From: Methanocalculus natronophilus
Lineage (GTDB): Archaea; Halobacteriota; Methanomicrobia; Methanomicrobiales; Methanocorpusculaceae
Reading direction: 5' to 3'
Length of the DNA stretch: 64,000 nt
NCBI RefSeq assembly: GCF_038751955.1
Contig: NZ_JBCEXH010000003.1
Location: 138,740 to 202,739, forward strand
Below are positions 1 to 64,000 of the stretch, in pieces. Numbering within the stretch: the first letter of the stretch is position 1; every line of letters starts with the position of its first letter. Both the position numbers and the translations under genes were made by a program. A model generated the notes under the pieces. It searched no databases, had not been told where the DNA came from, and saw nothing but the letters and a program-made list of their open reading frames with translations.

Positions 1-924
1 GAGATTGCAAAAGTACTGCTGAAAGACATCCGGATCCAGGCCCGGATGCGGCAGGCTCTTCCCGAGGCAGAAGAGGTGACAATCCGCGTCGAGATCCAGC
101 CTGATAGCGAACTTGATGAGAGCGTCATTGGCGAGGTGCGTCTCCAGAGTACAACAGGTATGCTGGTCATCGCGATCCGCCGCGGCCGGGTCTGGACGTA
201 TGGTCCGGATAAGCATACCCGCCTGAAAAAGGGTGATATCCTCATCGCCAAAGGGCCTGAAGATGGCATAGCGCCGCTTTCCAGGCAGGCTGGAGTTGAT
301 CTGCCATCTATTGATCCGGCAATCGGGGCCGCTGTCGATGATCTCGATCGTGCGGTGCTGCTGATTGTAGAGATGAAAAATATCAGTGAACTGGCAGTTG
401 GACTTGCCTATACCGCGCTCCTCTTTGACAGCAGGGATATCGCAGAAGAGGTGGTCTGGCTGAATGAACGGATGGACTCGATGCGGCATCGCCTGGATCT
501 ATGGATCCTTGAAGCTGCAAAACGGGTGGAAGAGGTTGAGAGCCTCAGGGGGCTGTTGCATATGGGAGCATTTGCAGATGAGATCTGTAGTGCGGCCTTC
601 TCTGTTGTCGATGTAATCAGGCGGGATATAGAAATCCCTCCCATATTCAGGAAGATCATCCGGGAGTCCGATGAGATCATCACCCATATCGAGGTGCAGC
701 CTGCGTCCGCTCTTGCCGGGAAAACCCTCAAGGAAGCATCCCTTGGTTCTGTAACAGGAATGATCGTCCTTGCCATCAAGCGCGGTGATGCATGGATCTA
801 CCGCCCCCGGAAACATGTCAAATTATATGACGGGGACACAATCATTGCAAAAGGCCGGCGTGATGGTGAATGCAGGCTACTGGCACTCAGTGTGCCACAG
901 GAAGAACAAATTCATGTGGAGTAA
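1..924 (+). CDS. PhoU-domain protein with two TrkA-C (RCK_C) domains, 5' end outside window
   Basis: The frame is open from base 1, so the gene starts upstream; 307 residues are visible. Order seen: a TrkA-C/RCK_C-like beta domain (roughly residues 25-85, with STTGMLVIAIRRG and KGDILIAKGPEDG), a helical PhoU-like middle (about 105-215), and a second TrkA-C copy (about 225-295, with SVTGMIVLAIKRGDAW and DGDTIIAKGRRDG). TrkA-C domains bind small ligands and gate K+ channels or transporters; PhoU-like helices mediate regulatory contacts. In methanogens such proteins are probably cytoplasmic regulators of ion transport, but the substrate cannot be told. It ends 6 bases before the next gene and is probably cotranscribed with it. 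Confidence 0.8.
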   Translation, partial: EIAKVLLKDIRIQARMRQALPEAEEVTIRVEIQPDSELDESVIGEVRLQSTTGMLVIAIRRGRVWTYGPDKHTRLKKGDILIAKGPEDGIAPLSRQAGVDLPSIDPAIGAAVDDLDRAVLLIVEMKNISELAVGLAYTALLFDSRDIAEEVVWLNERMDSMRHRLDLWILEAAKRVEEVESLRGLLHMGAFADEICSAAFSVVDVIRRDIEIPPIFRKIIRESDEIITHIEVQPASALAGKTLKEASLGSVTGMIVLAIKRGDAWIYRPRKHVKLYDGDTIIAKGRRDGECRLLALSVPQEEQIHVE

Positions 925-930
925 TCAGGA

Positions 931-2769
931 ATGGTAAATTCTAAGGAAACAGTCTATAAACTTGGCCCCGGATGTGAGGTTGAGGATGTACAGCAGGGAG
1001 CAATATATACAGGAAAGGTGCAGGGTTTTGCAAACTTTGGAACGTTTGTGATGCTGAATAACAATGTCAAAGGCCTTGTTCATAAGAGCAATGCACTGAC
1101 ACAGCACCGTGAACGTGGAGACATTCTCGTGCAGGTTGCGCAGGTGCGGCCAAACGGCAATATTGACCTGCATGAAGTGATCCTTGATGACTATGAGACA
1201 AAAATTGTAAACAGGGTTGTTCAGACCACACTTCTTATTGACCTTGGAGCAAAAATTGGCAGACGCGTCACGGTTGAAGGTGAGCTTGCCCAGGTAAAAC
1301 AGACGAGTGGACCAACCATATTTACGATACTTGATGAATCCGGAACAGAGAATGCTGCAGCATTCATCGAAGCAGGTGTCCGGGCTTATCCTGAGGCAGA
1401 TACAGGCGATATTGTACAGATATCCGGAGAGGTGATGAAGCGGAACAACCAGCTCCAGATAGAGGTTTCTGCACTTCACCTGCTCAAAGGGGATGACGCC
1501 GAGACTGTCCGGGGACGAATCGAAGCAGCACTTGATACAAGAACTGAGCCCCCGGAGATACCCTTCCTTGTTGAGAGTGATGTGCTGACAAAACTGAAGC
1601 CTGAGATGCGAAAGCTGGCAAAGATCATCAGGCGTGCTGTCTTTACACAGCAGCCGATCATCCTCCGCCACCATGCAGACGCAGATGGTATTTCTGCTGC
1701 AGTTGCTGTTGAAACTGCGGTTGTCGCACTTATCAGGGAACATGCATCTGAGGGCGATTTCGACTACTATCTCTTCAAACGATCGCCATCAAAAGCTCCG
1801 TTCTATGAGATTGAGGATATCACCCGGGATCTTGACTTCATGCTGAAAGACAGCATACGGTTTGGCCAGAAACTCCCCCTTATATTCCTGATGGATAATG
1901 GCTCGACTGAAGAGGATATGCCTGCATACAAAATTGCACAGGTCTATGATCTGGATGTTGTGGTTGCGGACCATCATCATCCAGATGAGATCATCGATCA
2001 GTTCCTCAAGGCACATGTGAATCCCTATCATGTTGGCGGCGACTTCGGCATCACCGCAGGCATGATCGGAACAGAACTCGCACGGATGATCAATCCCGCA
2101 GTTGAAGATCAGATCATCCATCTCCCGGCTATTGCCGGAGTCGCAGACAGGAGTGAATCACAGGAACTTCCACAGTACCTCTCCCTGGTCAAAGATACGT
2201 ACCCGCTTGAGGAATGCAGAAAGATTGCCCTTGCCCTTGACTATGAACAGTTCTGGCTCAGGTTTAATGACGGCCGGGAGATCGTCAGGGATATTCTGAA
2301 CCTGACAAATAACCCGGTGCGGCATGCGCGACTTGTCTCGCTCCTTGTGGAAGAAGCCGAGGCGGCAATTAATGAACAGGTGAAAACCCTTATGCCCCAT
2401 GTGAAAGAACAGCGCCTGGCATCAGGAGCACATCTCTTTATCGCCGATGTCGAGATGTATGCACACCGGTTCACGTTTCCCCCACCTGGTAAAACATCTG
2501 GTGAGATACATGATCTCCTCTGCCAGAAATATCAGAATGAGCCGGTTGTCACCATCGGGCTCGGACCGGATTTTGCTGTTCTTCGCTCCCGCGGTGTCCT
2601 GATGAATATCCCGAAGATGGTGCGCGAGCTCAGGGAAGAGATATCCGGGGGCGGCGTGAATGGAGGCGGCCATCTCGTCGTCGGCAGCATCAAATTTGTT
2701 GAAGGGATGCGGCAGACGGTCATTGAAAAGCTGATCGAAAAGATTGGAGAAGCAGGGGTTGCACACTAA
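931..2769 (+). CDS. RecJ-like DHH-family phosphoesterase with S1/OB domains
   Basis: A 612-residue archaeal RecJ-like protein. An N-terminal S1 RNA-binding domain (about 15-75, GAIYTGKVQGFANFGTFV) is followed by an OB-like segment (about 95-185). The DHH catalytic domain has HHADADGISAA (about 247) and the metal motif VVADHHHPDE (about 347). A C-terminal DHHA1 domain carries the glycine-rich SGGGVNGGGHL (about 573-583). Relatives are manganese-dependent 5'-3' exonucleases on ssDNA or RNA, some bound to the archaeal replisome (GAN/RecJ group). The S1 domain suggests nucleic-acid binding in the cytoplasm. ATG at 931 follows the previous stop by six bases. The exact in vivo substrate is not determined by sequence. 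Confidence 0.88.
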   Translation: MVNSKETVYKLGPGCEVEDVQQGAIYTGKVQGFANFGTFVMLNNNVKGLVHKSNALTQHRERGDILVQVAQVRPNGNIDLHEVILDDYETKIVNRVVQTTLLIDLGAKIGRRVTVEGELAQVKQTSGPTIFTILDESGTENAAAFIEAGVRAYPEADTGDIVQISGEVMKRNNQLQIEVSALHLLKGDDAETVRGRIEAALDTRTEPPEIPFLVESDVLTKLKPEMRKLAKIIRRAVFTQQPIILRHHADADGISAAVAVETAVVALIREHASEGDFDYYLFKRSPSKAPFYEIEDITRDLDFMLKDSIRFGQKLPLIFLMDNGSTEEDMPAYKIAQVYDLDVVVADHHHPDEIIDQFLKAHVNPYHVGGDFGITAGMIGTELARMINPAVEDQIIHLPAIAGVADRSESQELPQYLSLVKDTYPLEECRKIALALDYEQFWLRFNDGREIVRDILNLTNNPVRHARLVSLLVEEAEAAINEQVKTLMPHVKEQRLASGAHLFIADVEMYAHRFTFPPPGKTSGEIHDLLCQKYQNEPVVTIGLGPDFAVLRSRGVLMNIPKMVRELREEISGGGVNGGGHLVVGSIKFVEGMRQTVIEKLIEKIGEAGVAH

Positions 2770-2801
2770 TCTGCGATAGATGGTGCTTTAACCATAATTA
2801 T

Positions 2802-2810
2802 TTTATATAA
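2802..2810 (+). promoter_or_regulatory. TATA box of the 83-aa winged-helix gene
   Basis: The AT-only stretch TTTATATAA lies about 35 bases before the ATG at 2845, which fits an archaeal TATA box with a short leader. A GAGGTC ribosome-binding site sits just before the ATG. Confidence 0.6.
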
Positions 2811-2844
2811 GTGTGGCACTAATATATCACCAGAGGTCAAGCAT

Positions 2845-3096
2845 ATGACTGTACCAGATTCTATCCGGAATAAGTATAATGAAACGCAGGATCGTATTTT
2901 AAAATATCTGCGTGGAGGTATACAAAAAGGGCGTCATTTCTTTAAATCAAAATATATCGCCCGGGATCTCGGCCTCTCTTCAAAGGAGGTCGGGACAAAT
3001 CTCGCTATCCTCTCTGAGATCTGTGATGATCTTGAGATTAAGCGGTGGAGCTACTCCAACAGCACAACCTGGATGGTAACGTCGCGGGCCATATAA
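2845..3096 (+). CDS. Small winged-helix protein (DUF7123-like)
   Basis: An 83-residue basic protein conserved, as far as I recall, across haloarchaea and methanogens as DUF7123. The middle segment IARDLGLSSKEVGTNLAIL looks like the recognition part of a winged helix; the C-terminal WSYSNSTTWMV would be the wing. It has its own TATA box and SD, so it is probably monocistronic. A role as a transcription or chromatin factor is inferred from the fold only; no target is known. Confidence 0.75.
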   Translation: MTVPDSIRNKYNETQDRILKYLRGGIQKGRHFFKSKYIARDLGLSSKEVGTNLAILSEICDDLEIKRWSYSNSTTWMVTSRAI

Positions 3097-3100
3097 ATTT
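3091..3100 (+). promoter_or_regulatory. TATA box, probably for a leaderless transcript
   Basis: ATATAAATTT overlaps the end of the previous gene and lies about 30 bases before the ATG at 3128. That spacing puts the transcription start at or next to the start codon. Confidence 0.5.
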
Positions 3101-3127
3101 AAATCTCAAACCATCCTTTTTATATTT

Positions 3128-3307
3128 ATGACGACGATCATTACCGAGATACTCGGCACTATCGAGTTTGTTGCCCATATCGATGAGACAAAAGACTGTC
3201 TTATGTCACAGGATCCACCGGAATCGCACTGGTTCAATATCGATGTCCCAAAAGGCCATGGATTAAAAGAGGGCGACCGGATTAAAGTGACGATAGAGAG
3301 AGCCTGA
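3128..3307 (+). CDS. Hypothetical 59-aa protein
   Basis: An intact small frame, ATG 3128 to TGA 3305-3307. The protein starts MTTIITEILGTIEFVAHID and ends KEGDRIKVTIERA. The predicted pattern is beta-rich, with a PPESHWFNIDVP loop, like a small barrel. The C-terminal 'G-L-K-E-G-D-x-I-K-V' turn is typical of OB or AbrB-type barrels. I do not recognise the family. Support comes from the well-placed TATA box and from coding-like residue use that stops exactly before the convergent gene at 3337. Confidence 0.6.
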   Translation: MTTIITEILGTIEFVAHIDETKDCLMSQDPPESHWFNIDVPKGHGLKEGDRIKVTIERA

Positions 3308-3336
3308 TTCTTCCTGCTTCAGACTTCTCCTCCTGT

Positions 3337-4017
3337 TCAGAGATACTCTGCCGGAACCTGGATTTCAATTCGGTAATTATCAATATTTCTGGCGTTTATA
3401 ATGAAATACATATCTTTTCCTGATGCCACCACGACACTCCGCCGTGTTCCGGGACCCATGATCTCTCCCCCATCATAGAGTGTGCCTGTTTCTGCATCAC
3501 AGAGAACATATTGGAAGAGTGCCTGACCAGGACGGATATCTGCCTGTACATCTATCTGTATCCGCCAGAATGGTGTATCCGGTATGGTAAATATGCTGGA
3601 TACTCCCCCTCTTTTCTGTTCCAGCACCCCGATTGGAACCCAGGAGATCGTCCCAATCGTTTCATAATAGGCGGTTGTGTATGGTGCTCTTCCAAAGACC
3701 GGAATGGCCCCTGCCATCTCGTCTTCGCTCAGAATAAACGTTTTATCCCTGAATGAGGCTGATCCCGGAATGTATATGCGTGGATAGCCAAAGGGGTTCT
3801 CAACCAGCTGTATGGTGAAGATCGGTTGCCGCACTCCCTGCTCCTGTTCGGCAAACTCCCGGAGAAAGAGTGGGTGATACTGTGCATTGTCTGTATACTC
3901 TTCTTCCTGTATCTGTCCAATCCCCGGGATATCCAGGGAAGGATGCTGAAAAATAAGACTGACTATGAGAATGACGAAGAGGCCAAGTGCCAGGGTGATG
4001 AGATCCCCTTTCTGCAT
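3337..4017 (-). CDS. Membrane-anchored extracytoplasmic protein, unknown function
   Basis: 226 residues. An N-terminal anchor (LITLALGLFVILIVSLIF, about 6-23) is followed by the short linker PSLDIPGIGQ and a beta-rich extracytoplasmic domain. The first ~33 residues closely resemble the N-terminus of the transglutaminase-like protein at 9998 (MRKDDLLIMAAG...SIPGI), so the two share an anchor module but not the domain behind it. No catalytic motif is seen. ATG at 4017 is the first of the frame. It is divergent from the small membrane gene at 4190. Confidence 0.75.
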   Translation of the reverse strand: MQKGDLITLALGLFVILIVSLIFQHPSLDIPGIGQIQEEEYTDNAQYHPLFLREFAEQEQGVRQPIFTIQLVENPFGYPRIYIPGSASFRDKTFILSEDEMAGAIPVFGRAPYTTAYYETIGTISWVPIGVLEQKRGGVSSIFTIPDTPFWRIQIDVQADIRPGQALFQYVLCDAETGTLYDGGEIMGPGTRRSVVVASGKDMYFIINARNIDNYRIEIQVPAEYL

Positions 4018-4189
4018 TGTTATGTAATTGTCTGGTGTGTTGTCTGCTATATGCTTTTGTGCGAAAAAATTTGTAGCTGACGCCGCTCATGGTGCTCCCC
4101 CCTTTATCTGATTAGCCAGAGGTGGGAATGTTGAATTATGTTGTCCGGGATAGAAAAGTTCTTTTAAATTGATGCTCCATCTGCTTGTT

Positions 4190-4444
4190 ATGGAGATTCC
4201 TATGCTCAGGACATGGGTTATATTCTACCTCTTATCATTTGTTGTGCTTCTCTTTGCACTCTTTCTCACCATTCAGGGGATAATGTTATGGGTGAGCCTC
4301 TTTCTTGTTATAGTCTTAATTGCTGTAAATCTGTTCACCATCTATGGTGAAATCCTGAGAAGGAAAAGTAAGACTGAGAGATTAAAAGAGATAGCAAGGA
4401 TCGATGATCCTGAATATAATCTTGACCAGAAGAAACTCTGGTGA
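4190..4444 (+). CDS. Small two-helix membrane protein
   Basis: 84 residues from ATG 4190. TTG 4169, ATG 4172 and ATG 4202 are in-frame alternatives. 4190 is preferred because a CTTTTAAATT TATA-like box at 4161-4170 would put the transcript start there. Two hydrophobic helices span about residues 5-27 and 29-53. A basic cytoplasmic-looking tail follows (EILRRKSKTERLKEI). Its stop is ten bases from the convergent cheR stop. No family recognised. Confidence 0.6.
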   Translation: MEIPMLRTWVIFYLLSFVVLLFALFLTIQGIMLWVSLFLVIVLIAVNLFTIYGEILRRKSKTERLKEIARIDDPEYNLDQKKLW

Positions 4445-4450
4445 GTACCG

Positions 4451-5251
4451 CTATACTTCGTTTTTCTTCAGAATCTTCTGCAGGGCGTTGTAATGGGAGA
4501 AGAGCCCCTCTACTTCGCGTCCGAGATATTCTGTCTTTCCCATCACATAATAGCCATTTTTATTCAGTGCAGCGTGTATCGTTCGTGCCAGATCATTTTT
4601 CTGCTGTTCGGTGAAGTAGATGGTGACATTCCGGCAGGTGACAATATCCACATACCGTGATGCAGGAACACCGCTCATCAGATCATGTTTTCGGAAGTGT
4701 ATCATATCTTTGAGATGCTGCTTCACCTGATACTGGTCATCGGGAAGCTTTGTAAAATGCCTTCTGATTGTTGCAGCAGGCAGCTTCTCAACAACTTTTG
4801 CCTCATATATTCCATCTTTTGCTCGCTTGAGGATTTTTTCATCGATATCTGTTGCATATATTGTCGCTACCGCACCTCCTTTTTTTGTCGTGATCTCTGA
4901 GAGTATCATGGCGAGCGAATAGGGCTCCTCACCAGATGAACAGCCTGCAGACCAGATTCTGATCCTCCCGTTGCCTGAGAGTATTTCAGGGATTAATTCC
5001 TTTCGTAGAATCTCAAAGACTTCTTTATCCCTGAAGAACTCTGTGACATTGATGGTGAGTGCATTTCTCAGCAATTCCCACTCAGGAGGATTTTTATCGA
5101 GATATTGCATATATTCCTTATAATTTGCTGACTGCGTTGTCCGCATCCGTGAAAGAAGCCGCCGCTTGATGTATTCTTCTTTATAATTTGAACAGCGGAT
5201 CTGCAGGGTCTTCTCAATAAGATCCTTGATTTGCTTGAGATCTTTATCCAT
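4451..5251 (-). CDS. cheR: CheR-type chemoreceptor glutamate methyltransferase
   Basis: 266 residues, typical CheR length. The N-terminal helical CheR_N (YIKRRLLSRM, NALTINVTEFFRD) is followed by the SAM-binding Rossmann domain (RIRIWSAGCSSGEEPYSLAM), YATDIDEKIL and the conserved DIVTCRNVTIYF. It would transfer methyl groups from SAM to glutamates of methyl-accepting chemotaxis proteins. ATG 5251 is preferred over GTG 5257 because AAAGGAT lies at SD distance. No other che gene is in the window, so it is either an orphan or part of a scattered system. Confidence 0.93.
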   Translation of the reverse strand: MDKDLKQIKDLIEKTLQIRCSNYKEEYIKRRLLSRMRTTQSANYKEYMQYLDKNPPEWELLRNALTINVTEFFRDKEVFEILRKELIPEILSGNGRIRIWSAGCSSGEEPYSLAMILSEITTKKGGAVATIYATDIDEKILKRAKDGIYEAKVVEKLPAATIRRHFTKLPDDQYQVKQHLKDMIHFRKHDLMSGVPASRYVDIVTCRNVTIYFTEQQKNDLARTIHAALNKNGYYVMGKTEYLGREVEGLFSHYNALQKILKKNEV

Positions 5252-5411
5252 AAGCACTATCCTTTACTTTTATGTCTGCCAATCTATAAATAACGTTCTC
5301 AGTTTGCGACAATCCTCTTGAGCAATTGTAGCCTCTGTTTCTGGATGCCAGTCCACTCTCATGATAAAAAAATAGCAATCTTTATCTTTTTTGCTCTTCT
5401 ATGTTCTCATT

Positions 5412-5768
5412 ATGAGATCTCATTGTTTTCTCATGATCGGAGTGTGTATTGCCTGTCTCCTTTCAGCAGGCTGTATGACAACCGGCATTGACGAGATCTC
5501 GTATGAAGAGCATGCATTTCACATTACAATTGATGAAAGCATGCTGCCTGAAGAAGTCATTGTGCAGATAATCATTTTTTCCATGCAGGGTTTCCACCAG
5601 GTGGAGGAGGACCTCATCATCCAGACGATGAGCATTCAGCCAGGAACCGATACACTGACTATTCCCCACACTCTCGAGGAAGGAACGTATAAATTTCATC
5701 TGTTTGTCTTCACTGAAGAGAAGCGGATTGCCGGAAGAATTTTTCGACTGACTCTGGAGGGAGAATAA
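5412..5768 (+). CDS. Small lipoprotein, unknown function
   Basis: 118 residues from ATG 5412. A signal sequence (CFLMIGVCIACLLSAGC) ends in the lipobox LSAGC, which predicts a lipid-anchored cysteine near residue 21. The mature part is a ~95-residue beta-rich domain with alternating hydrophobic stretches, such as EGTYKFHLFVFTEEKR, like a small Ig or CARDB-like fold. It ends 27 bases before adenine deaminase and may be cotranscribed with it, though a functional link is not apparent. Confidence 0.7.
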   Translation: MRSHCFLMIGVCIACLLSAGCMTTGIDEISYEEHAFHITIDESMLPEEVIVQIIIFSMQGFHQVEEDLIIQTMSIQPGTDTLTIPHTLEEGTYKFHLFVFTEEKRIAGRIFRLTLEGE

Positions 5769-5795
5769 TACCAGGGTTTGGAATGTGGGGGAAGT

Positions 5796-7454
5796 ATGCA
5801 GAGCGATTCCTTCTATGCTGATTGTATCATTAAAAATTGTGTTGTCTTCAATCCGTTTACCTGCGACTGGGAGCATGAGGATCTTGCTATCAGGGATGGG
5901 TATGTGCTTGGAGTAGGGGATGGCTATCGTGGAGAAGAGGTTATTGATCTTCATGGAGCACGTGTGGTTCCCGGCCTGATAGATGCCCATCTCCATATTG
6001 AAAGCTCCCTTCTGACGCCTGCAGAATATGGACGACTGGTGCTGTCTCATGGGACAACAACAGTGATAGCTGATCCCCATGAAATCGCCAATGTTGCCGG
6101 GATCACAGGGATCCGGGCGATGATGGATGATGCATCCAGAACACCACTTGATATCTTCTTTATGCTTCCCAGTTGTGTTCCAGCAACTCCAATGGACTGT
6201 GCAGGAGCCACCCTTACTGCAGGCGACCTTGCAGAACTAATTGACCATCCCTTGGTGCCAGGTCTTGGGGAGATGATGAATGTCCCCGGTGTACTTGGAT
6301 CAGATCCGGATGTGCTGGCAAAACTCAGGCTCTCTACAATTGTAGATGGCCATGCACCCATGCTGACCGGACCTGCCCTTGATGCGTATATCCGGGCAGG
6401 TATTGGAAGCGATCATGAATGTATCACCCTTGACGAGGCTTCAGAGAAGCTGAGGAAAGGGATGTATATCTTCATGAGGGAGGGTGCTGCTGCAAAAAAC
6501 CTCCGGGATCTTGCCCCTCTTGCCGACTGCCACACAGCATCCCGATCTGCTTTTGCAACAGATGACCGGCCTGCTGATATGCTTGCGTATAATGGATCAG
6601 TTGATGACTGTATCAGAATTGCAATGGAGAGCGGTATTCCCGAAGAGGTTGCCCTCAGGATGGCAACGTTAACCCCGGCTGAACGTCTCTCTCTTCATGA
6701 TCGCGGCGCTCTGGCACCCGGACGTATAGCCGACTTTTGTGTTCTTGATGATTCAGAGAGCTTCCAGGTGAAACGGGTATTCAAGCGTGGCCGGGAGATG
6801 AAAAACCTCTCATACCAGCCTCCAGAGCCATTGAATATCAGATTCTCCTGCAGACTTCCCACAATAGCTGATCTTGCGATCCGGGGGGACGGCCCGGCAC
6901 GGGTGATTGGACTTATTCCAGGCCAGATCGCAACGTGTGAGGAGATTCATGATGTTGTTGGATCTGATCTTCCCGATACGGATAGGGATATTCAGAAAGC
7001 GGTTGTCTGCGACAGATACCATGCATCAGGATTTGGTCTTGGGCTTGTCAGGGGCTTTGGCCTTTGGAATGGCGCTCTTGCAGCCAGTGTCTCTCATGAT
7101 TCCCATAATATCGTTGCTGTTGGTGCCCGGGACGAAGATATCGTAGCTGCATTGGATCTGGTTGCATCACAGAATGGTGCAATGGCTGTTGTCTCAGAAG
7201 AGAAAACAACCATGCTTCCACTACCCTTTGGCGGTATCATGTCGGATAAGCCCTATCCTGAGGTTATCAGTATGCTTCAGAAGATAGATCAGCATGCCGG
7301 ATCCCTTGGTGCAACAGACAACCCCTTCATGTACCTCTCGTTTCTTGCACTCACGGTTATTCCACAACTGCGCCTGACAGAACGTGGATTATTTGACAAC
7401 ACCAGTTTTACCAACACAGATCTCTTTCTCGACAGAGCACCGGTTTTGAAATAA
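5796..7454 (+). CDS. ade: Adenine deaminase
   Basis: 552 residues, usual length for the Ade family of the amidohydrolase superfamily. It converts adenine to hypoxanthine and ammonia in purine salvage. Seen: the metal-binding VVPGLIDAHLHIESS, GTTTVIADPHEIANV, the downstream VDGHAP and SDHECIT motifs, and the family-typical C-terminal domain (SHDSHNIVAVGARDEDI, LPLPFGGIMSD). ATG 5796 is chosen because GGGGGAAG lies directly before it; an earlier in-frame TTG at 5778 adds six non-conserved residues. Confidence 0.95.
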   Translation: MQSDSFYADCIIKNCVVFNPFTCDWEHEDLAIRDGYVLGVGDGYRGEEVIDLHGARVVPGLIDAHLHIESSLLTPAEYGRLVLSHGTTTVIADPHEIANVAGITGIRAMMDDASRTPLDIFFMLPSCVPATPMDCAGATLTAGDLAELIDHPLVPGLGEMMNVPGVLGSDPDVLAKLRLSTIVDGHAPMLTGPALDAYIRAGIGSDHECITLDEASEKLRKGMYIFMREGAAAKNLRDLAPLADCHTASRSAFATDDRPADMLAYNGSVDDCIRIAMESGIPEEVALRMATLTPAERLSLHDRGALAPGRIADFCVLDDSESFQVKRVFKRGREMKNLSYQPPEPLNIRFSCRLPTIADLAIRGDGPARVIGLIPGQIATCEEIHDVVGSDLPDTDRDIQKAVVCDRYHASGFGLGLVRGFGLWNGALAASVSHDSHNIVAVGARDEDIVAALDLVASQNGAMAVVSEEKTTMLPLPFGGIMSDKPYPEVISMLQKIDQHAGSLGATDNPFMYLSFLALTVIPQLRLTERGLFDNTSFTNTDLFLDRAPVLK

Positions 7455-7463
7455 GGCTTATAT
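7455..7463 (+). promoter_or_regulatory. TATA-like box upstream of the 134-aa flavin-type oxidase gene
   Basis: GCTTATATA sits directly after the ade stop, about 45 bases before ATG 7505, and a strong AAGGAGGAG SD precedes that ATG. This suggests independent transcription. Confidence 0.45.
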
Positions 7464-7504
7464 ACCTGTAATGTTCATCTCTTCATCGGAAAGGAGGAGA
7501 AAGA

Positions 7505-7909
7505 ATGGTACATATTGACGAGAAACTGAAAGAGTCGATTGCTGAAGTCCGGATTGTTCCGCTTGCAACAGCATCAAAGGATGGCATCCCGAATGTTGTT
7601 CCGATGGGAAGCGTCTGGGTTATGGATGAGAAGACGATCTGGATTGGGGATAATTTCATGCAGAAAACCCTCCAGAACGTCCTTGAAAATCCTCATGCAG
7701 CTCTCTATGTCTGGAGCCAGAGTGTTGGGGGCTGTGTGCAGCTGAAATGTGATGTCGTGGTCGAAACAAGCGGTGAGAATGTCGAGAAGATGAGAGCGAT
7801 GATCCACGAGAAAAAACCCAATCTACCGGGGAAATCGCTTCTCATCCTTACAGTAAAAGAAAAATATGAGTGTGCCCCGGGCCCGAATGCCGGGAAGCTA
7901 CTCGACTAA
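7505..7909 (+). CDS. Pyridoxamine 5'-phosphate oxidase-family flavin protein
   Basis: 134 residues with the split-barrel FMN-binding fold. ATASKDGIPNVVPMGSVWV and KTLQNVLENPHAALYVW are the diagnostic segments. Family members bind FMN or F420 and act as small reductases or oxidases; the substrate cannot be assigned. A consensus AAGGAGGAG SD fixes the ATG. It is convergent with argG, with only two bases between the stops. A more distant member of the same superfamily lies at 56440. Confidence 0.85.
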   Translation: MVHIDEKLKESIAEVRIVPLATASKDGIPNVVPMGSVWVMDEKTIWIGDNFMQKTLQNVLENPHAALYVWSQSVGGCVQLKCDVVVETSGENVEKMRAMIHEKKPNLPGKSLLILTVKEKYECAPGPNAGKLLD

Positions 7910-7911
7910 CC

Positions 7912-9090
7912 TTATTTTTTCGAGGCCATCCTTGCCTGCAGCCCGAAGAAGACCGAGTAGCCGACTGCATGAGCCTGATCAAGGGTTGTGCTGTCAAATG
8001 AGACGAGATCATCGGAATAGATGGCATCAGGTGACGAGCGTCCGAGGATGTGGACTCCCCCTTTGAAGAGCTCCATGTCAACTGATCCATTCACACGCTT
8101 CTGTGTGGTATCAATGAAGGCATTCAGTGCATGGTATAGTGGCTCGTGAACGAGGCCCATGTATGCGAGTTCAGACCATTTATCATCAACACCGAGCTTG
8201 AAGGCAAGCTCCTGCCGCGTCAGGCAGAGCCTCTCGAGATCACGGTGGGCTGCCAGCAGGACCGTTGCAGCCGGGTGCTCATAGTTCTCCCGCGCCTTCA
8301 GGCCAAGAATCCGGTCTTCCACCATATCGTTTCTTCCAATGCCGTGTCTGCCTGATAATGTATTCAGCTTCCGGATCAGGGCTGCCCCGTCCATTTTCTC
8401 ACCATTGAGTGCCACCGGCACTCCTTCCTGGAACTGAATTGAGATGGCCTCAGGGGTGTCGGGTGCGTCCCGTGGGGATACTGTCCAGTGATAGATCTCC
8501 TCTGGTGGGTGGTACGCAGGATCCTCGAGTTTTCCTCCTTCGATACTCCGGCTCCAGATGTTCTCGTCAATGCTCCAGGGCTTGTCTTTCTTTACCGGAA
8601 CCGGGATATTGTGCTCTTCTGCGTATTCGATCTCCCATTCACGGGTGAGGTTCATATCCCGCATCGGTGCGATGATCTCATATCCATGCATCCTGAAGAT
8701 AACGTCAAACCTGAGCTGATCGTTTCCTTTTCCGGTGCAGCCATGAGCAACAGCTGCTGCTCCTTCCTTCTTTGCAATAGCAACAGTCTCTTCTGCGATT
8801 AACGGGCGGGCGAGTGACGTTCCCATCGGATAGCTTTCATAGGATGCATTTGCCTTAATTGCCGGGAAGATGTAATGCTTCACAAATGTATCAGTGGCAT
8901 CAATGGTATAGTGAGAGTCAGCTATCAGCTCACCCTTCTCAGTTGCCATCTTCACTTCTTCTTCGGGCTGGCCCACATCGACTGCTACAGTAACGACACG
9001 GTCAAATCCATACCGCTCTTTTAGAAGCGGAATACAGATGGAGGTGTCAAGCCCTCCAGAGAATGATAGCACAACGGTCTTGTCTGACAT
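7912..9090 (-). CDS. argG: Argininosuccinate synthase
   Basis: 392 residues, full family length. It joins citrulline and aspartate using ATP in arginine synthesis. The N-terminal ATP-pyrophosphatase P-loop is [12 protein letters not shown]; further conserved blocks are [26 protein letters not shown] and [10 protein letters not shown]. It is divergent from the lipoprotein gene at 9244. Other arginine genes are absent here, but carAB nearby supplies carbamoyl phosphate for the same pathway. Confidence 0.97.
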
Positions 9091-9243
9091 AGTTATTCAC
9101 CGAATTAGCAGGTACTCTTTTTCTTTCAAAAGCAATGAGCCTTCTTCCCTGGTGTTCCGGGAATGGGTTGCCAGGAGGTACACAAAAGCTTTCCCTCCAC
9201 CAGTACCATGATACAATACGAGATACTCCTGGTGAAAACGGTT

Positions 9244-9834
9244 ATGAAACGTAGCTCTCTCCTCCTCCTGCTCCTTGTTGCCGCAGCAGTTCTCAGCTCA
9301 GGATGCCCGCTTTTGAAAACTCCGCTGGATGACATTCCACCGCATATCACCCAGGCAAACAATGCCCTCACAGGTCTCAATATCATTGAAGGGAAATCCA
9401 ATACATTTGCCCTGGATGATGAGATCATGGCAATCGATTTGCTTTTTGTTGAGATGGAAGAGATTGAGGTTGCGGAAGATGATGAAGAGACCATTGCCCG
9501 ATATGCCGCATACCGCACCTGGACAGAGTCCCTCAGAACGGCAAGCCGGATCATCAGCAATGATTATGATAGCTATCAGACTCATCTCAGGAGAGCCGAA
9601 CAGCAGTATGATGCTTTCAACTATATCCTGTACAGGGATGAAATGAACAAGGCAGAGAAACTGCTCCAGCAGATGGAGGATGACGCACTCTCTGCTGCAT
9701 ACAGTCTTGATTCCATACCAGACTCTCTGTTCTCACAGAGAGAGGTGCACGAGCTGCATAGGACACGGGCATTACTTATGGATCTCCACCGGCAATGCAC
9801 TATTCTGAGGCAGGAACACGCAAGGGCGATATGA
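9244..9834 (+). CDS. Lipoprotein with helical mature domain
   Basis: 196 residues from ATG 9244. Upstream in-frame starts are unlikely because this ATG opens a classic signal sequence (MKRSSLLLLLLVAAAVLSSG) with lipobox LSSGC. The mature part is acidic and strongly helical, with coiled-coil character (about 60-190, VEMEEIEVAEDDEETIARY and repeated heptad-like leucines). It is probably anchored outside the cytoplasmic membrane. No family recognised. It lies 163 bases before the transglutaminase-like gene on the same strand. Confidence 0.75.
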   Translation: MKRSSLLLLLLVAAAVLSSGCPLLKTPLDDIPPHITQANNALTGLNIIEGKSNTFALDDEIMAIDLLFVEMEEIEVAEDDEETIARYAAYRTWTESLRTASRIISNDYDSYQTHLRRAEQQYDAFNYILYRDEMNKAEKLLQQMEDDALSAAYSLDSIPDSLFSQREVHELHRTRALLMDLHRQCTILRQEHARAI

Positions 9835-9997
9835 GAAATCGCAATATACCCTCTCTCCAGGGACTGGTGGCGGCACACGACGTCTTCTCAACCGGCCACC
9901 CCCCATGTTCCGGCTCCAGGGTGTATACCCTGATCCATCTGTCCAATGGAGGTAAGCAACACAAAGCAATTTACCTTCAGCATCAAAATACTCTTGT

Positions 9998-11353
9998 ATG
10001 CGCAAAGATGATCTGCTTATAATGGCTGCAGGACTTGCAGTCGTTTTGATCATCGCTCTCCTCATTCAGGAGCCGGGGCTCTCCATACCTGGTATAAGGG
10101 ATACTGAGCCCTCCATACCTGCACCCGATGAACCATTTCCGGATACACCACCTCCTCCAGTCGAGCCGCCGTTTGCTCCTGATCTGCCTGACGTTCTCCA
10201 GCCGGATCCACCCGATGGCGTGACGATTGTGGTCAGGCAGCACACTGTTGTGGATCCTGACCCCCATCCGGACATCCCATCTTCCATACGGACACGGACT
10301 ACAGATACTGCCGCCACATACCGGTGGTATTACAAAGGCTCGTATTATACGTGGACAATCCATATTCCAGCAGATCGGTACAACTACTTTGCAACTCTCC
10401 CCCGGGATAAACCGCATCCCGCCGACTATGTGATGTCAGATCGCGGACGCCCCGAACTCGAGCAGATTGTCTCAGATATGATCCGCCTGGCCAATGCCCA
10501 GAATCTGAATGAACGTGAGAGGCGGGATATGGTCATTGCATTTGTCCAGTCACTTCCACACAACCGTGGCGGGACAGTCAGAACCTATGATGCATATCCG
10601 AGATATCCGCTGCAGACTCTCTATGACGGAGGAGGAGACAGCCAGGATACTGCTATTCTTCTGACAGCACTGCTCCGGCTGCTTGGCATCCAGGCATCAC
10701 TTCTTGAGACGCCCAAACATTATGCTGTTGTTCTCCCTCTTACTGAACAACAGAAAGATCAGAACCTGGTATACCTGTATAAACGCGGCGACTCGCAGAT
10801 TCTCAAGGGAAATTATATTGATGACCAGAACAGGATACGGGATTTCTATCGTGGAGACAACTCGGTTACCAGGCATAGTTACCTCTATGTTGAATCGAAT
10901 ATCCCCGGTCACGCTCCCGGTACGCTGCCACCTCAATTCAGGGGTTTCTTCATTCGCACCCTTCGGGAGAAGTACTATATGCCTGAGGCTGTCATCGATG
11001 GCGCGGCAATCCATGAACCTCTTCGAAACCCGGATGCCGGCTTCACCTTCAATGCCCGCCTGATTCATATCGATCAGCGATATGCGTACTACCAGGTCTA
11101 TTGCAGCATCTCAAGTACCGGCACCGGTACTGCCCGTGATGTCAAAGTCGATATAACCGCAAGGCCGGCAGACGATGATGGGTCATGGGTTTTTGAGGAG
11201 ACGATTACTGCAATGCCGATTCCTGAGGGAGAGACCCGGATCGTGCAGGGAACTATCCAGGTGCCAAGAAACGAAGCTGCAATCATTGAATGCAGGCTTC
11301 GTGGATCAGGTATTGCTGAAAAAAAGAAAAAGAGTGAGATCTTCTTTACCTGA
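9998..11353 (+). CDS. Membrane-anchored transglutaminase-like protein with Ser at the Cys position
   Basis: 451 residues. N-terminal anchor (about 6-25, LLIMAAGLAVVLIIALLI), then a Pro-rich linker (about 40-75). A transglutaminase-like core follows (about 110-260) and a C-terminal beta domain resembling CARDB/FxLD modules (about 345-440). In the core YDGGGDSQDTAILLTALLR the usual catalytic Cys is Ser215; the likely His is H241 in PKHYAVVL. Such archaeal proteins sit outside the membrane and may be proteases or peptide-binding pseudo-enzymes. The last 8 bases overlap the convergent carB. The anchor resembles that of the protein at 3337-4017. Confidence 0.78.
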   Translation: MRKDDLLIMAAGLAVVLIIALLIQEPGLSIPGIRDTEPSIPAPDEPFPDTPPPPVEPPFAPDLPDVLQPDPPDGVTIVVRQHTVVDPDPHPDIPSSIRTRTTDTAATYRWYYKGSYYTWTIHIPADRYNYFATLPRDKPHPADYVMSDRGRPELEQIVSDMIRLANAQNLNERERRDMVIAFVQSLPHNRGGTVRTYDAYPRYPLQTLYDGGGDSQDTAILLTALLRLLGIQASLLETPKHYAVVLPLTEQQKDQNLVYLYKRGDSQILKGNYIDDQNRIRDFYRGDNSVTRHSYLYVESNIPGHAPGTLPPQFRGFFIRTLREKYYMPEAVIDGAAIHEPLRNPDAGFTFNARLIHIDQRYAYYQVYCSISSTGTGTARDVKVDITARPADDDGSWVFEETITAMPIPEGETRIVQGTIQVPRNEAAIIECRLRGSGIAEKKKKSEIFFT

Positions 11354-14300
11354 GATAGAACCCAAGTGGCTCTATTGTCGTCTCATTCCTTTTGAAGGCC
11401 TCAATTGCCCGTGCAGCAGCATCTGCAGCAGGTATGGTTGTGATATAGGGGATCTGATAATCGACAGCAATCCTCATGATCTGGTAGTGATCCTGGCGCG
11501 AGGTCTTGTCTGAAGGGGTATTGATAATCAGCTGGATCTCACCCCGGCGCATCATATCGATGACATTGGGGGATCCCTCCTGCACTTTCCGTACAAGGTT
11601 TACCCTGATACCCGCCTGGCTGAGGGAATGTACTGTTCCGGATGTCCCGTAGAGCTCAAGGCCAAGGCTTTCCAGTTTCCGTGCAATGGGGATGCTGACC
11701 TCTTTCTGCTCATTGCTTACCGAGATAAAGACACGGCCCTGCACTGGGAGTGTGTTATCAGCTGCAAGGCTTGCTTTAAAGAAGGCACGTCCAAAGTCAA
11801 AGTCTATCCCCATCACTTCTCCCGTGCTCTTCATCTCAGGGCCAAGGACTGCATCGACACCGGGGAGCTTGTTGAAGGGGAGGAGGACTTCCTTGACTGC
11901 AACATGATTGATCTCCCGCTCAGTATAGCCGGTATCGGCGATCGTTTCGCCAAGCATAACACGGCTTGCAATCTTTGCCAGGGGGATTCCGGTAGCTTTT
12001 GAGACAAAGGGAACTGTCCGGCTTGCACGGGGGTTTGCTTCCAGGACATAGACGATTCCATCCTGGATTGCATACTGGATGTTGATCATGCCGACAACGC
12101 CAAGCCCGAGCGTGAGTTTCCGGGTGTACTCCCTGACGGTCTCAATCGTTTCGGGCGCAAGAGACTGTGTCGGGATGACGCATGCGGAATCTCCTGAGTG
12201 CACTCCTGCCTCCTCGATATGCTCCATGATACCCCCGATCAGGACATCTGTTCCGTCACTGACAGCATCGACATCAAGCTCAACTGCATCCTGGAGGAAT
12301 GAGTCTATTAATACCGGGTGTTTGTTGCTGACACGGACTGCCTCCTTGATATATGTTTTCAGCTCCATCTCGTCATGGACAAGCTCCATTGCCCGGCCGC
12401 CAAGGACATATGAAGGCCTGACCAGAACGGGATAGCCTATCCTCCCGGCGATTTCGAAGGCTTCCGTCTCGGAATATGCGGATCCATTCGCCGGGCTTGG
12501 AATCCTGAGTTCTTCCAGAAGCAGACTGAACCGGTCCCGGTCTTCTGCCACATCCATGGCATCGGGGCTTGTTCCCAGTATCCGGGTCTGAAGGCCAAGA
12601 CGCTGGATCTCCTGCGAGATCGGGATTGTGAGATTGACCGAGTTCTGGCCTCCGAACTGGACCATGACACCGTAATAATCATCCTTTTTGAGGATGTTCA
12701 TGATGTCCTCAAGCTGCATAGGCTCGAAGAAGAGCCTGTCGGAGGTGTCAAAGTCGGTTGAGACTGTCTCAGGATTGTTGTTGACGACATGCACCTCGAC
12801 GTCGCCATCGCTGAGAGCCTGGATTGCATGCACGGTGCAGTAATCGAACTCGATACCCTGGCCGATCCTGATCGGCCCTGATCCGAGGATCAGGACTTTC
12901 TTTCTGCCTGTCTTTTGGATCTCACATCCTGTCTCCCAGGTGGAGTAGTAATAAGGTGTGGTGGCGGGGAATTCTGCCGCACAGGTATCAACCATCTTGT
13001 AGGTTGGCTCCCCGACGATCTCCTCTATAGCGGGAACTGGTTTTTGGCTGAGCTCTGCAAGCTCAGTATTGGCAAACCCAAACCGCTTTGCATACCAAAA
13101 CTCTTCATCGCCTGATGCCGGGGAGATGCTCTTTTCGATCTCAACAATATGGCGGATCTTCTCCAGGAAGAACGGTTCGATCTCTGTGCAGGCATGTATC
13201 TCCTCTATCGTCATCCCGATGCGGAATGCGGAGAAGAGTGCGGGAAAACGCTCGTCTGTTGGCCTTGCAAGGATCATCCGGATCTCGTCCTTATCTGTAT
13301 GATTGAAGAGATCGGTGTCGATTGACCGGAGTGCTTTTTTAAAAGCCTCCTCCAGGTTTCTGCCAATCGCCATCACTTCACCGGTGCTTTTCATCGCAGT
13401 GGTCAGCGATCGGTCTGCTGTTTTGAACTTGTCAAATGGCCAGCGCGGTACCTTGACCACAACATAGTCGATTGCTGGCTCAAATGATGCAGGTGTGCAA
13501 CCGGTGACGGTATTGGTGATCTCATCAAGCCTGAGGCCGATTGCAATCTTTGCGCTTACCCGTGCAATCGGGTAGCCGGTTGCTTTTGAGGCAAGGGCAG
13601 ATGATCGTGAGACCCGTGGGTTCACCTCGATGACCCGGTAGTCGCCATCTTTGAAGGCAAACTGGATGTTGCATCCTCCCTGTACTCCGAGTGCACGGAT
13701 GATTTTGATTGACGCAGTCCTCATCATCTGGTACTGGTCGTCGCGGAGTGTCTGGATTGGGGCAACAACAACACTCTCGCCGGTATGTACACCCATTGGA
13801 TCGACATTCTCCATCCCGCAGATGATGATGCAGGTATCGGCAGCATCGCGCATCACCTCGAATTCGATCTCATTCCATCCCTTGACACTCTCTTCCACGA
13901 GAACCTGCCGGATTCTCGAGCGGGACAGCCCCATCTCAACGATCCTGTAAAGCTCTTCTTCTGTTGTCGCCACTCCGCCGCCTGAGCCGCCGAGGGTATA
14001 GGCAGGCCGGATGATTGCCGGAAGCCCGACTTCCTTCAGGGCATCCCCAACCTGATCGAGCCGGTTGAGGATCATTGATTTTGGTACAGGCTCGCCAATC
14101 CGGTTCATCAGGTCGCGGAACAGTTCCCTGTCCTCACCCATGTAGATTGCCTCAAGGGGTGTACCAAGGATCTCAACACCTTCCAGTGCTCCGATCTCGG
14201 CAAGTTCTGCGGTAAGGTTCAGGCCGGTCTGTCCCCCAAGGCCGCTCAGTATGCCGTCAGGCCGTTCTTTTTTGATGATTTCCGCAATGATGTCGGCCTT

Positions 14301-14507
14301 GAGAGGCTCGACATAGACAACATCCGCGGTCTCGGGATCTGTCTGGATGGTTGCGGGATTGGAGTTGACAAGGACAACCGAGAGCCCTTCTTCCCTGAGC
14401 GCCTTGCAGGCCTGTGTTCCTGAGAAGTCAAATTCTGCCGCCTGCCCGATCTGGATTGGACCGGATCCGATCAGCAAAACCTTTTGAATGTCTGGCAATT
14501 TAGGCAT
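11346..14507 (-). CDS. carB: Carbamoyl-phosphate synthase large subunit
   Basis: 1053 residues, the normal size. Two ATP-grasp synthetase halves are seen, both starting with the same signature (KVLLIGSGPIQIGQAAEFDF and KVLILGSGPIRIGQGIEFDY), plus a C-terminal MGS-like allosteric domain (VFISVSNEQKEVSIPIARKL). It makes carbamoyl phosphate from bicarbonate, ATP and ammonia delivered by CarA, for arginine and pyrimidines. ATG 14507 gives MPKLPDIQKV; the frame is open 20 codons further, inside carA. It overlaps the carA stop by 8 bases (ATGCCTAA), which indicates translational coupling. Confidence 0.97.
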   Translation of the reverse strand: MPKLPDIQKVLLIGSGPIQIGQAAEFDFSGTQACKALREEGLSVVLVNSNPATIQTDPETADVVYVEPLKADIIAEIIKKERPDGILSGLGGQTGLNLTAELAEIGALEGVEILGTPLEAIYMGEDRELFRDLMNRIGEPVPKSMILNRLDQVGDALKEVGLPAIIRPAYTLGGSGGGVATTEEELYRIVEMGLSRSRIRQVLVEESVKGWNEIEFEVMRDAADTCIIICGMENVDPMGVHTGESVVVAPIQTLRDDQYQMMRTASIKIIRALGVQGGCNIQFAFKDGDYRVIEVNPRVSRSSALASKATGYPIARVSAKIAIGLRLDEITNTVTGCTPASFEPAIDYVVVKVPRWPFDKFKTADRSLTTAMKSTGEVMAIGRNLEEAFKKALRSIDTDLFNHTDKDEIRMILARPTDERFPALFSAFRIGMTIEEIHACTEIEPFFLEKIRHIVEIEKSISPASGDEEFWYAKRFGFANTELAELSQKPVPAIEEIVGEPTYKMVDTCAAEFPATTPYYYSTWETGCEIQKTGRKKVLILGSGPIRIGQGIEFDYCTVHAIQALSDGDVEVHVVNNNPETVSTDFDTSDRLFFEPMQLEDIMNILKKDDYYGVMVQFGGQNSVNLTIPISQEIQRLGLQTRILGTSPDAMDVAEDRDRFSLLLEELRIPSPANGSAYSETEAFEIAGRIGYPVLVRPSYVLGGRAMELVHDEMELKTYIKEAVRVSNKHPVLIDSFLQDAVELDVDAVSDGTDVLIGGIMEHIEEAGVHSGDSACVIPTQSLAPETIETVREYTRKLTLGLGVVGMINIQYAIQDGIVYVLEANPRASRTVPFVSKATGIPLAKIASRVMLGETIADTGYTEREINHVAVKEVLLPFNKLPGVDAVLGPEMKSTGEVMGIDFDFGRAFFKASLAADNTLPVQGRVFISVSNEQKEVSIPIARKLESLGLELYGTSGTVHSLSQAGIRVNLVRKVQEGSPNVIDMMRRGEIQLIINTPSDKTSRQDHYQIMRIAVDYQIPYITTIPAADAAARAIEAFKRNETTIEPLGFYLR

Positions 14508-15561
14508 CCGGAATGCTCCTGTAGATCTTGTCGAAGATTTTTTGTTCTGTATCCTGCGGGCCGCCATAGGCCTCCGGATGGAACTGAACTGAGTAGATGT
14601 TCAGGTACGTATCAGAAAACCCTTCAAGGCTGTTGTCATTGACATTGACATAGCTGATCTCGCACCCTTCAGGAAGCGTCTCACCATCCACCACATATCC
14701 GTGGTTCTGGGTGGTGATGTGAATCGATCCATCCAGAGCCCGCACCGGCTGATTCGAGCCCCGGTGACCAAATTTCATCTTCCTGGTTTCTGCTCCAAGC
14801 GCCCGTGCCAGGATCTGGTTGCCCATGCAGATGCCAAAGATCGGGATCTCGCCAATATATGATTTGACTGTCTGGATGGGAGTTGCTGCCCGTGCCGGAT
14901 CTCCTGGTCCATTGCTGATAAAGAGTGCTTCTGGACGACAGGCGTCAATCTCTTCCTTTGTGGCAGTTGCAGGATAGATGTAGATGTCAGCATCTCTCTT
15001 TCTGAGGCTGACGATGATGTTCTTCTTGACTCCGAGATCAAGCACCGCAATCCTCTTTCCCTTCCCCCTGACCCGGTAGGGATCAGTGCAGGTAACTGAC
15101 CTGATAAGATCCTGGTCAGATAACTGTGGTGCTTTTTTTGCCAAGTCCACTGCCAGTTCTCCGTTGTCGTCACCGACAATGAGCGCTGATCGGAGTGTCC
15201 CGTGGATACGGGTGTTAATTGTCAGCATTCGTGTATCGACACCTGATATGCCGGAAAGCCCCTGGTCCTCAAAAAAAGTGACCAGTGATGGCGCATGTTT
15301 CGGAGATCTGCAAATCTCTTGAACAACACAACCCCGGGCATGGATATGAGGGTTTTGAAAATTATCAAAATCAACACCATAGTTGCCGATGAGAGGATAG
15401 GTAAACATCAGGATCTGACCGGCATAACTCGGATCGGTCAGCGCCTCCATATATCCTGTCATCTGCGTGGTAAAGACCAGTTCGCCGGTGCCTGTGCCCT
15501 CGACACCAAAACCCTCTCCGACAAAATAATTTCCGTCTTCAAGCCCCAAAACCGCCTTCAT
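14500..15561 (-). CDS. carA: Carbamoyl-phosphate synthase small (glutaminase) subunit
   Basis: 353 residues. An N-terminal CPSase small-chain domain (GYMEALTDPSYAGQILMFTYP) is joined to a class I glutamine amidotransferase. The nucleophile Cys lies in FGICMGNQILARALG and the catalytic His-Glu in VQFHPEA. It hydrolyses glutamine and passes ammonia to CarB. First gene of the carAB operon; the 170-base region upstream holds its promoter. The Asn in GICMGNQ, where many CarA have His, is a common variant. Confidence 0.97.
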   Translation of the reverse strand: MKAVLGLEDGNYFVGEGFGVEGTGTGELVFTTQMTGYMEALTDPSYAGQILMFTYPLIGNYGVDFDNFQNPHIHARGCVVQEICRSPKHAPSLVTFFEDQGLSGISGVDTRMLTINTRIHGTLRSALIVGDDNGELAVDLAKKAPQLSDQDLIRSVTCTDPYRVRGKGKRIAVLDLGVKKNIIVSLRKRDADIYIYPATATKEEIDACRPEALFISNGPGDPARAATPIQTVKSYIGEIPIFGICMGNQILARALGAETRKMKFGHRGSNQPVRALDGSIHITTQNHGYVVDGETLPEGCEISYVNVNDNSLEGFSDTYLNIYSVQFHPEAYGGPQDTEQKIFDKIYRSIPDA

Positions 15562-15731
15562 GAATGACCATATTCATTCTGTTCGTATCTCATATTAACA
15601 ATAGGGGCAGGTACCATCTACACGTGATGCAAAAACAGCATTTTTGTGCTGCTCTCGTACCGTGTATGATGAACCGGGGCAATTCCGGACAGGATTATCT
15701 GGTTTTTCTATGCGCGATCAAAAAAAAGGAT

Positions 15732-17216
15732 TTAGCGGGAGAGGATCGCCATAATGATCTTGCCATATGCAGGCCGCGTGATGACCACGCCTATCATAAC
15801 GCCGATGATGGTAATGATCGCAAAGCCCCTGAGTGAGGAGAGATCCATTACCGCAAGCGGGAGCATGGCAATAATCATTGTTATGGCAGCAACGATGATG
15901 ATGCCGAGTGCCCGTGAGAGGCGCTTTAAATAGACATTCGGGGACGGCACCTTGCCTTCATGCAACACCTCGTCGGTGATCACAACCAGCTGATCAATAC
16001 TTGTTCCAAGTACCGCAATCAGGCCTGCGATTGCTGCCAGGTCGAGCTGGGTGAAATACCGTGCAATACCAAGGAGGATCAGGATCTCTGAGGTGTTGAT
16101 CAGGAGCATCGGAATGACGATGCTTGGTTCACGGTACCGGTAATAGACAACCAGTCCCACTGTGAAGAGTGCGAATATACCGGCGATGATACTCATCATC
16201 TTGAAATGCTCGCCCAGTGCCGCAGATACCGATCCTGATCCGGCAATGGTCACATCAACCGGGAGTGCGCCGGCACGGAGGTGTATCTCAAGCACCCTTG
16301 CCCGCTCCATACCATACTCACCCATGCCTGTCGATGCAACAAGATTTCGTGACTCTTCGACCTTTAAGCGTGACGCAAGGTCTGGTGAGAGTGGTGCGCT
16401 GTAGACGACCTCGCCGTCCAGGTACATGATGAGTTCATGATCCTGTGGACGATCTGTTGCACCTGACTCTATTGCAGCCTGCCGGAATGCACGTGCGCCC
16501 TCAGGGCTGATAGTGAATGGGACACCCCAGGAGCCGCTGCCAGGGGGCTGCTGAGTCGGGAGCCCGACTGAAGATATGGCATCTCCAAACAGGACATGCT
16601 CTGTCTCATCGCCCTCGGTCTGGATCCGGATCTCAAATCGTCCCTGCTGGCCGACGATATCCTGTGCAGTTGCCATGTCAACGCCAGCCAGTTCGACACG
16701 GATATATCGTGAGGCGCCGCCGAAGGTGGTAAGGGTATTGACGGTTGCATCCCGGGTTCCAAGCCTGTTGATCTTCTCTTCAAGGATGCGTTTGACGGTC
16801 TCTGCAGTCTCCTCAGATACTCCGATCTCATAGCGGGTGATGGTCGCTCCATATCGGGCAAAGATCGGTTCCAGGTCTTCCTGGGCAACAGCTTTTCGTA
16901 TCTCGAGTATATCTGCCTCAACCAGGTTGACTTCTGTGTCGAGTTCCTTCTGGAGGCCACTGACAAGCTCTTCTATTGGCTGGTCCGTCTCAAATGTGAC
17001 CAGTTGCGCTTTATATTCAAGCTGTATCCATGATCCGCCTTCAAGATCAAGGCCGAGGCCGATGTTGCCCTGGATTCCCTTGTCAAAGGCCGGGGGAAGG
17101 AAGTAAATCGATGCAATTGCAAAGATTATAGCCGCGATCATCAGGATGATCCGCCAGTCTCTCAGAAGTGAAACCTGCTCTTCCCGGTGTACCGGTGTGC
17201 GTCCACTTTTCTTCAT
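15732..17216 (-). CDS. secD: Protein-export membrane protein SecD
   Basis: 494 residues from ATG 17216. An N-terminal transmembrane helix (WRIILMIAAIIFAIASIYF) is followed by the SecD motif GLDLEGGSWIQLEY, a large extracytoplasmic domain with P1-type repeats, and five C-terminal helices (from about residue 325). With SecF it uses the proton or sodium gradient to help late steps of Sec translocation. Its ATG overlaps the secF stop in ATGA. Archaeal order secF then secD is seen. Confidence 0.95.
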   Translation of the reverse strand: MKKSGRTPVHREEQVSLLRDWRIILMIAAIIFAIASIYFLPPAFDKGIQGNIGLGLDLEGGSWIQLEYKAQLVTFETDQPIEELVSGLQKELDTEVNLVEADILEIRKAVAQEDLEPIFARYGATITRYEIGVSEETAETVKRILEEKINRLGTRDATVNTLTTFGGASRYIRVELAGVDMATAQDIVGQQGRFEIRIQTEGDETEHVLFGDAISSVGLPTQQPPGSGSWGVPFTISPEGARAFRQAAIESGATDRPQDHELIMYLDGEVVYSAPLSPDLASRLKVEESRNLVASTGMGEYGMERARVLEIHLRAGALPVDVTIAGSGSVSAALGEHFKMMSIIAGIFALFTVGLVVYYRYREPSIVIPMLLINTSEILILLGIARYFTQLDLAAIAGLIAVLGTSIDQLVVITDEVLHEGKVPSPNVYLKRLSRALGIIIVAAITMIIAMLPLAVMDLSSLRGFAIITIIGVMIGVVITRPAYGKIIMAILSR

Positions 17217-18085
17217 CGTGATACACCTCGTGCTGCTTTTCCGCTTTGTACATACCACTTCAGGAGTCCGGCATTAAACATCCAGGTGTTTATCAGATCG
17301 ATGATTAACCCGATCACAAGGACTGTTGCGATCTGGAAGATGATCTCGATCTGGCCTATCCAGGCTACAACAAGGAGAGCAATGACTGCGGAAAGCGTGG
17401 TTGTTGTCATGATAAATCCGGTGCGGAATGCATTTCTCAGTTTATCCTCAAGCTTTCCCTGCCGCTTGAGTATACGTGTGGTGAGCAGGATATCGCTGTC
17501 CACAGAGTACCCGATGAGCATCAGAAGCGCTGCTGTTGTTCCAAGTGTTAAGGGAATATTCAGCAGATCCATTATCGCTGCTGTGATCAGGATATCGGTA
17601 AATGCAGCGAAGACGACCGCAATCGACGGGACAATTGTCCTGAACGCGATGAAGACGATGATGGACATGCCAATGAAGGAGAAGAGCAGGGCGAGCAGTG
17701 CCTGCTGCTGCAGTGTCTGGCCGAATGTCTCACCTATCTGATCTACTTTTGCGTCCGGATAGCGGGCATTGATATCCCTCGTAAGTGCACGGAACTGGTC
17801 ATCATCCATTGGACCAAACCTGATGTATGTGCCGCGGTTCAGTCCCTCTCCAACACTGATCAGCGGGTACTCCGCGAAATAGCTTTCAATCTCTGCTACT
17901 GTATCATCAGTCGTGGTCGTAACCGCAGTACCTCCGGCAAAATCGATCCCAAGGTTCACCGGGACGCCGAACATCATATAATTCAGGCCAACGATGGCAA
18001 GAGCGACGAGAGCGATGATGAGCGGCACTGTCATCATCTGTTTTGGAGGATATTTATTTACTAAGTCGTACAGGTCAAACCCCAT
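17213..18085 (-). CDS. secF: Protein-export membrane protein SecF
   Basis: 290 residues from ATG 18085 (MGFDLYDLVNKYPPKQ). One N-terminal helix, the conserved VNLGIDFAGGTAVTT, then five helices with the SecF signature GYSVDSDILLTTRI. Partner of SecD in the membrane. An upstream GTG-containing extension (to 18136) is not conserved and is left out. It is the first gene of a two-gene operon and divergent from the methyltransferase gene at 18294. Confidence 0.95.
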   Translation of the reverse strand: MGFDLYDLVNKYPPKQMMTVPLIIALVALAIVGLNYMMFGVPVNLGIDFAGGTAVTTTTDDTVAEIESYFAEYPLISVGEGLNRGTYIRFGPMDDDQFRALTRDINARYPDAKVDQIGETFGQTLQQQALLALLFSFIGMSIIVFIAFRTIVPSIAVVFAAFTDILITAAIMDLLNIPLTLGTTAALLMLIGYSVDSDILLTTRILKRQGKLEDKLRNAFRTGFIMTTTTLSAVIALLVVAWIGQIEIIFQIATVLVIGLIIDLINTWMFNAGLLKWYVQSGKAARGVSR

Positions 18086-18293
18086 AGTATCTATAGTATG
18101 TGTTATCTGATTGCTTAAAAGAATGGTTATAACCAAATCTTTTCAAATCCGGATGTTGCGATTTGCCCGGGTTTTTTACCGGGTACGCCGGGAAAAAATT
18201 TGTTCTTCTCTTGAGAGCTGATACATGCTGTAATGACTTTTTTCCCTCTGCCGGCAGCAGGAATGGTTGTCCGGGGTCTCTATCGGGTAAAGG

Positions 18294-19040
18294 ATGGATT
18301 CATTATTACCTGGTGCAACCATTCTATTGATGATTCCCCCGGCCTTTGCAGATATCATCATCCAGTTCAGGGGCTTCTTCCATGATATTGCAGAAAGAGG
18401 CGGATCTGAATATGGGATCATCAGTGCCCATCCCCAGGTGATCCGGCCCGGTGATCATGTTGTTATTGTCGGCGGCGGCGATGGCAGGACTGTTTTATCT
18501 GCAGCAGATCTGATCAGAGAGGAGGGGTCTGTGACTGTCTATGAGGCTGGAGATCGATCTGTTCAACAGATCCGCTCTCTGGTTGCAGCAACAGGCATCA
18601 CTGATGTCTGCACTATTCATCACACCCTGGTTGGCCCGCATATTGATGTATATGGTGGGGATTATTCAGAAGCCTCATTCCTTGCACCAGAGGACCTCCC
18701 ACCCTGTGATGTTCTTGAGCTTGATTGTGAGGGGGCAGAGGTTGCCATCCTTACATCGCTTCAGATCCAGCCACGGGCAATCATTGTTGAGATTCATCCA
18801 AGGTGCTTCAGAGAGGATCCACAATGGGTACTGGACCGGCTTGCAGAGCTTGGCTATACGATTGTGTACCGGAGCGGCCACGAAGGCATTGAGCTGACAG
18901 AGGATGAGGCTCATCTTCTGCTCATGCGATCCCGTATCAGGCGCACCTACCTCAAAAACGGGGCGCGATCGCCTGTTGTTGTTGCAGCCCTTCGAAACGC
19001 CAGCGACAAAGGGAATGGTCTATACCATGATCAGGTTTGA
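18294..19040 (+). CDS. FkbM-like SAM-dependent methyltransferase
   Basis: 248 residues. The SAM-binding glycine motif is VVIVGGGDGRTVLSAADLI (about 56-74), then VYEAGDRSV (acidic residue for ribose). The FkbM hallmark LELDCEGAEVAIL (about 142-154) and AIIVEIHPRCF follow. FkbM enzymes O-methylate sugars, polyketides or lipids; the substrate here is unknown. GGTAAAGG precedes the ATG. The C-terminal 45 residues are basic (MRSRIRRTYLKNG). Confidence 0.75.
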   Translation: MDSLLPGATILLMIPPAFADIIIQFRGFFHDIAERGGSEYGIISAHPQVIRPGDHVVIVGGGDGRTVLSAADLIREEGSVTVYEAGDRSVQQIRSLVAATGITDVCTIHHTLVGPHIDVYGGDYSEASFLAPEDLPPCDVLELDCEGAEVAILTSLQIQPRAIIVEIHPRCFREDPQWVLDRLAELGYTIVYRSGHEGIELTEDEAHLLLMRSRIRRTYLKNGARSPVVVAALRNASDKGNGLYHDQV

Positions 19041-19087
19041 GAATGCGTGATTCTGGGTTCTGAGTTGTCAGAAAAGTGAGTGAGATA

Positions 19088-19159
19088 CGTCCCGGCCGGG
19101 ACTTGAACCCGGGTCAAAAGCTCCGGAGGCTTCTAGGATATCCGCTACCCTACCGAGAC
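19088..19159 (-). tRNA. tRNA-Arg (anticodon CCG)
   Basis: A cloverleaf reads on the minus strand. Acceptor GTCTCGG pairs with CCGGGAC (one G-U). Anticodon stem GAAGC/GCTTT closes the loop CTCCGGA, giving anticodon CCG for codon CGG. The T arm is CCGGG-TTCAAGT-CCCGG. No CCA is encoded. It is nearly identical to the tRNA at 50806-50877 except in the acceptor and anticodon. Confidence 0.93.
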
Positions 19160-19233
19160 AGAATCCGAATGCACGGCACCTGCCGCCCTTTCGTCTAGAT
19201 ACATCTGTCTAAAAACAGATAAGGATATCGTCA

Positions 19234-20250
19234 TCACCTGAACTGCTGCCAGATTTTGCATGCTCCTTCATGAGATACCATGCATGGGCCAACAGGTGTT
19301 CTCGGGGTGCATGCAGTCCCAAAGAGGGGGCAGTCTGTTGGATCAGCAAGTCCACGGAGGAGCTGGTCACAGATGCAGGGGGAACGTTTCTCGATGTGCG
19401 GTATGGTGATACCGTACTTTTTCTCTGCATCATATGCCTCAAACTGTCGTTTCAATGCCATGCCAGAGCCCGGGATGACCGGGAAACCCCGCCATTCGAT
19501 ATCGCAGGGTTCAAACACCTCATACATCAGTGCCTGGGCTTTTGTGTTGCCTTCACGGGTGACAGCGCGAGGGTAGGCGTTCTCTACTTCGGCCCTGCCG
19601 TCGTTTATCTGCTGGATGAGCATAAAGAGGCCAAGCAGCAGGTCTTCGGCTTCAAATCCGGCAACGACCTGCGGGACAGGGAAGTGCTCGTACTCATGGT
19701 AGCCCATGACAGTGCAGACATGCCCCGGGAGGATGAAGCCGTTTAAGTTTGCTTCTCCCTGGTCAAGGAGCCATTGCATGGCAGGTGGGACAACCCGGTG
19801 ACAGGAGAGGATACTGAAGTTGTCTGGCGGCTCCTGGAGGAGTGTCGCTGCGACTGTCGGGACAGTTGTCTCGAACCCGACTGAGATGAAGACGACATCC
19901 CTGTCGGTTGTCTTTGCGATCTCAACTGCCTTATGTATCCCCTGTACTATACGGATATCTCCATCTGCAGACTCAAGGGATCCCTCTGATCCCGGCACCC
20001 TGAGGAGGTCGCCGTAGGTGGTGACGATTTTTCCCGATTCTGCCAGACTGATTGCAGTATCGATTTCGCCTGCTGGTGTGATGCAGACCGGGCAGCCCGG
20101 GCCCATGACAACTTTGAGTTTGTCTGGCAGGACACTTCGTATCCCATGTTTTGCAATTGCTGCTTCGTGTGTTCCGCAGACGTGCATGATCCGGAGATCA
20201 GATCTGACCTGTTCCCTGATCCCGGCAATAATATCTCTTCCAACCGCCAT
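19234..20250 (-). CDS. hypD: Hydrogenase maturation protein HypD
   Basis: 338 residues, slightly short of typical but with all blocks. MHVCGTHEAAIAKHG (N-terminal Cys-Gly-Thr-His), VVMGPGCPVCITPAGEID, VFISVGFETTVPT, GFILPGHVCTVMGY, and a C-terminal Cys-rich region (SPCICDQLLRG, DCPLFGTACTP) that binds the 4Fe-4S cluster. With HypC and HypE it assembles the Fe(CN)2CO centre of [NiFe] hydrogenases, as needed for the hydrogenases of a methanogen. Other hyp genes are not adjacent. Confidence 0.96.
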   Translation of the reverse strand: MAVGRDIIAGIREQVRSDLRIMHVCGTHEAAIAKHGIRSVLPDKLKVVMGPGCPVCITPAGEIDTAISLAESGKIVTTYGDLLRVPGSEGSLESADGDIRIVQGIHKAVEIAKTTDRDVVFISVGFETTVPTVAATLLQEPPDNFSILSCHRVVPPAMQWLLDQGEANLNGFILPGHVCTVMGYHEYEHFPVPQVVAGFEAEDLLLGLFMLIQQINDGRAEVENAYPRAVTREGNTKAQALMYEVFEPCDIEWRGFPVIPGSGMALKRQFEAYDAEKKYGITIPHIEKRSPCICDQLLRGLADPTDCPLFGTACTPRTPVGPCMVSHEGACKIWQQFR

Positions 20251-20389
20251 TCGACTTAACGCTCCGTAACTGATCTCTCCTGCAGAGAGGAAAAGGTGAT
20301 ATGTTTCTGTTTGGTGGCGAGAGGGATATGGCTGTTCATCCGGATCCCATCCGGGAGGGTTCCGCCGGACTTTCGTCTGATTCCGGATT

Positions 20390-21115
20390 TCAGATTATGT
20401 AAGTCTCCGGGATCTGTTCCCTGAAGAACCGGCATATCCGTTTCTTTTCTGATTCGGAGGGGGCTCGGATGCCTGGTTCTGCACCGGGGCGGTGAAGGGA
20501 GTTGAGGTGGAGGATATCCGGGCGTATTGAGACTGCTGCCTCTCTTAAAAGCAAGAGTTCGGATTCATGGGTGTTCAGGCCAGGTATGAGGAATATCTCA
20601 AGCCATATTGCCTTCGTATATTCGTTTCTGAGGTTTATGAGCCCGTCTATCATCATGCCTGTCTCTATGCCGGGAGGGGGGCGGTTTATTGCATTGAATA
20701 CACTGCTGCTCACGGCGTCAAGAGAGGGGAGGATGAGATCCGCACTTCTGATCTCTGATCTGATTTGTGGATCATGGAGTGTTGTGCTGTTTGTCAGGAC
20801 AGCTGTTTTGTACCTTGGATGACTGGAGTGGATGAAATCCAGGATATCGCGGATCTCGGAATGAAGGGTGGGCTCCCCCGTTCCGCCGAGGGTGATATAA
20901 TCAAGCTCTGGTTCTGTTCTGAGGAAGAGGTCAAGCTCATCGAAGATTTCATCTGTTGGCGCATATTCTGCTCTCCTGAGGGTGAGGTGGTGGGTTTTTC
21001 CACATTCACAGTAGATGCAGTCCAGCGAGCAGGTGCTGCCCGGCACGAGATCTATTCCAAGTCATATGCCAAGGCGGCGTGACCTGACCGGGCCGAAGAG
21101 GTGGAGGTAGTGCAT
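20390..21115 (-). pseudogene. Radical-SAM protein gene with in-frame TGA at codon 18
   Basis: From ATG 21115 the frame reads MHYLHLFGPVRSRRLGI, then TGA (21064-21062), then LGIDLVPGSTCSLDC and on to a normal stop at 20390. Homologues read ...RRLG-x-SLGIDLVPG here, so the TGA replaces a Ser codon (TCA to TGA is one change). The rest is intact: the radical-SAM Cys triad CSLDCIYC, GGTGEPTLHSEI, TNSTTL and EIFLIPGLN. A GTG at 21046 could start a 218-residue protein that keeps the cluster but lacks the N-terminal strand. It is most likely a recent nonsense mutation or a sequencing error. Methanomicrobiales are not known to use selenocysteine. Confidence 0.75.
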
Positions 21116-21171
21116 TGGTGTTATCTGCTGTATTTGTTTTTGGAAGAGATACGTGTATGGAAGCGTGCTCT

Positions 21172-21219
21172 GTATGGGAAACGGTATGGAAAGGTGTATG
21201 GATAGATGTATGGAAAACT
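21172..21219. repeat. Four 12-bp tandem repeats (GTATGGAAAGGT-like)
   Basis: Units start at 21172, 21184, 21196 and 21208: GTATGGGAAACG, GTATGGAAAGGT, GTATGGATAGAT, GTATGGAAAACT. A further GTATGG lies at 21154. They sit in the 280-base non-coding gap between the broken radical-SAM gene and the TIM-barrel gene. No gene was found in this gap. Confidence 0.7.
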
Positions 21220-21395
21220 GGAGGGAAAATGTATGAAATAGAGGCCTGAAGGGGGGGGCGAACCTGGAATGGACGAGAAAATGCGTCTGATAGAGAGAGG
21301 TGGATTGGAAGAAATGGTATTTAGAGAGGAAGGGTGCTGGCAGCGAATAGTCTGATCCTGTATATTTATGGTCTGGCTCTTCTCAACTTGATTGT

Positions 21396-22103
21396 ATGTT
21401 TGCCGTATCCACCTATTGTCTCCACCGGGAACCGCTGCCGGTTGCTCTTGAGATGCTCGCAGAGATTACCAGTTCTGTTGAGCTGATGGATGACGGCCTC
21501 CACTATGTCAGCTCACCTGATATTCTCTTGAATTTTGATTTTGAGTACTCGATTCATGCCCCGTCCAGGGGTGTTAATATCGCCTCGCTTCTTGAGCCGA
21601 TTCGGAAGGCGAGTGTGCAGGTTGCGGCTGATTGTTTTGCAGTTGCAGCAGAGGTGAATGCACCGGTTATTATCCATCCGGGGTATTTTGCCTGGGTTGA
21701 GGAGCGCACGCTTGCAAAGCGGCAGATGTTGCGATCACTTGCTGAGATCAGGAGTGCTGCTGAAGAACTGGGTGTCCGGTTTTCTGTTGAGAATATGGGG
21801 AACTGGGATTATTTCTTCCTCCGCACACCTGATGAACTGCCGCTGATTGACGGAACCGGCTTTACGCTTGATATCGGCCATGCACACCTGAATGCCTGCC
21901 TGCCTGAGTTCCTGGAGCACCCCTTTGATCATATCCATATCCACGATAATGACGGGCTGAAGGACTCTCATGGGCCGGTTGGAACAGGGACAATAGATTT
22001 TCATGATGTCCGCTCTGCAATTGAGCGTGAACATGTCATCCCGGTGATCGAGGTGGAGACACTCGATGGAGTACAGGAGAGCATCAGGGCGCTTGGGTGG
22101 TAA
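21396..22103 (+). CDS. Sugar-phosphate isomerase/epimerase-like TIM-barrel protein
   Basis: 235 residues of the xylose-isomerase-like / AP-endonuclease 2 TIM barrel. Metal-ligand type motifs: YSIHAPSRGVNI, VIIHPGYFAW, FSVENMGNWDYFF, FTLDIGHAHLN, DHIHIHDNDGLKDSH and PVIEVETLDGV. These give the usual His/Glu/Asp set for a divalent metal. Many archaeal members are annotated only as sugar phosphate isomerases/epimerases; the substrate is not known. It is flanked on both sides by short 12-bp tandem repeats and has no operon partner. Confidence 0.82.
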   Translation: MFAVSTYCLHREPLPVALEMLAEITSSVELMDDGLHYVSSPDILLNFDFEYSIHAPSRGVNIASLLEPIRKASVQVAADCFAVAAEVNAPVIIHPGYFAWVEERTLAKRQMLRSLAEIRSAAEELGVRFSVENMGNWDYFFLRTPDELPLIDGTGFTLDIGHAHLNACLPEFLEHPFDHIHIHDNDGLKDSHGPVGTGTIDFHDVRSAIEREHVIPVIEVETLDGVQESIRALGW

Positions 22104-22410
22104 GGGCCAGGAGGGATGCAGGGGTACAGGGCTACGTGGGTTTTGGGTAGCAAAGCCGGTATCGCATGGTGGGGCTGTGTGCTGGTATGTGTTTTAGAAT
22201 GCGTTTTGGAATGCGTTTTGGATTGACCTACACATCATGTATGCCAGATTTATGGCAGAATGCCTCAATATCTGTGAACCATTCCAAAAGGTATTAAAAC
22301 AGCTCTCTCGTATAATGTAATGCAACTTTTCATGAGAATGAGGGTTGTTGCCGGTTTAAAGGGCTCATATCCCTGAAATGGCGGCATAGAATATAGTAAT
22401 GTTGTAATCT
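22104..22410. other. Intergenic region with 12-bp tandem repeat, no gene
   Basis: 307 bases between the TIM-barrel gene and tRNA-Thr. It contains three 12-bp units at 22191-22226 (GTTTTAGAATGC, GTTTTGGAATGC, GTTTTGGATTGA). The last ~100 bases are AT-rich and probably carry the tRNA promoter. No convincing reading frame: an ATG at 22116 opens a short frame whose end is just the translated repeat. Confidence 0.6.
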
Positions 22411-22482
22411 GCCTCGGTGGCATAGCGGTATCGCGCTTCCTTGGTAAGGAAGAGGTCGCGGGTTCGATTCCCGCCCGAGGCT
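22411..22482 (+). tRNA. tRNA-Thr (anticodon GGT), integration target
   Basis: Acceptor GCCTCGG pairs with CCGAGGC perfectly. Anticodon stem CTTCC/GGAAG closes TTGGTAA, giving anticodon GGT. The T arm is GCGGG-TTCGATT-CCCGC, with discriminator U and no encoded CCA. The 3' end (from 22468) is duplicated at 31257, so this is the insertion site of the element. The tRNA stays complete on this side. Confidence 0.95.
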
Positions 22483-22485
22483 TAA
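22468..22485 (+). repeat. attL direct repeat (tRNA-Thr 3' end)
   Basis: TTCCCGCCCGAGGCTTAA, identical to 31257-31274 in the same orientation. It covers the T-arm 3' side, the acceptor 3' strand and the discriminator of tRNA-Thr plus three bases. Confidence 0.93.
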
Positions 22486-22785
22486 GGAACTAAAGTTATA
22501 ATTCCCTGCTAAAATCGAAGCCCATTTTGCCTTTATTTCTTTTCTTACATATAATTAAAATCTCGCTATTCTGCCCGATTCTGAAATACGGCTTTCCCAG
22601 GCAAGATCAGAAAAGGAGGTATATTTCCACTGGAGCCACCGTTAATCATCATCACAGAGGCGATTAAAGAGCCTCCACTATCAAAGGCATATCTGAGTAT
22701 GGGAAGAAGGGAGATCATCAACGAGAGAGACGGTAGGGCTGTGCCTTTTACCCCCGCTCTATATGGTGCTTGACAAAAAAGAGAG
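22483..22785. other. Left end of element, no assigned gene
   Basis: About 300 bases from the tRNA end to the last small gene. It holds the left inverted repeat. A stop-free plus-strand frame (22585-22770) lacks an early start codon but has a GGAGGT at 22615. A minus-strand frame through the same DNA is also open. I cannot assign either. Confidence 0.5.
22490..22507 (+). repeat. Left arm inverted repeat
   Basis: CTAAAGTTATAATTCCCT is the exact reverse complement of 31232-31249. It lies 5 bases inside attL; the right copy lies 8 bases inside attR. This geometry suits integrase arm- or core-binding sites. Its end TAATTCCCTG (22499-22508) recurs in the polA upstream palindrome. Confidence 0.85.
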
Positions 22786-22941
22786 TTATTTGTCTTCGGT
22801 GCGATACAAAGCCATCACGCCTTTTATCAAGACGCCCGATCTCTCCAACAGCTTCTCCTGCTCGGTGATGATCGCCTTAAGCTCCTGGATCGTTTTGTCA
22901 AGGCCTCGCAGTTCATCCATTGGAATTTGAACGAATGGCAT
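22786..22941 (-). CDS. Element 51-aa coiled-coil protein
   Basis: ATG 22941 to TAA 22786. The sequence starts MPFVQIPMDELRGLDKTIQEL and carries on as one amphipathic helix (KAIITEQEKLLERSG), then a short hydrophobic tail. Five bases follow the stop of the upstream 158-aa gene, so it is the last cistron of the left operon. No family recognised. Confidence 0.55.
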   Translation of the reverse strand: MPFVQIPMDELRGLDKTIQELKAIITEQEKLLERSGVLIKGVMALYRTEDK

Positions 22942-22946
22942 CGCGA

Positions 22947-23423
22947 TCACTCAATCAAAACTATCTGGATCTTTACTCGATTGTGATCACCGCAGTGCTG
23001 ACAAGCATACCCAGAATCCCAGAAGAGCGCCCCGGCCCTCATCATCAAAATGCCATCGTTGCCACAATAGGATAGGCGTTCGTGTAGGGATAGGAGAAGG
23101 CTGATCGTCTCTGGGATCGGTTTCTTGCACCGTGAACACGGGATCGCAGGCTCTTTTATACTCGCTATTCGTTTACCTTCAACCTCGATCCGAAGGCGAC
23201 CACTCTTAACCCAGCTGATGATCTCATTCTGTGTGCGTTTTACCTTCTCGATCGCTCCCAATCGGGCCCGCTCGTTGTCCTCAATGCGCCTCTCTGCCTG
23301 GAGACGATCCCGCGCCTCGTTCGCAAGAACGATCTTGAGCTGTTCTGCTGTGTGTCCTGGGAACCGAAGGCGATTCTCCAATTCCTCAATACGGGCCTCT
23401 GCTGTTGATACCGCTTCGCTCAT
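22947..23423 (-). CDS. Element coiled-coil / zinc-ribbon protein
   Basis: 158 residues from ATG 23423 (MSEAVSTAEARIEELENRL), the start just after the preceding stop with GGAAGTGGTGA as SD. The N-terminal ~80 residues are a charged coiled coil rich in Glu, Arg and Ala. The C-terminal part has two CxxC knuckles (IPCSRCKKPI and YACQHCGDHN), a zinc ribbon. A nucleic-acid-binding or assembly role is inferred only from this architecture. Confidence 0.72.
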   Translation of the reverse strand: MSEAVSTAEARIEELENRLRFPGHTAEQLKIVLANEARDRLQAERRIEDNERARLGAIEKVKRTQNEIISWVKSGRLRIEVEGKRIASIKEPAIPCSRCKKPIPETISLLLSLHERLSYCGNDGILMMRAGALFWDSGYACQHCGDHNRVKIQIVLIE

Positions 23424-23424
23424 G

Positions 23425-23613
23425 TCACCACTTCCGGATAATGCCATTTTTACGATCGATCTGGATCTGATCGTTGACGGCTGTCTCTGTGTTGCCGCCG
23501 CCCTTCTCGCTCTGGAGTAACCCGATCCTTCGCTTGAAGTTCTTATCCGCCGCTTCAAGTTCTTCTTTAATCAACCTTACTTGTTTTAGGAATTCTGATC
23601 TTGTCATCGCCAT
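23425..23613 (-). CDS. Element 62-aa hypothetical protein
   Basis: ATG 23613 follows a clear CAGGAGAA SD. MAMTRSEFLKQVRLIKEELE begins a helical first half; the second half (GGGNTETAVNDQIQIDRKNG) looks flexible. Its stop is two bases before the next ATG. No family recognised. Confidence 0.6.
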   Translation of the reverse strand: MAMTRSEFLKQVRLIKEELEAADKNFKRRIGLLQSEKGGGNTETAVNDQIQIDRKNGIIRKW

Positions 23614-23687
23614 TTTTATTCTCCTGAAAAAATAATTGGTAAGAGGTAGTTACCATGTCTGGGGCTCCGCTGCTGCATCATCGCCCG

Positions 23688-23867
23688 TCAGTCCTCCAAC
23701 TGTGGTACCCATTTTTCTGATATGATCTCTGGATCTGTGTCGTCCGGGTGAAACGGGTTTGTGCGAGTTATGATCTTCGTAACTGCCCTTTGCCGCTTCT
23801 CCTCCTCCTCAATCCGTGAAGACCTGACACCCAGCGCCGATCCTGCGTTATGCTTGCCAAGAACCAT
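23688..23867 (-). CDS. Element 59-aa hypothetical protein
   Basis: ATG 23867 to TGA 23688, starting two bases after the 98-aa gene and preceded by GGAGG. MVLGKHNAGSALGVRSSRIE, then a charged helix (EEEEKRQRAVTK) and an acidic C-terminus ending KWVPQLED. Position, SD and coupling support a real gene; function unknown. Confidence 0.55.
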   Translation of the reverse strand: MVLGKHNAGSALGVRSSRIEEEEKRQRAVTKIITRTNPFHPDDTDPEIISEKWVPQLED

Positions 23868-23869
23868 AA

Positions 23870-24166
23870 TCAGAGCCTCCGAATTTCTGGGAGAAGGTGA
23901 GCAACCTTCCGGTATTCTCGTTCGATATTGATCCGATCGTCCGGGCCCTCTGGATGCTCCAGAAGCCAGCGCTCGCTATACCGCTTCTGCTCCTGTGGTG
24001 TCGCATCCATGAATCTGATCCCCGATGGGAGGATCTCTTCTCCCACAGCCCGGATCACCTGATCGACCTCCTCGGATAGCTGCTCCGGTGATATGCGCTC
24101 GTTCCTGTGTTTTGTGTGCAATTCTGCAAGTTCAAGCCGCCTTTTTGCCTCGTTTAATGTCGTCAT
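23870..24166 (-). CDS. Element 98-aa hypothetical protein
   Basis: MTTLNEAKRRLELAELHTKH opens a highly charged helical protein; the second half has PEGPDDRINIEREYRKVAHL. Its start overlaps the upstream stop as ATGA (24163-24166). No family recognised; probably a small cytoplasmic element protein. Confidence 0.65.
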   Translation of the reverse strand: MTTLNEAKRRLELAELHTKHRNERISPEQLSEEVDQVIRAVGEEILPSGIRFMDATPQEQKRYSERWLLEHPEGPDDRINIEREYRKVAHLLPEIRRL

Positions 24167-24438
24167 TTCTTCGCCTCCTCTAATGCTGTGATCCGCTTCA
24201 GTATCTCGTCATACTCGCAGTCCTTCAGAATGCTACCATACACCTGGATACCTTGAATCAGGAGTCTTGTTTTCGCATCCCGCATCTTCTCGGTATCCGG
24301 TGAACGAAAACGGCCCGATACCGCTTTCTGTCGAAGTTCTGAGATAACCGCGCTGGATATTTCCAGAAGGTCATCTCTGGAGAGTTTTCTTTGAGAATCC
24401 CCCGATATCCGCGCTTCGTTCAATTCCTTATTTACCAT
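24163..24438 (-). CDS. Element 91-aa hypothetical protein, first gene of the left operon
   Basis: MVNKELNEARISGDSQRKLS, then helices (LLEISSAVISELRQKA and DEILKRITALEEAKK). First gene behind a clear TATA box and palindrome at 24454-24500. It is coupled by ATGA to the next gene. No family recognised. Confidence 0.65.
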   Translation of the reverse strand: MVNKELNEARISGDSQRKLSRDDLLEISSAVISELRQKAVSGRFRSPDTEKMRDAKTRLLIQGIQVYGSILKDCEYDEILKRITALEEAKK

Positions 24439-24453
24439 TTATGCCCCCCAATC

Positions 24454-24500
24454 ATATTATTCTCTGATAATATCTCTAGTGCGCATACAGTATTTATAAG
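24454..24500 (-). promoter_or_regulatory. Promoter and palindromic operator of the left operon
   Basis: On the minus strand, CTTATAAATA (24491-24500) is a near-consensus TATA box. The perfect palindrome ATATTAT-TCTCTG-ATAATAT (24454-24473) lies where the transcript would start, 16 bases before ATG 24438. This is the typical position of a repressor operator. Confidence 0.6.
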
Positions 24501-24544
24501 TATGCTATCGATCTCGGATTTGCTCCCGTCTTTCGCTCCTGTGT

Positions 24545-24685
24545 TCATAAATCGCGATCCTCCGGATCTAGTCTGATCTTGTTTGGGCCGGGTGTGAACT
24601 CCTCAGGCTCGCAAAATACGAGCTCTAGACCATCCTCGCCCCGTTCGATTCGTTGAATTCGCTTGTAAAGTGTGTCTGTGTTCAT
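24545..24685 (-). CDS. Element 46-aa hypothetical protein
   Basis: ATG 24685 overlaps the previous stop as ATGA, with GGAGGAAA as SD. MNTDTLYKRIQRIERGEDG is followed by LELVFCEPEEFTPGP and an acidic tail, suggesting a small beta-rich domain. Last gene of the polA operon. Function unknown. Confidence 0.55.
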   Translation of the reverse strand: MNTDTLYKRIQRIERGEDGLELVFCEPEEFTPGPNKIRLDPEDRDL

Positions 24686-24882
24686 GCTTTTTCCTCCATG
24701 TCTGCCTGTGTTCCTCTCTCGATACTTTCGGGCCGCTGGCACTTTTGCCGCCCCCTCCATAGATGGGAGTGTTCCGGATCTGTCTCTGAGATCCGATCCA
24801 TAACATACTGGATCGAATAGATCCCCGGCTCAAGTCCAGCCCGCCTCCTGATCTCTTCTGGCAGGCGGATCTTGTAGGTCAT
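24682..24882 (-). CDS. Element AbrB-like small protein
   Basis: 66 residues. IRLPEEIRRRAGLEPGIYSI matches the core of SpoVT/AbrB swapped-hairpin DNA-binding proteins (the 'IP-x-E-I-R-x-x-x-G-x-x-x-G' pattern). The C-terminal half is basic and polar. ATG overlaps the methyltransferase stop as ATGA. It may be a regulator of element genes or an antitoxin-like protein without a visible toxin. Confidence 0.55.
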   Translation of the reverse strand: MTYKIRLPEEIRRRAGLEPGIYSIQYVMDRISETDPEHSHLWRGRQKCQRPESIERGTQADMEEKA

Positions 24883-25400
24883 GACCTCCCCCCTGCTGAA
24901 TCCGGGGCGGGCATCCAGATAGGCCCCAGGCTACTAAAGACCTCGAAGAAGCGATCGGTATTCGCTCCCAGATAGAAAACTCCTGAAGGGAAGGGGGCCG
25001 CGTCCTTGTGACCTGAAAACTTTAAGCGTCCTCTGATGGAGCACCAGGGCCACTTAGAAAGACGATTGAACCATCGTGTATCTGTTCTGGCAGCTATCAG
25101 GATGATCACTTCTGAGACGTTCCCGGCTTCGTACTCATCAAGAGCCTTCATGATCCACTTATCAACCTCCCGCCCATAGGGAGGATTCACATAAGCCCGG
25201 CCGTTCCATCTCTGAAGAAGACCGTTATCCTCTTTCGTGAAATGTTGCCCGGCCGGGATGCTGGGAGGAGAGGGAGAGCACGGATCAAGGTCGATCCTCT
25301 CCCATACCTGGAGCACTGCATCTATGATCGCGTCCGGGGTGTACCATTCCTCACTCCTTGAAGAGAGCAAGGGAGAACCGGCTGCTGTGATGCTGTTCAT
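24879..25400 (-). CDS. Dam-type DNA N6-adenine methyltransferase
   Basis: 173 residues from ATG 25400, which has a strong GGGAGAAAGGAA SD and overlaps the upstream stop. EWYTPDAIIDAVLQVWERID, LDPCSPSPPS and the catalytic AYVNPPYGREVDKWI match the phage N6-adenine methyltransferase group (Dam superfamily). FPSGVFYLGANTDRFFEVFS is the conserved C-terminal strand. No nuclease partner is encoded nearby, so protection from host restriction or replication timing is likelier than a restriction-modification pair. Target sequence not determinable; GATC is only a family-based guess. Confidence 0.85.
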   Translation of the reverse strand: MNSITAAGSPLLSSRSEEWYTPDAIIDAVLQVWERIDLDPCSPSPPSIPAGQHFTKEDNGLLQRWNGRAYVNPPYGREVDKWIMKALDEYEAGNVSEVIILIAARTDTRWFNRLSKWPWCSIRGRLKFSGHKDAAPFPSGVFYLGANTDRFFEVFSSLGPIWMPAPDSAGGRS

Positions 25401-25549
25401 TTCCTTTCTCCCTCCCTGCGATCCCGCGTTGAAAAAACGATTTTGCCGCCCCCGTATCCGCATTTGGGACAAAGAAGGGGCCGCCTCCATCTCCCAGATA
25501 CGCTCCAGCTGTGGCTGCATCGGCCACAATAGAACTGAAAAACCTTCAT
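25397..25549 (-). CDS. Element 50-aa zinc-ribbon protein
   Basis: ATG 25549 to TGA 25397, in a frame different from the two genes it links. MKVFQFYCGRCSHSWSVSGR has the first CxxC (8-11) and LLCPKCGYGGG the second (27-30), a compact zinc ribbon with a basic tail. Both ends are ATGA overlaps (25546-25549 and 25397-25400). That makes it part of the coupled chain and argues strongly that it is translated. Confidence 0.75.
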   Translation of the reverse strand: MKVFQFYCGRCSHSWSVSGRWRRPLLCPKCGYGGGKIVFSTRDRREGERK

Positions 25550-25920
25550 GATCTTACCCCCTTAAGCGTGACCTGTCGATCGGCTTCTCCACTGGCAGGA
25601 AGAGAGACCGGGGCCGTTTTTCTGTTTCCTCCCAAAACTGAGATCATCGCCTTAGCCGGTACGGTGAACCAATCTTGAAACCCTTTTAGTTTGAAGACAA
25701 GGGCCTTTCCACTCTTCGATAACCTCATAAAACCGGCTTTCTGGGGCGATTCGGTCATTTCTTCATCTATCCGATAGACCAGAGCCGCCCCTTTCCGATC
25801 AATCACTTGAGCGAGATCCTCCCTCCGGATAACGAAGAAATGATCCGGCTCATCAGAGAGGTAAACACAGGCGGCCCGATGACAAAGGCGGGCATATCCG
25901 ACCTTTTTAAAGTCCGTCAT
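25546..25920 (-). CDS. Element 124-aa hypothetical protein
   Basis: MTDFKKVGYARLCHRAACVY begins a beta-rich domain, with FVIRREDLAQVIDRKGAALV, FMRLSKSGKALVFKL and DWFTVPAKAMISVLGG. The C-terminal 25 residues are flexible. It is linked by ATGA overlaps to the winged-helix gene before and the zinc-ribbon gene after. The alternating strands suggest a small barrel protein, possibly nucleic-acid binding; no family recognised. Confidence 0.65.
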   Translation of the reverse strand: MTDFKKVGYARLCHRAACVYLSDEPDHFFVIRREDLAQVIDRKGAALVYRIDEEMTESPQKAGFMRLSKSGKALVFKLKGFQDWFTVPAKAMISVLGGNRKTAPVSLPASGEADRQVTLKGVRS

Positions 25921-26231
25921 GCCTTCACCCCGCCCCGTTTATAGGTCTCATAATCGACTATGGAGACTCTGATCGCCCGGCCTCTTGCCCTCTCTGCTTT
26001 GATCAGTCCCAGCCGCTCAAGTTCTGCGAGCCCCCGGCCGAAGCTGTCCGGGCCGATACCCAGGCACTCTTTAGCCCGCTTGTATGTGAGCGGGAGATCC
26101 TGGCCTCTTCGTTCAACCCCGGCCCGATGCCATATGAGAAGTGCCATCTTTGTGGCAGAGTGGGCGGCCCGGTTTTCGCTGATCACTCGAAGCCATTTCA
26201 GAGGCACGAAGCCACAGTATAGATCAGTCAT
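25917..26231 (-). CDS. Winged-helix DNA-binding protein next to iterons
   Basis: 104 residues. LTYKRAKECLGIGPDSFGRG is a helix-turn-helix, followed by LAELERLGLIKAERARGRAI (helix and wing) and a basic tail. This is the pattern of small replication or partition regulators. It starts 73 bases beyond the iteron cluster at 26304-26382, so it is a good candidate for the protein that binds the iterons. It could also simply be an operon repressor. Confidence 0.7.
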   Translation of the reverse strand: MTDLYCGFVPLKWLRVISENRAAHSATKMALLIWHRAGVERRGQDLPLTYKRAKECLGIGPDSFGRGLAELERLGLIKAERARGRAIRVSIVDYETYKRGGVKA

Positions 26232-26437
26232 GACCGCCCTCCCTCTCCCTCTAAATACCTAAGTACTCCAAAGAAAGAAAGTAAGGGCGGGGTAGGGATC
26301 GCTGCGGGTTTAAAACCGGCAAGATGGCTGGTTATAACTCGCAGAATAGCGGGTTTAAACCTGCAAGATAGCGGGTTTCTCCGACTCTCTCTAAGACCTA
26401 TAAACCCGCGCCCCTGCGTGTTTACCTGACTTCTCAT
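26228..26437 (-). CDS. Possible 69-aa frame across the iterons
   Basis: Linked to polA by ATGA (26434-26437) and to the winged-helix gene by another overlap. However, most of it is translated iteron DNA (repeated R/GFKPA), and the composition is unlike the other element proteins. It may be a coupling frame that carries ribosomes over the origin, rather than a gene with a functional product. Confidence 0.3.
   Translation of the reverse strand: MRSQVNTQGRGFIGLRESRRNPLSCRFKPAILRVITSHLAGFKPAAIPTPPLLSFFGVLRYLEGEGGRS
26304..26382. repeat. Iteron cluster, candidate replication origin of the element
   Basis: Imperfect direct repeats of 22-23 bp. Units: 26304-26326 (GCGGGTTTAAAACC...), 26327-26348 (GCTGGTTATAACTC...), 26349-26370 (GCGGGTTTAAACCT...), and a partial unit 26371-26382. 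Each has the form GCKGGTTWWAAMCYGCARRATR. An inverted GGGTTTA/TAAACCC copy sits at 26401-26407. Iterons between a polymerase gene and a DNA-binding-protein gene are typical of plasmid or phage origins. Confidence 0.65.
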
Positions 26438-28161
26438 AATGCCCCGGTCTCCTGCTCGATCTCATCCAGAAGCCTCTGGATCATCTGCCAGGTATCCCGG
26501 CCGCGCTTGTCACAATACCGCCCCGGATAGGTGATCACTTCTGCATCAGTGCGAACAAAGCCAGCGCCCCCTAGCGCTTGCCGGGAAGCCTCTTCCATGA
26601 GACTCTGGCAGGTCTTGACCGTCTCCTCCAGATCCTCGATCGAAGACTCGACCAGAAAGGCATCATGTACCGGGCATAGAACCTCAATACCTGCATCCTC
26701 AAGCATGATCGCAGCTATTCGTAGAATATCGGCCCCGGTCGCCTGCATCGGCCAATTCCGAAGGGTCGATACCTGATCGCCCCCTGAGATGAGTTTAAAC
26801 TGCCAGCCGTAGGAAGTGCTGATCTTTTTCTCAAGAAGAGAGGTTCCCTGGAGTCGGTCTTGCCATTCCCAGAACCGTTTAAACGTCCGTTTATGGTGCT
26901 GAATCAACTCCTTGCCATAAGGAAGAGGTTTTCCCAGCTGTTTTGAAAGGCTCTGCTCCTTCATGCCATATTGAACGGCTAGGGCGCATACTTTGAACTG
27001 ATCCCGGATCTGTCCGTGCGTCTGTTTGGTCGCTCCTTCCGGGGCCGCCCCTGCCATTTGTGCGAAGCTGAGATACGGATCTCCCGACTCGTAAGCCCGG
27101 ATCATATTCGGATCATTACTGAGATAGGCGGCTAGTGCGAACTCCTGCTGACTGTAATCCACATACGCAAGCGCCCGGCCCTTTTCCGGCTTGATGAGTC
27201 CTCGCAGCCATACAGCCGGGCCGAAGATAAACTTTGAAGTAGAAGGAGCGTTCCTGCCTGTCTTCGCTCTGAAGGGACTAAGAAGCGTCCGGTTCCTTCC
27301 ATCTGATCCGACTGCCAGAGAGTTAAGCCGAAGTTGCCCCAGGATGTACCGAAGATCCCGCAAGGGCTGAAGACCGGGGTACGTCTTCGTCATATCCTTG
27401 AGAGTGTCATCAGTGAGAGAGAGCCGCCCGGTCTCTGTCCGGGGCCAATCCATACCTCTCTCTTGAAGATACTTCTCGAAGAGATCAAGTTTGAACGTCC
27501 GGCCCCCATAGACTCCATAAGACTGATCAACCTCTTCGATCAGTCGCTCCTGTAAGCGCTCCCAATGCCTCTCTAATCGGCGGAGTGTCTCAAGGTCTAT
27601 CGGTATGCCCCGGTATTCCATAGAAGCCACAGCAGCCATGAAACGCCCGCGCAGAAGCGTTCTGGGGCCATCTAACCGGCTTTCCATATTCCGGTATAGG
27701 TAAACTGTGGCCTCTACATCACTCTGACAGTAGTCAAGAATCGCCTGCTGCTCCTCCTCCGAGTAGGGCGGCCCCTCCATGATCCGCGCTCGCATATCGG
27801 CCTTGTGGGATGCTGATCCGGTCTCTACCTGCCAGTACTCGCAAGCATCAAGAAGGCCATTCCGTACTCCGGGAAGACCGTTCGTTAAGACTCTGTGTTC
27901 TGTGAAAAGATCACAAATATTATAAGGAACGTCCCAGCCCAAAGCGAGATGACACCCTACTTCAGCGCTCGCATAGTAGGCAATATACAGGTTTTCAGGG
28001 CTCAAAAACGGAGGAGGGGCATTATCACACTCACGCAACCATAACCGGCTTATTTCCTCCGTTATCACGTTCTGAGCGACCATACAGAGAGGTACGGGCC
28101 TTTCTCCATCGGGGGCGTAAAACTCAAAATCTACGGCCCAAAGTTCATTAAAGCCCTTCAT
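26434..28161 (-). CDS. polA: Phage-type family A DNA polymerase with 3'-5' exonuclease
   Basis: 575 residues; no 5'-nuclease domain. An N-terminal DEDD exonuclease (AVDFEFYAPDG at 9-19, LYIAYYASAEVGCHLALG, YCQSDVEATVYLY near 143) is joined to a full polymerase domain. Motif A is YVDYSQQEFALAAYLS (Asp335, Glu340). Motif B is RDQFKVCALAVQYG (Arg386, Lys390, Tyr398). Motif C is CPVHDAFLVES (His499, Asp500). Leu394 takes the place of E. coli Phe762, and Ala501 that of Glu883. All metal-binding Asp residues remain, so it should be active. It would replicate the element. Chromosomal archaeal polymerases are families B and D, so this one is foreign, probably from bacterial phages or plasmids. Confidence 0.93.
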   Translation of the reverse strand: MKGFNELWAVDFEFYAPDGERPVPLCMVAQNVITEEISRLWLRECDNAPPPFLSPENLYIAYYASAEVGCHLALGWDVPYNICDLFTEHRVLTNGLPGVRNGLLDACEYWQVETGSASHKADMRARIMEGPPYSEEEQQAILDYCQSDVEATVYLYRNMESRLDGPRTLLRGRFMAAVASMEYRGIPIDLETLRRLERHWERLQERLIEEVDQSYGVYGGRTFKLDLFEKYLQERGMDWPRTETGRLSLTDDTLKDMTKTYPGLQPLRDLRYILGQLRLNSLAVGSDGRNRTLLSPFRAKTGRNAPSTSKFIFGPAVWLRGLIKPEKGRALAYVDYSQQEFALAAYLSNDPNMIRAYESGDPYLSFAQMAGAAPEGATKQTHGQIRDQFKVCALAVQYGMKEQSLSKQLGKPLPYGKELIQHHKRTFKRFWEWQDRLQGTSLLEKKISTSYGWQFKLISGGDQVSTLRNWPMQATGADILRIAAIMLEDAGIEVLCPVHDAFLVESSIEDLEETVKTCQSLMEEASRQALGGAGFVRTDAEVITYPGRYCDKRGRDTWQMIQRLLDEIEQETGAL

Positions 28162-28189
28162 TAGAAGCCCCTCTTATAGTCCCTGTATA

Positions 28190-28223
28190 GGAATTTAAAC
28201 ACAGGTTCTAATTCCCTGTGTTT
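28190..28223 (-). promoter_or_regulatory. polA promoter with palindromic operator
   Basis: Minus strand: palindrome AAACACAGG - 9 bases - CCTGTGTTT (28197-28223) touches the TATA-like TTTAAATT (28191-28198), about 33 bases before ATG 28161. A related CCCTGTATAG lies at 28181-28190. The palindrome could act as operator, or as a transcript-end hairpin for the 184-aa gene. TAATTCCCTG inside it is shared with the left att arm. Confidence 0.55.
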
Positions 28224-28243
28224 TATGCGCGCTTCCGTAGTCA

Positions 28244-28798
28244 TCAGGCACGCCCCCGAAGACGATTTAAGACGGGGTGATCATCAGTATCAATGATCCG
28301 ATCCTTGAAGGCAAGCTCCAGCGCTTTGATCATCGTTTCAGGCTGATCGGGCCAGTCCGGCTCTACCAGGTTACCATCTGGCAGCCATAACTCATAAGAA
28401 CTTAAAGACCGGCTGGCAGAGATCCTTATCCACTGAGTTTTAGCTAGCTCGTAATGCTCCATCCGGCTCTGATGCCAGGTGTTATGCTTCCCCTCTGCAT
28501 CCGGGAGCCCCACATCTGAAAGGCTGAGAGTATTTGATCCGTAGGTCATCAGCATGTAGATCCTCACAGGCCGGGCTAGTCCCTGCTGGAGTAGTTCTGG
28601 CTGATACCGGGGCATGATAAGAAAGGGCTCGCTGTCGTCATCCTTGAAGAGAAAACAGTCAAAAACCCACTCATCACCGGGGCGTACTCTGAACCACTGC
28701 GAAGCGTCCGGCCTCCGTATCGGAATATGGGTTAATTGCTTCTTGATTGCGATCCCGGTCTCCCAGGAAGGCGGCAAGCGGCAAGCATCCAGATCCAT
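28244..28798 (-). CDS. Element protein of a phage/plasmid replication-associated family
   Basis: 184 residues. HIPIRRPDASQWFRVRPGDE opens, AKTQWIRISASRSLSSYELW is central, and the end FKDRIIDTDDHPVLNRLRG matches a signature I recall from bacterial phage and plasmid hypothetical proteins. In those genomes this protein often lies close to a PolA-like polymerase, as here. No enzymatic motif is seen. Together with PolA it supports transfer of a bacterial replication module. The family recollection needs a database search. Confidence 0.65.
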   Translation of the reverse strand: MDLDACRLPPSWETGIAIKKQLTHIPIRRPDASQWFRVRPGDEWVFDCFLFKDDDSEPFLIMPRYQPELLQQGLARPVRIYMLMTYGSNTLSLSDVGLPDAEGKHNTWHQSRMEHYELAKTQWIRISASRSLSSYELWLPDGNLVEPDWPDQPETMIKALELAFKDRIIDTDDHPVLNRLRGRA

Positions 28799-28799
28799 A

Positions 28800-28997
28800 T
28801 CAGAAGCCCCCCGAAGGTATGCCAGATCCTCCGCATTTCGCTAAGGCTGCAATCATCCGATCGAGATCATCCTCGATCTTAGTTAAAATACGGCAACAAT
28901 TATATATATTAGACTCTAATAATAGGTTAGACGTTTCCGCGTCTCCTGAGTCTGCCAGATTAACCCCCCGGCAGGCCCCCTCATTCTGTTCTATCAT
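28800..28997 (-). CDS. Element 65-aa hypothetical protein
   Basis: ATG 28997 (MIEQNEGACRGVNLADSG), with a helical segment RILTKIEDDLDRMIAAL and a Gly-rich tail. It overlaps the upstream small gene by 17 bases and ends two bases before the next ATG. Function unknown. Confidence 0.5.
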   Translation of the reverse strand: MIEQNEGACRGVNLADSGDAETSNLLLESNIYNCCRILTKIEDDLDRMIAALAKCGGSGIPSGGF

Positions 28998-29121
28998 CGC
29001 TTTCCTCCTCATTCAAGATCTCAAGTTCTCCTCTCTCTACCATCATCCGTGCTGCGACTTTGTGCAAGCGGGGCAGGTGATCGAATACATCCTGCTGAAT
29101 TTGGAATATTTCAGCTGCCAT
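28981..29121 (-). CDS. Element 46-aa hypothetical protein
   Basis: ATG 29121 (MAAEIFQIQQDVFDHLPRLH), a single helical protein with an acidic end (ELEILNEEESDD). It overlaps the AbrB-like gene by 11 bases at its start and the next gene by 17 at its end. Function unknown. Confidence 0.5.
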   Translation of the reverse strand: MAAEIFQIQQDVFDHLPRLHKVAARMMVERGELEILNEEESDDRTE

Positions 29122-29278
29122 TCTTGACCTCACTCGCAAAAATGACAAGGCGCCCGCCCTCTGTCTCCAGAGAAACAGTTTCAGCATCCTCTAGATGATT
29201 ATCTCTAAGCCAATCAGGCGGGATCGAGATCATCCGACTCCCTCCCACTTTGATAAGCCTTTTAGTTTCTGTCTGCAT
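29111..29278 (-). CDS. SpoVT/AbrB-type small DNA-binding protein
   Basis: 55 residues, ATG 29278 with strong SD GGAAGGAG. MQTETKRLIKVGGSRMISIP then PDWLRDNHLEDAETVSLETE is the AbrB swapped-hairpin, close in form to the N-terminus of archaeal AbrB-PhoU proteins. First gene behind the divergent control region, so a candidate autoregulator of the operon that leads to polA. Confidence 0.72.
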   Translation of the reverse strand: MQTETKRLIKVGGSRMISIPPDWLRDNHLEDAETVSLETEGGRLVIFASEVKNGS

Positions 29279-29432
29279 TTTCTCCTTCCTGAGGCATTCC
29301 GCCTCTGATCACACTATAAGACGGCTGTATTTAATATTAAACCCATATAAGGTATATTTAGTAATTTAATACCCTATATAGCGCATAGATCAGAGAATTA
29401 AATACTTATATCAGTAAAACCAATATATTCTC
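29279..29432. promoter_or_regulatory. Divergent control region of the element
   Basis: 154 bases, very AT-rich between 29320 and 29430. ACTTATATC (29405-29413) is a TATA box 20-28 bases before ATG 29433, giving a leaderless plus-strand transcript. TTTAATATTAAA (29322-29333) can serve as TATA for the minus operon. GGTAT...ATACC inverted repeats (29352-29374) lie between them, suggesting one regulator controls both directions. A small hairpin GAGGC-ATTCC-GCCTC (29291-29305) precedes the minus-strand SD. Confidence 0.55.
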
Positions 29433-29969
29433 ATGATACCTGATATAACGAAAGGAGAGAAAAAGGCGGGACAATCCGGCCGGGGCGCTAACCCAAAATC
29501 AGAAACATTAGGATTTTTAACGAAGAATAAAAGGGATTTTCTCAAAATGGGAGAGGAGGAGCGGGCCGGAATCGATCCGGGCATGCGGAGCCGGTATAAG
29601 TCGGATATCTTGAAGAAAGTACCCCTAGTCCTTGAAGACCTGCTGCTCGTCCTCAATTTCTTCGACTCTGAAGACCTGAAGAGCCGAATAGATCCCGATC
29701 ATCTGGCCTCTATTGTTTGGTTAGTTACGGCAAAGCTTGGGAGAGAAGTAAGCACCTTTGGACAACTCGATACCGTCCTGATGAATGCTCTTGAGGCGGG
29801 CATGAATGATCGAGCCTGGGAGACAAGAAAGTATTACCAGGTCGAAGCCACCACAGGAACCGGGACGCCCCGATCTAGGCCATCAGTGGACGATAGAGAA
29901 AGAATGAGAGAGACGATGAATTCCCTTCTAAGCGGGGCCCGCTCCCGGTGGATAGAAAAGAAGGAATGA
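29433..29969 (+). CDS. Element 178-aa protein, divergent from the main operon
   Basis: The only plus-strand gene of the element, in the position normally taken by a repressor or maintenance gene. A polar N-terminus (GEKKAGQSGRGANPKSETLG) precedes helical segments (VPLVLEDLLLVLNFFDSEDL, ASIVWLVTAKLGREV) and a basic C-terminus (SLLSGARSRWIEKKE). No classical HTH is evident. A leaderless TATA-driven transcript is likely. It is convergent with the integrase, 10 bases apart. Confidence 0.65.
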   Translation: MIPDITKGEKKAGQSGRGANPKSETLGFLTKNKRDFLKMGEEERAGIDPGMRSRYKSDILKKVPLVLEDLLLVLNFFDSEDLKSRIDPDHLASIVWLVTAKLGREVSTFGQLDTVLMNALEAGMNDRAWETRKYYQVEATTGTGTPRSRPSVDDRERMRETMNSLLSGARSRWIEKKE

Positions 29970-29979
29970 AAAAAGAGTT

Positions 29980-31194
29980 TTAACCCCTTTTCTCTTCTTC
30001 CTGAATCCGCTCTGCAAGTTCAATCGTCCGGGAGGGGCTCGCAGTCAGCCAGCGCTCGATAACCTTTTCTGCATCCGCTACGGACTTGATCGCCTCCTGT
30101 GTCAGCTTAGCCCCGCATCGATTACAAAACCAGCTCCCCGGAGGCATGACCGTATGGCAGCCGGGACAGGTCACAGGCTCCGGGGCCCCGCTCTCTTTCT
30201 TACCTTCAAGCTCGATCCCGGCTTGCCGTGCGAACTCCTGATCAATATCCTCATCTATCAAGTGAGAATAACACTCGATCATATTGGTGCTTTGGTTGCC
30301 CCAGAAAGCCTTTTTACAGAGCGTCTCCTGCATCCCGCCCCGTAATACATGCGTTATCCTGCTGTGTCGGAAGCTGTGAAGAGTGACCTTCTTTGTGATC
30401 CCGGCCTCTTGAACGAATCCCTTGATCGCCTTCCTAACGCCCATATATTGAACCGGCTTCCCTTCTGGAGTGATGAATACCCAATCGTCCGGGCCGGGGT
30501 TGCCGCCTGGGTAGGAGGCCTGCCAATTGGCTAGGTACGCCACATAACTGATAATAGGCACGGTGCGAAGCTTGCCAGTCTTGCCGTCCGTGCGTATCTT
30601 TGCCCCCCAGGGCAGGAAGGTTATATCCTTCCACTTGAGAGAAGCGACTTCGGAGATCCTGAAGCCGCCTTCATACAATACCCCGATCAGCGCCTTGTAT
30701 TTGGCCGTCCGTGCTGCTGAAATGATGGCTGTGATCTCTTCGGCTGTGAGAATATCGCCGTCTGCCTTGGTTTTTGTCGAATATCCGATCGTTCCCATCT
30801 CTTTGACCGTAGCAATCGGTATCTCAACAGTTCCCTCTTCAGCCAGCCAGGTAAAGAACCGCTTGATAAATTTTGAAAAATCGGCTACGGTGTTCTGTGT
30901 GTATGGTTTGCCGTCCGCCTTCTTGGCAGCCTTTGCAAGCCTGAGAGCGCCAAAGAGATCCGCCTTCTTGGTCTCTCGATAGGGGGCGCTGAAGAACTTT
31001 CGCACAGTCACTAAGATAGAAACTGATTTGAAATATCTGGACGGTGACAGCCTCGTAGATCGTTCATCTACAAAGGCCCTGATCAGGTGTGCGTCATCCT
31101 CGGAGATCCGCCCCTCACGAATACCCCTCTCTAGAGACCTATCAGCAAGTTTGTAATAGTTCTCTGTTGTGTGGTGGAACCTATCATTCTCCAT
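29980..31194 (-). CDS. int: Tyrosine recombinase (integrase) with C-terminal zinc ribbon
   Basis: 404 residues. An N-terminal SAM-like core-binding domain (about 30-135) is followed by the catalytic domain with Arg179 (GGFRISEV), Lys205 (DGKTG), His273/Arg276 (LHSFRHSRITH), Trp298 and nucleophile Tyr309 (IECYSHLID). A zinc ribbon (Cys343, 346, 357, 360; CPGC and CNRC) and a helical tail end the protein. All active-site residues are present. It would insert and excise the element at tRNA-Thr. The gene is intact and not split by the att site, unlike SSV-type integrases; its start lies 38 bases from the right arm repeat. Confidence 0.95.
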   Translation of the reverse strand: MENDRFHHTTENYYKLADRSLERGIREGRISEDDAHLIRAFVDERSTRLSPSRYFKSVSILVTVRKFFSAPYRETKKADLFGALRLAKAAKKADGKPYTQNTVADFSKFIKRFFTWLAEEGTVEIPIATVKEMGTIGYSTKTKADGDILTAEEITAIISAARTAKYKALIGVLYEGGFRISEVASLKWKDITFLPWGAKIRTDGKTGKLRTVPIISYVAYLANWQASYPGGNPGPDDWVFITPEGKPVQYMGVRKAIKGFVQEAGITKKVTLHSFRHSRITHVLRGGMQETLCKKAFWGNQSTNMIECYSHLIDEDIDQEFARQAGIELEGKKESGAPEPVTCPGCHTVMPPGSWFCNRCGAKLTQEAIKSVADAEKVIERWLTASPSRTIELAERIQEEEKRG

Positions 31195-31475
31195 ACTATT
31201 ATATCGCTCCCTCTTATCTTAATACTTTCGTAGGGAATTATAACTTTAGGTTTAAGTTCCCGCCCGAGGCTTAATTTGCCCATCGTTTCTTTTTTTGTCG
31301 TCATAAATTCGTTAGATTGTATTCTGATTGTTTTAATAAGCTCATCGATGAATCGGGAAGCATTTTGGACTTCTTTTGAAAGAAGCTCGTAGGTTTCTGG
31401 ATCTAATGATAGATGCATCCGCTGGCGAATACGCTCAGGGCGTGTCCATTTTGTCTTTTTAACACCATTAATCAA
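31131..31475 (-). CDS. Possible RHH-like small protein running into attR
   Basis: The frame begins at TTG 31475 (no upstream ATG; first ATG at 31418) and reads GVKKTKWTRPERIRQRMHLS, then DPETYELLSKEVQNASRFID and ELIKTIR. That resembles ribbon-helix-helix regulators or antitoxins. The first ~67 residues lie outside the element; the last ~47 are encoded by attR and element DNA and overlap the integrase start. Either a chromosomal gene changed at its 3' end by the insertion, or a relic of an earlier integration in the same tRNA. Confidence 0.5.
   Translation of the reverse strand: MINGVKKTKWTRPERIRQRMHLSLDPETYELLSKEVQNASRFIDELIKTIRIQSNEFMTTKKETMGKLSLGRELKPKVIIPYESIKIRGSDIIVWRMIGSTTQQRTITNLLIGL
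31232..31249 (+). repeat. Right arm inverted repeat
   Basis: AGGGAATTATAACTTTAG, exact reverse complement of 22490-22507. It lies between the integrase start and attR. Confidence 0.85.
31257..31274 (+). repeat. attR direct repeat
   Basis: TTCCCGCCCGAGGCTTAA, the second copy of the tRNA-Thr 3' end, same orientation as 22468-22485. It marks the right edge of the element. Confidence 0.93.
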
Positions 31476-31553
31476 TTATTTCTCACTGGATACACATACG
31501 TGCATATCAGGAAGCGCGATAAGGAAAAATATGAAACTCGCCTACGCAAAACC

Positions 31554-31943
31554 TCACCCCGTCTCCCCCTCATCCCGACCCCTGAAAACCTCCTTTGCCG
31601 CCGCCATTCCATTGAGGGCAGCAGGGAATCCTGCATACACCGCCATCTGAATGATGACCTCACGTATCTCGTCCCTCGTGCAGCCAACAGCAAGTGCCAT
31701 ATCAATATGGGTCCTGAGTTGTACCGGGGCTGTACCGAGAGCCGTAAGAGCGGCAACAGTCGCAAGCTGGCGTGTTCGGAGATCGAGTCCGGGGCGGGAG
31801 AGCACATCACCATACGCAAACGCAACCGTCATCCTGGTGAGATCAGGTGACATATCATCCAGTTGATGAAGCATCGCCTGCACCGATTCGCCACCCATCT
31901 TCTCGAGTTGGGCGAGCCCTTTGTTGTATCGTTCCTCTGACAT
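31554..31943 (-). CDS. Carboxymuconolactone decarboxylase / AhpD-like protein
   Basis: 129 residues from ATG 31943 (MSEERYNKGLAQLEKMGGES). The all-helical CMD fold is seen: LRTRQLATVAALTALGTAPV, LRTHIDMALAVGCTRDEIRE, VIIQMAVYAGFPAALNGM. A single Cys lies in the 'G-C-T-R-D-E' segment, so the CxxC of AhpD peroxidases is absent. It is closer to gamma-carboxymuconolactone decarboxylase relatives. Substrate unknown. First clear chromosomal gene to the right of the element. Confidence 0.85.
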   Translation of the reverse strand: MSEERYNKGLAQLEKMGGESVQAMLHQLDDMSPDLTRMTVAFAYGDVLSRPGLDLRTRQLATVAALTALGTAPVQLRTHIDMALAVGCTRDEIREVIIQMAVYAGFPAALNGMAAAKEVFRGRDEGETG

Positions 31944-32205
31944 CAGGATGATGAATACCACTTGTGGACAGAAAAAAATTCGGATCTTCTGATACCTTCT
32001 TATGGCAGCATTTCCGATCAATGATGGAATGAATATCCCAGACAGCCTATATGCATTCGACAATGCCCAGAGCTATTGATTTTCTATGGTATTCAGATTG
32101 TAGTCACCGGATTTGGTACTACCGCAGAATGATCTGAGGTACTGGTCATCATTGTTTGTACAAGCACAGGGGCGTTTACCAAATTATTTACTATTATGAG
32201 ATCAG

Positions 32206-32403
32206 ATGAACGATCTGATCATGTCGGATAGAGAGGTGTATGCATATCTCATCACGGGCCTGGTTCTGCTCCTCATCGGTCTCCTCGCCCCAATACTCTA
32301 CTCCTTTATCCCTGAGCACCTTCAGGAGCCGATCAACTTTATCGCTTTCTTCTTAGCTCTCTTTATTGTTGTTTTTGTCGCAATCGGGCCAAGAGGGGGC
32401 TGA
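32206..32403 (+). CDS. Small two-helix membrane protein
   Basis: 65 residues. Two hydrophobic helices (AYLITGLVLLLIGLLAPILY at about 13-32, INFIAFFLALFIVVFVAIG at about 43-61) are joined by a short polar loop. A TATA-like AAATTATTTACTATTAT lies about 20 bases upstream. No family recognised. The 262 bases before it hold no other gene. Confidence 0.55.
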   Translation: MNDLIMSDREVYAYLITGLVLLLIGLLAPILYSFIPEHLQEPINFIAFFLALFIVVFVAIGPRGG

Positions 32404-32478
32404 CATCTGACTCATCCTTTCGGCTGATGGAAGGTCCGGTATGGATCGGTGTAGCTATCTCGTCGAGGCCAAATAATC

Positions 32479-33264
32479 TTATCCCCGGACACCAGCAATA
32501 GCCGAAGGTGTCATACTTGAAAAGCTTTCCCCTGAAAGAAATTCTTTCACCTTCATCCATGTATCTTCAATAATTGATACGATCGGTTCCAGAACACTCA
32601 TCGGTTTATCAACAATCTGCCTCTCTAAATGTAAGCTGTTTCCCCCCTCGACAACCTGCCTACCCCCGTGATCTAATTGAACGATCACTTCAGATCCATC
32701 ATCTGCGTAGACAGTATCGCCTGCCATTAATCTCTCCCCAACGGTTGCACTCATAACCCGGTTCTGTCTCTGAATATACCCTTTTCCTCGAACGTAGGTT
32801 ATTCTCCCAACTTCAACATCATCTCCATCTGGTAGAAGAATTCTATCAAGAACTTTCGGGCGGACATCGGTCGCTTCAGGGGTCGGTTTTGGTAATAGGG
32901 AGCTGCCTCCCCGTTCAAACACTATCGCCGTACCTCCGGTACCACCACTAAACATTGTCTCACCTCTATCAGCCAATGAAACAGTGGCAAAAGATCCCGG
33001 ACCAAGAATCAGAACATTATATTCCAAAATGCTATCACCAGTTTTGGCGGGTTGGGCGCTCATGCCCCGTGTTATAGAAACTGAGTATCCTCCACTCGAA
33101 TCATCCGGGGCATGTGTGATCGACACTACTCGTCCAAGTACCGATTCATCAGTCCAGACCTGTAATGTCGTATGAGATCCGGTCTGGGCTGACACGGGCA
33201 GAGCGCAGGTACAAACAAGAGCAGTGATTAAGACCAACATGCAAATCTTCGTAAAAATGTTCAT
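32479..33264 (-). CDS. Secreted FecR-domain protein
   Basis: 261 residues. A signal peptide (about 1-26, MLVLITALVCTCALPVSAQT) is followed by a FecR/LysM-like beta domain in the C-terminal half. This has KGYIQRQNRVMSATVGERL, AGDTVYADDGSEVIVQLDHG and a final helix (SIIEDTWMKVKEFL). FecR domains are sensor or scaffold modules of surface proteins. A related half-copy (SILEYNVLILGPGSFATVSL) sits in the N-terminal part, so it may hold two such repeats. Probably released or surface-associated. Nothing coding was found in the 306 bases upstream. Confidence 0.75.
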   Translation of the reverse strand: MNIFTKICMLVLITALVCTCALPVSAQTGSHTTLQVWTDESVLGRVVSITHAPDDSSGGYSVSITRGMSAQPAKTGDSILEYNVLILGPGSFATVSLADRGETMFSGGTGGTAIVFERGGSSLLPKPTPEATDVRPKVLDRILLPDGDDVEVGRITYVRGKGYIQRQNRVMSATVGERLMAGDTVYADDGSEVIVQLDHGGRQVVEGGNSLHLERQIVDKPMSVLEPIVSIIEDTWMKVKEFLSGESFSSMTPSAIAGVRG

Positions 33265-33570
33265 AAAAAAGAGAAAGGCGGTAAACTAATAAATAATTAA
33301 CTCAATTGCCACTTATTTTCTGAGTATCCTGTTAACTCTACAATGGCACATTAGCTCACCATAATCCTATCCCCGCCCCTGAAATCCCCTATGAATCCGA
33401 GTCAAGCGATGCGATTGGTTGAATGAGCGTTCCTTTCTTCACAGAGTGGTTAAACCTCCTCTCAATGCCACCCTCTCGAAAAGGCTATCCGCTTCAAAAT
33501 CCTACAATAGATCTGAGCCCGGAGCTAACATTATATGTTGACACACACAATCCTGGCTCCAATGCCTTTC
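33265..33570. other. Intergenic region, promoter of the secreted protein; no gene seen
   Basis: 306 bases between the FecR-domain gene and the transposase remnant. AT-rich near 33275-33300 (minus-strand promoter likely). A weak plus frame from 33423 lacks conserved features. Confidence 0.5.
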
Positions 33571-33921
33571 TCAGGTTAAAACCCGTTTTTTCCTCTTCAT
33601 TTTACATTTACGCGAATTAATCCTGTTTTTTTCGTTCATCACGATTGTTCTGGCAACACTCAGTGCATCCTGTATTTTCGGTGGAATAAGATACTTGATG
33701 ATCCGTACAATATCGTGCAAAGTGAGCTTCTTTCTCACCGAAAGAGCCTGCATCAGTTCCTGCGTGATCCAGAGCATTGCCAGAAGAACCAGTGCCATGT
33801 GATGGTGCCACGCATTCCAGTTTCTCACCTGATAGTTATTCATCCCGGCGAGTTGGTTCACATCCTGGAACGAACGCTCGATCCAGAACCGTTGACTCTG
33901 CATGCTTGCAAGATGTGACAA
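33571..33921 (-). pseudogene. C-terminal fragment of an IS701/IS4-like transposase
   Basis: 116 residues. SQRFWIERSFQDVNQLAGMN, then YQVRNWNAWHHHMALVLLAM, matches the last part of DDE transposases of the IS701 type, where the conserved Glu (WIERSF) closes the catalytic triad. The upstream two thirds with the Asp residues are absent, and no intact terminal repeats are seen. It is a dead insertion-sequence remnant. Confidence 0.75.
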
Positions 33922-33992
33922 TGCGGTGTTATAGTTTTGAATAATTATCGAAAGCTTTTTTTTTTATTCGTATTTGCGAATCTGTGTCTATA

Positions 33993-34238
33993 TTATGTCT
34001 CATTATCTATAAAATATAATGATTGTATATGTTCCAATCCAAGCCCTTCTCTCGCTTCAGATTCAGAAATCAATAGCCCTTTTTCCTTTTCAAGCCGGTA
34101 TTTCTGGAGGCAGATATAATCTTCTTCAGTAAGGATCGAATCTTGATCGATCATATCTGATTTGATATTTTGACCTCCTTGACAATTCTCAATCTCTTTT
34201 TCCGTACCCTCCATCTCCTCTATCTCCTCTCCTCTCAT
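33993..34238 (-). CDS. Possible charged 81-aa protein
   Basis: From ATG 34238 (a TTG at 34268 is in frame). The start is low-complexity GA-rich DNA (MRGEEIEEMEGTEKEIENC); the rest (ILTEEDYICLQKYRLEKEKG) looks more protein-like. It begins directly downstream of the hydrolase gene on the same strand. Could be a genuine small gene or a chance frame in purine-rich DNA. Confidence 0.35.
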   Translation of the reverse strand: MRGEEIEEMEGTEKEIENCQGGQNIKSDMIDQDSILTEEDYICLQKYRLEKEKGLLISESEAREGLGLEHIQSLYFIDNET

Positions 34239-34271
34239 CTTCTCTTTCTCTCTCACATCTCTCGCCAATAA

Positions 34272-35072
34272 TCACCCAAGAAACTCCTCGATCATCACTG
34301 CAATCTTCACCGGCTCGCAGAAGATCATGCCGTGCGCCTGCCCTTTCAGTATATGCAGGGTGGCATCAGGGAGGGCTGCTGCGATGAGTTCTGCATTATC
34401 GGGGGGAATGACAATATCACGGTCGCCTGCCAGAACCAGTGCCGGAGACCGGACTGCATGGAGCTCAGGGTAGACTCCGTCCCACAGGAGCATGGCATCA
34501 TACTGCTCCTTCACCGCCTGGGGGTTGGCAACCTCCCCGTAGTCCACAAACCAGGTGCTGGGATCGGGGTGCTCACACCGGTACTCTTCGGTGAGAAGGA
34601 GCCTGCCTGCACGATCAACGTACGCCTCAGGGGTATCGAATTCCTGTGCCATCTCCTCCAGGACCCATTCTTCAGCTGGAACCCTCAATGCCCCGCCGCA
34701 ATCTGCATTCAGGAGGACAAACCGGTTGAGCGTATCTGGAAAGAGAACTGCATATTCAAGTGCGATCATGCCGCCCATAGAGTACCCGACGATATGGACA
34801 GGCTGCTCATCAACACCAGCAAGCTGCGTGATCACCTGGTGCAGATCCCGGGCAGCTTGCGGAATCGAGAACTCAACTGCGGGATTCCTCTCGCCGGAAA
34901 CCCCCCGGTGGTTATAGAGAATAATCGTGTATTTTTTAGCAAGATACGTTATCAGGCGGGATGGCCACTCGTCAAGCGTCATCCCATATCCAGACACAAA
35001 AACGATTACCGGCCCATCCCCGCAAATTGCATACCGGAGAGGGACAGCATCTTCAGTCATAGCAACAGGCAT
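34272..35072 (-). CDS. Alpha/beta hydrolase
   Basis: 266 residues, typical size. Oxyanion region VIVFVSGYGMTLDEW, nucleophile elbow HIVGYSMGGMIAL (Ser), acid in LVLAGDRDIVIPP (Asp) and catalytic His in KGQAHGMIF form a complete triad. A cytoplasmic esterase-, lipase- or haloperoxidase-like enzyme; substrate unknown. ATG 35072 or ATG 35060 could be the start. Confidence 0.88.
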   Translation of the reverse strand: MPVAMTEDAVPLRYAICGDGPVIVFVSGYGMTLDEWPSRLITYLAKKYTIILYNHRGVSGERNPAVEFSIPQAARDLHQVITQLAGVDEQPVHIVGYSMGGMIALEYAVLFPDTLNRFVLLNADCGGALRVPAEEWVLEEMAQEFDTPEAYVDRAGRLLLTEEYRCEHPDPSTWFVDYGEVANPQAVKEQYDAMLLWDGVYPELHAVRSPALVLAGDRDIVIPPDNAELIAAALPDATLHILKGQAHGMIFCEPVKIAVMIEEFLG

Positions 35073-35167
35073 ATACCAACCAGTCGATACAAGAGCTGAT
35101 AGCAGTTATCTTAAACGGGAGCAGATCCCAACAAAAATTTGCATACGTATCGCTTTCATCTCTCAAC

Positions 35168-35719
35168 TTATCTTCCCCGCTTCAACTCCTCAATCTCCCG
35201 CCTCAGCTGTTTTATCTCATTTCTGTCTGATCCAATCTCAAGGAAGCCCATGCCAACAAAGATCGCCATGACAGACATGAGACCAAGTCCGATGTGAATC
35301 ATATTCATAATCGAAACAATATCATCGCTCAGCCTGTTCAGGTTTTCAGCAAGGGAATGCATATCATCTGCAGTGGCTACCAGATCAGATCCGGTTGTAT
35401 GAAGCGAGACCCCGACTTTATATAACAACTCTCCACCCTCAATAAGCGGATCCCCTCCTTTGACAAGTGGGATCAGATTGATAAGCCTGCCTGCATCCCG
35501 CATATACCCGCCTGTCTTTTCAAGCGGCTGACCAATACTCTCTATCGATTCTCCGGTTGATCGGATCGAACTCTCATGCCGCTCAATTATGGCACTGGAA
35601 TCCTGTAAGACATGCCTGGCATCAACAGCAGATCCAAGAGTATAGCTATATCCCGTTCCGATGATGCCGATGACACCGATAATGATGAGCATTGTCCCGA
35701 GTAACTCAAGTTTCTGCAT
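35168..35719 (-). CDS. Membrane protein with two helices around a coiled-coil domain
   Basis: 183 residues. N-terminal helix (MLIIIGVIGIIGTGYSYTLG), then ~100 extracytoplasmic residues rich in Ser/Gly/Glu with heptad spacing, and a second helix (IHIGLGLMSVMAIFVGMGFL, about 142-161). A charged tail follows (NEIKQLRREIEELKRGR). The arrangement recalls methyl-accepting sensor architecture without a signalling domain. No family recognised. Confidence 0.7.
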   Translation of the reverse strand: MQKLELLGTMLIIIGVIGIIGTGYSYTLGSAVDARHVLQDSSAIIERHESSIRSTGESIESIGQPLEKTGGYMRDAGRLINLIPLVKGGDPLIEGGELLYKVGVSLHTTGSDLVATADDMHSLAENLNRLSDDIVSIMNMIHIGLGLMSVMAIFVGMGFLEIGSDRNEIKQLRREIEELKRGR

Positions 35720-35859
35720 GAATCAGCCTCGCATGATGATCAGTTCAGAAGTAAGATTTCTCTTCTTTTATTAATAGAATAAGGTTTTGCATCTCACGTC
35801 AGGATATTCATGAACAACCAAACCAGCCTTTTCAAAAGCTCATACAAAGTCGATAATGT

Positions 35860-37392
35860 ATGAAAACCCGCACGCGGATCCCGCTGTCACCTTCATCAGG
35901 TAGAACCGCATACAGACAGTTCATGAGTACACGAGCAACCCCGGATCTCTTTGAGATAGCAGATAGTGCCATGGAGCGCTATGGCTTCTCTCCAGTCTTC
36001 TCTGATGATGTCATCAGGCATGTGGAGGCGATTCAAAATGAGATCTCAATCGGCACAACTGACCAGGCAACAGATCTCCGGCATCTCCTCTGGTGCTCGA
36101 TAGACAACCACGATTCAAAAGATCTTGACCAGATCCAGTATTGTGAAGAGACAGGTAACGGTGAGATCCGGGTGCTGGTTGCTATCGCCGATGTCGATTA
36201 TTATGTGAAGAAAGGCTCCCCGGCAGATCGCCACGCTGCACACCAGGGCTCTTCCATCTATACGGGTGTCGTCACCTATCCGATGCTCCCGGACAGGCTC
36301 TCTGCAAATATCTCATCCCTGCTTCCAAAACAAGACAAACCTGCGATCACCATCGAATATTTTGTTCTCCCGGATGGAACGACACGCCATGGAGCGATAT
36401 GTATGGCCCTTGTCGAGAACAAGGCACAACTCGTCTATGAAACTATTGGGGACTGGCTCTTTGGAAAGAGAGACGTTCCCGAAGGTGTACAATCTATACG
36501 GGGTCTCAGTACACAGCTGCTTCTCCAGAACAAGGCAGCAGAAAAGCTCAACGAGCACCGTTCCAGGCAGGGAGTGTTAGACCTGGAAACCATTGAGGCA
36601 ACTCCGGTAGTACAAGACGGGAAGGTGGCCGGGCTCATCATCCAGGAAGACAACCCTGCACGATCCATCATTGAGGAGTTCATGATTGCAGCGAACAGAA
36701 CCCTGGTGGATTTTCTTGAAACAAAAAAATCTCCGACAATTCAGCGGATTGTCAGGACACCAAAGAACTGGGAGGGTATCGTCGCAGAAGCAAAGGAACG
36801 GAAGATGAAGCTGCCACATAAACCAGATGCCCGTGCACTCGCCCGTTTCCTCCTTGCCCAAAAGAAACGGGATCCTGACACCTTCCCGGACCTCTCCCTG
36901 ACCATTGTGAAACTCATTGGCCCGGGCGAGTATATCGCACTTGCACCAGGTGAGGACTCACCCGGCCATTTTGCACTTGCAGTCACCGATTACACGCACG
37001 GTACCGCTCCAAACAGGCGGTATGTCGATCTCATCATCCAGCGGCTGGTCAAGGCAGCAATCAGATCAGATCCACACCCCTACACCCCTGATGAGCTGCA
37101 CGAGCTTGCAGACCACCTCTCAGCCTCGGAAAAAGCAGGCAAAAAAGTCGAGCGGTTTATGAGGAAGTCGGCAGCAGCACTATTGCTTCAGGATAAAATC
37201 GGATCAGTATTTTCAGGTATCATCACCGGTGCGTCTGAGAAAGGAACCTATGCACGAGTCATTGATCCTCCGGTTGAGGGCCGTATTGTAGAGAATGAAC
37301 AGGGGTGCCGGATAGGCCGGAAAGTCCGTGTCCGCCTGCTGAAAACAGATCCCTGGAAAGGCTTTATTGATTTTGCAAAAGTCCAGGAGTAA
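35860..37392 (+). CDS. RNB-domain ribonuclease (RNase R/II family)
   Basis: 510 residues. The RNB catalytic domain starts around residue 80 with LRHLLWCSIDNHDSKDLDQI, containing the Asp cluster that binds Mg. It continues with VAIADVDYYVKKGSPADRHA, YPMLPDRLSANISSLLP and the late block HFALAVTDYTHGTAPNRRYV. A short C-terminal S1-like segment (GIITGASEKGTYARVIDPPV) follows. It degrades RNA 3' to 5'. The N-terminal cold-shock domains of bacterial RNase R are missing. Most archaea rely on the exosome, so an RNB enzyme is an addition. ATG 35860 or ATG 35923 may be used. Confidence 0.88.
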   Translation: MKTRTRIPLSPSSGRTAYRQFMSTRATPDLFEIADSAMERYGFSPVFSDDVIRHVEAIQNEISIGTTDQATDLRHLLWCSIDNHDSKDLDQIQYCEETGNGEIRVLVAIADVDYYVKKGSPADRHAAHQGSSIYTGVVTYPMLPDRLSANISSLLPKQDKPAITIEYFVLPDGTTRHGAICMALVENKAQLVYETIGDWLFGKRDVPEGVQSIRGLSTQLLLQNKAAEKLNEHRSRQGVLDLETIEATPVVQDGKVAGLIIQEDNPARSIIEEFMIAANRTLVDFLETKKSPTIQRIVRTPKNWEGIVAEAKERKMKLPHKPDARALARFLLAQKKRDPDTFPDLSLTIVKLIGPGEYIALAPGEDSPGHFALAVTDYTHGTAPNRRYVDLIIQRLVKAAIRSDPHPYTPDELHELADHLSASEKAGKKVERFMRKSAAALLLQDKIGSVFSGIITGASEKGTYARVIDPPVEGRIVENEQGCRIGRKVRVRLLKTDPWKGFIDFAKVQE

Positions 37393-37411
37393 AATATGAT
37401 AGTAGAGGAGT

Positions 37412-37879
37412 TTACAAGCTGCGTTCAGCCTGGCGGGTAAAAAACCCGATCCCATCCTCTGTCTGATACACATTGGAAAACTCTCTCTTCGTGCTCGGAG
37501 TCTCAATTGTTAGTCTTGGAACCGTGACCAGAAATGTGTGGCGCGGGAACCAGTACGTATCATCACCATAATCAAAAGATGCAGACTCAACTTCAAGGAC
37601 GGCCTGGTTCAGATCAGCGCTCAGAATCGTACTCTCTTCAAAATTCATGGCTCTTTGTACCTTGTTCCTGAGATCATGGTTGCCAAGGAGCATGACAAGT
37701 AACTGGACACCGGGATCAACATTGTAATCCACGGTAACTGTGGCTGTTGTCTCTTCAAGAATGATATCGACACTGTCAAACGTAATATAGCTGAACCTGG
37801 TGCCAGGCTCTTCAGCAGCGACAGGCATACAGCAGGCTGCAAGAAGGAGTAGTATTGCAACACTTATGCCCGTTTTCAT
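37412..37879 (-). CDS. Secreted protein, unknown function
   Basis: 155 residues with an N-terminal signal sequence (ISVAILLLLAACCMPVAA, cleavage near residue 23). The mature part has two predicted beta-rich halves (YITFDSVDIILEETTATVTV; HTFLVTVPRLTIETPSTKRE) with VQLLVMLLGNHDLRNKVQRA between. I recall similar proteins in other methanogens but no assigned function. Its stop lies 20 bases from the convergent RNase stop. Confidence 0.7.
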   Translation of the reverse strand: MKTGISVAILLLLAACCMPVAAEEPGTRFSYITFDSVDIILEETTATVTVDYNVDPGVQLLVMLLGNHDLRNKVQRAMNFEESTILSADLNQAVLEVESASFDYGDDTYWFPRHTFLVTVPRLTIETPSTKREFSNVYQTEDGIGFFTRQAERSL

Positions 37880-37969
37880 GGAATACTATTATTCCTATAT
37901 AATTATAGTGTTTCTGGTTGAAACACATATTCTAACTGGAAAAAGAAAAAATACGGTGAAGGGAATTGT

Positions 37970-38263
37970 CTACTCCTTCATCTCAAATTGTCCTGACTTT
38001 GTCAGAACAATTTCAATGCTTGAGACATTTGTTCTTCCCGAATCTGTCTCAATCTCCTCTGTTGTTGTGGATATCTCTTTTTTCCCAACTCCTTCAAGGA
38101 AGCGGTTCAGGGAGATCTCGGCTGTATCGACTGCACGTGAAATGGCTTTGCCGCGTGCCTTGATTGCCACCAGATCTGCGCCATTGTTGAACTGTGTCAC
38201 TACTGCCAGTACATAATTCATGACCGGCTTGTTGCCAACGAATACTGTGTTGTCATTTTGCAT
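37970..38263 (-). CDS. albA: Chromatin protein Alba
   Basis: 97 residues, standard Alba length. [40 protein letters not shown] (with the Lys-rich loop that enters the DNA groove) and [13 protein letters not shown] are diagnostic. It binds dsDNA and RNA as dimers and is a major nucleoid protein. It lies 8 bases downstream of asd and ends the long minus-strand run. Confidence 0.95.
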
Positions 38264-38271
38264 ATGATCCC

Positions 38272-39288
38272 TCAGATGTATCCTTTTGTCTTGAGTAATT
38301 CTGCATTGAGCACAGAAGAGCCCGCAGCTCCCCTGATGGTGTTATGTCCCATTGCTGTATACCGGATGCCTTCTCTGATCCGGCCAACCGAGACGGTCAT
38401 CCCATTGCCCAGGTTTCGATCAAGCCGTGTCTGGGGCCTGTCCGGCTGCTCAAATATATGGAGCAGATTCTCCGGCTGAGTCGGAAGACCCGTAAACGGC
38501 GGTTTCCAGTTCAAAAATGCTGATTGTACCTCTTCAACACTCCTGTTTGTATCAAGCCAGACTGACATCATGTGCCCGTCAATAACCGGTACCCGGTTGC
38601 AGCTTGCGCTGATTGACAGGTCTGCAGCCTCAATCTCAGCTCCATTAAATGTACCCAGGATCTTCTGTGGCTCTGTCTCCATCTTCTCTTCTTCAGACCC
38701 GATATAGGGGACAATGTTGTCAAAGATGGTCATTCCAGGAATACCATCAAACCCGGCACCGGAGATCGCCTGAAGCGTTGCCACCCTGACACCGGATATG
38801 CCAAGAGGCACAACCGGTACAAGTGAACTGGTGAGAACGATTGTTGAACAGTTCGGGTTGGTGACGATACACCCATCCCGTCCGCGGTCATGCTGGACGT
38901 CAATGAGCCCGGCATGATCGGGATTTACCTCAGCAATTAACAATGGCACATCAGGATCCATCCGGTGGGATGATGCATTACTGCATACAGTGACACCAGC
39001 CTCAGCGATGGCAACCTCGAGATCCTTTGCAATCTCTGCTGGAAGAGCAGAGAAGACGATATCAAGGTCCTTCACAGCTTCAACAGTCGTCGGACTGACA
39101 ACAGTATCAGCAATACTGGCTGGAAATGGAGCATCAAGCCTCCAGTTGACCACGTTTCCATATGGCTTTCCGGCACTCCGCTCAGATGCGGTGAGTGTCT
39201 GAAGATGGAACCATGGATGGCTGGCAAGAAGCTGGACAAAACGCTGACCTACGGCACCTGTAGCACCAAGTACTCCTACATTGATCAT
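38272..39288 (-). CDS. asd: Aspartate-semialdehyde dehydrogenase
   Basis: 338 residues, archaeal/fungal type. NADPH-binding [18 protein letters not shown], catalytic Cys in [25 protein letters not shown] and the substrate His in [13 protein letters not shown]. Reduces aspartyl phosphate to the semialdehyde, feeding lysine, threonine and methionine. dapA and dapB, which use the product, are in the same run of genes. Confidence 0.96.
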
Positions 39289-39367
39289 GAGCAGAAGATC
39301 TAAGGGTATTAATATATTTAAGGGTTAAGTTTTTTTCCGGTAAAACCAACCCTGAAAAGTGGAGTCC

Positions 39368-39556
39368 CTACTCCATATGGATTGCTTCGGCAGGGCACTC
39401 ATCGACACAGTTTTCACAGTCAACACAGAGATCGTCCTCAACAACTGCCAGATCATCATTCATGGTGATTGCAGCAGACGGACAGATATCAACACAGGCT
39501 TCACAACCAGTGCATTTTTCTTTATCAACAATAGCAACCAAAATTGGTACCTCCAT
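39368..39556 (-). CDS. 2[4Fe-4S] ferredoxin
   Basis: 62 residues with two classic cluster motifs, CTGCEACVDICP and CVDCENCVDECP (each CxxCxxCxxxCP). Low-potential electron carrier in the cytoplasm. It sits between dapB and asd in one transcription direction; it may supply electrons in the DAP branch or simply ride along. Confidence 0.95.
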   Translation of the reverse strand: MEVPILVAIVDKEKCTGCEACVDICPSAAITMNDDLAVVEDDLCVDCENCVDECPAEAIHME

Positions 39557-39600
39557 AAGTATTTATAAAAAATTATGGGAAATAAGTTTCGATTTTACTG

Positions 39601-40365
39601 TCAGTCAGCGAGCCCGAGCACGTCTTTCATGGTATACATCCCGGCAGGCTGCTCTGACACCCATTTCGCGGCCCGTAGTGCGCCCCGTGCAAAAACCGAG
39701 CGATCATATGCGCGATGTGAAAGTTCAATTGTCTCGAAATTTCCGGAAAAAAGCACTTTGTGGTCTCCGACAATATCGCCTCCACGAATGACATGCACGC
39801 CGATCTCACTCCCGCGCTCGGTCATGCCGACACGGCCATACTGTTTCTCCCGTGCACCCATCTCTTCTTCGAGGATCTCAAGAATGGTCCGGGCAGTGCC
39901 GCTTGGCGCATCTTTTTTGTACCGGTGGTGTGCCTCGATCACTTCACAGTCATAGTCATTGAGAAGCGTTGCGGCATTCCTGATTAGCTGCCAGAAAATG
40001 TTTACGCCGACACTGAAGTTTGTTGTCTTGACGATTGGAACAACCCCTTCGGTGGCTTTTCGAATCCGCATCTCCTCCTCATCATTAAAGCCGGTTGTTC
40101 CAACAACAAGCGCAGTTTTGTTTCTGGCTGCAATCTCGATATTGGTAACTGATGCAGATGCAATCGTGAAGTCTATCAGGCAATCCGGTTTTACAGTTTT
40201 GAGAAATGAATCAAGATCCGCTGCTTCCACAACAGGCTTTCCAAAGAGCTCTCCTGATCGCAGATCGATTCCGCCTGCATATGCAAGATCCGGATCATTA
40301 TTGATCATATCTCCAATAATTGTACCCATACGGCCAAATGCGCCACATACTGCTACATTAATCAT
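39601..40365 (-). CDS. dapB: 4-hydroxy-tetrahydrodipicolinate reductase
   Basis: 254 residues from ATG 40365. Nucleotide-binding VAVCGAFGRMGTIIGDMI, TTGFNDEEEM, the central IEAHHRYKKDAPSGTA (catalytic His-His and Lys) and HRAYDRSVFARGALRAAKWV are seen. Reduces the DapA product with NAD(P)H in lysine synthesis. It overlaps the dapA stop by 8 bases (ATGATTAA). An upstream extension of the frame lies inside dapA and is not used. Confidence 0.96.
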   Translation of the reverse strand: MINVAVCGAFGRMGTIIGDMINNDPDLAYAGGIDLRSGELFGKPVVEAADLDSFLKTVKPDCLIDFTIASASVTNIEIAARNKTALVVGTTGFNDEEEMRIRKATEGVVPIVKTTNFSVGVNIFWQLIRNAATLLNDYDCEVIEAHHRYKKDAPSGTARTILEILEEEMGAREKQYGRVGMTERGSEIGVHVIRGGDIVGDHKVLFSGNFETIELSHRAYDRSVFARGALRAAKWVSEQPAGMYTMKDVLGLAD

Positions 40366-41245
40366 AACGACCAAGCACCTCTGCAAGTTGATGTGTCTTC
40401 TCTTCACCAAGCTCGGTAAGCGGCAGCCTGAGTGGTCCTGCTGCCCGTCCGCGCAGCTCAACCCCCTTCTTGACAGGGATTGGATTTGTGTCGATGAACA
40501 TTGCCTGGAAGAGTGGGGAGAGTTCATAATGCAGGTGCTGCGCCCTGGCAAATGAACCGGATCGGCAGGCGGCATAGAGATCGCACATCCGTTTTGCCTC
40601 AAGATTTGCTGCAACAGAGATGACACCCATCCCGCCAAGTGCGAGAATTGGCAGTGTCATGTTATCATCCCCGGAGAGGACCGAAAACGGTATCTCCCTC
40701 TCAATTTCGCGTGTACCCTCGATAATCTGAGATATCTGCCCGATATCCCCGCTTGCTTCCTTGACACCGACAATGCCCGGATGCTCTGCCAGTTCGATGA
40801 TGAGATCAGCAGTGAGGTTCTGTCCTGTCCGGGAGGGGACATTGTAGATAATGATTGGAAGGCCCGTCTCTGCGAGAAGTGTGTAGTGCTTGATAAGCCC
40901 GGCACGATTGGGTTTGTTGTAATACGGGCTGATAACAAGTGCCGCATCTGCGCCGATCTTTTTTGCTGCCCTGGTCAGCGTCAGCGCCTCGTCTGTGTTA
41001 TTTGATCCGGTACCTGCAATAACCGGAATTGAGTTTCCAACAGCAGAAACTACCTCTTCAATGACTTCCTCATGCTCAGCAAAGCTCAGAGTTGCCGACT
41101 CTCCTGTTGAGCCACAGGGAACAATGCCATGTATCCCCTGGGACTGCAGAAATTCGGTATTTGAACGAAGCCCTTCGATATCAACGGGCATCTGATCGGT
41201 TCGTTGAAAAGGAGTAATGATGGCAGGTATTATACCATGAAACAT
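40358..41245 (-). CDS. dapA: 4-hydroxy-tetrahydrodipicolinate synthase
   Basis: 295 residues from ATG 41245 (MFHGIIPAIITPFQ). TIM-barrel aldolase with the Schiff-base Lys in VGVKEASGDIGQI, CGSTGESATLS and IIYNVPSRTGQN. Condenses pyruvate with aspartate semialdehyde. Starts 11 bases after rps17e and is coupled to dapB. Confidence 0.96.
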   Translation of the reverse strand: MFHGIIPAIITPFQRTDQMPVDIEGLRSNTEFLQSQGIHGIVPCGSTGESATLSFAEHEEVIEEVVSAVGNSIPVIAGTGSNNTDEALTLTRAAKKIGADAALVISPYYNKPNRAGLIKHYTLLAETGLPIIIYNVPSRTGQNLTADLIIELAEHPGIVGVKEASGDIGQISQIIEGTREIEREIPFSVLSGDDNMTLPILALGGMGVISVAANLEAKRMCDLYAACRSGSFARAQHLHYELSPLFQAMFIDTNPIPVKKGVELRGRAAGPLRLPLTELGEEKTHQLAEVLGRYD

Positions 41246-41256
41246 ACGGTGAAATA

Positions 41257-41445
41257 TCACCGTCTTCCAGTATTAACTTTTCTTGTGATATAGCCTGCCA
41301 CACGGTTACGCACCGTCTTGCTCTCGATGGTGGTGAGATTGGTAACCGCGTGCTTATTCTCATCAAATTCGTTTGAGAAGTAATTTCCATGTTGTTCCAG
41401 GAGTCCTGTTCCGATTGACTTGATGTAACTTGGTTTGATTCCCAT
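41257..41445 (-). CDS. rps17e: Small-subunit ribosomal protein S17e (eS17)
   Basis: 62 residues from ATG 41445: MGIKPSYIKSIGTGLLEQHG, then FDENKHAVTNLTTIESKTVR and RVAGYITRKV. Archaeal/eukaryal-specific 30S protein of normal size. Its link to dapA is, as far as I recall, common in Methanomicrobia. Confidence 0.95.
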   Translation of the reverse strand: MGIKPSYIKSIGTGLLEQHGNYFSNEFDENKHAVTNLTTIESKTVRNRVAGYITRKVNTGRR

Positions 41446-41456
41446 GTATATCGTCC

Positions 41457-42020
41457 TCAAATATCCATAGTAGTAATGCGCGATGACAACATAATGATTG
41501 TGTTTGCAACCGATGCAGGATCAGGGCCAAGAACCCGGATCATGGCTTCTTTGCCAACCCCTCCCCGATCGAGAATAATATCGGGGACTTCGTCTTTGCA
41601 GCAGGAGGCAACCCCCCAGTCCATGGTCTGTATCCCGGCAGGCTCCTTTTCCCGATCAAACCAGCAGATCTCAAAGGTAAGGTCTTTGAGAAGGTCTGCA
41701 AGCGACTCAGAAAACCTGATATTTGCCGCCGCTCGGATCTCAGGATCAAACCTCATCGCTGTCAGCACGATCCGTGCGACATGATCGCTTGCACCAAATG
41801 CACACTCCCCAACTGGATGAACCTTGCCGCGCAGCCTGACAATCCTTCCATCGACGCCAGCGACATCCGCCGGGGCTCTGGCATGGGGCAGGCTGTAGAC
41901 GATGTTGCTGCCGACTTCAGGGATAAGACGGGGATCCATCTTCTCTCTCAATTCAAAAACTGCGTTCTGCAGATCCAAAATGATCCCATCTCTCAATTCA
42001 GAGCTCATACTACCTGTCAT
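41457..42020 (-). CDS. ThiN-domain thiamine-phosphate synthase-like protein
   Basis: 187 residues from ATG 42020, preceded by GGAGGCGAT. The ThiN domain (PF10120 type) is clear: GSNIVYSLPHARAPADVAGV, ANIRFSESLADLLKDLTFEI and DIILDRGGVGKEAMIRVLGP. In ThiDN fusions this domain makes thiamine phosphate; in ThiR it senses it behind an HTH. Neither a ThiD half nor an HTH is present here, so it is either a stand-alone synthase or a sensor. It follows the HD gene by one base. Confidence 0.85.
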   Translation of the reverse strand: MTGSMSSELRDGIILDLQNAVFELREKMDPRLIPEVGSNIVYSLPHARAPADVAGVDGRIVRLRGKVHPVGECAFGASDHVARIVLTAMRFDPEIRAAANIRFSESLADLLKDLTFEICWFDREKEPAGIQTMDWGVASCCKDEVPDIILDRGGVGKEAMIRVLGPDPASVANTIIMLSSRITTMDI

Positions 42021-42021
42021 A

Positions 42022-42558
42022 CTATCGCCTCCAGATCGATGCAACACCCTCTATTGCCCGTGAGATAAACGTGTCGAGGTCAAGCACCGCTTCTATACCA
42101 CGAATCCGATCACGGTCGCACCCGGCAGCAAACCCCTTGTCTTTCATCTTCTTTTTTACCGTCTTTGTGGAGACCCCTGATATATCGCCTCCCTTGACAA
42201 GGGCACATGCAATGATCAGGCCCGATATACTGTCTGCTGCCTGGATGGCAACATCCAGTCCGGTTGTATGATCACTAAAGATGTGGTGGTTGTGCCTCCG
42301 GACAGCATCGGTAATCTCAGATGATACGCCTGCTGCACCAAGCATCTCAGCACCAGCGATGCCATGTTTTTCCATATCCCCGTCTACTTCCTCAAAATCA
42401 ATATCATGCAGAATACCGATCGTCTCCCAGAGCTCCGGGTCTCCATTCAGCTCTGGTGCAACAGAACGGAGAACTGCGCCGGTGGCGACGCAGTGTTCAA
42501 TCAGTGCATCTGATCTGACATGGTCCTTCAGCAGGGCCAGTGCCTCTTCCGGATTCAT
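42022..42558 (-). CDS. HD-domain phosphohydrolase
   Basis: 178 residues. HCVATGAVLRSVAPELNGDP, the HD pair in ETIGILHDIDFEEVDGDMEK, and AVRRHNHHIFSDHT with a conserved terminal Asp (VAIQAADSISGLI) form a complete HD metal site. Such stand-alone archaeal HD proteins hydrolyse nucleotides or phosphates; the substrate is unknown. It starts the minus-strand run that continues into thiN, rps17e and dap genes. Confidence 0.85.
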   Translation of the reverse strand: MNPEEALALLKDHVRSDALIEHCVATGAVLRSVAPELNGDPELWETIGILHDIDFEEVDGDMEKHGIAGAEMLGAAGVSSEITDAVRRHNHHIFSDHTTGLDVAIQAADSISGLIIACALVKGGDISGVSTKTVKKKMKDKGFAAGCDRDRIRGIEAVLDLDTFISRAIEGVASIWRR

Positions 42559-42718
42559 GCTTTGTATAGGAACGCCTGAAGGGATATCTTCTATGGTTTC
42601 TCACGTATGCAATCTCATCTTCAAACGGCTGGCCTGATGACGTTGTGATTCCGGATTGTGGTTCTGCTGGTTTTTTGGTACAAAAAGAGTTAAGCCATTG
42701 CCCCATAGAATAATACTC

Positions 42719-42895
42719 ATGCAAAAATGGCTTACCGATATCATCATTGGCCTCTCCAGTCTTGCCATCTTTCTTATTCTGCTCATCGGGCTTCCTGCGA
42801 TTATGGATCCGGGATATGCCTATCTCGCTGCGCTGATGGGCTTCATCTGTGTCCTTCTTGGAGCAGGATATACTGTTATTGAAAAGACAATTTAA
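42719..42895 (+). CDS. Small two-helix membrane protein
   Basis: 58 residues from ATG 42719 (MQKWLTDIIIGLSSLAIFL). Two helices (about 8-27 and 32-52, YAYLAALMGFICVLLGAGYT). A TTG-started longer version is unlikely. Divergent from the HD gene. No family recognised. Confidence 0.55.
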   Translation: MQKWLTDIIIGLSSLAIFLILLIGLPAIMDPGYAYLAALMGFICVLLGAGYTVIEKTI

Positions 42896-42990
42896 TTATT
42901 TTTTTAAAAAAAATCAGTTGCCAGAGACCAGCCAGAAGGCCGCTCAACTCTTTTCCCGGTGTCTGCATAATTTTGGAGATGGAAAAGAAG

Positions 42991-44088
42991 TCAGGTGTCT
43001 TTTCTATTTCCACCTGCTCTACTGGATCCGGTTTCACCGCTCTTTGTTGTCTCCGGCTGTTTTGGCCCTGGACTGCCGGTTTTCTTACTCTTTTTCGTCT
43101 TGTTTTTTCGATAGTAGTTCAGTGGATGCCTGATCGTCTCACACTGTTTATTCTTCCCGATGCAGATGCCGTGCGTCTTCATGGTTGCACAGGACGGCGT
43201 GGTATACCCCTCAGTATCGTGGCTCGTGATGTGTTCCACCTGGTAGGTGGTGACATCGAGGTTGAAATCGCCGCCTCCTGAGAAGAGGCTGATAATGGCA
43301 GTCATCTCCATGCCGATTGTATGGAGAAATGTTGTCAGGGCAAATCTCCCCGAATGGGTGAGGTATTTCCCCTCACTTGCGGTGGTGTGGAGGTGCCGGA
43401 TGCATGGAGGAAAGCCTGCCTCGTCAATCTCTCCATACTCAATGGCTGCCTTCTCTGCCAGGATGCTGTCAACACGGCTAACTGATTCTGCCAGCTGGCT
43501 GCAGACAGAGTCTGGTATACTGAGCGGGAGCTGGCTTGTGAGAAGCGTCCGAATCCGTTCACGGAGGAGGATATCCTTCTCTTCCACGCTGATCATCACC
43601 ATGCCATTGAAGAGATCGCGGTTCACAAGCCTGAACTGGTCTCCGGAAATCCCGGATGCAAGCTCAATATACCTCGTGTAGTCAATATAGTCAGATCCGC
43701 TCCCGGAATATGGGATGCCAAGCTCTTGATAGATCATGCGCCGGACATCCTCGTTGTCTTCTGCCACCTGGAGGAAGTATAACGCTCGTTTTGCCTCGTA
43801 TCGAGCAAGGCTGCCTATACCCGAACGATTGCGGGAGCATGATATCAGGACACGGGCAAGCGCATAGCTTATGATATCCAGGAGGAGATCCGGCTTGTCA
43901 GCCCATGTCTCTTTGTCACGCCCCAGAACAGCCTCTTCAATCCGCTCGACTGCTGCATCCAGAAATATTCTTCCACGGGAAGAGTTCGTGATGGTTTCAA
44001 GTGTGATGCCCTGCTCGGCTATGATCTCACTTGCTTCTTTTAAAAAAGGGTAACGGGCTCGATATAATGGATCAAGCTGTTTTTCCAT
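42991..44088 (-). CDS. priL: DNA primase large subunit PriL
   Basis: 365 residues. The helical N-terminal domain (YRARYPFLKEASEII) is followed by the Fe-S domain with four Cys: PPCIRHL, TPSCATMKTHGIC (two) and KNKQCETIRHPLNYY. It partners PriS in making RNA primers. The last ~35 residues are a basic, repetitive Lys/Thr/Ser/Gly tail (KTKKSKKTGSPGPKQPE) that looks disordered. Start overlaps the pcn stop by one base (TAATG). Confidence 0.95.
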   Translation of the reverse strand: MEKQLDPLYRARYPFLKEASEIIAEQGITLETITNSSRGRIFLDAAVERIEEAVLGRDKETWADKPDLLLDIISYALARVLISCSRNRSGIGSLARYEAKRALYFLQVAEDNEDVRRMIYQELGIPYSGSGSDYIDYTRYIELASGISGDQFRLVNRDLFNGMVMISVEEKDILLRERIRTLLTSQLPLSIPDSVCSQLAESVSRVDSILAEKAAIEYGEIDEAGFPPCIRHLHTTASEGKYLTHSGRFALTTFLHTIGMEMTAIISLFSGGGDFNLDVTTYQVEHITSHDTEGYTTPSCATMKTHGICIGKNKQCETIRHPLNYYRKNKTKKSKKTGSPGPKQPETTKSGETGSSRAGGNRKDT

Positions 44089-44831
44089 TAATCTGCCTCA
44101 ATGCGTGGTGCAAGGAGATATGTGACACGCCCGTTTTCCTGGGCAATGGTGAATATGAACTGAACCGGGTGGTCGATACCAAGCCTGATTTCGACAATAG
44201 CTGCTTTGCTGACAACCTTCCCCATATCCTTGAGATAGTCAAGTGAGAAGAGAGAGCGCGCCTCAGCTGCTTCTGAAAATTCGAGATCGTCCCTGCCGAG
44301 TTCGAGTTTGATATTGTCAGTGTCACCTTCTGCAATCATGGTGAAGACAGGGGTTGTCGGATCCACTTTCAGTGCAATTTTATCTGAGACAACAGCTGCT
44401 GCTTTAATGGCATTGTTCAGTGTGTCTCCTGGGATTTTGAGCACTGCCGGCAGACTCAGGTTTGGAGGATTTGGGTCTTTCCGGATTGTTTTTGTGTCCA
44501 GAAGCGAGATCGAGTACCTGTAGCTTTTGAAGCTTATATGGAGTTTTCTTCCTTCTGCATCAAGTTCCAGATCTATTGGATCGCCTTTCCCGACCATCCC
44601 AAGGATATTCTTCATCTTGGCAATGTCAAGTCCAATCTCAAGTGGTGTTGCGGTATACGACTGGAAAGCGGCTGCATCAAGTTCGAGTGAAACCATTGCC
44701 ACATTGGAGGTGTCGACTGCGCGTGTCTGTATGCCGCTTTCATCGATATGCATACGGCATTCTCCAACCAGAGCCGAAATGACGTCGATTGACTCTCTGA
44801 AGACTTCTGCATCTATAGTTGCTTTTAACAT
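44088..44831 (-). CDS. pcn: DNA polymerase sliding clamp PCNA
   Basis: 247 residues from ATG 44831 (GTG 44834 is not needed). MLKATIDAEVFRESIDVISA, AMVSLELDAAAFQSY, the interdomain region around LLDTKTIRKDPNPPNLSLP and the C-terminal VTYLLAPRIEAD match archaeal PCNA. Trimeric ring that tethers polymerases and other factors. First gene of a pcn-priL pair and divergent from rlmE. Confidence 0.96.
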   Translation of the reverse strand: MLKATIDAEVFRESIDVISALVGECRMHIDESGIQTRAVDTSNVAMVSLELDAAAFQSYTATPLEIGLDIAKMKNILGMVGKGDPIDLELDAEGRKLHISFKSYRYSISLLDTKTIRKDPNPPNLSLPAVLKIPGDTLNNAIKAAAVVSDKIALKVDPTTPVFTMIAEGDTDNIKLELGRDDLEFSEAAEARSLFSLDYLKDMGKVVSKAAIVEIRLGIDHPVQFIFTIAQENGRVTYLLAPRIEAD

Positions 44832-44896
44832 CACAAACCCCTTAACATTTAATTACGAACTAAATACGGATAATTATATTGTTCTATATTCGACAC

Positions 44897-44921
44897 GGTA
44901 GCAGATAAAAAGCTACCTTTT
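44897..44921 (+). promoter_or_regulatory. Hairpin plus T-run upstream of rlmE
   Basis: GGTAGC - 9 bases - GCTACC followed by TTTT, 16-40 bases before ATG 44937 and downstream of a TATA-like ATAATTATATTG (44872-44883). In the transcript it would form a leader hairpin; it could also block read-through between the divergent genes. Confidence 0.35.
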
Positions 44922-44936
44922 GGGAGATATGGTAAA

Positions 44937-45542
44937 ATGGGTTCTCAATGGTCACGTGATCCGGTGTATCGGACAGCAATGGGTGAGGGCTACCGGTCAC
45001 GAGCCTCGTATAAATTAATCGATATTCAGTCCAGATTCGGGATTATCCGCCCGACAGACAATATTATCGATCTTGGTTCTGCTCCTGGCTCCTGGCTTCA
45101 GGTGCTCTGCTCCCAGACAGAAGGGTCAGTTGTGGGGATAGATCTGAATCCTGTTGCGCCTCTTGATGGGGCTGTAACTCTGACAGGAGACTTTTCTGAG
45201 CCTCATATCCTGGACGAGGTCAGGGAAATCATGGATTATGCCAGTGTTGTCACCTGTGATGCATCCCCGAAACTCTCTGGTAATAAGAGCTATGATCAGG
45301 CGCGCATAATCGATCTGAACGAAAAGGCACTTGCGTTTGCATGTGCCATCCTGAAACAGGGCGGAAACTTTGTTGTCAAGACATTCCAGGGTGACATGTT
45401 TCCAGACTTTTTACATGAGGTCAGGAACCATTTCTACTCTGTCAGGGTATACCGGACGAAAGCAACCCGCAGAGGCAGTACTGAGACCTATATAATAGCG
45501 AAGAACTATATTCTGAGAAGAAATGAAACCGGCCCTGATTGA
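44937..45542 (+). CDS. rlmE: 23S rRNA 2'-O-ribose methyltransferase (RlmE/FtsJ family)
   Basis: 201 residues. SYKLIDIQSRFGIIRPTDNI, SAM motif IIDLGSAPGSWLQVL, DLNPVAPLDGAVTL, VVTCDASPKLSGNKSYDQ and FVVKTFQGDMF give the K-D-K-E catalytic set of FtsJ/RrmJ. Methylates the ribose of a 23S rRNA A-loop uridine in the bacterial model; archaeal relatives are presumed equivalent. The last 20 bases overlap moaA. Confidence 0.92.
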   Translation: MGSQWSRDPVYRTAMGEGYRSRASYKLIDIQSRFGIIRPTDNIIDLGSAPGSWLQVLCSQTEGSVVGIDLNPVAPLDGAVTLTGDFSEPHILDEVREIMDYASVVTCDASPKLSGNKSYDQARIIDLNEKALAFACAILKQGGNFVVKTFQGDMFPDFLHEVRNHFYSVRVYRTKATRRGSTETYIIAKNYILRRNETGPD

Positions 45543-46407
45543 TCCATATGGCAGACCGGTGACCAATCTCCGGATCTCTCTTACACCATTTTGTAACCTC
45601 AACTGTACTTACTGCCATTCAGAAGGCGAGGAAGATTCAAAAAAACTGATGAGCACGGCAGAAATCCAGCAGATCATCAATGCTGTTACTGCATACCAGA
45701 TCAGGAGCGTCAAGTTCACAGGCGGGGAGCCGACTCTGCGTGATGACCTTGTGGAGATTATTGGATCTGTACCATCACATATCGAATCATCAATGACCAC
45801 AAACGGCACACTTCTTGCCGATTATGCCCATGAACTGAAGGATGCAGGGTTAAAACGGGTGAATATCAGCCTGGATACCCTCAGGCCGGATCGGTACCGG
45901 GAGATCACAAAAACCGATAACCTCTCTGATGCCCTCGCCGGAATCGATGCTGCCCTTGATGCCGGACTGACACCGGTCAAACTGAACATGGTTCTCCTGC
46001 AGGATATCAATACCGATGAGGTGGAGGACTTCTTTGATTTTGTACGGGGAAACCGGGATCTTATCCTCCAGATCATTGAACTTATGAACTTCAATGATTG
46101 TCAGTCTCATGCGGATCTGAATGGAATCGAGGACGATATTGCAACCCAGGCAACCGAGATTATCACCAGAAGAATGCACCACCGGAAGAAATACTGTATC
46201 GATGGTGCAGAGGTTGAGGTTGTGCGCCCTCTTCACAATACCGAATTCTGTGCACACTGCAACCGGCTGAGGGTGACTTCAGATGGGAAGCTCAAGCCCT
46301 GTCTTCTCAGACGGGACAACGAGGTGGATATCAGGGGGAAGAGCGGGGAAGAACTGGATGCCTGTATCCGCCATGCTGTCACCCTCCGGCGTCCCTTCAA
46401 TGGCTGA
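45523..46407 (+). CDS. moaA: GTP 3',8-cyclase (molybdenum cofactor protein A)
   Basis: 294 residues. N-terminal radical-SAM triad CNLNCTYC; VKFTGGEPTLR; a C-terminal second Fe-S site with Cys in KKYCIDGAEVEVV, FCAHCNRLRVTS and KPCLLRRD. First step of molybdopterin synthesis from GTP, needed by formylmethanofuran and formate dehydrogenases of methanogens. It lacks the C-terminal GG tail of many MoaA and ends RRPFNG, close to that form. It overlaps rlmE by 20 bases. Confidence 0.93.
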   Translation: MKPALIDPYGRPVTNLRISLTPFCNLNCTYCHSEGEEDSKKLMSTAEIQQIINAVTAYQIRSVKFTGGEPTLRDDLVEIIGSVPSHIESSMTTNGTLLADYAHELKDAGLKRVNISLDTLRPDRYREITKTDNLSDALAGIDAALDAGLTPVKLNMVLLQDINTDEVEDFFDFVRGNRDLILQIIELMNFNDCQSHADLNGIEDDIATQATEIITRRMHHRKKYCIDGAEVEVVRPLHNTEFCAHCNRLRVTSDGKLKPCLLRRDNEVDIRGKSGEELDACIRHAVTLRRPFNG

Positions 46408-46477
46408 TATGGAGATACCGGCACTTATACCTGCCTTCACAGTAACCCTTTTTTCCTGCCCGGCGTAACTATCTCTT

Positions 46478-46987
46478 ATGTTGATGGAAAAAAACGAGTT
46501 TTCACGTGAACTTGATTATCTCTATTCAAAATCACTGGTCCTTGAATCCATATCAGATTTTCATCCGGTTTTGTGGTTCCACTGGATGGACGCCATTGCC
46601 CATATCGACTATACACTCTCTATTGCGGCATTCAGCTATGAATCCCCCCGCTCCCTGATGGCTGCGGAATATATGAGATGGAGGGTAGATGAAGAGAAGC
46701 TGGGTGATCGACCCCTCTTTAAACCTTTTATAAACTGGCTGAAATCAGAGCATCCGGATACCTATGCCAGGCTCCCGGCACTCTGGCAGGGCATCTACTC
46801 TGATGATGACCCCGCCCAGTACCGGAGCTTCCGGATTGTGCTTGATCCGGGTACCACAAAGCCCATGCCTGCGACCTTCTTCCATAGCATGATCGATGAA
46901 TTCTTCAAAAAGGACCTGATAAAGAGTATCTATACCGGCGCATCGCTCTCCAGGCTTTTTGAAACCTTTAAAGCGAACCACCAGTGA
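46478..46987 (+). CDS. Hypothetical cytoplasmic protein
   Basis: 169 residues (ATG 46478; ATG 46484 also possible). Soluble, mixed: SDFHPVLWFHWMDAIAHIDY, RSLMAAEYMRWRVDEEKLG, LFKPFINWLKSEHPDTYARL. Trp-, Tyr- and His-rich, without any metal or nucleotide motif I know. It overlaps the long frame of the M20 peptidase but not its likely start (14 bases apart), so the two may be cotranscribed. Confidence 0.7.
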   Translation: MLMEKNEFSRELDYLYSKSLVLESISDFHPVLWFHWMDAIAHIDYTLSIAAFSYESPRSLMAAEYMRWRVDEEKLGDRPLFKPFINWLKSEHPDTYARLPALWQGIYSDDDPAQYRSFRIVLDPGTTKPMPATFFHSMIDEFFKKDLIKSIYTGASLSRLFETFKANHQ

Positions 46988-47000
46988 ATGGATGCATACC

Positions 47001-48194
47001 ATGGATCCGGTCAGGATTTGTTCGGACTTAATCAAAATCAATAGTGACAACCCTCCGGGAGTCACAACAGACGTCATCGAATATATCAGTACTATCCTGG
47101 ACTCCCTCGGGATAGCAACAGATATTATCGAGCATGCTCCTGGCAAATCCAATCTTATTACCCGAAGCCAGGGCCATCCGCTCCTCTTCTGCGGCCATGT
47201 CGATGTGGTGCCTGCCCTGGATGACGGATGGAGCCACCCGCCATACTCTGGTACTATTGATGAGTCATATGTCTGGGGCAGGGGTGCAACAGACATGAAG
47301 GGTGGATGCGCCTCTATTCTCTCTGCTCTTGCCTCTCTTGTTGATGAGGGGATCGACCCACAGGTCAGTCTTGCCTTTGTCTGTGATGAGGAGGTGGGCG
47401 GCCCGCACGGGATCCATCATCTCCTCCAGAAAGAACTGATCCTGCCCTCTGACTGCATTGTTGCAGAACCCACCCCTGCAACTGCCCCCTGTATCGGGCA
47501 GAAAGGGTTGTGCAGGTTTACCATGGAATTTACCGGCACACCCGGCCATAGTTCACTCTACCCCTGTGTCGGGGTCAGTGCAGTTATGGAGGCACTGGTA
47601 TATCTGGAGTATATAAAGGAACTTCATGAACGCGAGTACCGGGTTGATCCTTCAATGATGGATATCATCGATCATTCCGAGAACGTGCTTACCGAGGTTT
47701 TTGGCATCCCGGGACTGCGGAATGTCCTGACAAAGATCATGTATAATCCCGGGGTTATTACAGGTGGGGAGAAGGCAAATATTGTGGCACAGAAATGTCT
47801 CCTTGAGGTTGATCTCAGGCTTCCCTGGGGCTGTGACAGCCATGAACTGCTCAAAGAGATCAGATCACGTGCCACCCGGGCAGAGGTTACCCCCTCAAGT
47901 CTCTGGAACCCGTCACTTACTTCGCCTGATGCTCTGATAGTCCGTTCTGTCCAGAAGCAGATCGATCACCTCTATGGCATCCAGTCAAAACCGATTGTCC
48001 AGTGGGCGGCAAGCGATGCACGCGAGCTTCGAAAACGGGGGTTCCAGGTGGTTGAATATGGCCCTGGCGATATCCGGACCCTCCACGCAATCGATGAACG
48101 GGTTTCCCATGAAGATCTCAACAATGCTGCTGATATATATAAAGGCGTGATCCTCTCGTACCAGGATGGAAACCAGAATTTAGGCGGGCAATAA
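47001..48194 (+). CDS. M20-family metallopeptidase (ArgE/DapE/CPG2-like)
   Basis: 397 residues from ATG 47001. Metal ligands: LLFCGHVDVVPALDDG (His, Asp), YVWGRGATDMKGGCAS (Asp), CDEEVGGPHG (Glu-Glu catalytic base and ligand), CIVAEPTPA (acidic ligand), plus the dimerisation-domain FTGTPGHSSLYP and final HAIDERVSHEDL (His). Two Zn expected. Could be succinyl-diaminopimelate desuccinylase, acetylornithine deacetylase or a dipeptidase; the sequence alone does not decide. Confidence 0.9.
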   Translation: MDPVRICSDLIKINSDNPPGVTTDVIEYISTILDSLGIATDIIEHAPGKSNLITRSQGHPLLFCGHVDVVPALDDGWSHPPYSGTIDESYVWGRGATDMKGGCASILSALASLVDEGIDPQVSLAFVCDEEVGGPHGIHHLLQKELILPSDCIVAEPTPATAPCIGQKGLCRFTMEFTGTPGHSSLYPCVGVSAVMEALVYLEYIKELHEREYRVDPSMMDIIDHSENVLTEVFGIPGLRNVLTKIMYNPGVITGGEKANIVAQKCLLEVDLRLPWGCDSHELLKEIRSRATRAEVTPSSLWNPSLTSPDALIVRSVQKQIDHLYGIQSKPIVQWAASDARELRKRGFQVVEYGPGDIRTLHAIDERVSHEDLNNAADIYKGVILSYQDGNQNLGGQ

Positions 48195-48266
48195 GCAGAT
48201 CCGGTATCATTGATGGAAGAGAGAAAAAAAGGATGAGCTTTTTCTGCTCTCAGGATACCTCAACCT

Positions 48267-48275
48267 CTTATATAC
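48267..48275 (+). promoter_or_regulatory. TATA box of lipoprotein gene, leaderless
   Basis: CTTATATAC lies about 27 bases before ATG 48298, so transcription should start at the start codon. Confidence 0.55.
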
Positions 48276-48297
48276 TTTGAATGGCTATTGTAACGTA

Positions 48298-48954
48298 ATG
48301 CATGTCAGGAATGGAAGGTACCTGCTCATTGCCTGCCTTCTCATGGTCCTTGTCGGAGGATGCACCGCGCCTCCCCCAGGTGTTGCTGATCCGCCAGTGG
48401 CAACACCTGATGAAACCCCGGCAACCCCGGTTGCCACACCTGTTCCAACAGCTGAGCCTGTCTATGATCCTTCAGTCGTCGTACCGGCAACGCCGTTCCC
48501 TGTATCAACCCCTCCTCCGACACCGCGTCCAACTCCAGCGCCGGTTGAAACGCCGGTTCCGGTTCCCCGGTATACAGAGATATACTCCCAGCTTATCACG
48601 TTCCGCTACCAGGATGTCGCAGTGGTTGTTGATCTCCCACACCCTCCGCTTGTCATCACAACCGAGATCTCTGCACCGACTGTCCGGCGGACGATTGTTG
48701 GAACCAGCCAGTTCGGGAAGAAAAAAGAGTTCACCGCTGTTGTCAACAGGATCTCAGAGGCTTCCTGGTATGAATGTGTGGTCCGTGATGCGGATACCGG
48801 AGCAGTTATTGCCCGTGATGGATTTGGCAGGGGATATCCTCACCATGAGAAGATAGAGATAACTATCAGGAGGTGGGGGCAATACCATGTCACCTTCAGC
48901 GGTAATTACCTGACAGCAGATATCCGCATGAAGATGCCCATGATCACAGAATAG
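48298..48954 (+). CDS. Pro/Thr-rich lipoprotein
   Basis: 218 residues. Signal sequence with lipobox LVGGC (YLLIACLLMVLVGGCTAPPP). A ~65-residue linker of Pro, Thr, Ala and Val follows (repeats like ATPVATPVPT, PTPRPTPAPVETPVPVP), then a ~120-residue beta domain (SQLITFRYQDVAVVVDLPHP...IRRWGQYHVTFSG). A typical surface protein on a stalk, probably O-glycosylated. Function unknown. Confidence 0.75.
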   Translation: MHVRNGRYLLIACLLMVLVGGCTAPPPGVADPPVATPDETPATPVATPVPTAEPVYDPSVVVPATPFPVSTPPPTPRPTPAPVETPVPVPRYTEIYSQLITFRYQDVAVVVDLPHPPLVITTEISAPTVRRTIVGTSQFGKKKEFTAVVNRISEASWYECVVRDADTGAVIARDGFGRGYPHHEKIEITIRRWGQYHVTFSGNYLTADIRMKMPMITE

Positions 48955-49091
48955 AGCAACTGCTTTCAGGATGCAGAATAAAAAAAGAGTTGCAGGTTAA
49001 GAAGAGAAGCAGCAAAAGTGGGTTGCCTGCAAATCTCTTCAGGCAACCATTCTGAGTATGCTATAAAAATACTCTTCAGATGACACGTCTG

Positions 49092-50609
49092 TTATTCTGC
49101 GGGTTCGTTCTCACTCTCTTCTTCTCCGCTCCTGATTGGTTTCATCGATGGGAAGAGGATCACTTCCTTAATTGAATTCTGCCCTGTTGCAAGCATCACC
49201 AGCCGATCAATACCGATACCGACTCCGCCAGTCGGAGGCATTCCATAGCCGAGTGCGTTGATGAAGTCATAATCGATCATCTGCGCTTCAAGGTCACCCT
49301 GCCTGCGCTTTGCGTCCTGCTCCTCGAAACGACTTTTCTGATCAAGGGGATCATTTAGTTCTGAGAAGCCGTTTGCAAGTTCCATCCCGGCAACAAAGAG
49401 TTCGAACCGTTCGGTATATCCGGGCTTTGAACGGTGCTTCTTGGCAAGCGGTGAGTTCTCAATCGGGAAGTCATAGATAAAAGTCGGCTGGATGAGGGTT
49501 GGTTCGACGAAATGTTCGAAGAAGAGTGCAAGATACTCGCCCCTGGCTGCTGCCTTCTCACGCCCTTCGATCATCTCCTGGTCAGCGAACCGTCTGAGTT
49601 CCTCAGGAGAGGCGGAATTGACATCTATCCCTGTAGCATCAAGGACAGACTGTTCCATTGAGACCCGTTTCCAGGGTGGTGCAAAATTGATGGCCTTCTC
49701 CTCATACAAGACCTCATAGCTGCCTGCAGCTCCCCTCACCAGTTCAGATACAAGCTCCTCGGTGAGATTCATCATATCATGGTAATCTGCATAGGCAGCG
49801 TAGATCTCAATCATGGTGAACTCAGGATTGTGGTGGGTATCGATATCCTCGTTCCTGAAGTTCTTTGATATTTCAAAGACCTTCTCAAATCCGCCGACAA
49901 TTAACCGTTTCAGGTAGAGTTCAGGTGCGATCCTGAGGTAGAGTTTCTGTTCAAGGTAATTGTGGTACGTGGTGAAGGGGCGTGCATTCGCTCCACCATA
50001 CACCGGCTGAATCGTCGGGGTTTCACATTCCATGTACCCTTTCTCATCGAGAACTGATCTGAGGCTGCTGATGATCCTGCTGCGGGTTTTGAAGATCTCC
50101 CGTGCCTCCTGGTTTCCGATGAGATCAAGGTAGCGCTGCCTGTACCTGGTCTCAACTTTTGTCAGCCCATGGTATTTTTCCGGCAGCTGGCAGACCGATT
50201 TTGCAAGAAGGGTGATCTCGTCTGCCCAGATGCTTATCTCGCCCACTTTTGTCCGAAATACGTGGCCTGTCACACCAACGATATCACCGGCATCGATATT
50301 TTTCGAGAAGAAGGTATATGCCTCATCACCGAGGTCATTTTTCCGGATATAAAGCTGTATTTTTCCGCTTTCATCTCCAAGATCGGCAAATGTAGTTTTG
50401 CCGTGCGATCGTTTCGTGTAGAGTCTTCCAGCGGCGGTTACGACCTCTTCGCTCTTCTCATGTGATATCTCAGAAAACCGCGAGAGGATCTGATCTGCGG
50501 TATGTGTCCTTGAAAAAGTCCAGGGGTATGCCAGAACACCGTCTGCTTGCAGCTCCTCTAGTTTCTGCACTTTCAACTCGTCAAAATTCAGGCCGGGTAT
50601 TTCATTCAT
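49092..50609 (-). CDS. lysS: Lysyl-tRNA synthetase, class II
   Basis: 505 residues. OB-fold anticodon-binding domain (about 60-150, AAGRLYTKRSHGKTTFADLG), class II motif 1 (FKTRSRIISSLRSVLDEKGY), motif 2 (EISKNFRNEDIDTHHNPEFT) and motif 3 (GGVGIGIDRLVMLATGQ). Charges tRNA-Lys. Many methanogens use the unrelated class I enzyme; this one is bacterial/eukaryal type. Confidence 0.96.
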   Translation of the reverse strand: MNEIPGLNFDELKVQKLEELQADGVLAYPWTFSRTHTADQILSRFSEISHEKSEEVVTAAGRLYTKRSHGKTTFADLGDESGKIQLYIRKNDLGDEAYTFFSKNIDAGDIVGVTGHVFRTKVGEISIWADEITLLAKSVCQLPEKYHGLTKVETRYRQRYLDLIGNQEAREIFKTRSRIISSLRSVLDEKGYMECETPTIQPVYGGANARPFTTYHNYLEQKLYLRIAPELYLKRLIVGGFEKVFEISKNFRNEDIDTHHNPEFTMIEIYAAYADYHDMMNLTEELVSELVRGAAGSYEVLYEEKAINFAPPWKRVSMEQSVLDATGIDVNSASPEELRRFADQEMIEGREKAAARGEYLALFFEHFVEPTLIQPTFIYDFPIENSPLAKKHRSKPGYTERFELFVAGMELANGFSELNDPLDQKSRFEEQDAKRRQGDLEAQMIDYDFINALGYGMPPTGGVGIGIDRLVMLATGQNSIKEVILFPSMKPIRSGEEESENEPAE

Positions 50610-50805
50610 ACTATAAGTCCTCTGAATAATTGCTGTTTGGATCGGTTACATCCAGACGTTTTGTCTCTCTTAGAAATTGTCTGGATTCCTATTAAGGGAT
50701 GGGGGTATCCGATCTTTTAGATGATTGGGATTGACTGGTTTTTGGGCAGGCCGGGCTCTCAAGCCGCAGACAAAAAACACTGAAACACCTGGAAAAAGAA
50801 GGAAG

Positions 50806-50877
50806 CGCCCCGGCCGGGACTTGAACCCGGGTCAAAAGCTCCGCAGGCTTCTAGGATATCCGCTACCCTACCGGGAC
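50806..50877 (-). tRNA. tRNA-Arg (anticodon GCG)
   Basis: Minus-strand cloverleaf. GTCCCGG pairs with CCGGGGC (one U-G), anticodon stem GAAGC/GCTTT, loop CTGCGGA giving anticodon GCG (codons CGC and CGU). T arm CCGGG-TTCAAGT-CCCGG. No CCA encoded. It differs from the tRNA at 19088-19159 by only a few bases. Confidence 0.93.
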
Positions 50878-51028
50878 CCTGCAAAGTGCTCTATCCTATA
50901 CGTGATGAATGAATAAAAAGATATTGTTTTCTGTTGCATTTTTCCCGATACGACCAATCCTACCCCTGTATTGACACACAGGCAGGACGCTCCCGGTCCG
51001 GATGCAACGCCCGGTAGTACGAGGGCTT

Positions 51029-52060
51029 TTACGAAGGCCGTGTCTGTAATGCCTCACAGAGGAGCCGGACACCGTCTTCGATATCATTGCAGTCGACGAC
51101 CTCAACAGGGGAGTGGATATACCGTGCCGCAATCGAGAGCGGGACACTTGGAATGCCACCCTGCTCAAGATGGATTACCGTCGCATCGGTATTGCCGCCA
51201 GTACCTACTTCTATCTGGTGTGGGATGCCTGCGGATTCAGCACTCGAGCGGAGCCACTGTACCATCTTCGGACTTGATATCAGGCCCCTGCCGCTTGCAG
51301 AAACCATGATGATCACCGGGCCTTTGCCCATCTCGATGCTGGCATCTTTCTTCTCAATTCCCGGGTGGTCACCTGGGATCGTGACATCGGTTGCGATGGC
51401 ACAGTCCGGCTTCAGTGCAAACGCACTCGTCTTCGCGCCCTTCAGCCCGACCTCTTCCTGAACTGTAAAGACTCCGTAGATGGTATGGGGAGATTCCACT
51501 TTTTTGAGGGTCTCTATCAGCATCAGAACACCAACCCGGTTATCAAATGCCTTCCCTGTCACCCGGCTTCCAAAGAGCGTGCGCATCTCCCGATCAATTG
51601 TAATCGGGCAACCAGGCTCTACACCACGTGCTGCCACCTCTTCAGCAGAGGTTGCACCGACATCAATGAAGAGATCCTCCATTTTCATTGACTTCTTCTT
51701 CTCCTCATCAGTCATCATGTGCGGGGGTTTACCGCCAAGGACACCGGTAACCATCCCATGCTTCCCATGGATAATAACCCGCTGTGTATAGAGTGCAGGG
51801 GTGAACCAGCCCCCGATACCGACAAACCGGATGAAGCCTTTATCATCAATGTACTGAACCATTAAACCGATCTCATCCATATGGGCTGCAAGCATCACCG
51901 AATAGTCCCCGCCCTTTTTTACGGCAATGAGATTGCCCATTGCGTCAGTTGAGATCTCGTCAACATGGTCTTTGATCTCCTCTGTTATAATGTCTGCAAG
52001 GTTCTCTTCAAATCCTGACATTCCATGGGCATCTGAGAGCCGTCTGAGTAATTCCATCAT
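51029..52060 (-). CDS. M42-family aminopeptidase
   Basis: 343 residues. Metal ligands VMLAAHMDEIGLMVQYID (His, Asp), GKAFDNRVGVL (Asp), VQEEVGLKGAKTSA (Glu-Glu), ATDVTIPGDHPG (Asp) and the last His in IAARYIHSPVEVVDC. Dodecameric TET-type cobalt/zinc aminopeptidases of archaea belong here; often mislabelled endoglucanase. ATG 52060 and 52057 are adjacent choices. It lies 18 bases after the aminotransferase gene, same strand. Confidence 0.93.
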   Translation of the reverse strand: MMELLRRLSDAHGMSGFEENLADIITEEIKDHVDEISTDAMGNLIAVKKGGDYSVMLAAHMDEIGLMVQYIDDKGFIRFVGIGGWFTPALYTQRVIIHGKHGMVTGVLGGKPPHMMTDEEKKKSMKMEDLFIDVGATSAEEVAARGVEPGCPITIDREMRTLFGSRVTGKAFDNRVGVLMLIETLKKVESPHTIYGVFTVQEEVGLKGAKTSAFALKPDCAIATDVTIPGDHPGIEKKDASIEMGKGPVIIMVSASGRGLISSPKMVQWLRSSAESAGIPHQIEVGTGGNTDATVIHLEQGGIPSVPLSIAARYIHSPVEVVDCNDIEDGVRLLCEALQTRPS

Positions 52061-52078
52061 TATATTGCCACCTCGTCA

Positions 52079-53173
52079 CTATACAACGTTCTCAATTCGG
52101 TTAAGTGCTTCTTGTAAGGTATTCTGTGAAGCAGCATAACTGATCCGGGCATAGCCCTCTCCACGTGATCCAAATGCAGTACCCGGTACAATGATAACGC
52201 CTGATCTGATGATGGCCTCTATCTGATCAGTTGTCATCGGGACAAAGAGATAGAATGCACCTTCAGGGAGGGCAAACTCAAATCCGAGATTGTGCAGACC
52301 GGCTGCCAGGAGATCCCGGCGGGCACGGTACTCATCCCTCATCGCAGTGACAACACCCTGATCACCGGTGTATGCGGCATATGCTGCATACTGGGAGATG
52401 GAGGTGGCACAGGCGAGTGAGTACTGGTGCACCTTGACACATTCCTCAATAATCTCCTGGCCTGCAGCAAGCACCCCGATTCGCCAGCCAGTCATTGCAT
52501 ATGTTTTGCTGGTTGCATTGACGGTAAGGACATTGTCACCATAGAGAGCTGCACTTTTGTGTGTTGCATCATAGATGAAGTGTTCATAGACCTCATCTGA
52601 GATGACCAGTACACCTTTATCATCGGCATATTCAACAATTCCCCGGATCGTCTCCTCGCGTTCGACAACGCCTGTCGGATTTGCCGGGGAATTGAGGACA
52701 ATCATTGTTGCATCATCAAGGAGAGGAATTGTTTTGTCGGGATCCATTCTGAGATCCCGGTCAAGCGGCACCTGAACCGGTATGCCTCCTGCAAATTCTG
52801 CAAGTGCGCCATACGAGACAAACCCGGGATCCGAGAAGATGACCTTGTCTTTTGGGTTGATGCACGCCTGCATTGCGATATGCAGTGCCTCACTTGCACC
52901 TGCTGTGACAATCATCTCCCCCGGCTGATAAGTCAGGCCGTTTTCTCTTTTGAATTTGGCAGAGAGTGCCTCCCTCAGCTCTGGTATGCCAAGGTTTGGC
53001 GTGTAGCCTGTCTTCCCCTCATGTATTGCCTTGATTGCCGCTTCCCTGATATGGAGCGGCGTATCAAAATCCGGCTGGCCGAGTCCCAGGTTGATGGAGT
53101 CCGGGCCAGCCGCCTCAAAGAGCTTCCGTATACCGGATATCTCGATATTTTTTACCCTGTCTGCAAATCGCAT
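52079..53173 (-). CDS. PLP-dependent aminotransferase, class I
   Basis: 364 residues from ATG 53173, with GAGGAATGG as SD. Family blocks: INLGLGQPDFDTP, VTAGASEALHIAM, VLNSPANPTGVVE, VLVISDEVYEHFIYD, the Lys in NATSKTYAMTGWRIG, and YARISYAAS. Aspartate/aromatic aminotransferase group; exact amino acid not resolved. It follows hxlB by 10 bases. Confidence 0.93.
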   Translation of the reverse strand: MRFADRVKNIEISGIRKLFEAAGPDSINLGLGQPDFDTPLHIREAAIKAIHEGKTGYTPNLGIPELREALSAKFKRENGLTYQPGEMIVTAGASEALHIAMQACINPKDKVIFSDPGFVSYGALAEFAGGIPVQVPLDRDLRMDPDKTIPLLDDATMIVLNSPANPTGVVEREETIRGIVEYADDKGVLVISDEVYEHFIYDATHKSAALYGDNVLTVNATSKTYAMTGWRIGVLAAGQEIIEECVKVHQYSLACATSISQYAAYAAYTGDQGVVTAMRDEYRARRDLLAAGLHNLGFEFALPEGAFYLFVPMTTDQIEAIIRSGVIIVPGTAFGSRGEGYARISYAASQNTLQEALNRIENVV

Positions 53174-53183
53174 ATCCCATTCC

Positions 53184-53786
53184 TCATTCAATGTTTGTAT
53201 GACGTTTCTTCAGTTCAGTCTCTGATGTCTCTGTCAGTTCCATCAGGCGCGAGACAAGCGCATCAGAAAAAATCATGGCGGTTGTCTCAAAGAGCGTCCC
53301 AAGCGGGGCAAATGACCGGTGTTCCCCCATCATCTGGCGGATCTCATACTCATGGGAGTCATCTGTCACCTCGTCCCGCTGGCTCTCGACAACAACAACA
53401 ACATCGGCAATCTTTCCGATCCTTGAGTCTTTCTTTGATGTGATGAGCCCTATTGTTGATCCGATCTCTTTTGCGGTCTCTGCAATGTCGGCGACGGTAT
53501 TTGTGTTGCCTGACCCCGAGAAGGCAATAATCATATCTCTATCTTCAATTGCCGGGGTGATCGTCTCACCGACAACATATGATGTAAGCCCAAGATGCAT
53601 CAGCCTCATTGCAAATGCTTTTGCAACCAGCCCGGACCGTCCTGCTCCCATCACATAGATGCAGTTTGATCTCAGAATAGCGGTCGTGAATGCATCCACT
53701 TCGTGATTTTCAATCGAATCGGCGATGGAACTGACTTTCCTTGCCATCAGCCGCATCATCTCCTGAACCCCTCCTTTTCTCTCCAT
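53184..53786 (-). CDS. hxlB: 6-phospho-3-hexuloisomerase
   Basis: 200 residues, SIS domain: IYVMGAGRSGLVAKAFAMRL, AFSGSGNTNTVADIAETAKE, LITSKKDSRIGKIADVVVVV and the C-terminal APLGTLFETTAMIFSDALVS. Interconverts 3-hexulose 6-phosphate and fructose 6-phosphate. In methanogens the pathway runs in reverse to make ribulose 5-phosphate. The partner synthase is not in the window. First of three closely spaced minus-strand genes. Confidence 0.92.
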   Translation of the reverse strand: MERKGGVQEMMRLMARKVSSIADSIENHEVDAFTTAILRSNCIYVMGAGRSGLVAKAFAMRLMHLGLTSYVVGETITPAIEDRDMIIAFSGSGNTNTVADIAETAKEIGSTIGLITSKKDSRIGKIADVVVVVESQRDEVTDDSHEYEIRQMMGEHRSFAPLGTLFETTAMIFSDALVSRLMELTETSETELKKRHTNIE

Positions 53787-53934
53787 ACCTTGTACCTCAC
53801 CTAGTATTCTCTCTGAACCTACAAGAGAATAACCCGGATATGCTGGTCAACTGCCCGAGGCCCTTGAAAGGACGCTCCAGGCTTTGTCTGATTTGGCGAT
53901 CCTTTAATAATTGGCTATACTGATTACATCTTGT

Positions 53935-54297
53935 ATGCATTATCTGAATCTCATTCTGGATTACTGTATTCTCATATTTGAGATAGCCGGTGCTATCATG
54001 ATCATTTATGGTGGCATCCGGGGAGCAATCGGCATCATCAAAATAGAGATCTTTCGAAGCCGGACTCTCAAATATGGTCATATACGGAGAGATTTCTCTA
54101 ACAAAATAATATTTGGGCTTGAATTTATTATTGCTGCAGATATTCTTGCTACTATCATTGCTCCAAAACTTGAGGATATCCTGCTCCTTGGTGCAATCGT
54201 TGCAATCAGGACAGTGCTCGCGTACTTCCTCTCCAAGGAAACGATGGAGTATGAAATGACAGATACCTGTTCTTTAACCGGAGAGAAGGGCAATTGA
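53935..54297 (+). CDS. DUF1622 membrane protein
   Basis: 120 residues from ATG 53935 (a TTG at 53911 is in frame). A CTTTAATAATTGG TATA-like box lies about 30 bases upstream. Three membrane segments (ILIFEIAGAIMIIYGGIRGA, KIIFGLEFIIAADILATIIA, ILLLGAIVAIRTVLAYFLSK), the usual DUF1622 pattern. Function unknown. Confidence 0.85.
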   Translation: MHYLNLILDYCILIFEIAGAIMIIYGGIRGAIGIIKIEIFRSRTLKYGHIRRDFSNKIIFGLEFIIAADILATIIAPKLEDILLLGAIVAIRTVLAYFLSKETMEYEMTDTCSLTGEKGN

Positions 54298-54362
54298 GAG
54301 GGGGACACTATCAAACAACCAATGATGGATAGTCATTCCATCTGCCCCTCCCCTCCCTGACG

Positions 54363-55061
54363 TTATCTGCTCTTCTCTCCAAGCAGCAGGCGGTGCAGAT
54401 GATCAGGCTTCTCCGCACTGAGCGTCCAAAGAGCTGCTTCTTTTGTTTCATCCGGGTGCCAGTCTCCATATGCTGCATGAATCGTGCACATGCCAAGCTT
54501 TTGGGCAGGAGCAATATCACGGCGGATACTGTCACCGATTGTGAGAGCATGGATTGGCTTTGTTCGGAGACTGTCAAGAGCCATCAGAAATGAATCTGGA
54601 TCCGGCTTTCTGCTTCCACTGATATCCGGGGTAATGACAGCCTCAAAAAAACCATCCAGCCCGGCTTTTCCCAACCGTTCCCAGGCATGGTCTGAGTCTG
54701 CATCCGTGACAACCGCAAGCTTCACGCCACCAGAGGATAGCGAGGATACCACGTCCCGGATTCCAGGATATGGCTCAATGGATGCCAGTTTCACCGCCTC
54801 ATAGGTCGTACATGCATTCAGGTACGTGGCAGAGCCGGCAACCCCGTTATCCGAGAGGTAATCAAAGATATTTGCACAGTCTTCAAACCCATACTTCCTG
54901 CGGAGAAAATAAGAGAAGAGTTCATCAGGATCCCCGCAGCCAATTGATTCTATGACGGCTGCACAGGCCTTTTTTTTTGCTGGTATAAACTCAACAAGCG
55001 TATTATCAAGGTCAAAGAGCACCGAATCAAATGCTTCGGCACGGATGAGGAGATCCTGCAT
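54363..55061 (-). CDS. HAD-superfamily hydrolase
   Basis: 232 residues from ATG 55061 (ATG 55073 possible). Motif I SVLFDLDNTLVEF (nucleophile and acid Asp), motif II KLAVVTDADS, Lys in DISGSRKPDPDSFLMAL and motif IV ALTIGDSIRRDIAPAQKLGM. Helical cap between. A small-molecule phosphatase; candidates include phosphoglycolate phosphatase, but the substrate is unclear. Confidence 0.87.
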   Translation of the reverse strand: MQDLLIRAEAFDSVLFDLDNTLVEFIPAKKKACAAVIESIGCGDPDELFSYFLRRKYGFEDCANIFDYLSDNGVAGSATYLNACTTYEAVKLASIEPYPGIRDVVSSLSSGGVKLAVVTDADSDHAWERLGKAGLDGFFEAVITPDISGSRKPDPDSFLMALDSLRTKPIHALTIGDSIRRDIAPAQKLGMCTIHAAYGDWHPDETKEAALWTLSAEKPDHLHRLLLGEKSR

Positions 55062-55223
55062 GATTACCGTCATTTTGTATTTATTCTCCAAACCTATTAC
55101 ACCTATTGATAGTACCAGTTGCAGCCAATGCAGAATACGGGAAGAAGATCGTCAAAAAATCAAATTCCATTGTTCATTGCCCCGGGAGGCACCATTATCT
55201 CTCTATAGAACAAGCTTTTAGAT

Positions 55224-56387
55224 GTGCGTCGCCTTTTCCCACTTCACATCCTCTTTATCGCAGTCTTTGCCTCGATGCTTGGACTTGGGATTGTCGTTCC
55301 CCTGCTGCCCTATTATGCAGATACGCTGGGTGCAACCGGAATCGGGATTGGGCTTATATTTTCTGGTTTCGCATTGTCGAGGGCCGTTTTCATGCCTCTT
55401 ATCGGGAGATATTCAGACCGGAGAGGGAGAAAGATCTTCATCCTGCTTGGTCTTGGACTCTTCTGTGTCATCTCCCTCACCTACATCTATGCCGGATCTG
55501 TTGCTGAACTCACTGCTGTCAGGATAGCCCATGGCTTTGCCTCTGCGATGGTTATTCCGGTTGCCATGGCATATGTTGCAGATCTCTCAACACCGGGCAG
55601 GGAGGGCTTCTACATGGGATCATTCAACACCTCCCTTTTCCTTGGCCTTGGGTGCGGCCCGCTCATCGGGGGCGCAGTTCTTGATGCGGTTGGTATCGCC
55701 CCGGTCTTCCAGCTCATGGCACTCCTCTCAGCCATTGCCTTCTTCATATGCCTCTTTTTCCTCCCGGAATCCGGCATCTCGCTCAGGATGGAATCTTCAA
55801 TCAGGGATGCCCTCTTCAGCACCATCATGCGTCCGGTGCTCTTCTTCCGGATCATGAATGCATATGCAAACGGCACATTCATGGTTTTTCTCCCGGTTAT
55901 CGCAACATTCTGGATGGGATTGTCAGCCTTTCAGGCCGGGCTCATCATCTCAACCTCAATTTTGGCAACCGGCCTTCTCCAGCACTACTTTGGCACGCTG
56001 GCAGACAGATACTCAAAAACCAGCCTTATAGCCGGAGGCACAGTCATCGTCTCCCTCTGCCTGATTATTATCCCGTTTACGGGCGGCTTTATCGGGCTCT
56101 TTTGTATCTCACTTCTGCTTGGTATTGGAAGTGCACTTGCGATGCCCGCATCAACAGCAGTTGTAGCAATTGCCGGACGGACAATCGGGCAGGGGGCCTC
56201 CATGGGGGCTTTTAACACGGCAATGAGCGTTGGAATGGTGACTGCACCGATAATTTCAGGTTTAATCATGGACATCTCTGATATCCGGTTTGTTTTTGAG
56301 GCAGCAGGTGTGGTTTCACTTGTTTCTGCACTGGTTTTTGTAATTCTGGCTAAAAGAGCAGGAATTGACCAGTGCAGTTCCGGATAA
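55224..56387 (+). CDS. Major facilitator superfamily transporter
   Basis: 387 residues, GTG start at 55224 (the nearby ATG at 55222 is in another frame). Twelve predicted helices. Motif A between helices 2 and 3 reads LIGRYSDRRGRKIFILLGLG. The DHA1-type motif LGLGCGPLIGGAVLDAVG lies in helix 5. Drug/H+ antiporter-like; substrate unknown. No adjacent regulator. Confidence 0.88.
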   Translation: MRRLFPLHILFIAVFASMLGLGIVVPLLPYYADTLGATGIGIGLIFSGFALSRAVFMPLIGRYSDRRGRKIFILLGLGLFCVISLTYIYAGSVAELTAVRIAHGFASAMVIPVAMAYVADLSTPGREGFYMGSFNTSLFLGLGCGPLIGGAVLDAVGIAPVFQLMALLSAIAFFICLFFLPESGISLRMESSIRDALFSTIMRPVLFFRIMNAYANGTFMVFLPVIATFWMGLSAFQAGLIISTSILATGLLQHYFGTLADRYSKTSLIAGGTVIVSLCLIIIPFTGGFIGLFCISLLLGIGSALAMPASTAVVAIAGRTIGQGASMGAFNTAMSVGMVTAPIISGLIMDISDIRFVFEAAGVVSLVSALVFVILAKRAGIDQCSSG

Positions 56388-56439
56388 AATCAATAACTTT
56401 AAACATCCTGAGGAAATATCCATCAACAGGTGTACTCAG

Positions 56440-56916
56440 ATGGACATCATTAAAATTCCAAAGATGGAGAAGAAAGAATACGACAGCCTTATCGAAGAAG
56501 GGTATGTCTCACGGATTGCGTTTCAAGGGGAAAAATACCCCTATATTGCACCTTTCCTCTATGTCTTTGATGGACGGTTCCTCTACTTTTTGTCGACGAA
56601 GTATGGAAAGAAGATGAATCTCTTCCGTGAAAGTCCCTATGTATCTGTTGAAGTGGAAAAGTACTCAAAAGACCTCTCCTGCTACACTTTTGTGACAATG
56701 CAGGGGAGAATTGAGGAGGTAACTGATTCGATAGAGAAGAAGATGATCAGGGAAAAATTTGTTGAATTAATCAAGGATCGGAAGCTTTCCAATAACATCC
56801 TGGCAGCTCTTGGTCATTCTCCCCAGGATCCGCCGGAATCGATCGCCCGTGAAGAGCGGTCAATGGTCTGGAAGCTGACGGGAGTCAAGGATATTGTCGC
56901 GCTGAAGAATGTCTGA
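56440..56916 (+). CDS. Pyridoxamine 5'-phosphate oxidase-like (NimA-type) flavin protein
   Basis: 158 residues from ATG 56440. Split-barrel pattern of the NimA group: EYDSLIEEGYVSRIAFQGEK, YPYIAPFLYVFDGRFLYFLS, KMNLFRESPYVSVEVEKYSK. Likely FMN binding; reductase role inferred. Its 3' end overlaps the convergent glycosylase gene by 57 bases. Confidence 0.85.
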   Translation: MDIIKIPKMEKKEYDSLIEEGYVSRIAFQGEKYPYIAPFLYVFDGRFLYFLSTKYGKKMNLFRESPYVSVEVEKYSKDLSCYTFVTMQGRIEEVTDSIEKKMIREKFVELIKDRKLSNNILAALGHSPQDPPESIAREERSMVWKLTGVKDIVALKNV

Positions 56917-57858
56917 AACCCTCGTGTCATCCCTGATCGTATAGACTCCTGCATCCAAACGGACAAACCCCTCTTTTTCAAGATCACAGACAATCCTCTG
57001 TACCCGGACGGGGTCGGCATTGCATGAAGTGAAGAGCAGATCGCCTGGCATCTCTTTCTGCTTGAGAAGAAGCCTCAGAATCTCCCCCCTGATCTCCCGA
57101 TCCGATCCCGCAAACGGTGCCTGGCGGTGGTAGTGCCTGCTTCTTGTGTTCTGGTTCTTCCGGCGTTTCCTGAGATCTGTTCCATAATCCATCATGCCGC
57201 TGTAGAAATCGCGTGGTGCGTCCCGATAGAGGGCCTTTTCAAGAACTGGGACAAGGGCAGTATCCGGGATATCGTCTGCTCCCTGGAAGAAGTAGTGGAT
57301 GATGAGCTGCCGGATATTTGTCTCGATATAGACAACCGGCATATTGAAGGCATATGCACAGATTGCAGCAGCAGTTGCCTTCCCGATGCCGGGCAGGCGC
57401 CTGAGTTCTTCTGGATCAGCTGGTATAATCCCGTTATACTCATCCCGAAGCATCACCGCTGTCGTCTGGAGACTGATAGCACGCCTGTTGTATCCAAGCC
57501 CAGACCATACCATGAGGAGATCCGGTAATGGTGCAGCTGCAAGTGCGTCAATTGAGGGGAAAGCCTCAAGAAATGCAGTGTATTTTGGTACGACCCGTTC
57601 CACCTGTGTCTGCTGGAGCATTATCTCAGAGACGAGTATATGGTAGGGGTCAGCCGTATGCCGCCAGGGGAGATCCCTGCCAAAATGACGGTAGTAATAG
57701 AGGATGAGATCCTGGAATAACTGAACCGATGTTGTCGTCTGGCCATCCTGTGCAGATTCAAGCAATGCAATTTCGCGCTCTCTCAGATCAGTTTCTGGTG
57801 TGGTGTTCACTGCAGGCAGGTCAGTTGCGATGGGACAAATACTTCTGCTATCGGGCAT
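56860..57858 (-). CDS. MutY-like HhH-GPD DNA glycosylase without Fe-S cluster
   Basis: 332 residues. Catalytic-region Glu78 in SEIMLQQTQVERV, helix-hairpin-helix RRLPGIGKATAAAICAYA, then VYIETNIRQLI, where the catalytic Asp of MutY/Nth is Glu179. Beyond DYGTDLRKRRKNQNTRSRHY there is no four-Cys cluster loop. The C-terminal ~70 residues form a winged-helix-like domain (ILRLLLKQKEMPGDLLF) instead of the MutT-like domain. It would remove mispaired bases, but specificity is open. A non-conserved N-terminal extension of ~45 residues is present. Confidence 0.85.
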   Translation of the reverse strand: MPDSRSICPIATDLPAVNTTPETDLREREIALLESAQDGQTTTSVQLFQDLILYYYRHFGRDLPWRHTADPYHILVSEIMLQQTQVERVVPKYTAFLEAFPSIDALAAAPLPDLLMVWSGLGYNRRAISLQTTAVMLRDEYNGIIPADPEELRRLPGIGKATAAAICAYAFNMPVVYIETNIRQLIIHYFFQGADDIPDTALVPVLEKALYRDAPRDFYSGMMDYGTDLRKRRKNQNTRSRHYHRQAPFAGSDREIRGEILRLLLKQKEMPGDLLFTSCNADPVRVQRIVCDLEKEGFVRLDAGVYTIRDDTRVSDILQRDNILDSRQLPDH

Positions 57859-57918
57859 AGTATTACAGTATCAGGCAGCTCTTCTGGATCCGGAACCAGA
57901 GAAGAAGAGCCAGGAGGC

Positions 57919-59271
57919 ATGATGATCGAGCCGGCACGTATTCACTACCTCTCAGACGATACCGGCACAACCGGGGATTATCAGGGAGACTGTGTCGTCT
58001 ACTGGATGCAGCGTTCCCAGCGCGCAACTGAGAACCATGCCCTTGAATACGCGATCCAGGAGGCAAACCAGCGAAAGCTGCCTATTGTCGTTCTTTTTAC
58101 GCTAATTCCCGATTATCCGGAAGCCTCACCCCGCACCTTCCGGTTCATGCTGGAAGGGCTTGCCTGGACTGAACATGCCTTGATCGAGCGCGGCATAGCA
58201 TTTGAATTCCTCTTTGGAGATCCAACAGGTTCCATTGTAAAGAGAGCAGAAGATGCAGCCCTCCTTGTCTGCGATCGCGGCTTCCTGAGACATGAACGGG
58301 CATGGCGCCGGGAGATAGCTGACAAAATGGACTGCCCATGCCTTGAGGTGGAGTCGGATACCATTGTGCCAATCAGGTCAGCGTCATTAAAGGAGGAATG
58401 GTCAGCTGCCACATTGAGGAGAAAGATCACCCCACAGATCGGGCAGTTCCTCCAACCAACAGAGGAGACTTCCGTTCTGCGGCAGTCGCAGGAGACGGGC
58501 ATGAGGCTCTCTCCTTCTCGCATTGATGATCTCCTGAAGAGGATTCAGAAGTATTCGCCAGCAGAACCACAGGTCGCGCGGGGCGGAATCGGCGAGGCAG
58601 AGAGAAGGCTAACGCACTTCCTTGGAACAAACCCGTCTCTCTATGATACAAAACGAAATGATCCTGGGCAGAATGTCACGTCGGGCCTGAGTCCGTACCT
58701 CCATTTTGGGCAGATATCACCTGCCCACGTGGCACGGAGGGCGGCAGGACGAGGCGGTTTTCTTGAGGAATTAATTATCAGACGGGAGCTTGCCATCAAT
58801 TTTGTCTGGTATAATGAAGCATATGATCAATTCGCCTGCCTCCCCGACTGGGCGGAGAAGACGCTCTTTGAGCATGAAGGTGACAGGCGGGAATATCTCT
58901 ACTCATATGAAGAGCTGGAGCGCGCAGAGACTCATGATCCATTCTGGAACGCCGCCCAGAAGGAGATGGTTCTCTGCGGGAGGATGCATAATTACATGCG
59001 GATGTACTGGGGGAAGAAGATCCTCGAATGGTCAGAGACGCCGGAAATTGCATATTCGCATGCGGTCAGGTTCAATGATCGCTATGAGCTGGATGGCAGG
59101 GATCCAAACGGGTATGCCGGGGTTGCCTGGTGTTTTGGGAAGCATGATCGTGCATGGAAGGAACGCCCGATCTTTGGGAAAGTCCGGTATATGAATGCAC
59201 AAGGCCTCCTCAGGAAAGGGGATATGAAAGGCTATCTTGAGCGGATAGAGGCTATTGAAGCTGCTCTCTGA
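57919..59271 (+). CDS. phr: Deoxyribodipyrimidine photolyase, class II
   Basis: 450 residues. N-terminal antenna-type alpha/beta domain (VVYWMQRSQRATENHALEYA), FAD domain with SGLSPYLHFGQISPAHVARR, IRRELAINFVWYN, FWNAAQKEMVLCGRMHNYMR and WGKKILEWSETPEIA. The C-terminal GYAGVAWCFGKHDRAWKERP is a class II hallmark. Repairs cyclobutane pyrimidine dimers with light. AGGAGG is two bases before the first ATG (57919), so ATG 57922 may be used. Divergent from the glycosylase; both are DNA repair genes. Confidence 0.95.
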   Translation: MMIEPARIHYLSDDTGTTGDYQGDCVVYWMQRSQRATENHALEYAIQEANQRKLPIVVLFTLIPDYPEASPRTFRFMLEGLAWTEHALIERGIAFEFLFGDPTGSIVKRAEDAALLVCDRGFLRHERAWRREIADKMDCPCLEVESDTIVPIRSASLKEEWSAATLRRKITPQIGQFLQPTEETSVLRQSQETGMRLSPSRIDDLLKRIQKYSPAEPQVARGGIGEAERRLTHFLGTNPSLYDTKRNDPGQNVTSGLSPYLHFGQISPAHVARRAAGRGGFLEELIIRRELAINFVWYNEAYDQFACLPDWAEKTLFEHEGDRREYLYSYEELERAETHDPFWNAAQKEMVLCGRMHNYMRMYWGKKILEWSETPEIAYSHAVRFNDRYELDGRDPNGYAGVAWCFGKHDRAWKERPIFGKVRYMNAQGLLRKGDMKGYLERIEAIEAAL

Positions 59272-59963
59272 AACTAAAAAGCAAGTAGTTCGAAATTAAT
59301 GGTTCTTCTCCATACTTCTGATAGTCCATTCCTATCCAAAGGCTCTCATACTACACAAATGGCCTCAAAATTGCTATTTTTTTGGCCAATATAATGAAAA
59401 AGGACGTCATACATTCTCACATTCACATCTATAGCTCAAGCTTCAGGCTTTCAGAGTAGTAGAGGTAGAAGAGTCAGCGACAATAGTAAGAGACAGGGGC
59501 CAGGTTACGTTGAAGAAGGGCTACTCGTATTTGCGTCTCAGAAAACCCCCCACCGCCCCTGCCCCGTCCGCAAGATGCTATCGCAAGTGAGGTTCGTGCC
59601 GGGCGGCCGCAGATGCTGGCGCGGGAGGGGCGGGAAAGCTTCGTTTGGCGTGCCAGAAGCAGATACCACCCCGACTCCTTTGGAATCGCCTTTCAGGTTG
59701 CTCTCTTGAGCAAGGGTGTATCAGTTCTGTCAGCCTGCCTCTTTCGCTGACCCCGCCCCCCTATACCCGCGCCGCACCTGTTTCACTCATTCACTCACTC
59801 ACTCACTCACTCACTCCTAATGATCCGGTTGCTGCATCGGGCTCTCTATCATGCTCTATACCCGGGATCTTTTCCCATGTTCCGAAGAATTCAGGAAAAA
59901 CACGAGCGATAAGAATTTTGCAGAAGAGTCAAAAATAGAATCCCCGTCTTTTCTCCTGGGCTT
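59272..59963. other. 692-base gap with GC-rich stem and tetranucleotide repeat, no gene
   Basis: A GC-rich block (59548-59640) sits in otherwise AT-richer DNA. Arms CCGCCCCT (59553-59560) and AGGGGCGG (59626-59633) can pair around a region with two AGATGCT copies (59573-59579 and 59611-59617). A TCAC tetranucleotide run lies at 59783-59816. No protein frame is convincing. A structured RNA is possible but unproven. Confidence 0.4.
59783..59816. repeat. TCAC tetranucleotide repeat
   Basis: About eight TCAC/TCAT units in a row within non-coding DNA; a slippage-prone microsatellite. Confidence 0.8.
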
Positions 59964-60350
59964 TCATCCGTATCCGGTGATCTCATAGTCGATGGCTGTT
60001 GATTGTCCTGCACACTCCTTTGCACCCGCAATCCCTTCTTCGATCATCTTCCGGAGAAGCGCAGGATAGACTGCGCCAACACGCTGTGATATGGGTTTTC
60101 CTGTACAGAAGACGGCAAATGTTGGTGTGCTCATGATGCCATACCGCTCGGCAATCCAGGGGTTTGCCGAGACATCAATCCTGACAAAGAGGATTGCTTC
60201 TGACAATTCACTGGCAAATTCCTGGTAGTAGGGCATCATCGACTGGCAGTGCGGGCATGTAGGTGAGTAAAAGAAGATAACAACCGGGTCTTTTGCCCGC
60301 TCGACATGCTTCTCCCAGGTCATCTGGTCAACTTCGAGGATATGTTCCAT
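59964..60350 (-). CDS. Thioredoxin-fold protein
   Basis: 128 residues from ATG 60350 (MEHILEVDQMTWEKHVERAK). Active site VIFFYSPTCPHCQSMMPYYQ has a CPHC pair as in DsbA-type oxidoreductases and some archaeal thioredoxins. ILFVRIDVSANPWIAERYGI with the cis-Pro in STPTFAVFCTGK completes the fold. No signal sequence, so cytoplasmic. It may reduce disulfides or serve a specific partner. Confidence 0.88.
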   Translation of the reverse strand: MEHILEVDQMTWEKHVERAKDPVVIFFYSPTCPHCQSMMPYYQEFASELSEAILFVRIDVSANPWIAERYGIMSTPTFAVFCTGKPISQRVGAVYPALLRKMIEEGIAGAKECAGQSTAIDYEITGYG

Positions 60351-60434
60351 TGGGTAGTCATCTCCCTGATTCTGGATAGTTACCGGTTGCAACCGGTGAG
60401 GATAAATATTCTCTCTCTCTGTCTCTCTCCCCTG

Positions 60435-61463
60435 TCATCTGCCACGCTCATCTTCGCCGATACAGTGGTTGATGACAATCTCCGCAATATCGCTTGAATA
60501 CTCGCCGATCCGTGCGATGCTGCTTGCAATAAACCCATAGTATATACTTTGAGGACTATCCAGCCTGGAGAAATCCTCTTTCAGGGCCTTGTAGAGCCCT
60601 GTGTTCTCCTGGACAGATCCGATGCTTGCATTTGCCTCATGGATATTCTGATCATAGAACGAGCGTATGCTCCGCCTGAAAACTCCAAGTGCCGCTTCAT
60701 CTGCCTCACGTATCTTCTGCCCCAGATCAGGATCAAGCGGGACCCCCTCCTGCATCTGAATCAGGTTCTGGACATTCGAGGCGATGGTGACTGCGTGATC
60801 GGCGATACGCTCAATTATCCGGGATATCTGCAGAAACGTCATCGCAGTTCCGATTGTGATATTCATTCTGCGGGAGAGTGAGGGGTTATGGGATATCAGG
60901 TGGTACTGCCTGCTGATCAGCCAGTGGAGCCGGTCGATATCATTATCACGGGAGATGATGTCATCGCAGAGTGCGGCATCCCCCTCTCCAAGTGCAGTGA
61001 TGGCATCGTAATGCATCGCTTTGACGATCACATACATCCGCTTGATGGTGTTCTCGAGCGGCATCTCGGTGGGGTTGAGGATATCTTTGAGGACAATTGA
61101 GTAATCTGTCTCCTCGCCAACTTCCTGGCCGATTGCCATCTGTGTATAGTCCCGCACTTTCTGGCGGATTTCTGGCGGGATTCTCTTTTTGGATGTGATC
61201 CTGATGGTGGTGAAGCCGGTGATATAGGCGCTGATCAGGCAGCGGAAGAGGCATTCTGGATCTGTAAAGTCCTTGAGGAAAAAGTCCTTCTCCCGCTGAG
61301 AAGAGATCCCTTTGATATCTGTTGTGACAAGAAGGCTGCCGTCTGCCTGGGTGATGATGCCGATCGGATCGTTCTTCTGGATATTCTGTTGAACTGCCCA
61401 GCTCTTGGGTAATGAGAGGACATACGAGGACCCCCCTGTCACCTGAATTTTTCGTATCTCCAT
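60435..61463 (-). CDS. AbrB-PhoU phosphate-uptake regulator
   Basis: 342 residues from ATG 61463, with CAGGAGAG as SD. An N-terminal AbrB-type DNA-binding hairpin (IRKIQVTGGSSYVLSLPKSW; about 1-45) is followed by two PhoU three-helix repeats (KRMYVIVKAMHYDAITALGE; SRIIERIADHAVTIASNVQN; ASSIARIGEYSSDIAEIVIN). The E-R/G-x-x-x-D metal motifs of PhoU are present. It is divergent from pstS and probably regulates it, taking the place of the bacterial PhoBR pair. The intergenic region holds three copies of a 10-bp motif. Confidence 0.9.
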   Translation of the reverse strand: MEIRKIQVTGGSSYVLSLPKSWAVQQNIQKNDPIGIITQADGSLLVTTDIKGISSQREKDFFLKDFTDPECLFRCLISAYITGFTTIRITSKKRIPPEIRQKVRDYTQMAIGQEVGEETDYSIVLKDILNPTEMPLENTIKRMYVIVKAMHYDAITALGEGDAALCDDIISRDNDIDRLHWLISRQYHLISHNPSLSRRMNITIGTAMTFLQISRIIERIADHAVTIASNVQNLIQMQEGVPLDPDLGQKIREADEAALGVFRRSIRSFYDQNIHEANASIGSVQENTGLYKALKEDFSRLDSPQSIYYGFIASSIARIGEYSSDIAEIVINHCIGEDERGR

Positions 61464-61540
61464 TGGAATTCTCTCCTGCAGGATGAGAAACCGGATTGAA
61501 CCATATCTCTCCTCCATGTTAATAGTATTGGATTGTATAT

Positions 61541-61606
61541 GAAAGTATAGGCATCTCTATATTTTATTATTAATCTATACTTTATGAGGAAAGGCACTAT
61601 ACTTTC
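61541..61606. promoter_or_regulatory. Repeated 10-bp motif between the PhoU regulator and pstS
   Basis: CTATACTTTC occurs at 61597-61606, with one change at 61575-61584 (exactly 22 bp upstream), and inverted at 61541-61550 (GAAAGTATAG). A TATA-like TATATTTTATTATT (61558-61571) lies between the inverted and direct copies. Candidate operators for the AbrB-PhoU protein. Confidence 0.55.
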
Positions 61607-61626
61607 TCACCCCACTCTTTCTATTG

Positions 61627-62490
61627 ATGACTCAATCAGTCACCAGCAGAATCTATCCGGCTTATCTTGCCGGATTGGTAATTCTCCTGATTGGTGCAGC
61701 CGCCCTTGTAAGTGGATGTGTCAGTGATGAGGAGAAGAAAGAGATGCGAATAATATCCATTACTGGATCGACGACTGTCCTGCCAATTGCACAGCTTGCG
61801 GCTGATGAGTATATGGACAGGCACAGGTATGATGAGATCCTCGTCTCCGGTGGAGGTTCAGGTGTCGGTATCAAGGCAGTCGGTGAAGGCACAGCCGATA
61901 TCGGGATGGCATCACGGGACATCAGGCAGTCAGAGATGGACCAGTACCCGGAGCTTGTCGAGCATGTGATTGCATATGACGGCATCGCCATGATCATTCA
62001 TCCGTCAAACCCTGTTACATCGCTGACACTTGCCGAGATTAAGGCCATATACAAGGGCGGGATCACAAACTGGCAGGATGTCGGCGGAAGTGACAGCGAG
62101 ATTGTTGTTGTCGGACGGGACAGTGCTTCAGGTACCCGTGAATTCTTTTATGAAGAAGTCATGCACAAAGAAGAGTTTGTCAGGACGCAGCAGGAACTGA
62201 ACTCAAATGGCGCAGTCAAACAGACGATTGCACAGACACCTGGCGCGATCGGGTATGTCGGCCTTGGGTATCTCGACAACACGGTAACAGCAGTCAGCAT
62301 CAACAAGGATGGGACGCTTGTTGCCCCGACCATCGCCAATGTAAAAGATAGAAGCTACCCGATAGCACGAGGTCTGCATTTCTACTCAGTTGGAACAGGC
62401 TCTGGCCTTGTAAAAGACTACCTTGACTTCCTGATGAGTGCTGAAGGCCAGGCATTGGTGGAAAAGGAAGGATTTGTTCCAGTCCGGTGA
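61627..62490 (+). CDS. pstS: Phosphate-binding lipoprotein PstS
   Basis: 287 residues from ATG 61627. Signal and lipobox (LAGLVILLIGAAALVSGC). Phosphate-site blocks ITGSTTVLPIAQLAADEYMD, VSGGGSGVGIKAVGEGTADI, GMASRDI and VVVGRDSASGTREFFYE. Captures phosphate outside the membrane for the Pst ABC transporter encoded downstream. Confidence 0.94.
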   Translation: MTQSVTSRIYPAYLAGLVILLIGAAALVSGCVSDEEKKEMRIISITGSTTVLPIAQLAADEYMDRHRYDEILVSGGGSGVGIKAVGEGTADIGMASRDIRQSEMDQYPELVEHVIAYDGIAMIIHPSNPVTSLTLAEIKAIYKGGITNWQDVGGSDSEIVVVGRDSASGTREFFYEEVMHKEEFVRTQQELNSNGAVKQTIAQTPGAIGYVGLGYLDNTVTAVSINKDGTLVAPTIANVKDRSYPIARGLHFYSVGTGSGLVKDYLDFLMSAEGQALVEKEGFVPVR

Positions 62491-62517
62491 TGAATCCCGA
62501 TCATTTTTTTGATGTAT

Positions 62518-64000
62518 ATGGGATTACTACGGAAAAGGAGTGATGAACATACATCGCTCCATGAATCAGAGAGCAGCATAAACCGGCAGAAGAAAGAGTA
62601 TGCAATATCCTGCATGTGGCTCTGCACTGCTCTTGTCGCAACAGTCACAATCATTCTCATCCTCGGCTTCCTGATTAAGGAGGCTCTTCCGGCGTTTCTT
62701 GAGATTGGCATTGTTGATATCCTCTTCAAAGACACCTGGACACCAACGAGCGTCGTTCCGTTGTATGGGATCTCGGCCATCATCGTCGGGACACTTCTTG
62801 TCACGATTGGTGCAATGGTCATTGCCATTCCTCTTGGGATTGGATCTGCCATCTTCATCGCAGAAGTGGCACCGCCGCAGTTTCGGGAAACCATAAAACC
62901 TGCAATAGAACTGCTGGCGGGCATCCCATCTGTCGTGTATGGATTCTTTGGCCTTGTCGTCCTTACCAACTGGCTCAGGATCACCTTTGATCTCCCTTCA
63001 GGTGCAACATGGCTTGCCGGATCAATTATCCTTGGAATCATGGCACTTCCGACAATTGTCTCTGTTTCTGAAGATGCAATCAGCAGTGTTCCACAGGAAT
63101 ACCGGGCCGCATCACTTGCACTCGGTGCAACACGATGGCAGACGATCACCGGCGTGATCATCCCCTCAGCACTATCAGGCATCACTGCCGCCATTATCCT
63201 CGGTCTTGGACGGGCAATCGGCGAGACGATGGCTGTTCTCATGGTCACCGGGAACGCCGCGGTGATCCCGGATCCCCTCTGGAATATACTCTCAAGCGTC
63301 AGAACTCTTACCGCCACGCTTGGTATTGAGATGGGAGAAGTATCTGTTGGGAGCACCCACTACCATGCCCTCTTTGCCATCGCACTTGTCCTTCTTCTCA
63401 TAGCCCTCGTCATCAACCTCTCTGCCTCATGTATCCTCCGGAGAATCCGGGAAGGGCAGACCGGTTCAGGTAAATCCCCCCTTCTCCCTGTGCATATAAG
63501 AGAAAAAGCAGCACGGGCCCTTAAGATCAGTCTCCTGATCGGGGTGTTCTGGCTTGCATACCAGGTTGGGGGATTCATTGGTCTTGTGCTTCTTTCAGCA
63601 ACTCTTGGAACATTCCTTATTATTTCCAGGTATTTCTCACGCCAGTCACAGGAAAAGATTGCCTTTGCAGCTGTCACAGGAGCAACGGCACTTGTGCTGT
63701 TCGTTCTCTGTGTGATCATCCTTGACATCGTCTATCACGGGCTCCCGGCCATCAGCTGGGAGTTTTTAACTGAAGGGCCACGCAACCTCGGCCGTGAAGG
63801 AGGCATCTTCCCCGCGATCGTCGGCACCGTCTATCTGGTTGCCGGGGCAATCGCAATAGCCCTCCCAATCGGTATCGGGGCTGCGATCTACCTGAACGAA
63901 TATACGGTAGAAGGACGGATCACACGGATTATCAGGGCAGGAAACGATCTACTGAATGGCACCCCTTCGATAGTCTTTGGTCTCTTCGGCTTTGCGTTTC
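62518..64000 (+). CDS. Phosphate ABC permease, PstC fused to PstA, 3' end outside window
   Basis: The frame is open from ATG 62518 (ATG 62512 also in frame) to the last base, 494 codons. Residues about 30-310 form PstC: IIVGTLLVTIGAMVIAIPLG, ELLAGIPSVVYGFFGLVVLT, and the EAA-type loop EYRAASLALGATRWQTITGV. Then comes a ~65-residue insert with two extra hydrophobic stretches (ALKISLLIGVFWLAYQVGGF, IGLVLLSATLGTFLIISRYF). PstA follows: IAFAAVTGATALVLFVLCVI, FPAIVGTVYLVAGAIAIALP, NGTPSIVFGLFGFAF. Normally these are two proteins; here there is no stop between them. Confidence 0.85.
   Translation, partial: MGLLRKRSDEHTSLHESESSINRQKKEYAISCMWLCTALVATVTIILILGFLIKEALPAFLEIGIVDILFKDTWTPTSVVPLYGISAIIVGTLLVTIGAMVIAIPLGIGSAIFIAEVAPPQFRETIKPAIELLAGIPSVVYGFFGLVVLTNWLRITFDLPSGATWLAGSIILGIMALPTIVSVSEDAISSVPQEYRAASLALGATRWQTITGVIIPSALSGITAAIILGLGRAIGETMAVLMVTGNAAVIPDPLWNILSSVRTLTATLGIEMGEVSVGSTHYHALFAIALVLLLIALVINLSASCILRRIREGQTGSGKSPLLPVHIREKAARALKISLLIGVFWLAYQVGGFIGLVLLSATLGTFLIISRYFSRQSQEKIAFAAVTGATALVLFVLCVIILDIVYHGLPAISWEFLTEGPRNLGREGGIFPAIVGTVYLVAGAIAIALPIGIGAAIYLNEYTVEGRITRIIRAGNDLLNGTPSIVFGLFGFAF

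Follow-up and report, generated by a model that had tools for sequence, protein, structure and literature searches.

The archaeal gene analyzed here can be set beside the radical-SAM superfamily (PF04055), to which its product is alike in the CxxxCxxC motif and in fold, beside archaeal selenoproteins, in which UGA stands for selenocysteine, and beside nonsense pseudogenes. The folds nearest to the model of the product are those of pyruvate formate-lyase activating enzyme, NifB, TYW1, and viperin, and the sequence identity to solved structures is 10–23% among the matches listed. Archaeal selenoproteins share an in-frame TGA with this gene; a passage of PMC2933860 confines them, at the time of that work, to Methanococcales and Methanopyrales, and a passage of PMC11227280 indicates that Asgard archaea were later added to the selenoprotein-bearing archaea. 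They differ from the present case in that tRNA-Sec, SelD, and PSTK were not found over their cut-offs here, and in that relatives of the gene carry Ser at the position of the TGA. The closest nonsense pseudogenes are two copies of the same radical-SAM family in the same archaeal order (genomes G010 and G041), both with a broken frame: the first has a stop plus a frameshift and the second a frameshift plus changed residues, whereas the gene studied here has one stop only. A literature search returned nothing on this gene among the matches listed.

The gene lies in a window of 64,000 nucleotides, i.e., the whole stretch of DNA that was analyzed, and its host genome is a draft of 2,003,496 bases in 143 contigs, with a completeness of 99.7%. 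Judging from its genes and its relatives, the host is probably a hydrogenotrophic methanogen within the Methanomicrobiales. The features of the locus are collected in Table 1. Translation of the window showed that the gene, hereafter rSAM, has a lone internal stop, at codon 18, and that its terminator is TGA. On the minus strand, the ATG at 21115-21113 is followed by 16 sense codons and then by the TGA at 21064-21062; this confirmed the first-pass annotation, which had described an internal TGA after an ATG at 21115 and 17 codons, with an intact remainder, as the frame is open past the TGA to the terminator at 20390. The in-frame GTG that it had placed at 21046 is also present, as codon 24. 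The read-through translation begins MHYLHLFGPVRSRRLGI, is interrupted by the TGA of codon 18, and continues with LGIDLVPGSTCSLDCIYCECG.

Table 1. Features of the rSAM locus and its immediate surroundings (window positions).
Feature	Position	Strand	Basis
Radical-SAM gene (rSAM), 241-codon form, one interruption at codon 18	20390..21115	-	Translation, PF04055, orthologues
In-frame TGA; same position Ser (TCN) in 35/35 relatives	21062..21064	-	Translation, alignment
In-frame GTG (Val24), earliest possible restart past the TGA	21044..21046	-	ORF reading
CxxxCxxC motif (Cys29, Cys33, Cys36), intact	21008..21031	-	Translation, alignment
Terminator of rSAM, TGA	20390..20392	-	Translation
hypD, downstream of rSAM, intact, ends in TGA	19234..20250	-	PF01924, 445 bits
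Xylose-isomerase-like TIM-barrel gene, divergent, conserved upstream neighbour	21396..22103	+	PF01261
Shared upstream region of rSAM and TIM-barrel gene, 280 bp	21116..21395	.	Spacer comparison

The rSAM read-through product matched the PF04055 profile with 50.8 bits, above the curated cut-off of 29.5. This match, together with the presence of uninterrupted orthologues beside hypD and the TIM-barrel gene in six of the seven congeners, shows that rSAM is not a chance open reading frame. The three cysteines of the CxxxCxxC motif, which we take to be the expected holder of a [4Fe-4S] cluster, are kept in rSAM and invariant in all 35 relatives compared. All nine of the listed NCBIfam models scored the product below their cut-offs, and an identity as TYW1 (TIGR03972) was rejected, with 21.2 bits against the equivalog cut-off of 317.95. 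The structure predicted for the read-through protein had a mean pLDDT of 95.0 and a pTM of 0.92, with predicted strands at residues 6-12 and 16-21, and Ser18 falls in the second of these. When this model was compared with solved structures, 3cb8_A was matched with a Z score of 21.8 and an rmsd of 3.0 over 223 aligned residues. The gene is that of a small radical-SAM enzyme, from a family spread across the archaeal order.

Uninterrupted orthologues of 241 codons, with 61–62% identity, were found in six of the seven other genomes of the genus, and a longer paralogue, with 42–47% identity, in all seven. The genome search found neither this longer paralogue nor a second family member in the host genome, where rSAM is the sole match. 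The first-pass annotation had matched the position of the TGA to a conserved Ser of homologues and suggested a look at sister genomes; the comparison bore this out. Codon 18 reads TCC, TCC, TCG, TCA, TCG, and TCT in the orthologues from the same genus, and all 35 relatives compared encode Ser there by TCN (L002-L014 and L017-L038, with L015 and L016 omitted as distant radical-SAM matches of weak score). A script assigned an ATG start in 32 of the 35 and detected none near the motif in the other three. The alignment of these relatives contains 44 invariant columns, and rSAM keeps 43 of them, with the TGA as the sole break and no frameshift. A further alignment, of rSAM and 31 other sequences, again showed Ser18 as invariant; in it the window row had been set to S by choice, and five sequences were drawn from the 80 bacterial loci of a contig search. 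No same-species allele of rSAM was among the 80 loci listed by that search, all of them bacterial, and the host genome possibly lies outside what it covers.

The constraint on the gene was estimated from its distances to the six orthologues, which gave dN values of 0.30–0.36 and dS values of 1.8–2.8, the latter being saturated. The dN/dS ratios, calculated by hand with this saturated dS, were 0.13–0.17 for rSAM against its sisters and 0.12–0.17 between the two sister clades, so no relaxed selection was seen against the six orthologues in what is a weak test, because dS is saturated. When the branch leading to the host was scaled to the mean of the sister clades, by hand from the distances, its length was 1.22 for rSAM, 1.22 for hypD, and 0.53 for the TIM-barrel gene. 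The six sisters share 127 invariant columns, of which rSAM breaks 17, compared with 0–5 per sister, but no other member of the set is as distant. Moreover, the first 23 codons showed protein-level conservation at least equal to that of the remainder. This conserved protein sequence and the ordinary divergence suggest that the stop is very recent, or unreal, or translated.

We consider it probable, at about 0.7 and judging from the sequence, that rSAM is a young pseudogene, a dispensable gene in which a nonsense mutation has arisen very recently. The Ser codon at position 18 would have given way to TGA only a short time ago, and the rest of the gene would so far have escaped visible decay. The lesion looks recent because all invariant columns but that of the TGA are kept and no frameshift is present. 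As translation from the normal ATG should end after 17 residues, production of the enzyme has most likely ceased, and most likely no functional product arises from the gene, the base presumably being real and the loss tolerated. In terms of what defines a nonsense pseudogene, a premature stop was found amid intact orthologues, and further decay, i.e., frameshifts or lost invariant residues, was not. Against a pseudogene speak the lack of a second lesion, the unseen relaxation of selection, and the lack of a second copy in the genome, as the whole family would be lost to the cell if the stop is real; the base in question is that of the assembly consensus.

The distribution of the family is in agreement with a loss. 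Among 61 genomes drawn from the genus, the family, and the order of the host, 37 had matches with E < 1e-20 (counted by hand), and in three of these 37, i.e., the host, G010, and G041, the match contained a stop or was split. The G010 copy (L182), from a genome assembled as one contig, has both a TAG and a frameshift, and the G041 copy (L183) has a frameshift and departs from the family at several conserved residues. The family's second genus is represented by 25 genomes, several of them incomplete, and six of the 25 keep a match below 1e-20, the broken copy of G010 counted. This pattern indicates that the family is dispensable, and its common loss makes a real nonsense mutation plausible. A recent pseudogene was one of the options offered by the first-pass annotation, and it is the one best supported by the single lesion, the intact orthologues, and the other broken copies in the order. 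As a nonsense mutation, the change has little weight and would mark a radical-SAM enzyme, widespread but patchy in its retention, as being in the course of loss.

A sequencing error was also among the four options that the first-pass annotation had listed without choosing. It is unlikely, though far from negligible, that the TGA arose from wrong base calling or a wrong assembly consensus in this draft of 143 contigs and that the cell carries an intact gene. Such an error would fit with a TGA that is one base away from the Ser codon TCA, with the lack of any other lesion in the gene, and with its being the only family member found in the host genome. On the other hand, a chance error that creates a stop should be rare within one window. 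Moreover, 189 open reading frames of at least 100 codons, taken from 100 kb of each of two sister genomes, were compared with the window; 95 of them matched it at ≥40% identity, over 52 stretches, and 49 protein genes, about 45 kb, were retained. The three stretches dropped, as not being protein genes of their own, were 22385-22483 and 50773-50913, which are short matches over tRNA genes, and 37997-38359, which has two stops and lies antisense to a small open reading frame that we take, by its look, to be Alba-like. Only rSAM has a stop within the conserved body, and the other 48 of the 49 genes have neither such a stop nor a frameshift, which argues against an error, as does the length of the contig, 273,644 bases. 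Four further query matches, at three places (9099, 45514, and 39327), showed one stop; it lay each time at the very beginning of a query extended too far, ahead of the shared start, and so none resembles the stop at codon 18. The split matches at the left edge of the window were parts of one protein that match each other. The consensus thus looks clean, since no other conserved-body stop or frameshift was found in the compared window genes, although a single wrong base may still be present.

A restart at the GTG at 21046 that yields a working protein of 218 residues is improbable. This codon is in frame, six codons past the TGA, and the open frame of 218 codons that follows it retains the CxxxCxxC motif, at the cost of the first 23 codons. 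The residues lost, 1-23, account for 13 of the 44 invariant columns of the 35-relative alignment (residue 18 counted), and the predicted strands at 6-12 and 16-21, including the first barrel strand of the model, would be lost with them. In addition, in 49 of the 50 structural matches listed the alignment starts no later than model residue 18; the remaining one is a fragment of 161 residues. Had the GTG long been the start, the protein sequence of the first 23 codons should not have stayed conserved as it has, and no clear ribosome-binding site was seen by eye before it. We expect from the structural model that the GTG-started protein would be inactive because the first barrel strand is missing. 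The internal start listed by the first-pass annotation is therefore disfavored, given the two predicted strands and the 13 invariant columns that it removes.

Even less probable is that the TGA at codon 18 is read through or recoded, be it by a suppressor tRNA, by near-cognate reading, or as selenocysteine. Conservation of the frame extends to both flanks of the TGA, no other rSAM copy is present in the host genome, and the base after the TGA is C, a context known to be leaky in other organisms; all these points would suit recoding. The selenocysteine machinery, i.e., tRNA-Sec, SepSecS (PF05889), SelD, and PSTK, was searched for in the host genome and eight relatives, along with 14 control genomes for tRNA-Sec, SelD, and PSTK. 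The first-pass annotation had named selC as a gene to look for; the best tRNA-Sec candidate (RF01852) in the host reached 37.3 bits against a cut-off of 47, with 150 of 228 candidates scored, and none exceeded the cut-off in the nine genomes, compared with five of the 14 controls. Six sub-threshold matches in the host were Arg, Gly, Ser, Arg, Lys, and Arg tRNAs. PSTK (TIGR03574) had no match in the host and none over its cut-off in the nine genomes (one of the 14 controls was over), and SelD reached at best 65.2 bits in the host against a cut-off of 125, with none over in the nine genomes and two of the 14 controls over, by a model that may miss archaeal SelD. PF05889, the family that holds SepSecS, was over its cut-off in 9/9 genomes, which is a point in favor of recoding; the host match, of 63.4 bits versus 21.1, is an open reading frame of 393 aa that looks like SepCysS, the Cys-forming relative of SepSecS. 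A general Rfam scan of the window, which is not specific for SECIS elements, gave three tRNAs only over the gathering scores.

The tRNAs of the host were read with ARAGORN at the 42 RF00005 places, of which 40 were ordinary tRNAs. One locus (L143) also held an extra tRNA-Val outside the 42, so the RF00005 list missed at least one tRNA. The two intron-bearing loci were tRNA-Met(cat) (L173) and a locus called Glu(ctc) by ARAGORN that by eye is tRNA-Trp(CCA) with an intron (L179). No UCA anticodon was seen among the tRNAs at these 42 places plus the extra one, a set that is incomplete and has, e.g., no tRNA-Tyr. In the 48 sister-matched protein genes whose end lies inside the window, the terminator was TGA in 23, TAA in 21, and TAG in 4, and both rSAM and hypD end in TGA. 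A reassigned TGA codon was rejected on this use of TGA as a terminator in 23 of the 48 genes. The same use argues against recoding, as do the lack of a PSTK match, the tRNA-Sec and SelD scores below the cut-offs, the unseen UCA anticodon, and the occurrence of Ser, not Cys, at residue 18 in all 35 relatives. The decoding of TGA put forward in the first-pass annotation is hence unsupported, with PSTK, tRNA-Sec, and SelD not over their cut-offs and TGA a working terminator. A very improbable variant is a selenium-independent read-through, low-level or regulated, by which the genome's only copy of the enzyme would still be made from the interrupted gene; the case would matter only if protein evidence showed translation of the TGA without selenocysteine machinery.

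Turning to the surroundings, the rSAM orthologues adjoin hypD in 6/6 same-genus loci, with the TIM-barrel gene on the other side. Nine more relatives have a hypD match in the 1.5-kb flank, which brings the total to 15 of the 35, and a functional link of rSAM to hydrogenase maturation is possible from this gene order. The spacer between rSAM and the TIM-barrel gene measures 280 bp here and 91–151 bp in the six sisters. It contains four copies of TGTATGG and one of TGTATGA within 83 bp, which may be operator repeats or part of an insertion. A sigma-70 and terminator scan of 20200-21450 gave two promoter-like hits (0.9 in shuffles) and one terminator-like hit (1.0 in shuffles), i.e., no signal, with archaeal promoters outside the model. 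Farther to the right, an integrated element of about 8.8 kb was observed at 22468-31274, bounded by an 18-bp direct repeat at 22468-22485, across the 3' end of a tRNA-Thr gene, and at 31257-31274. A phage-type integrase (29980-31194, minus strand) lies beside the latter repeat, and the element also has a family-A DNA polymerase (26434-28161, minus strand) and a Dam-type methyltransferase (24879-25529, minus strand). Just outside the right repeat, at 31557-33264, two open reading frames are 97–98% identical to proteins of the sister genome G001, compared with 44–92% for the other sister-matched window genes, and this identity points to a recent exchange between species. Finally, a 12-bp tandem repeat, TGGAATGCGTTT, was observed in 3.3 copies at 22183-22222, between the TIM-barrel gene and tRNA-Thr.
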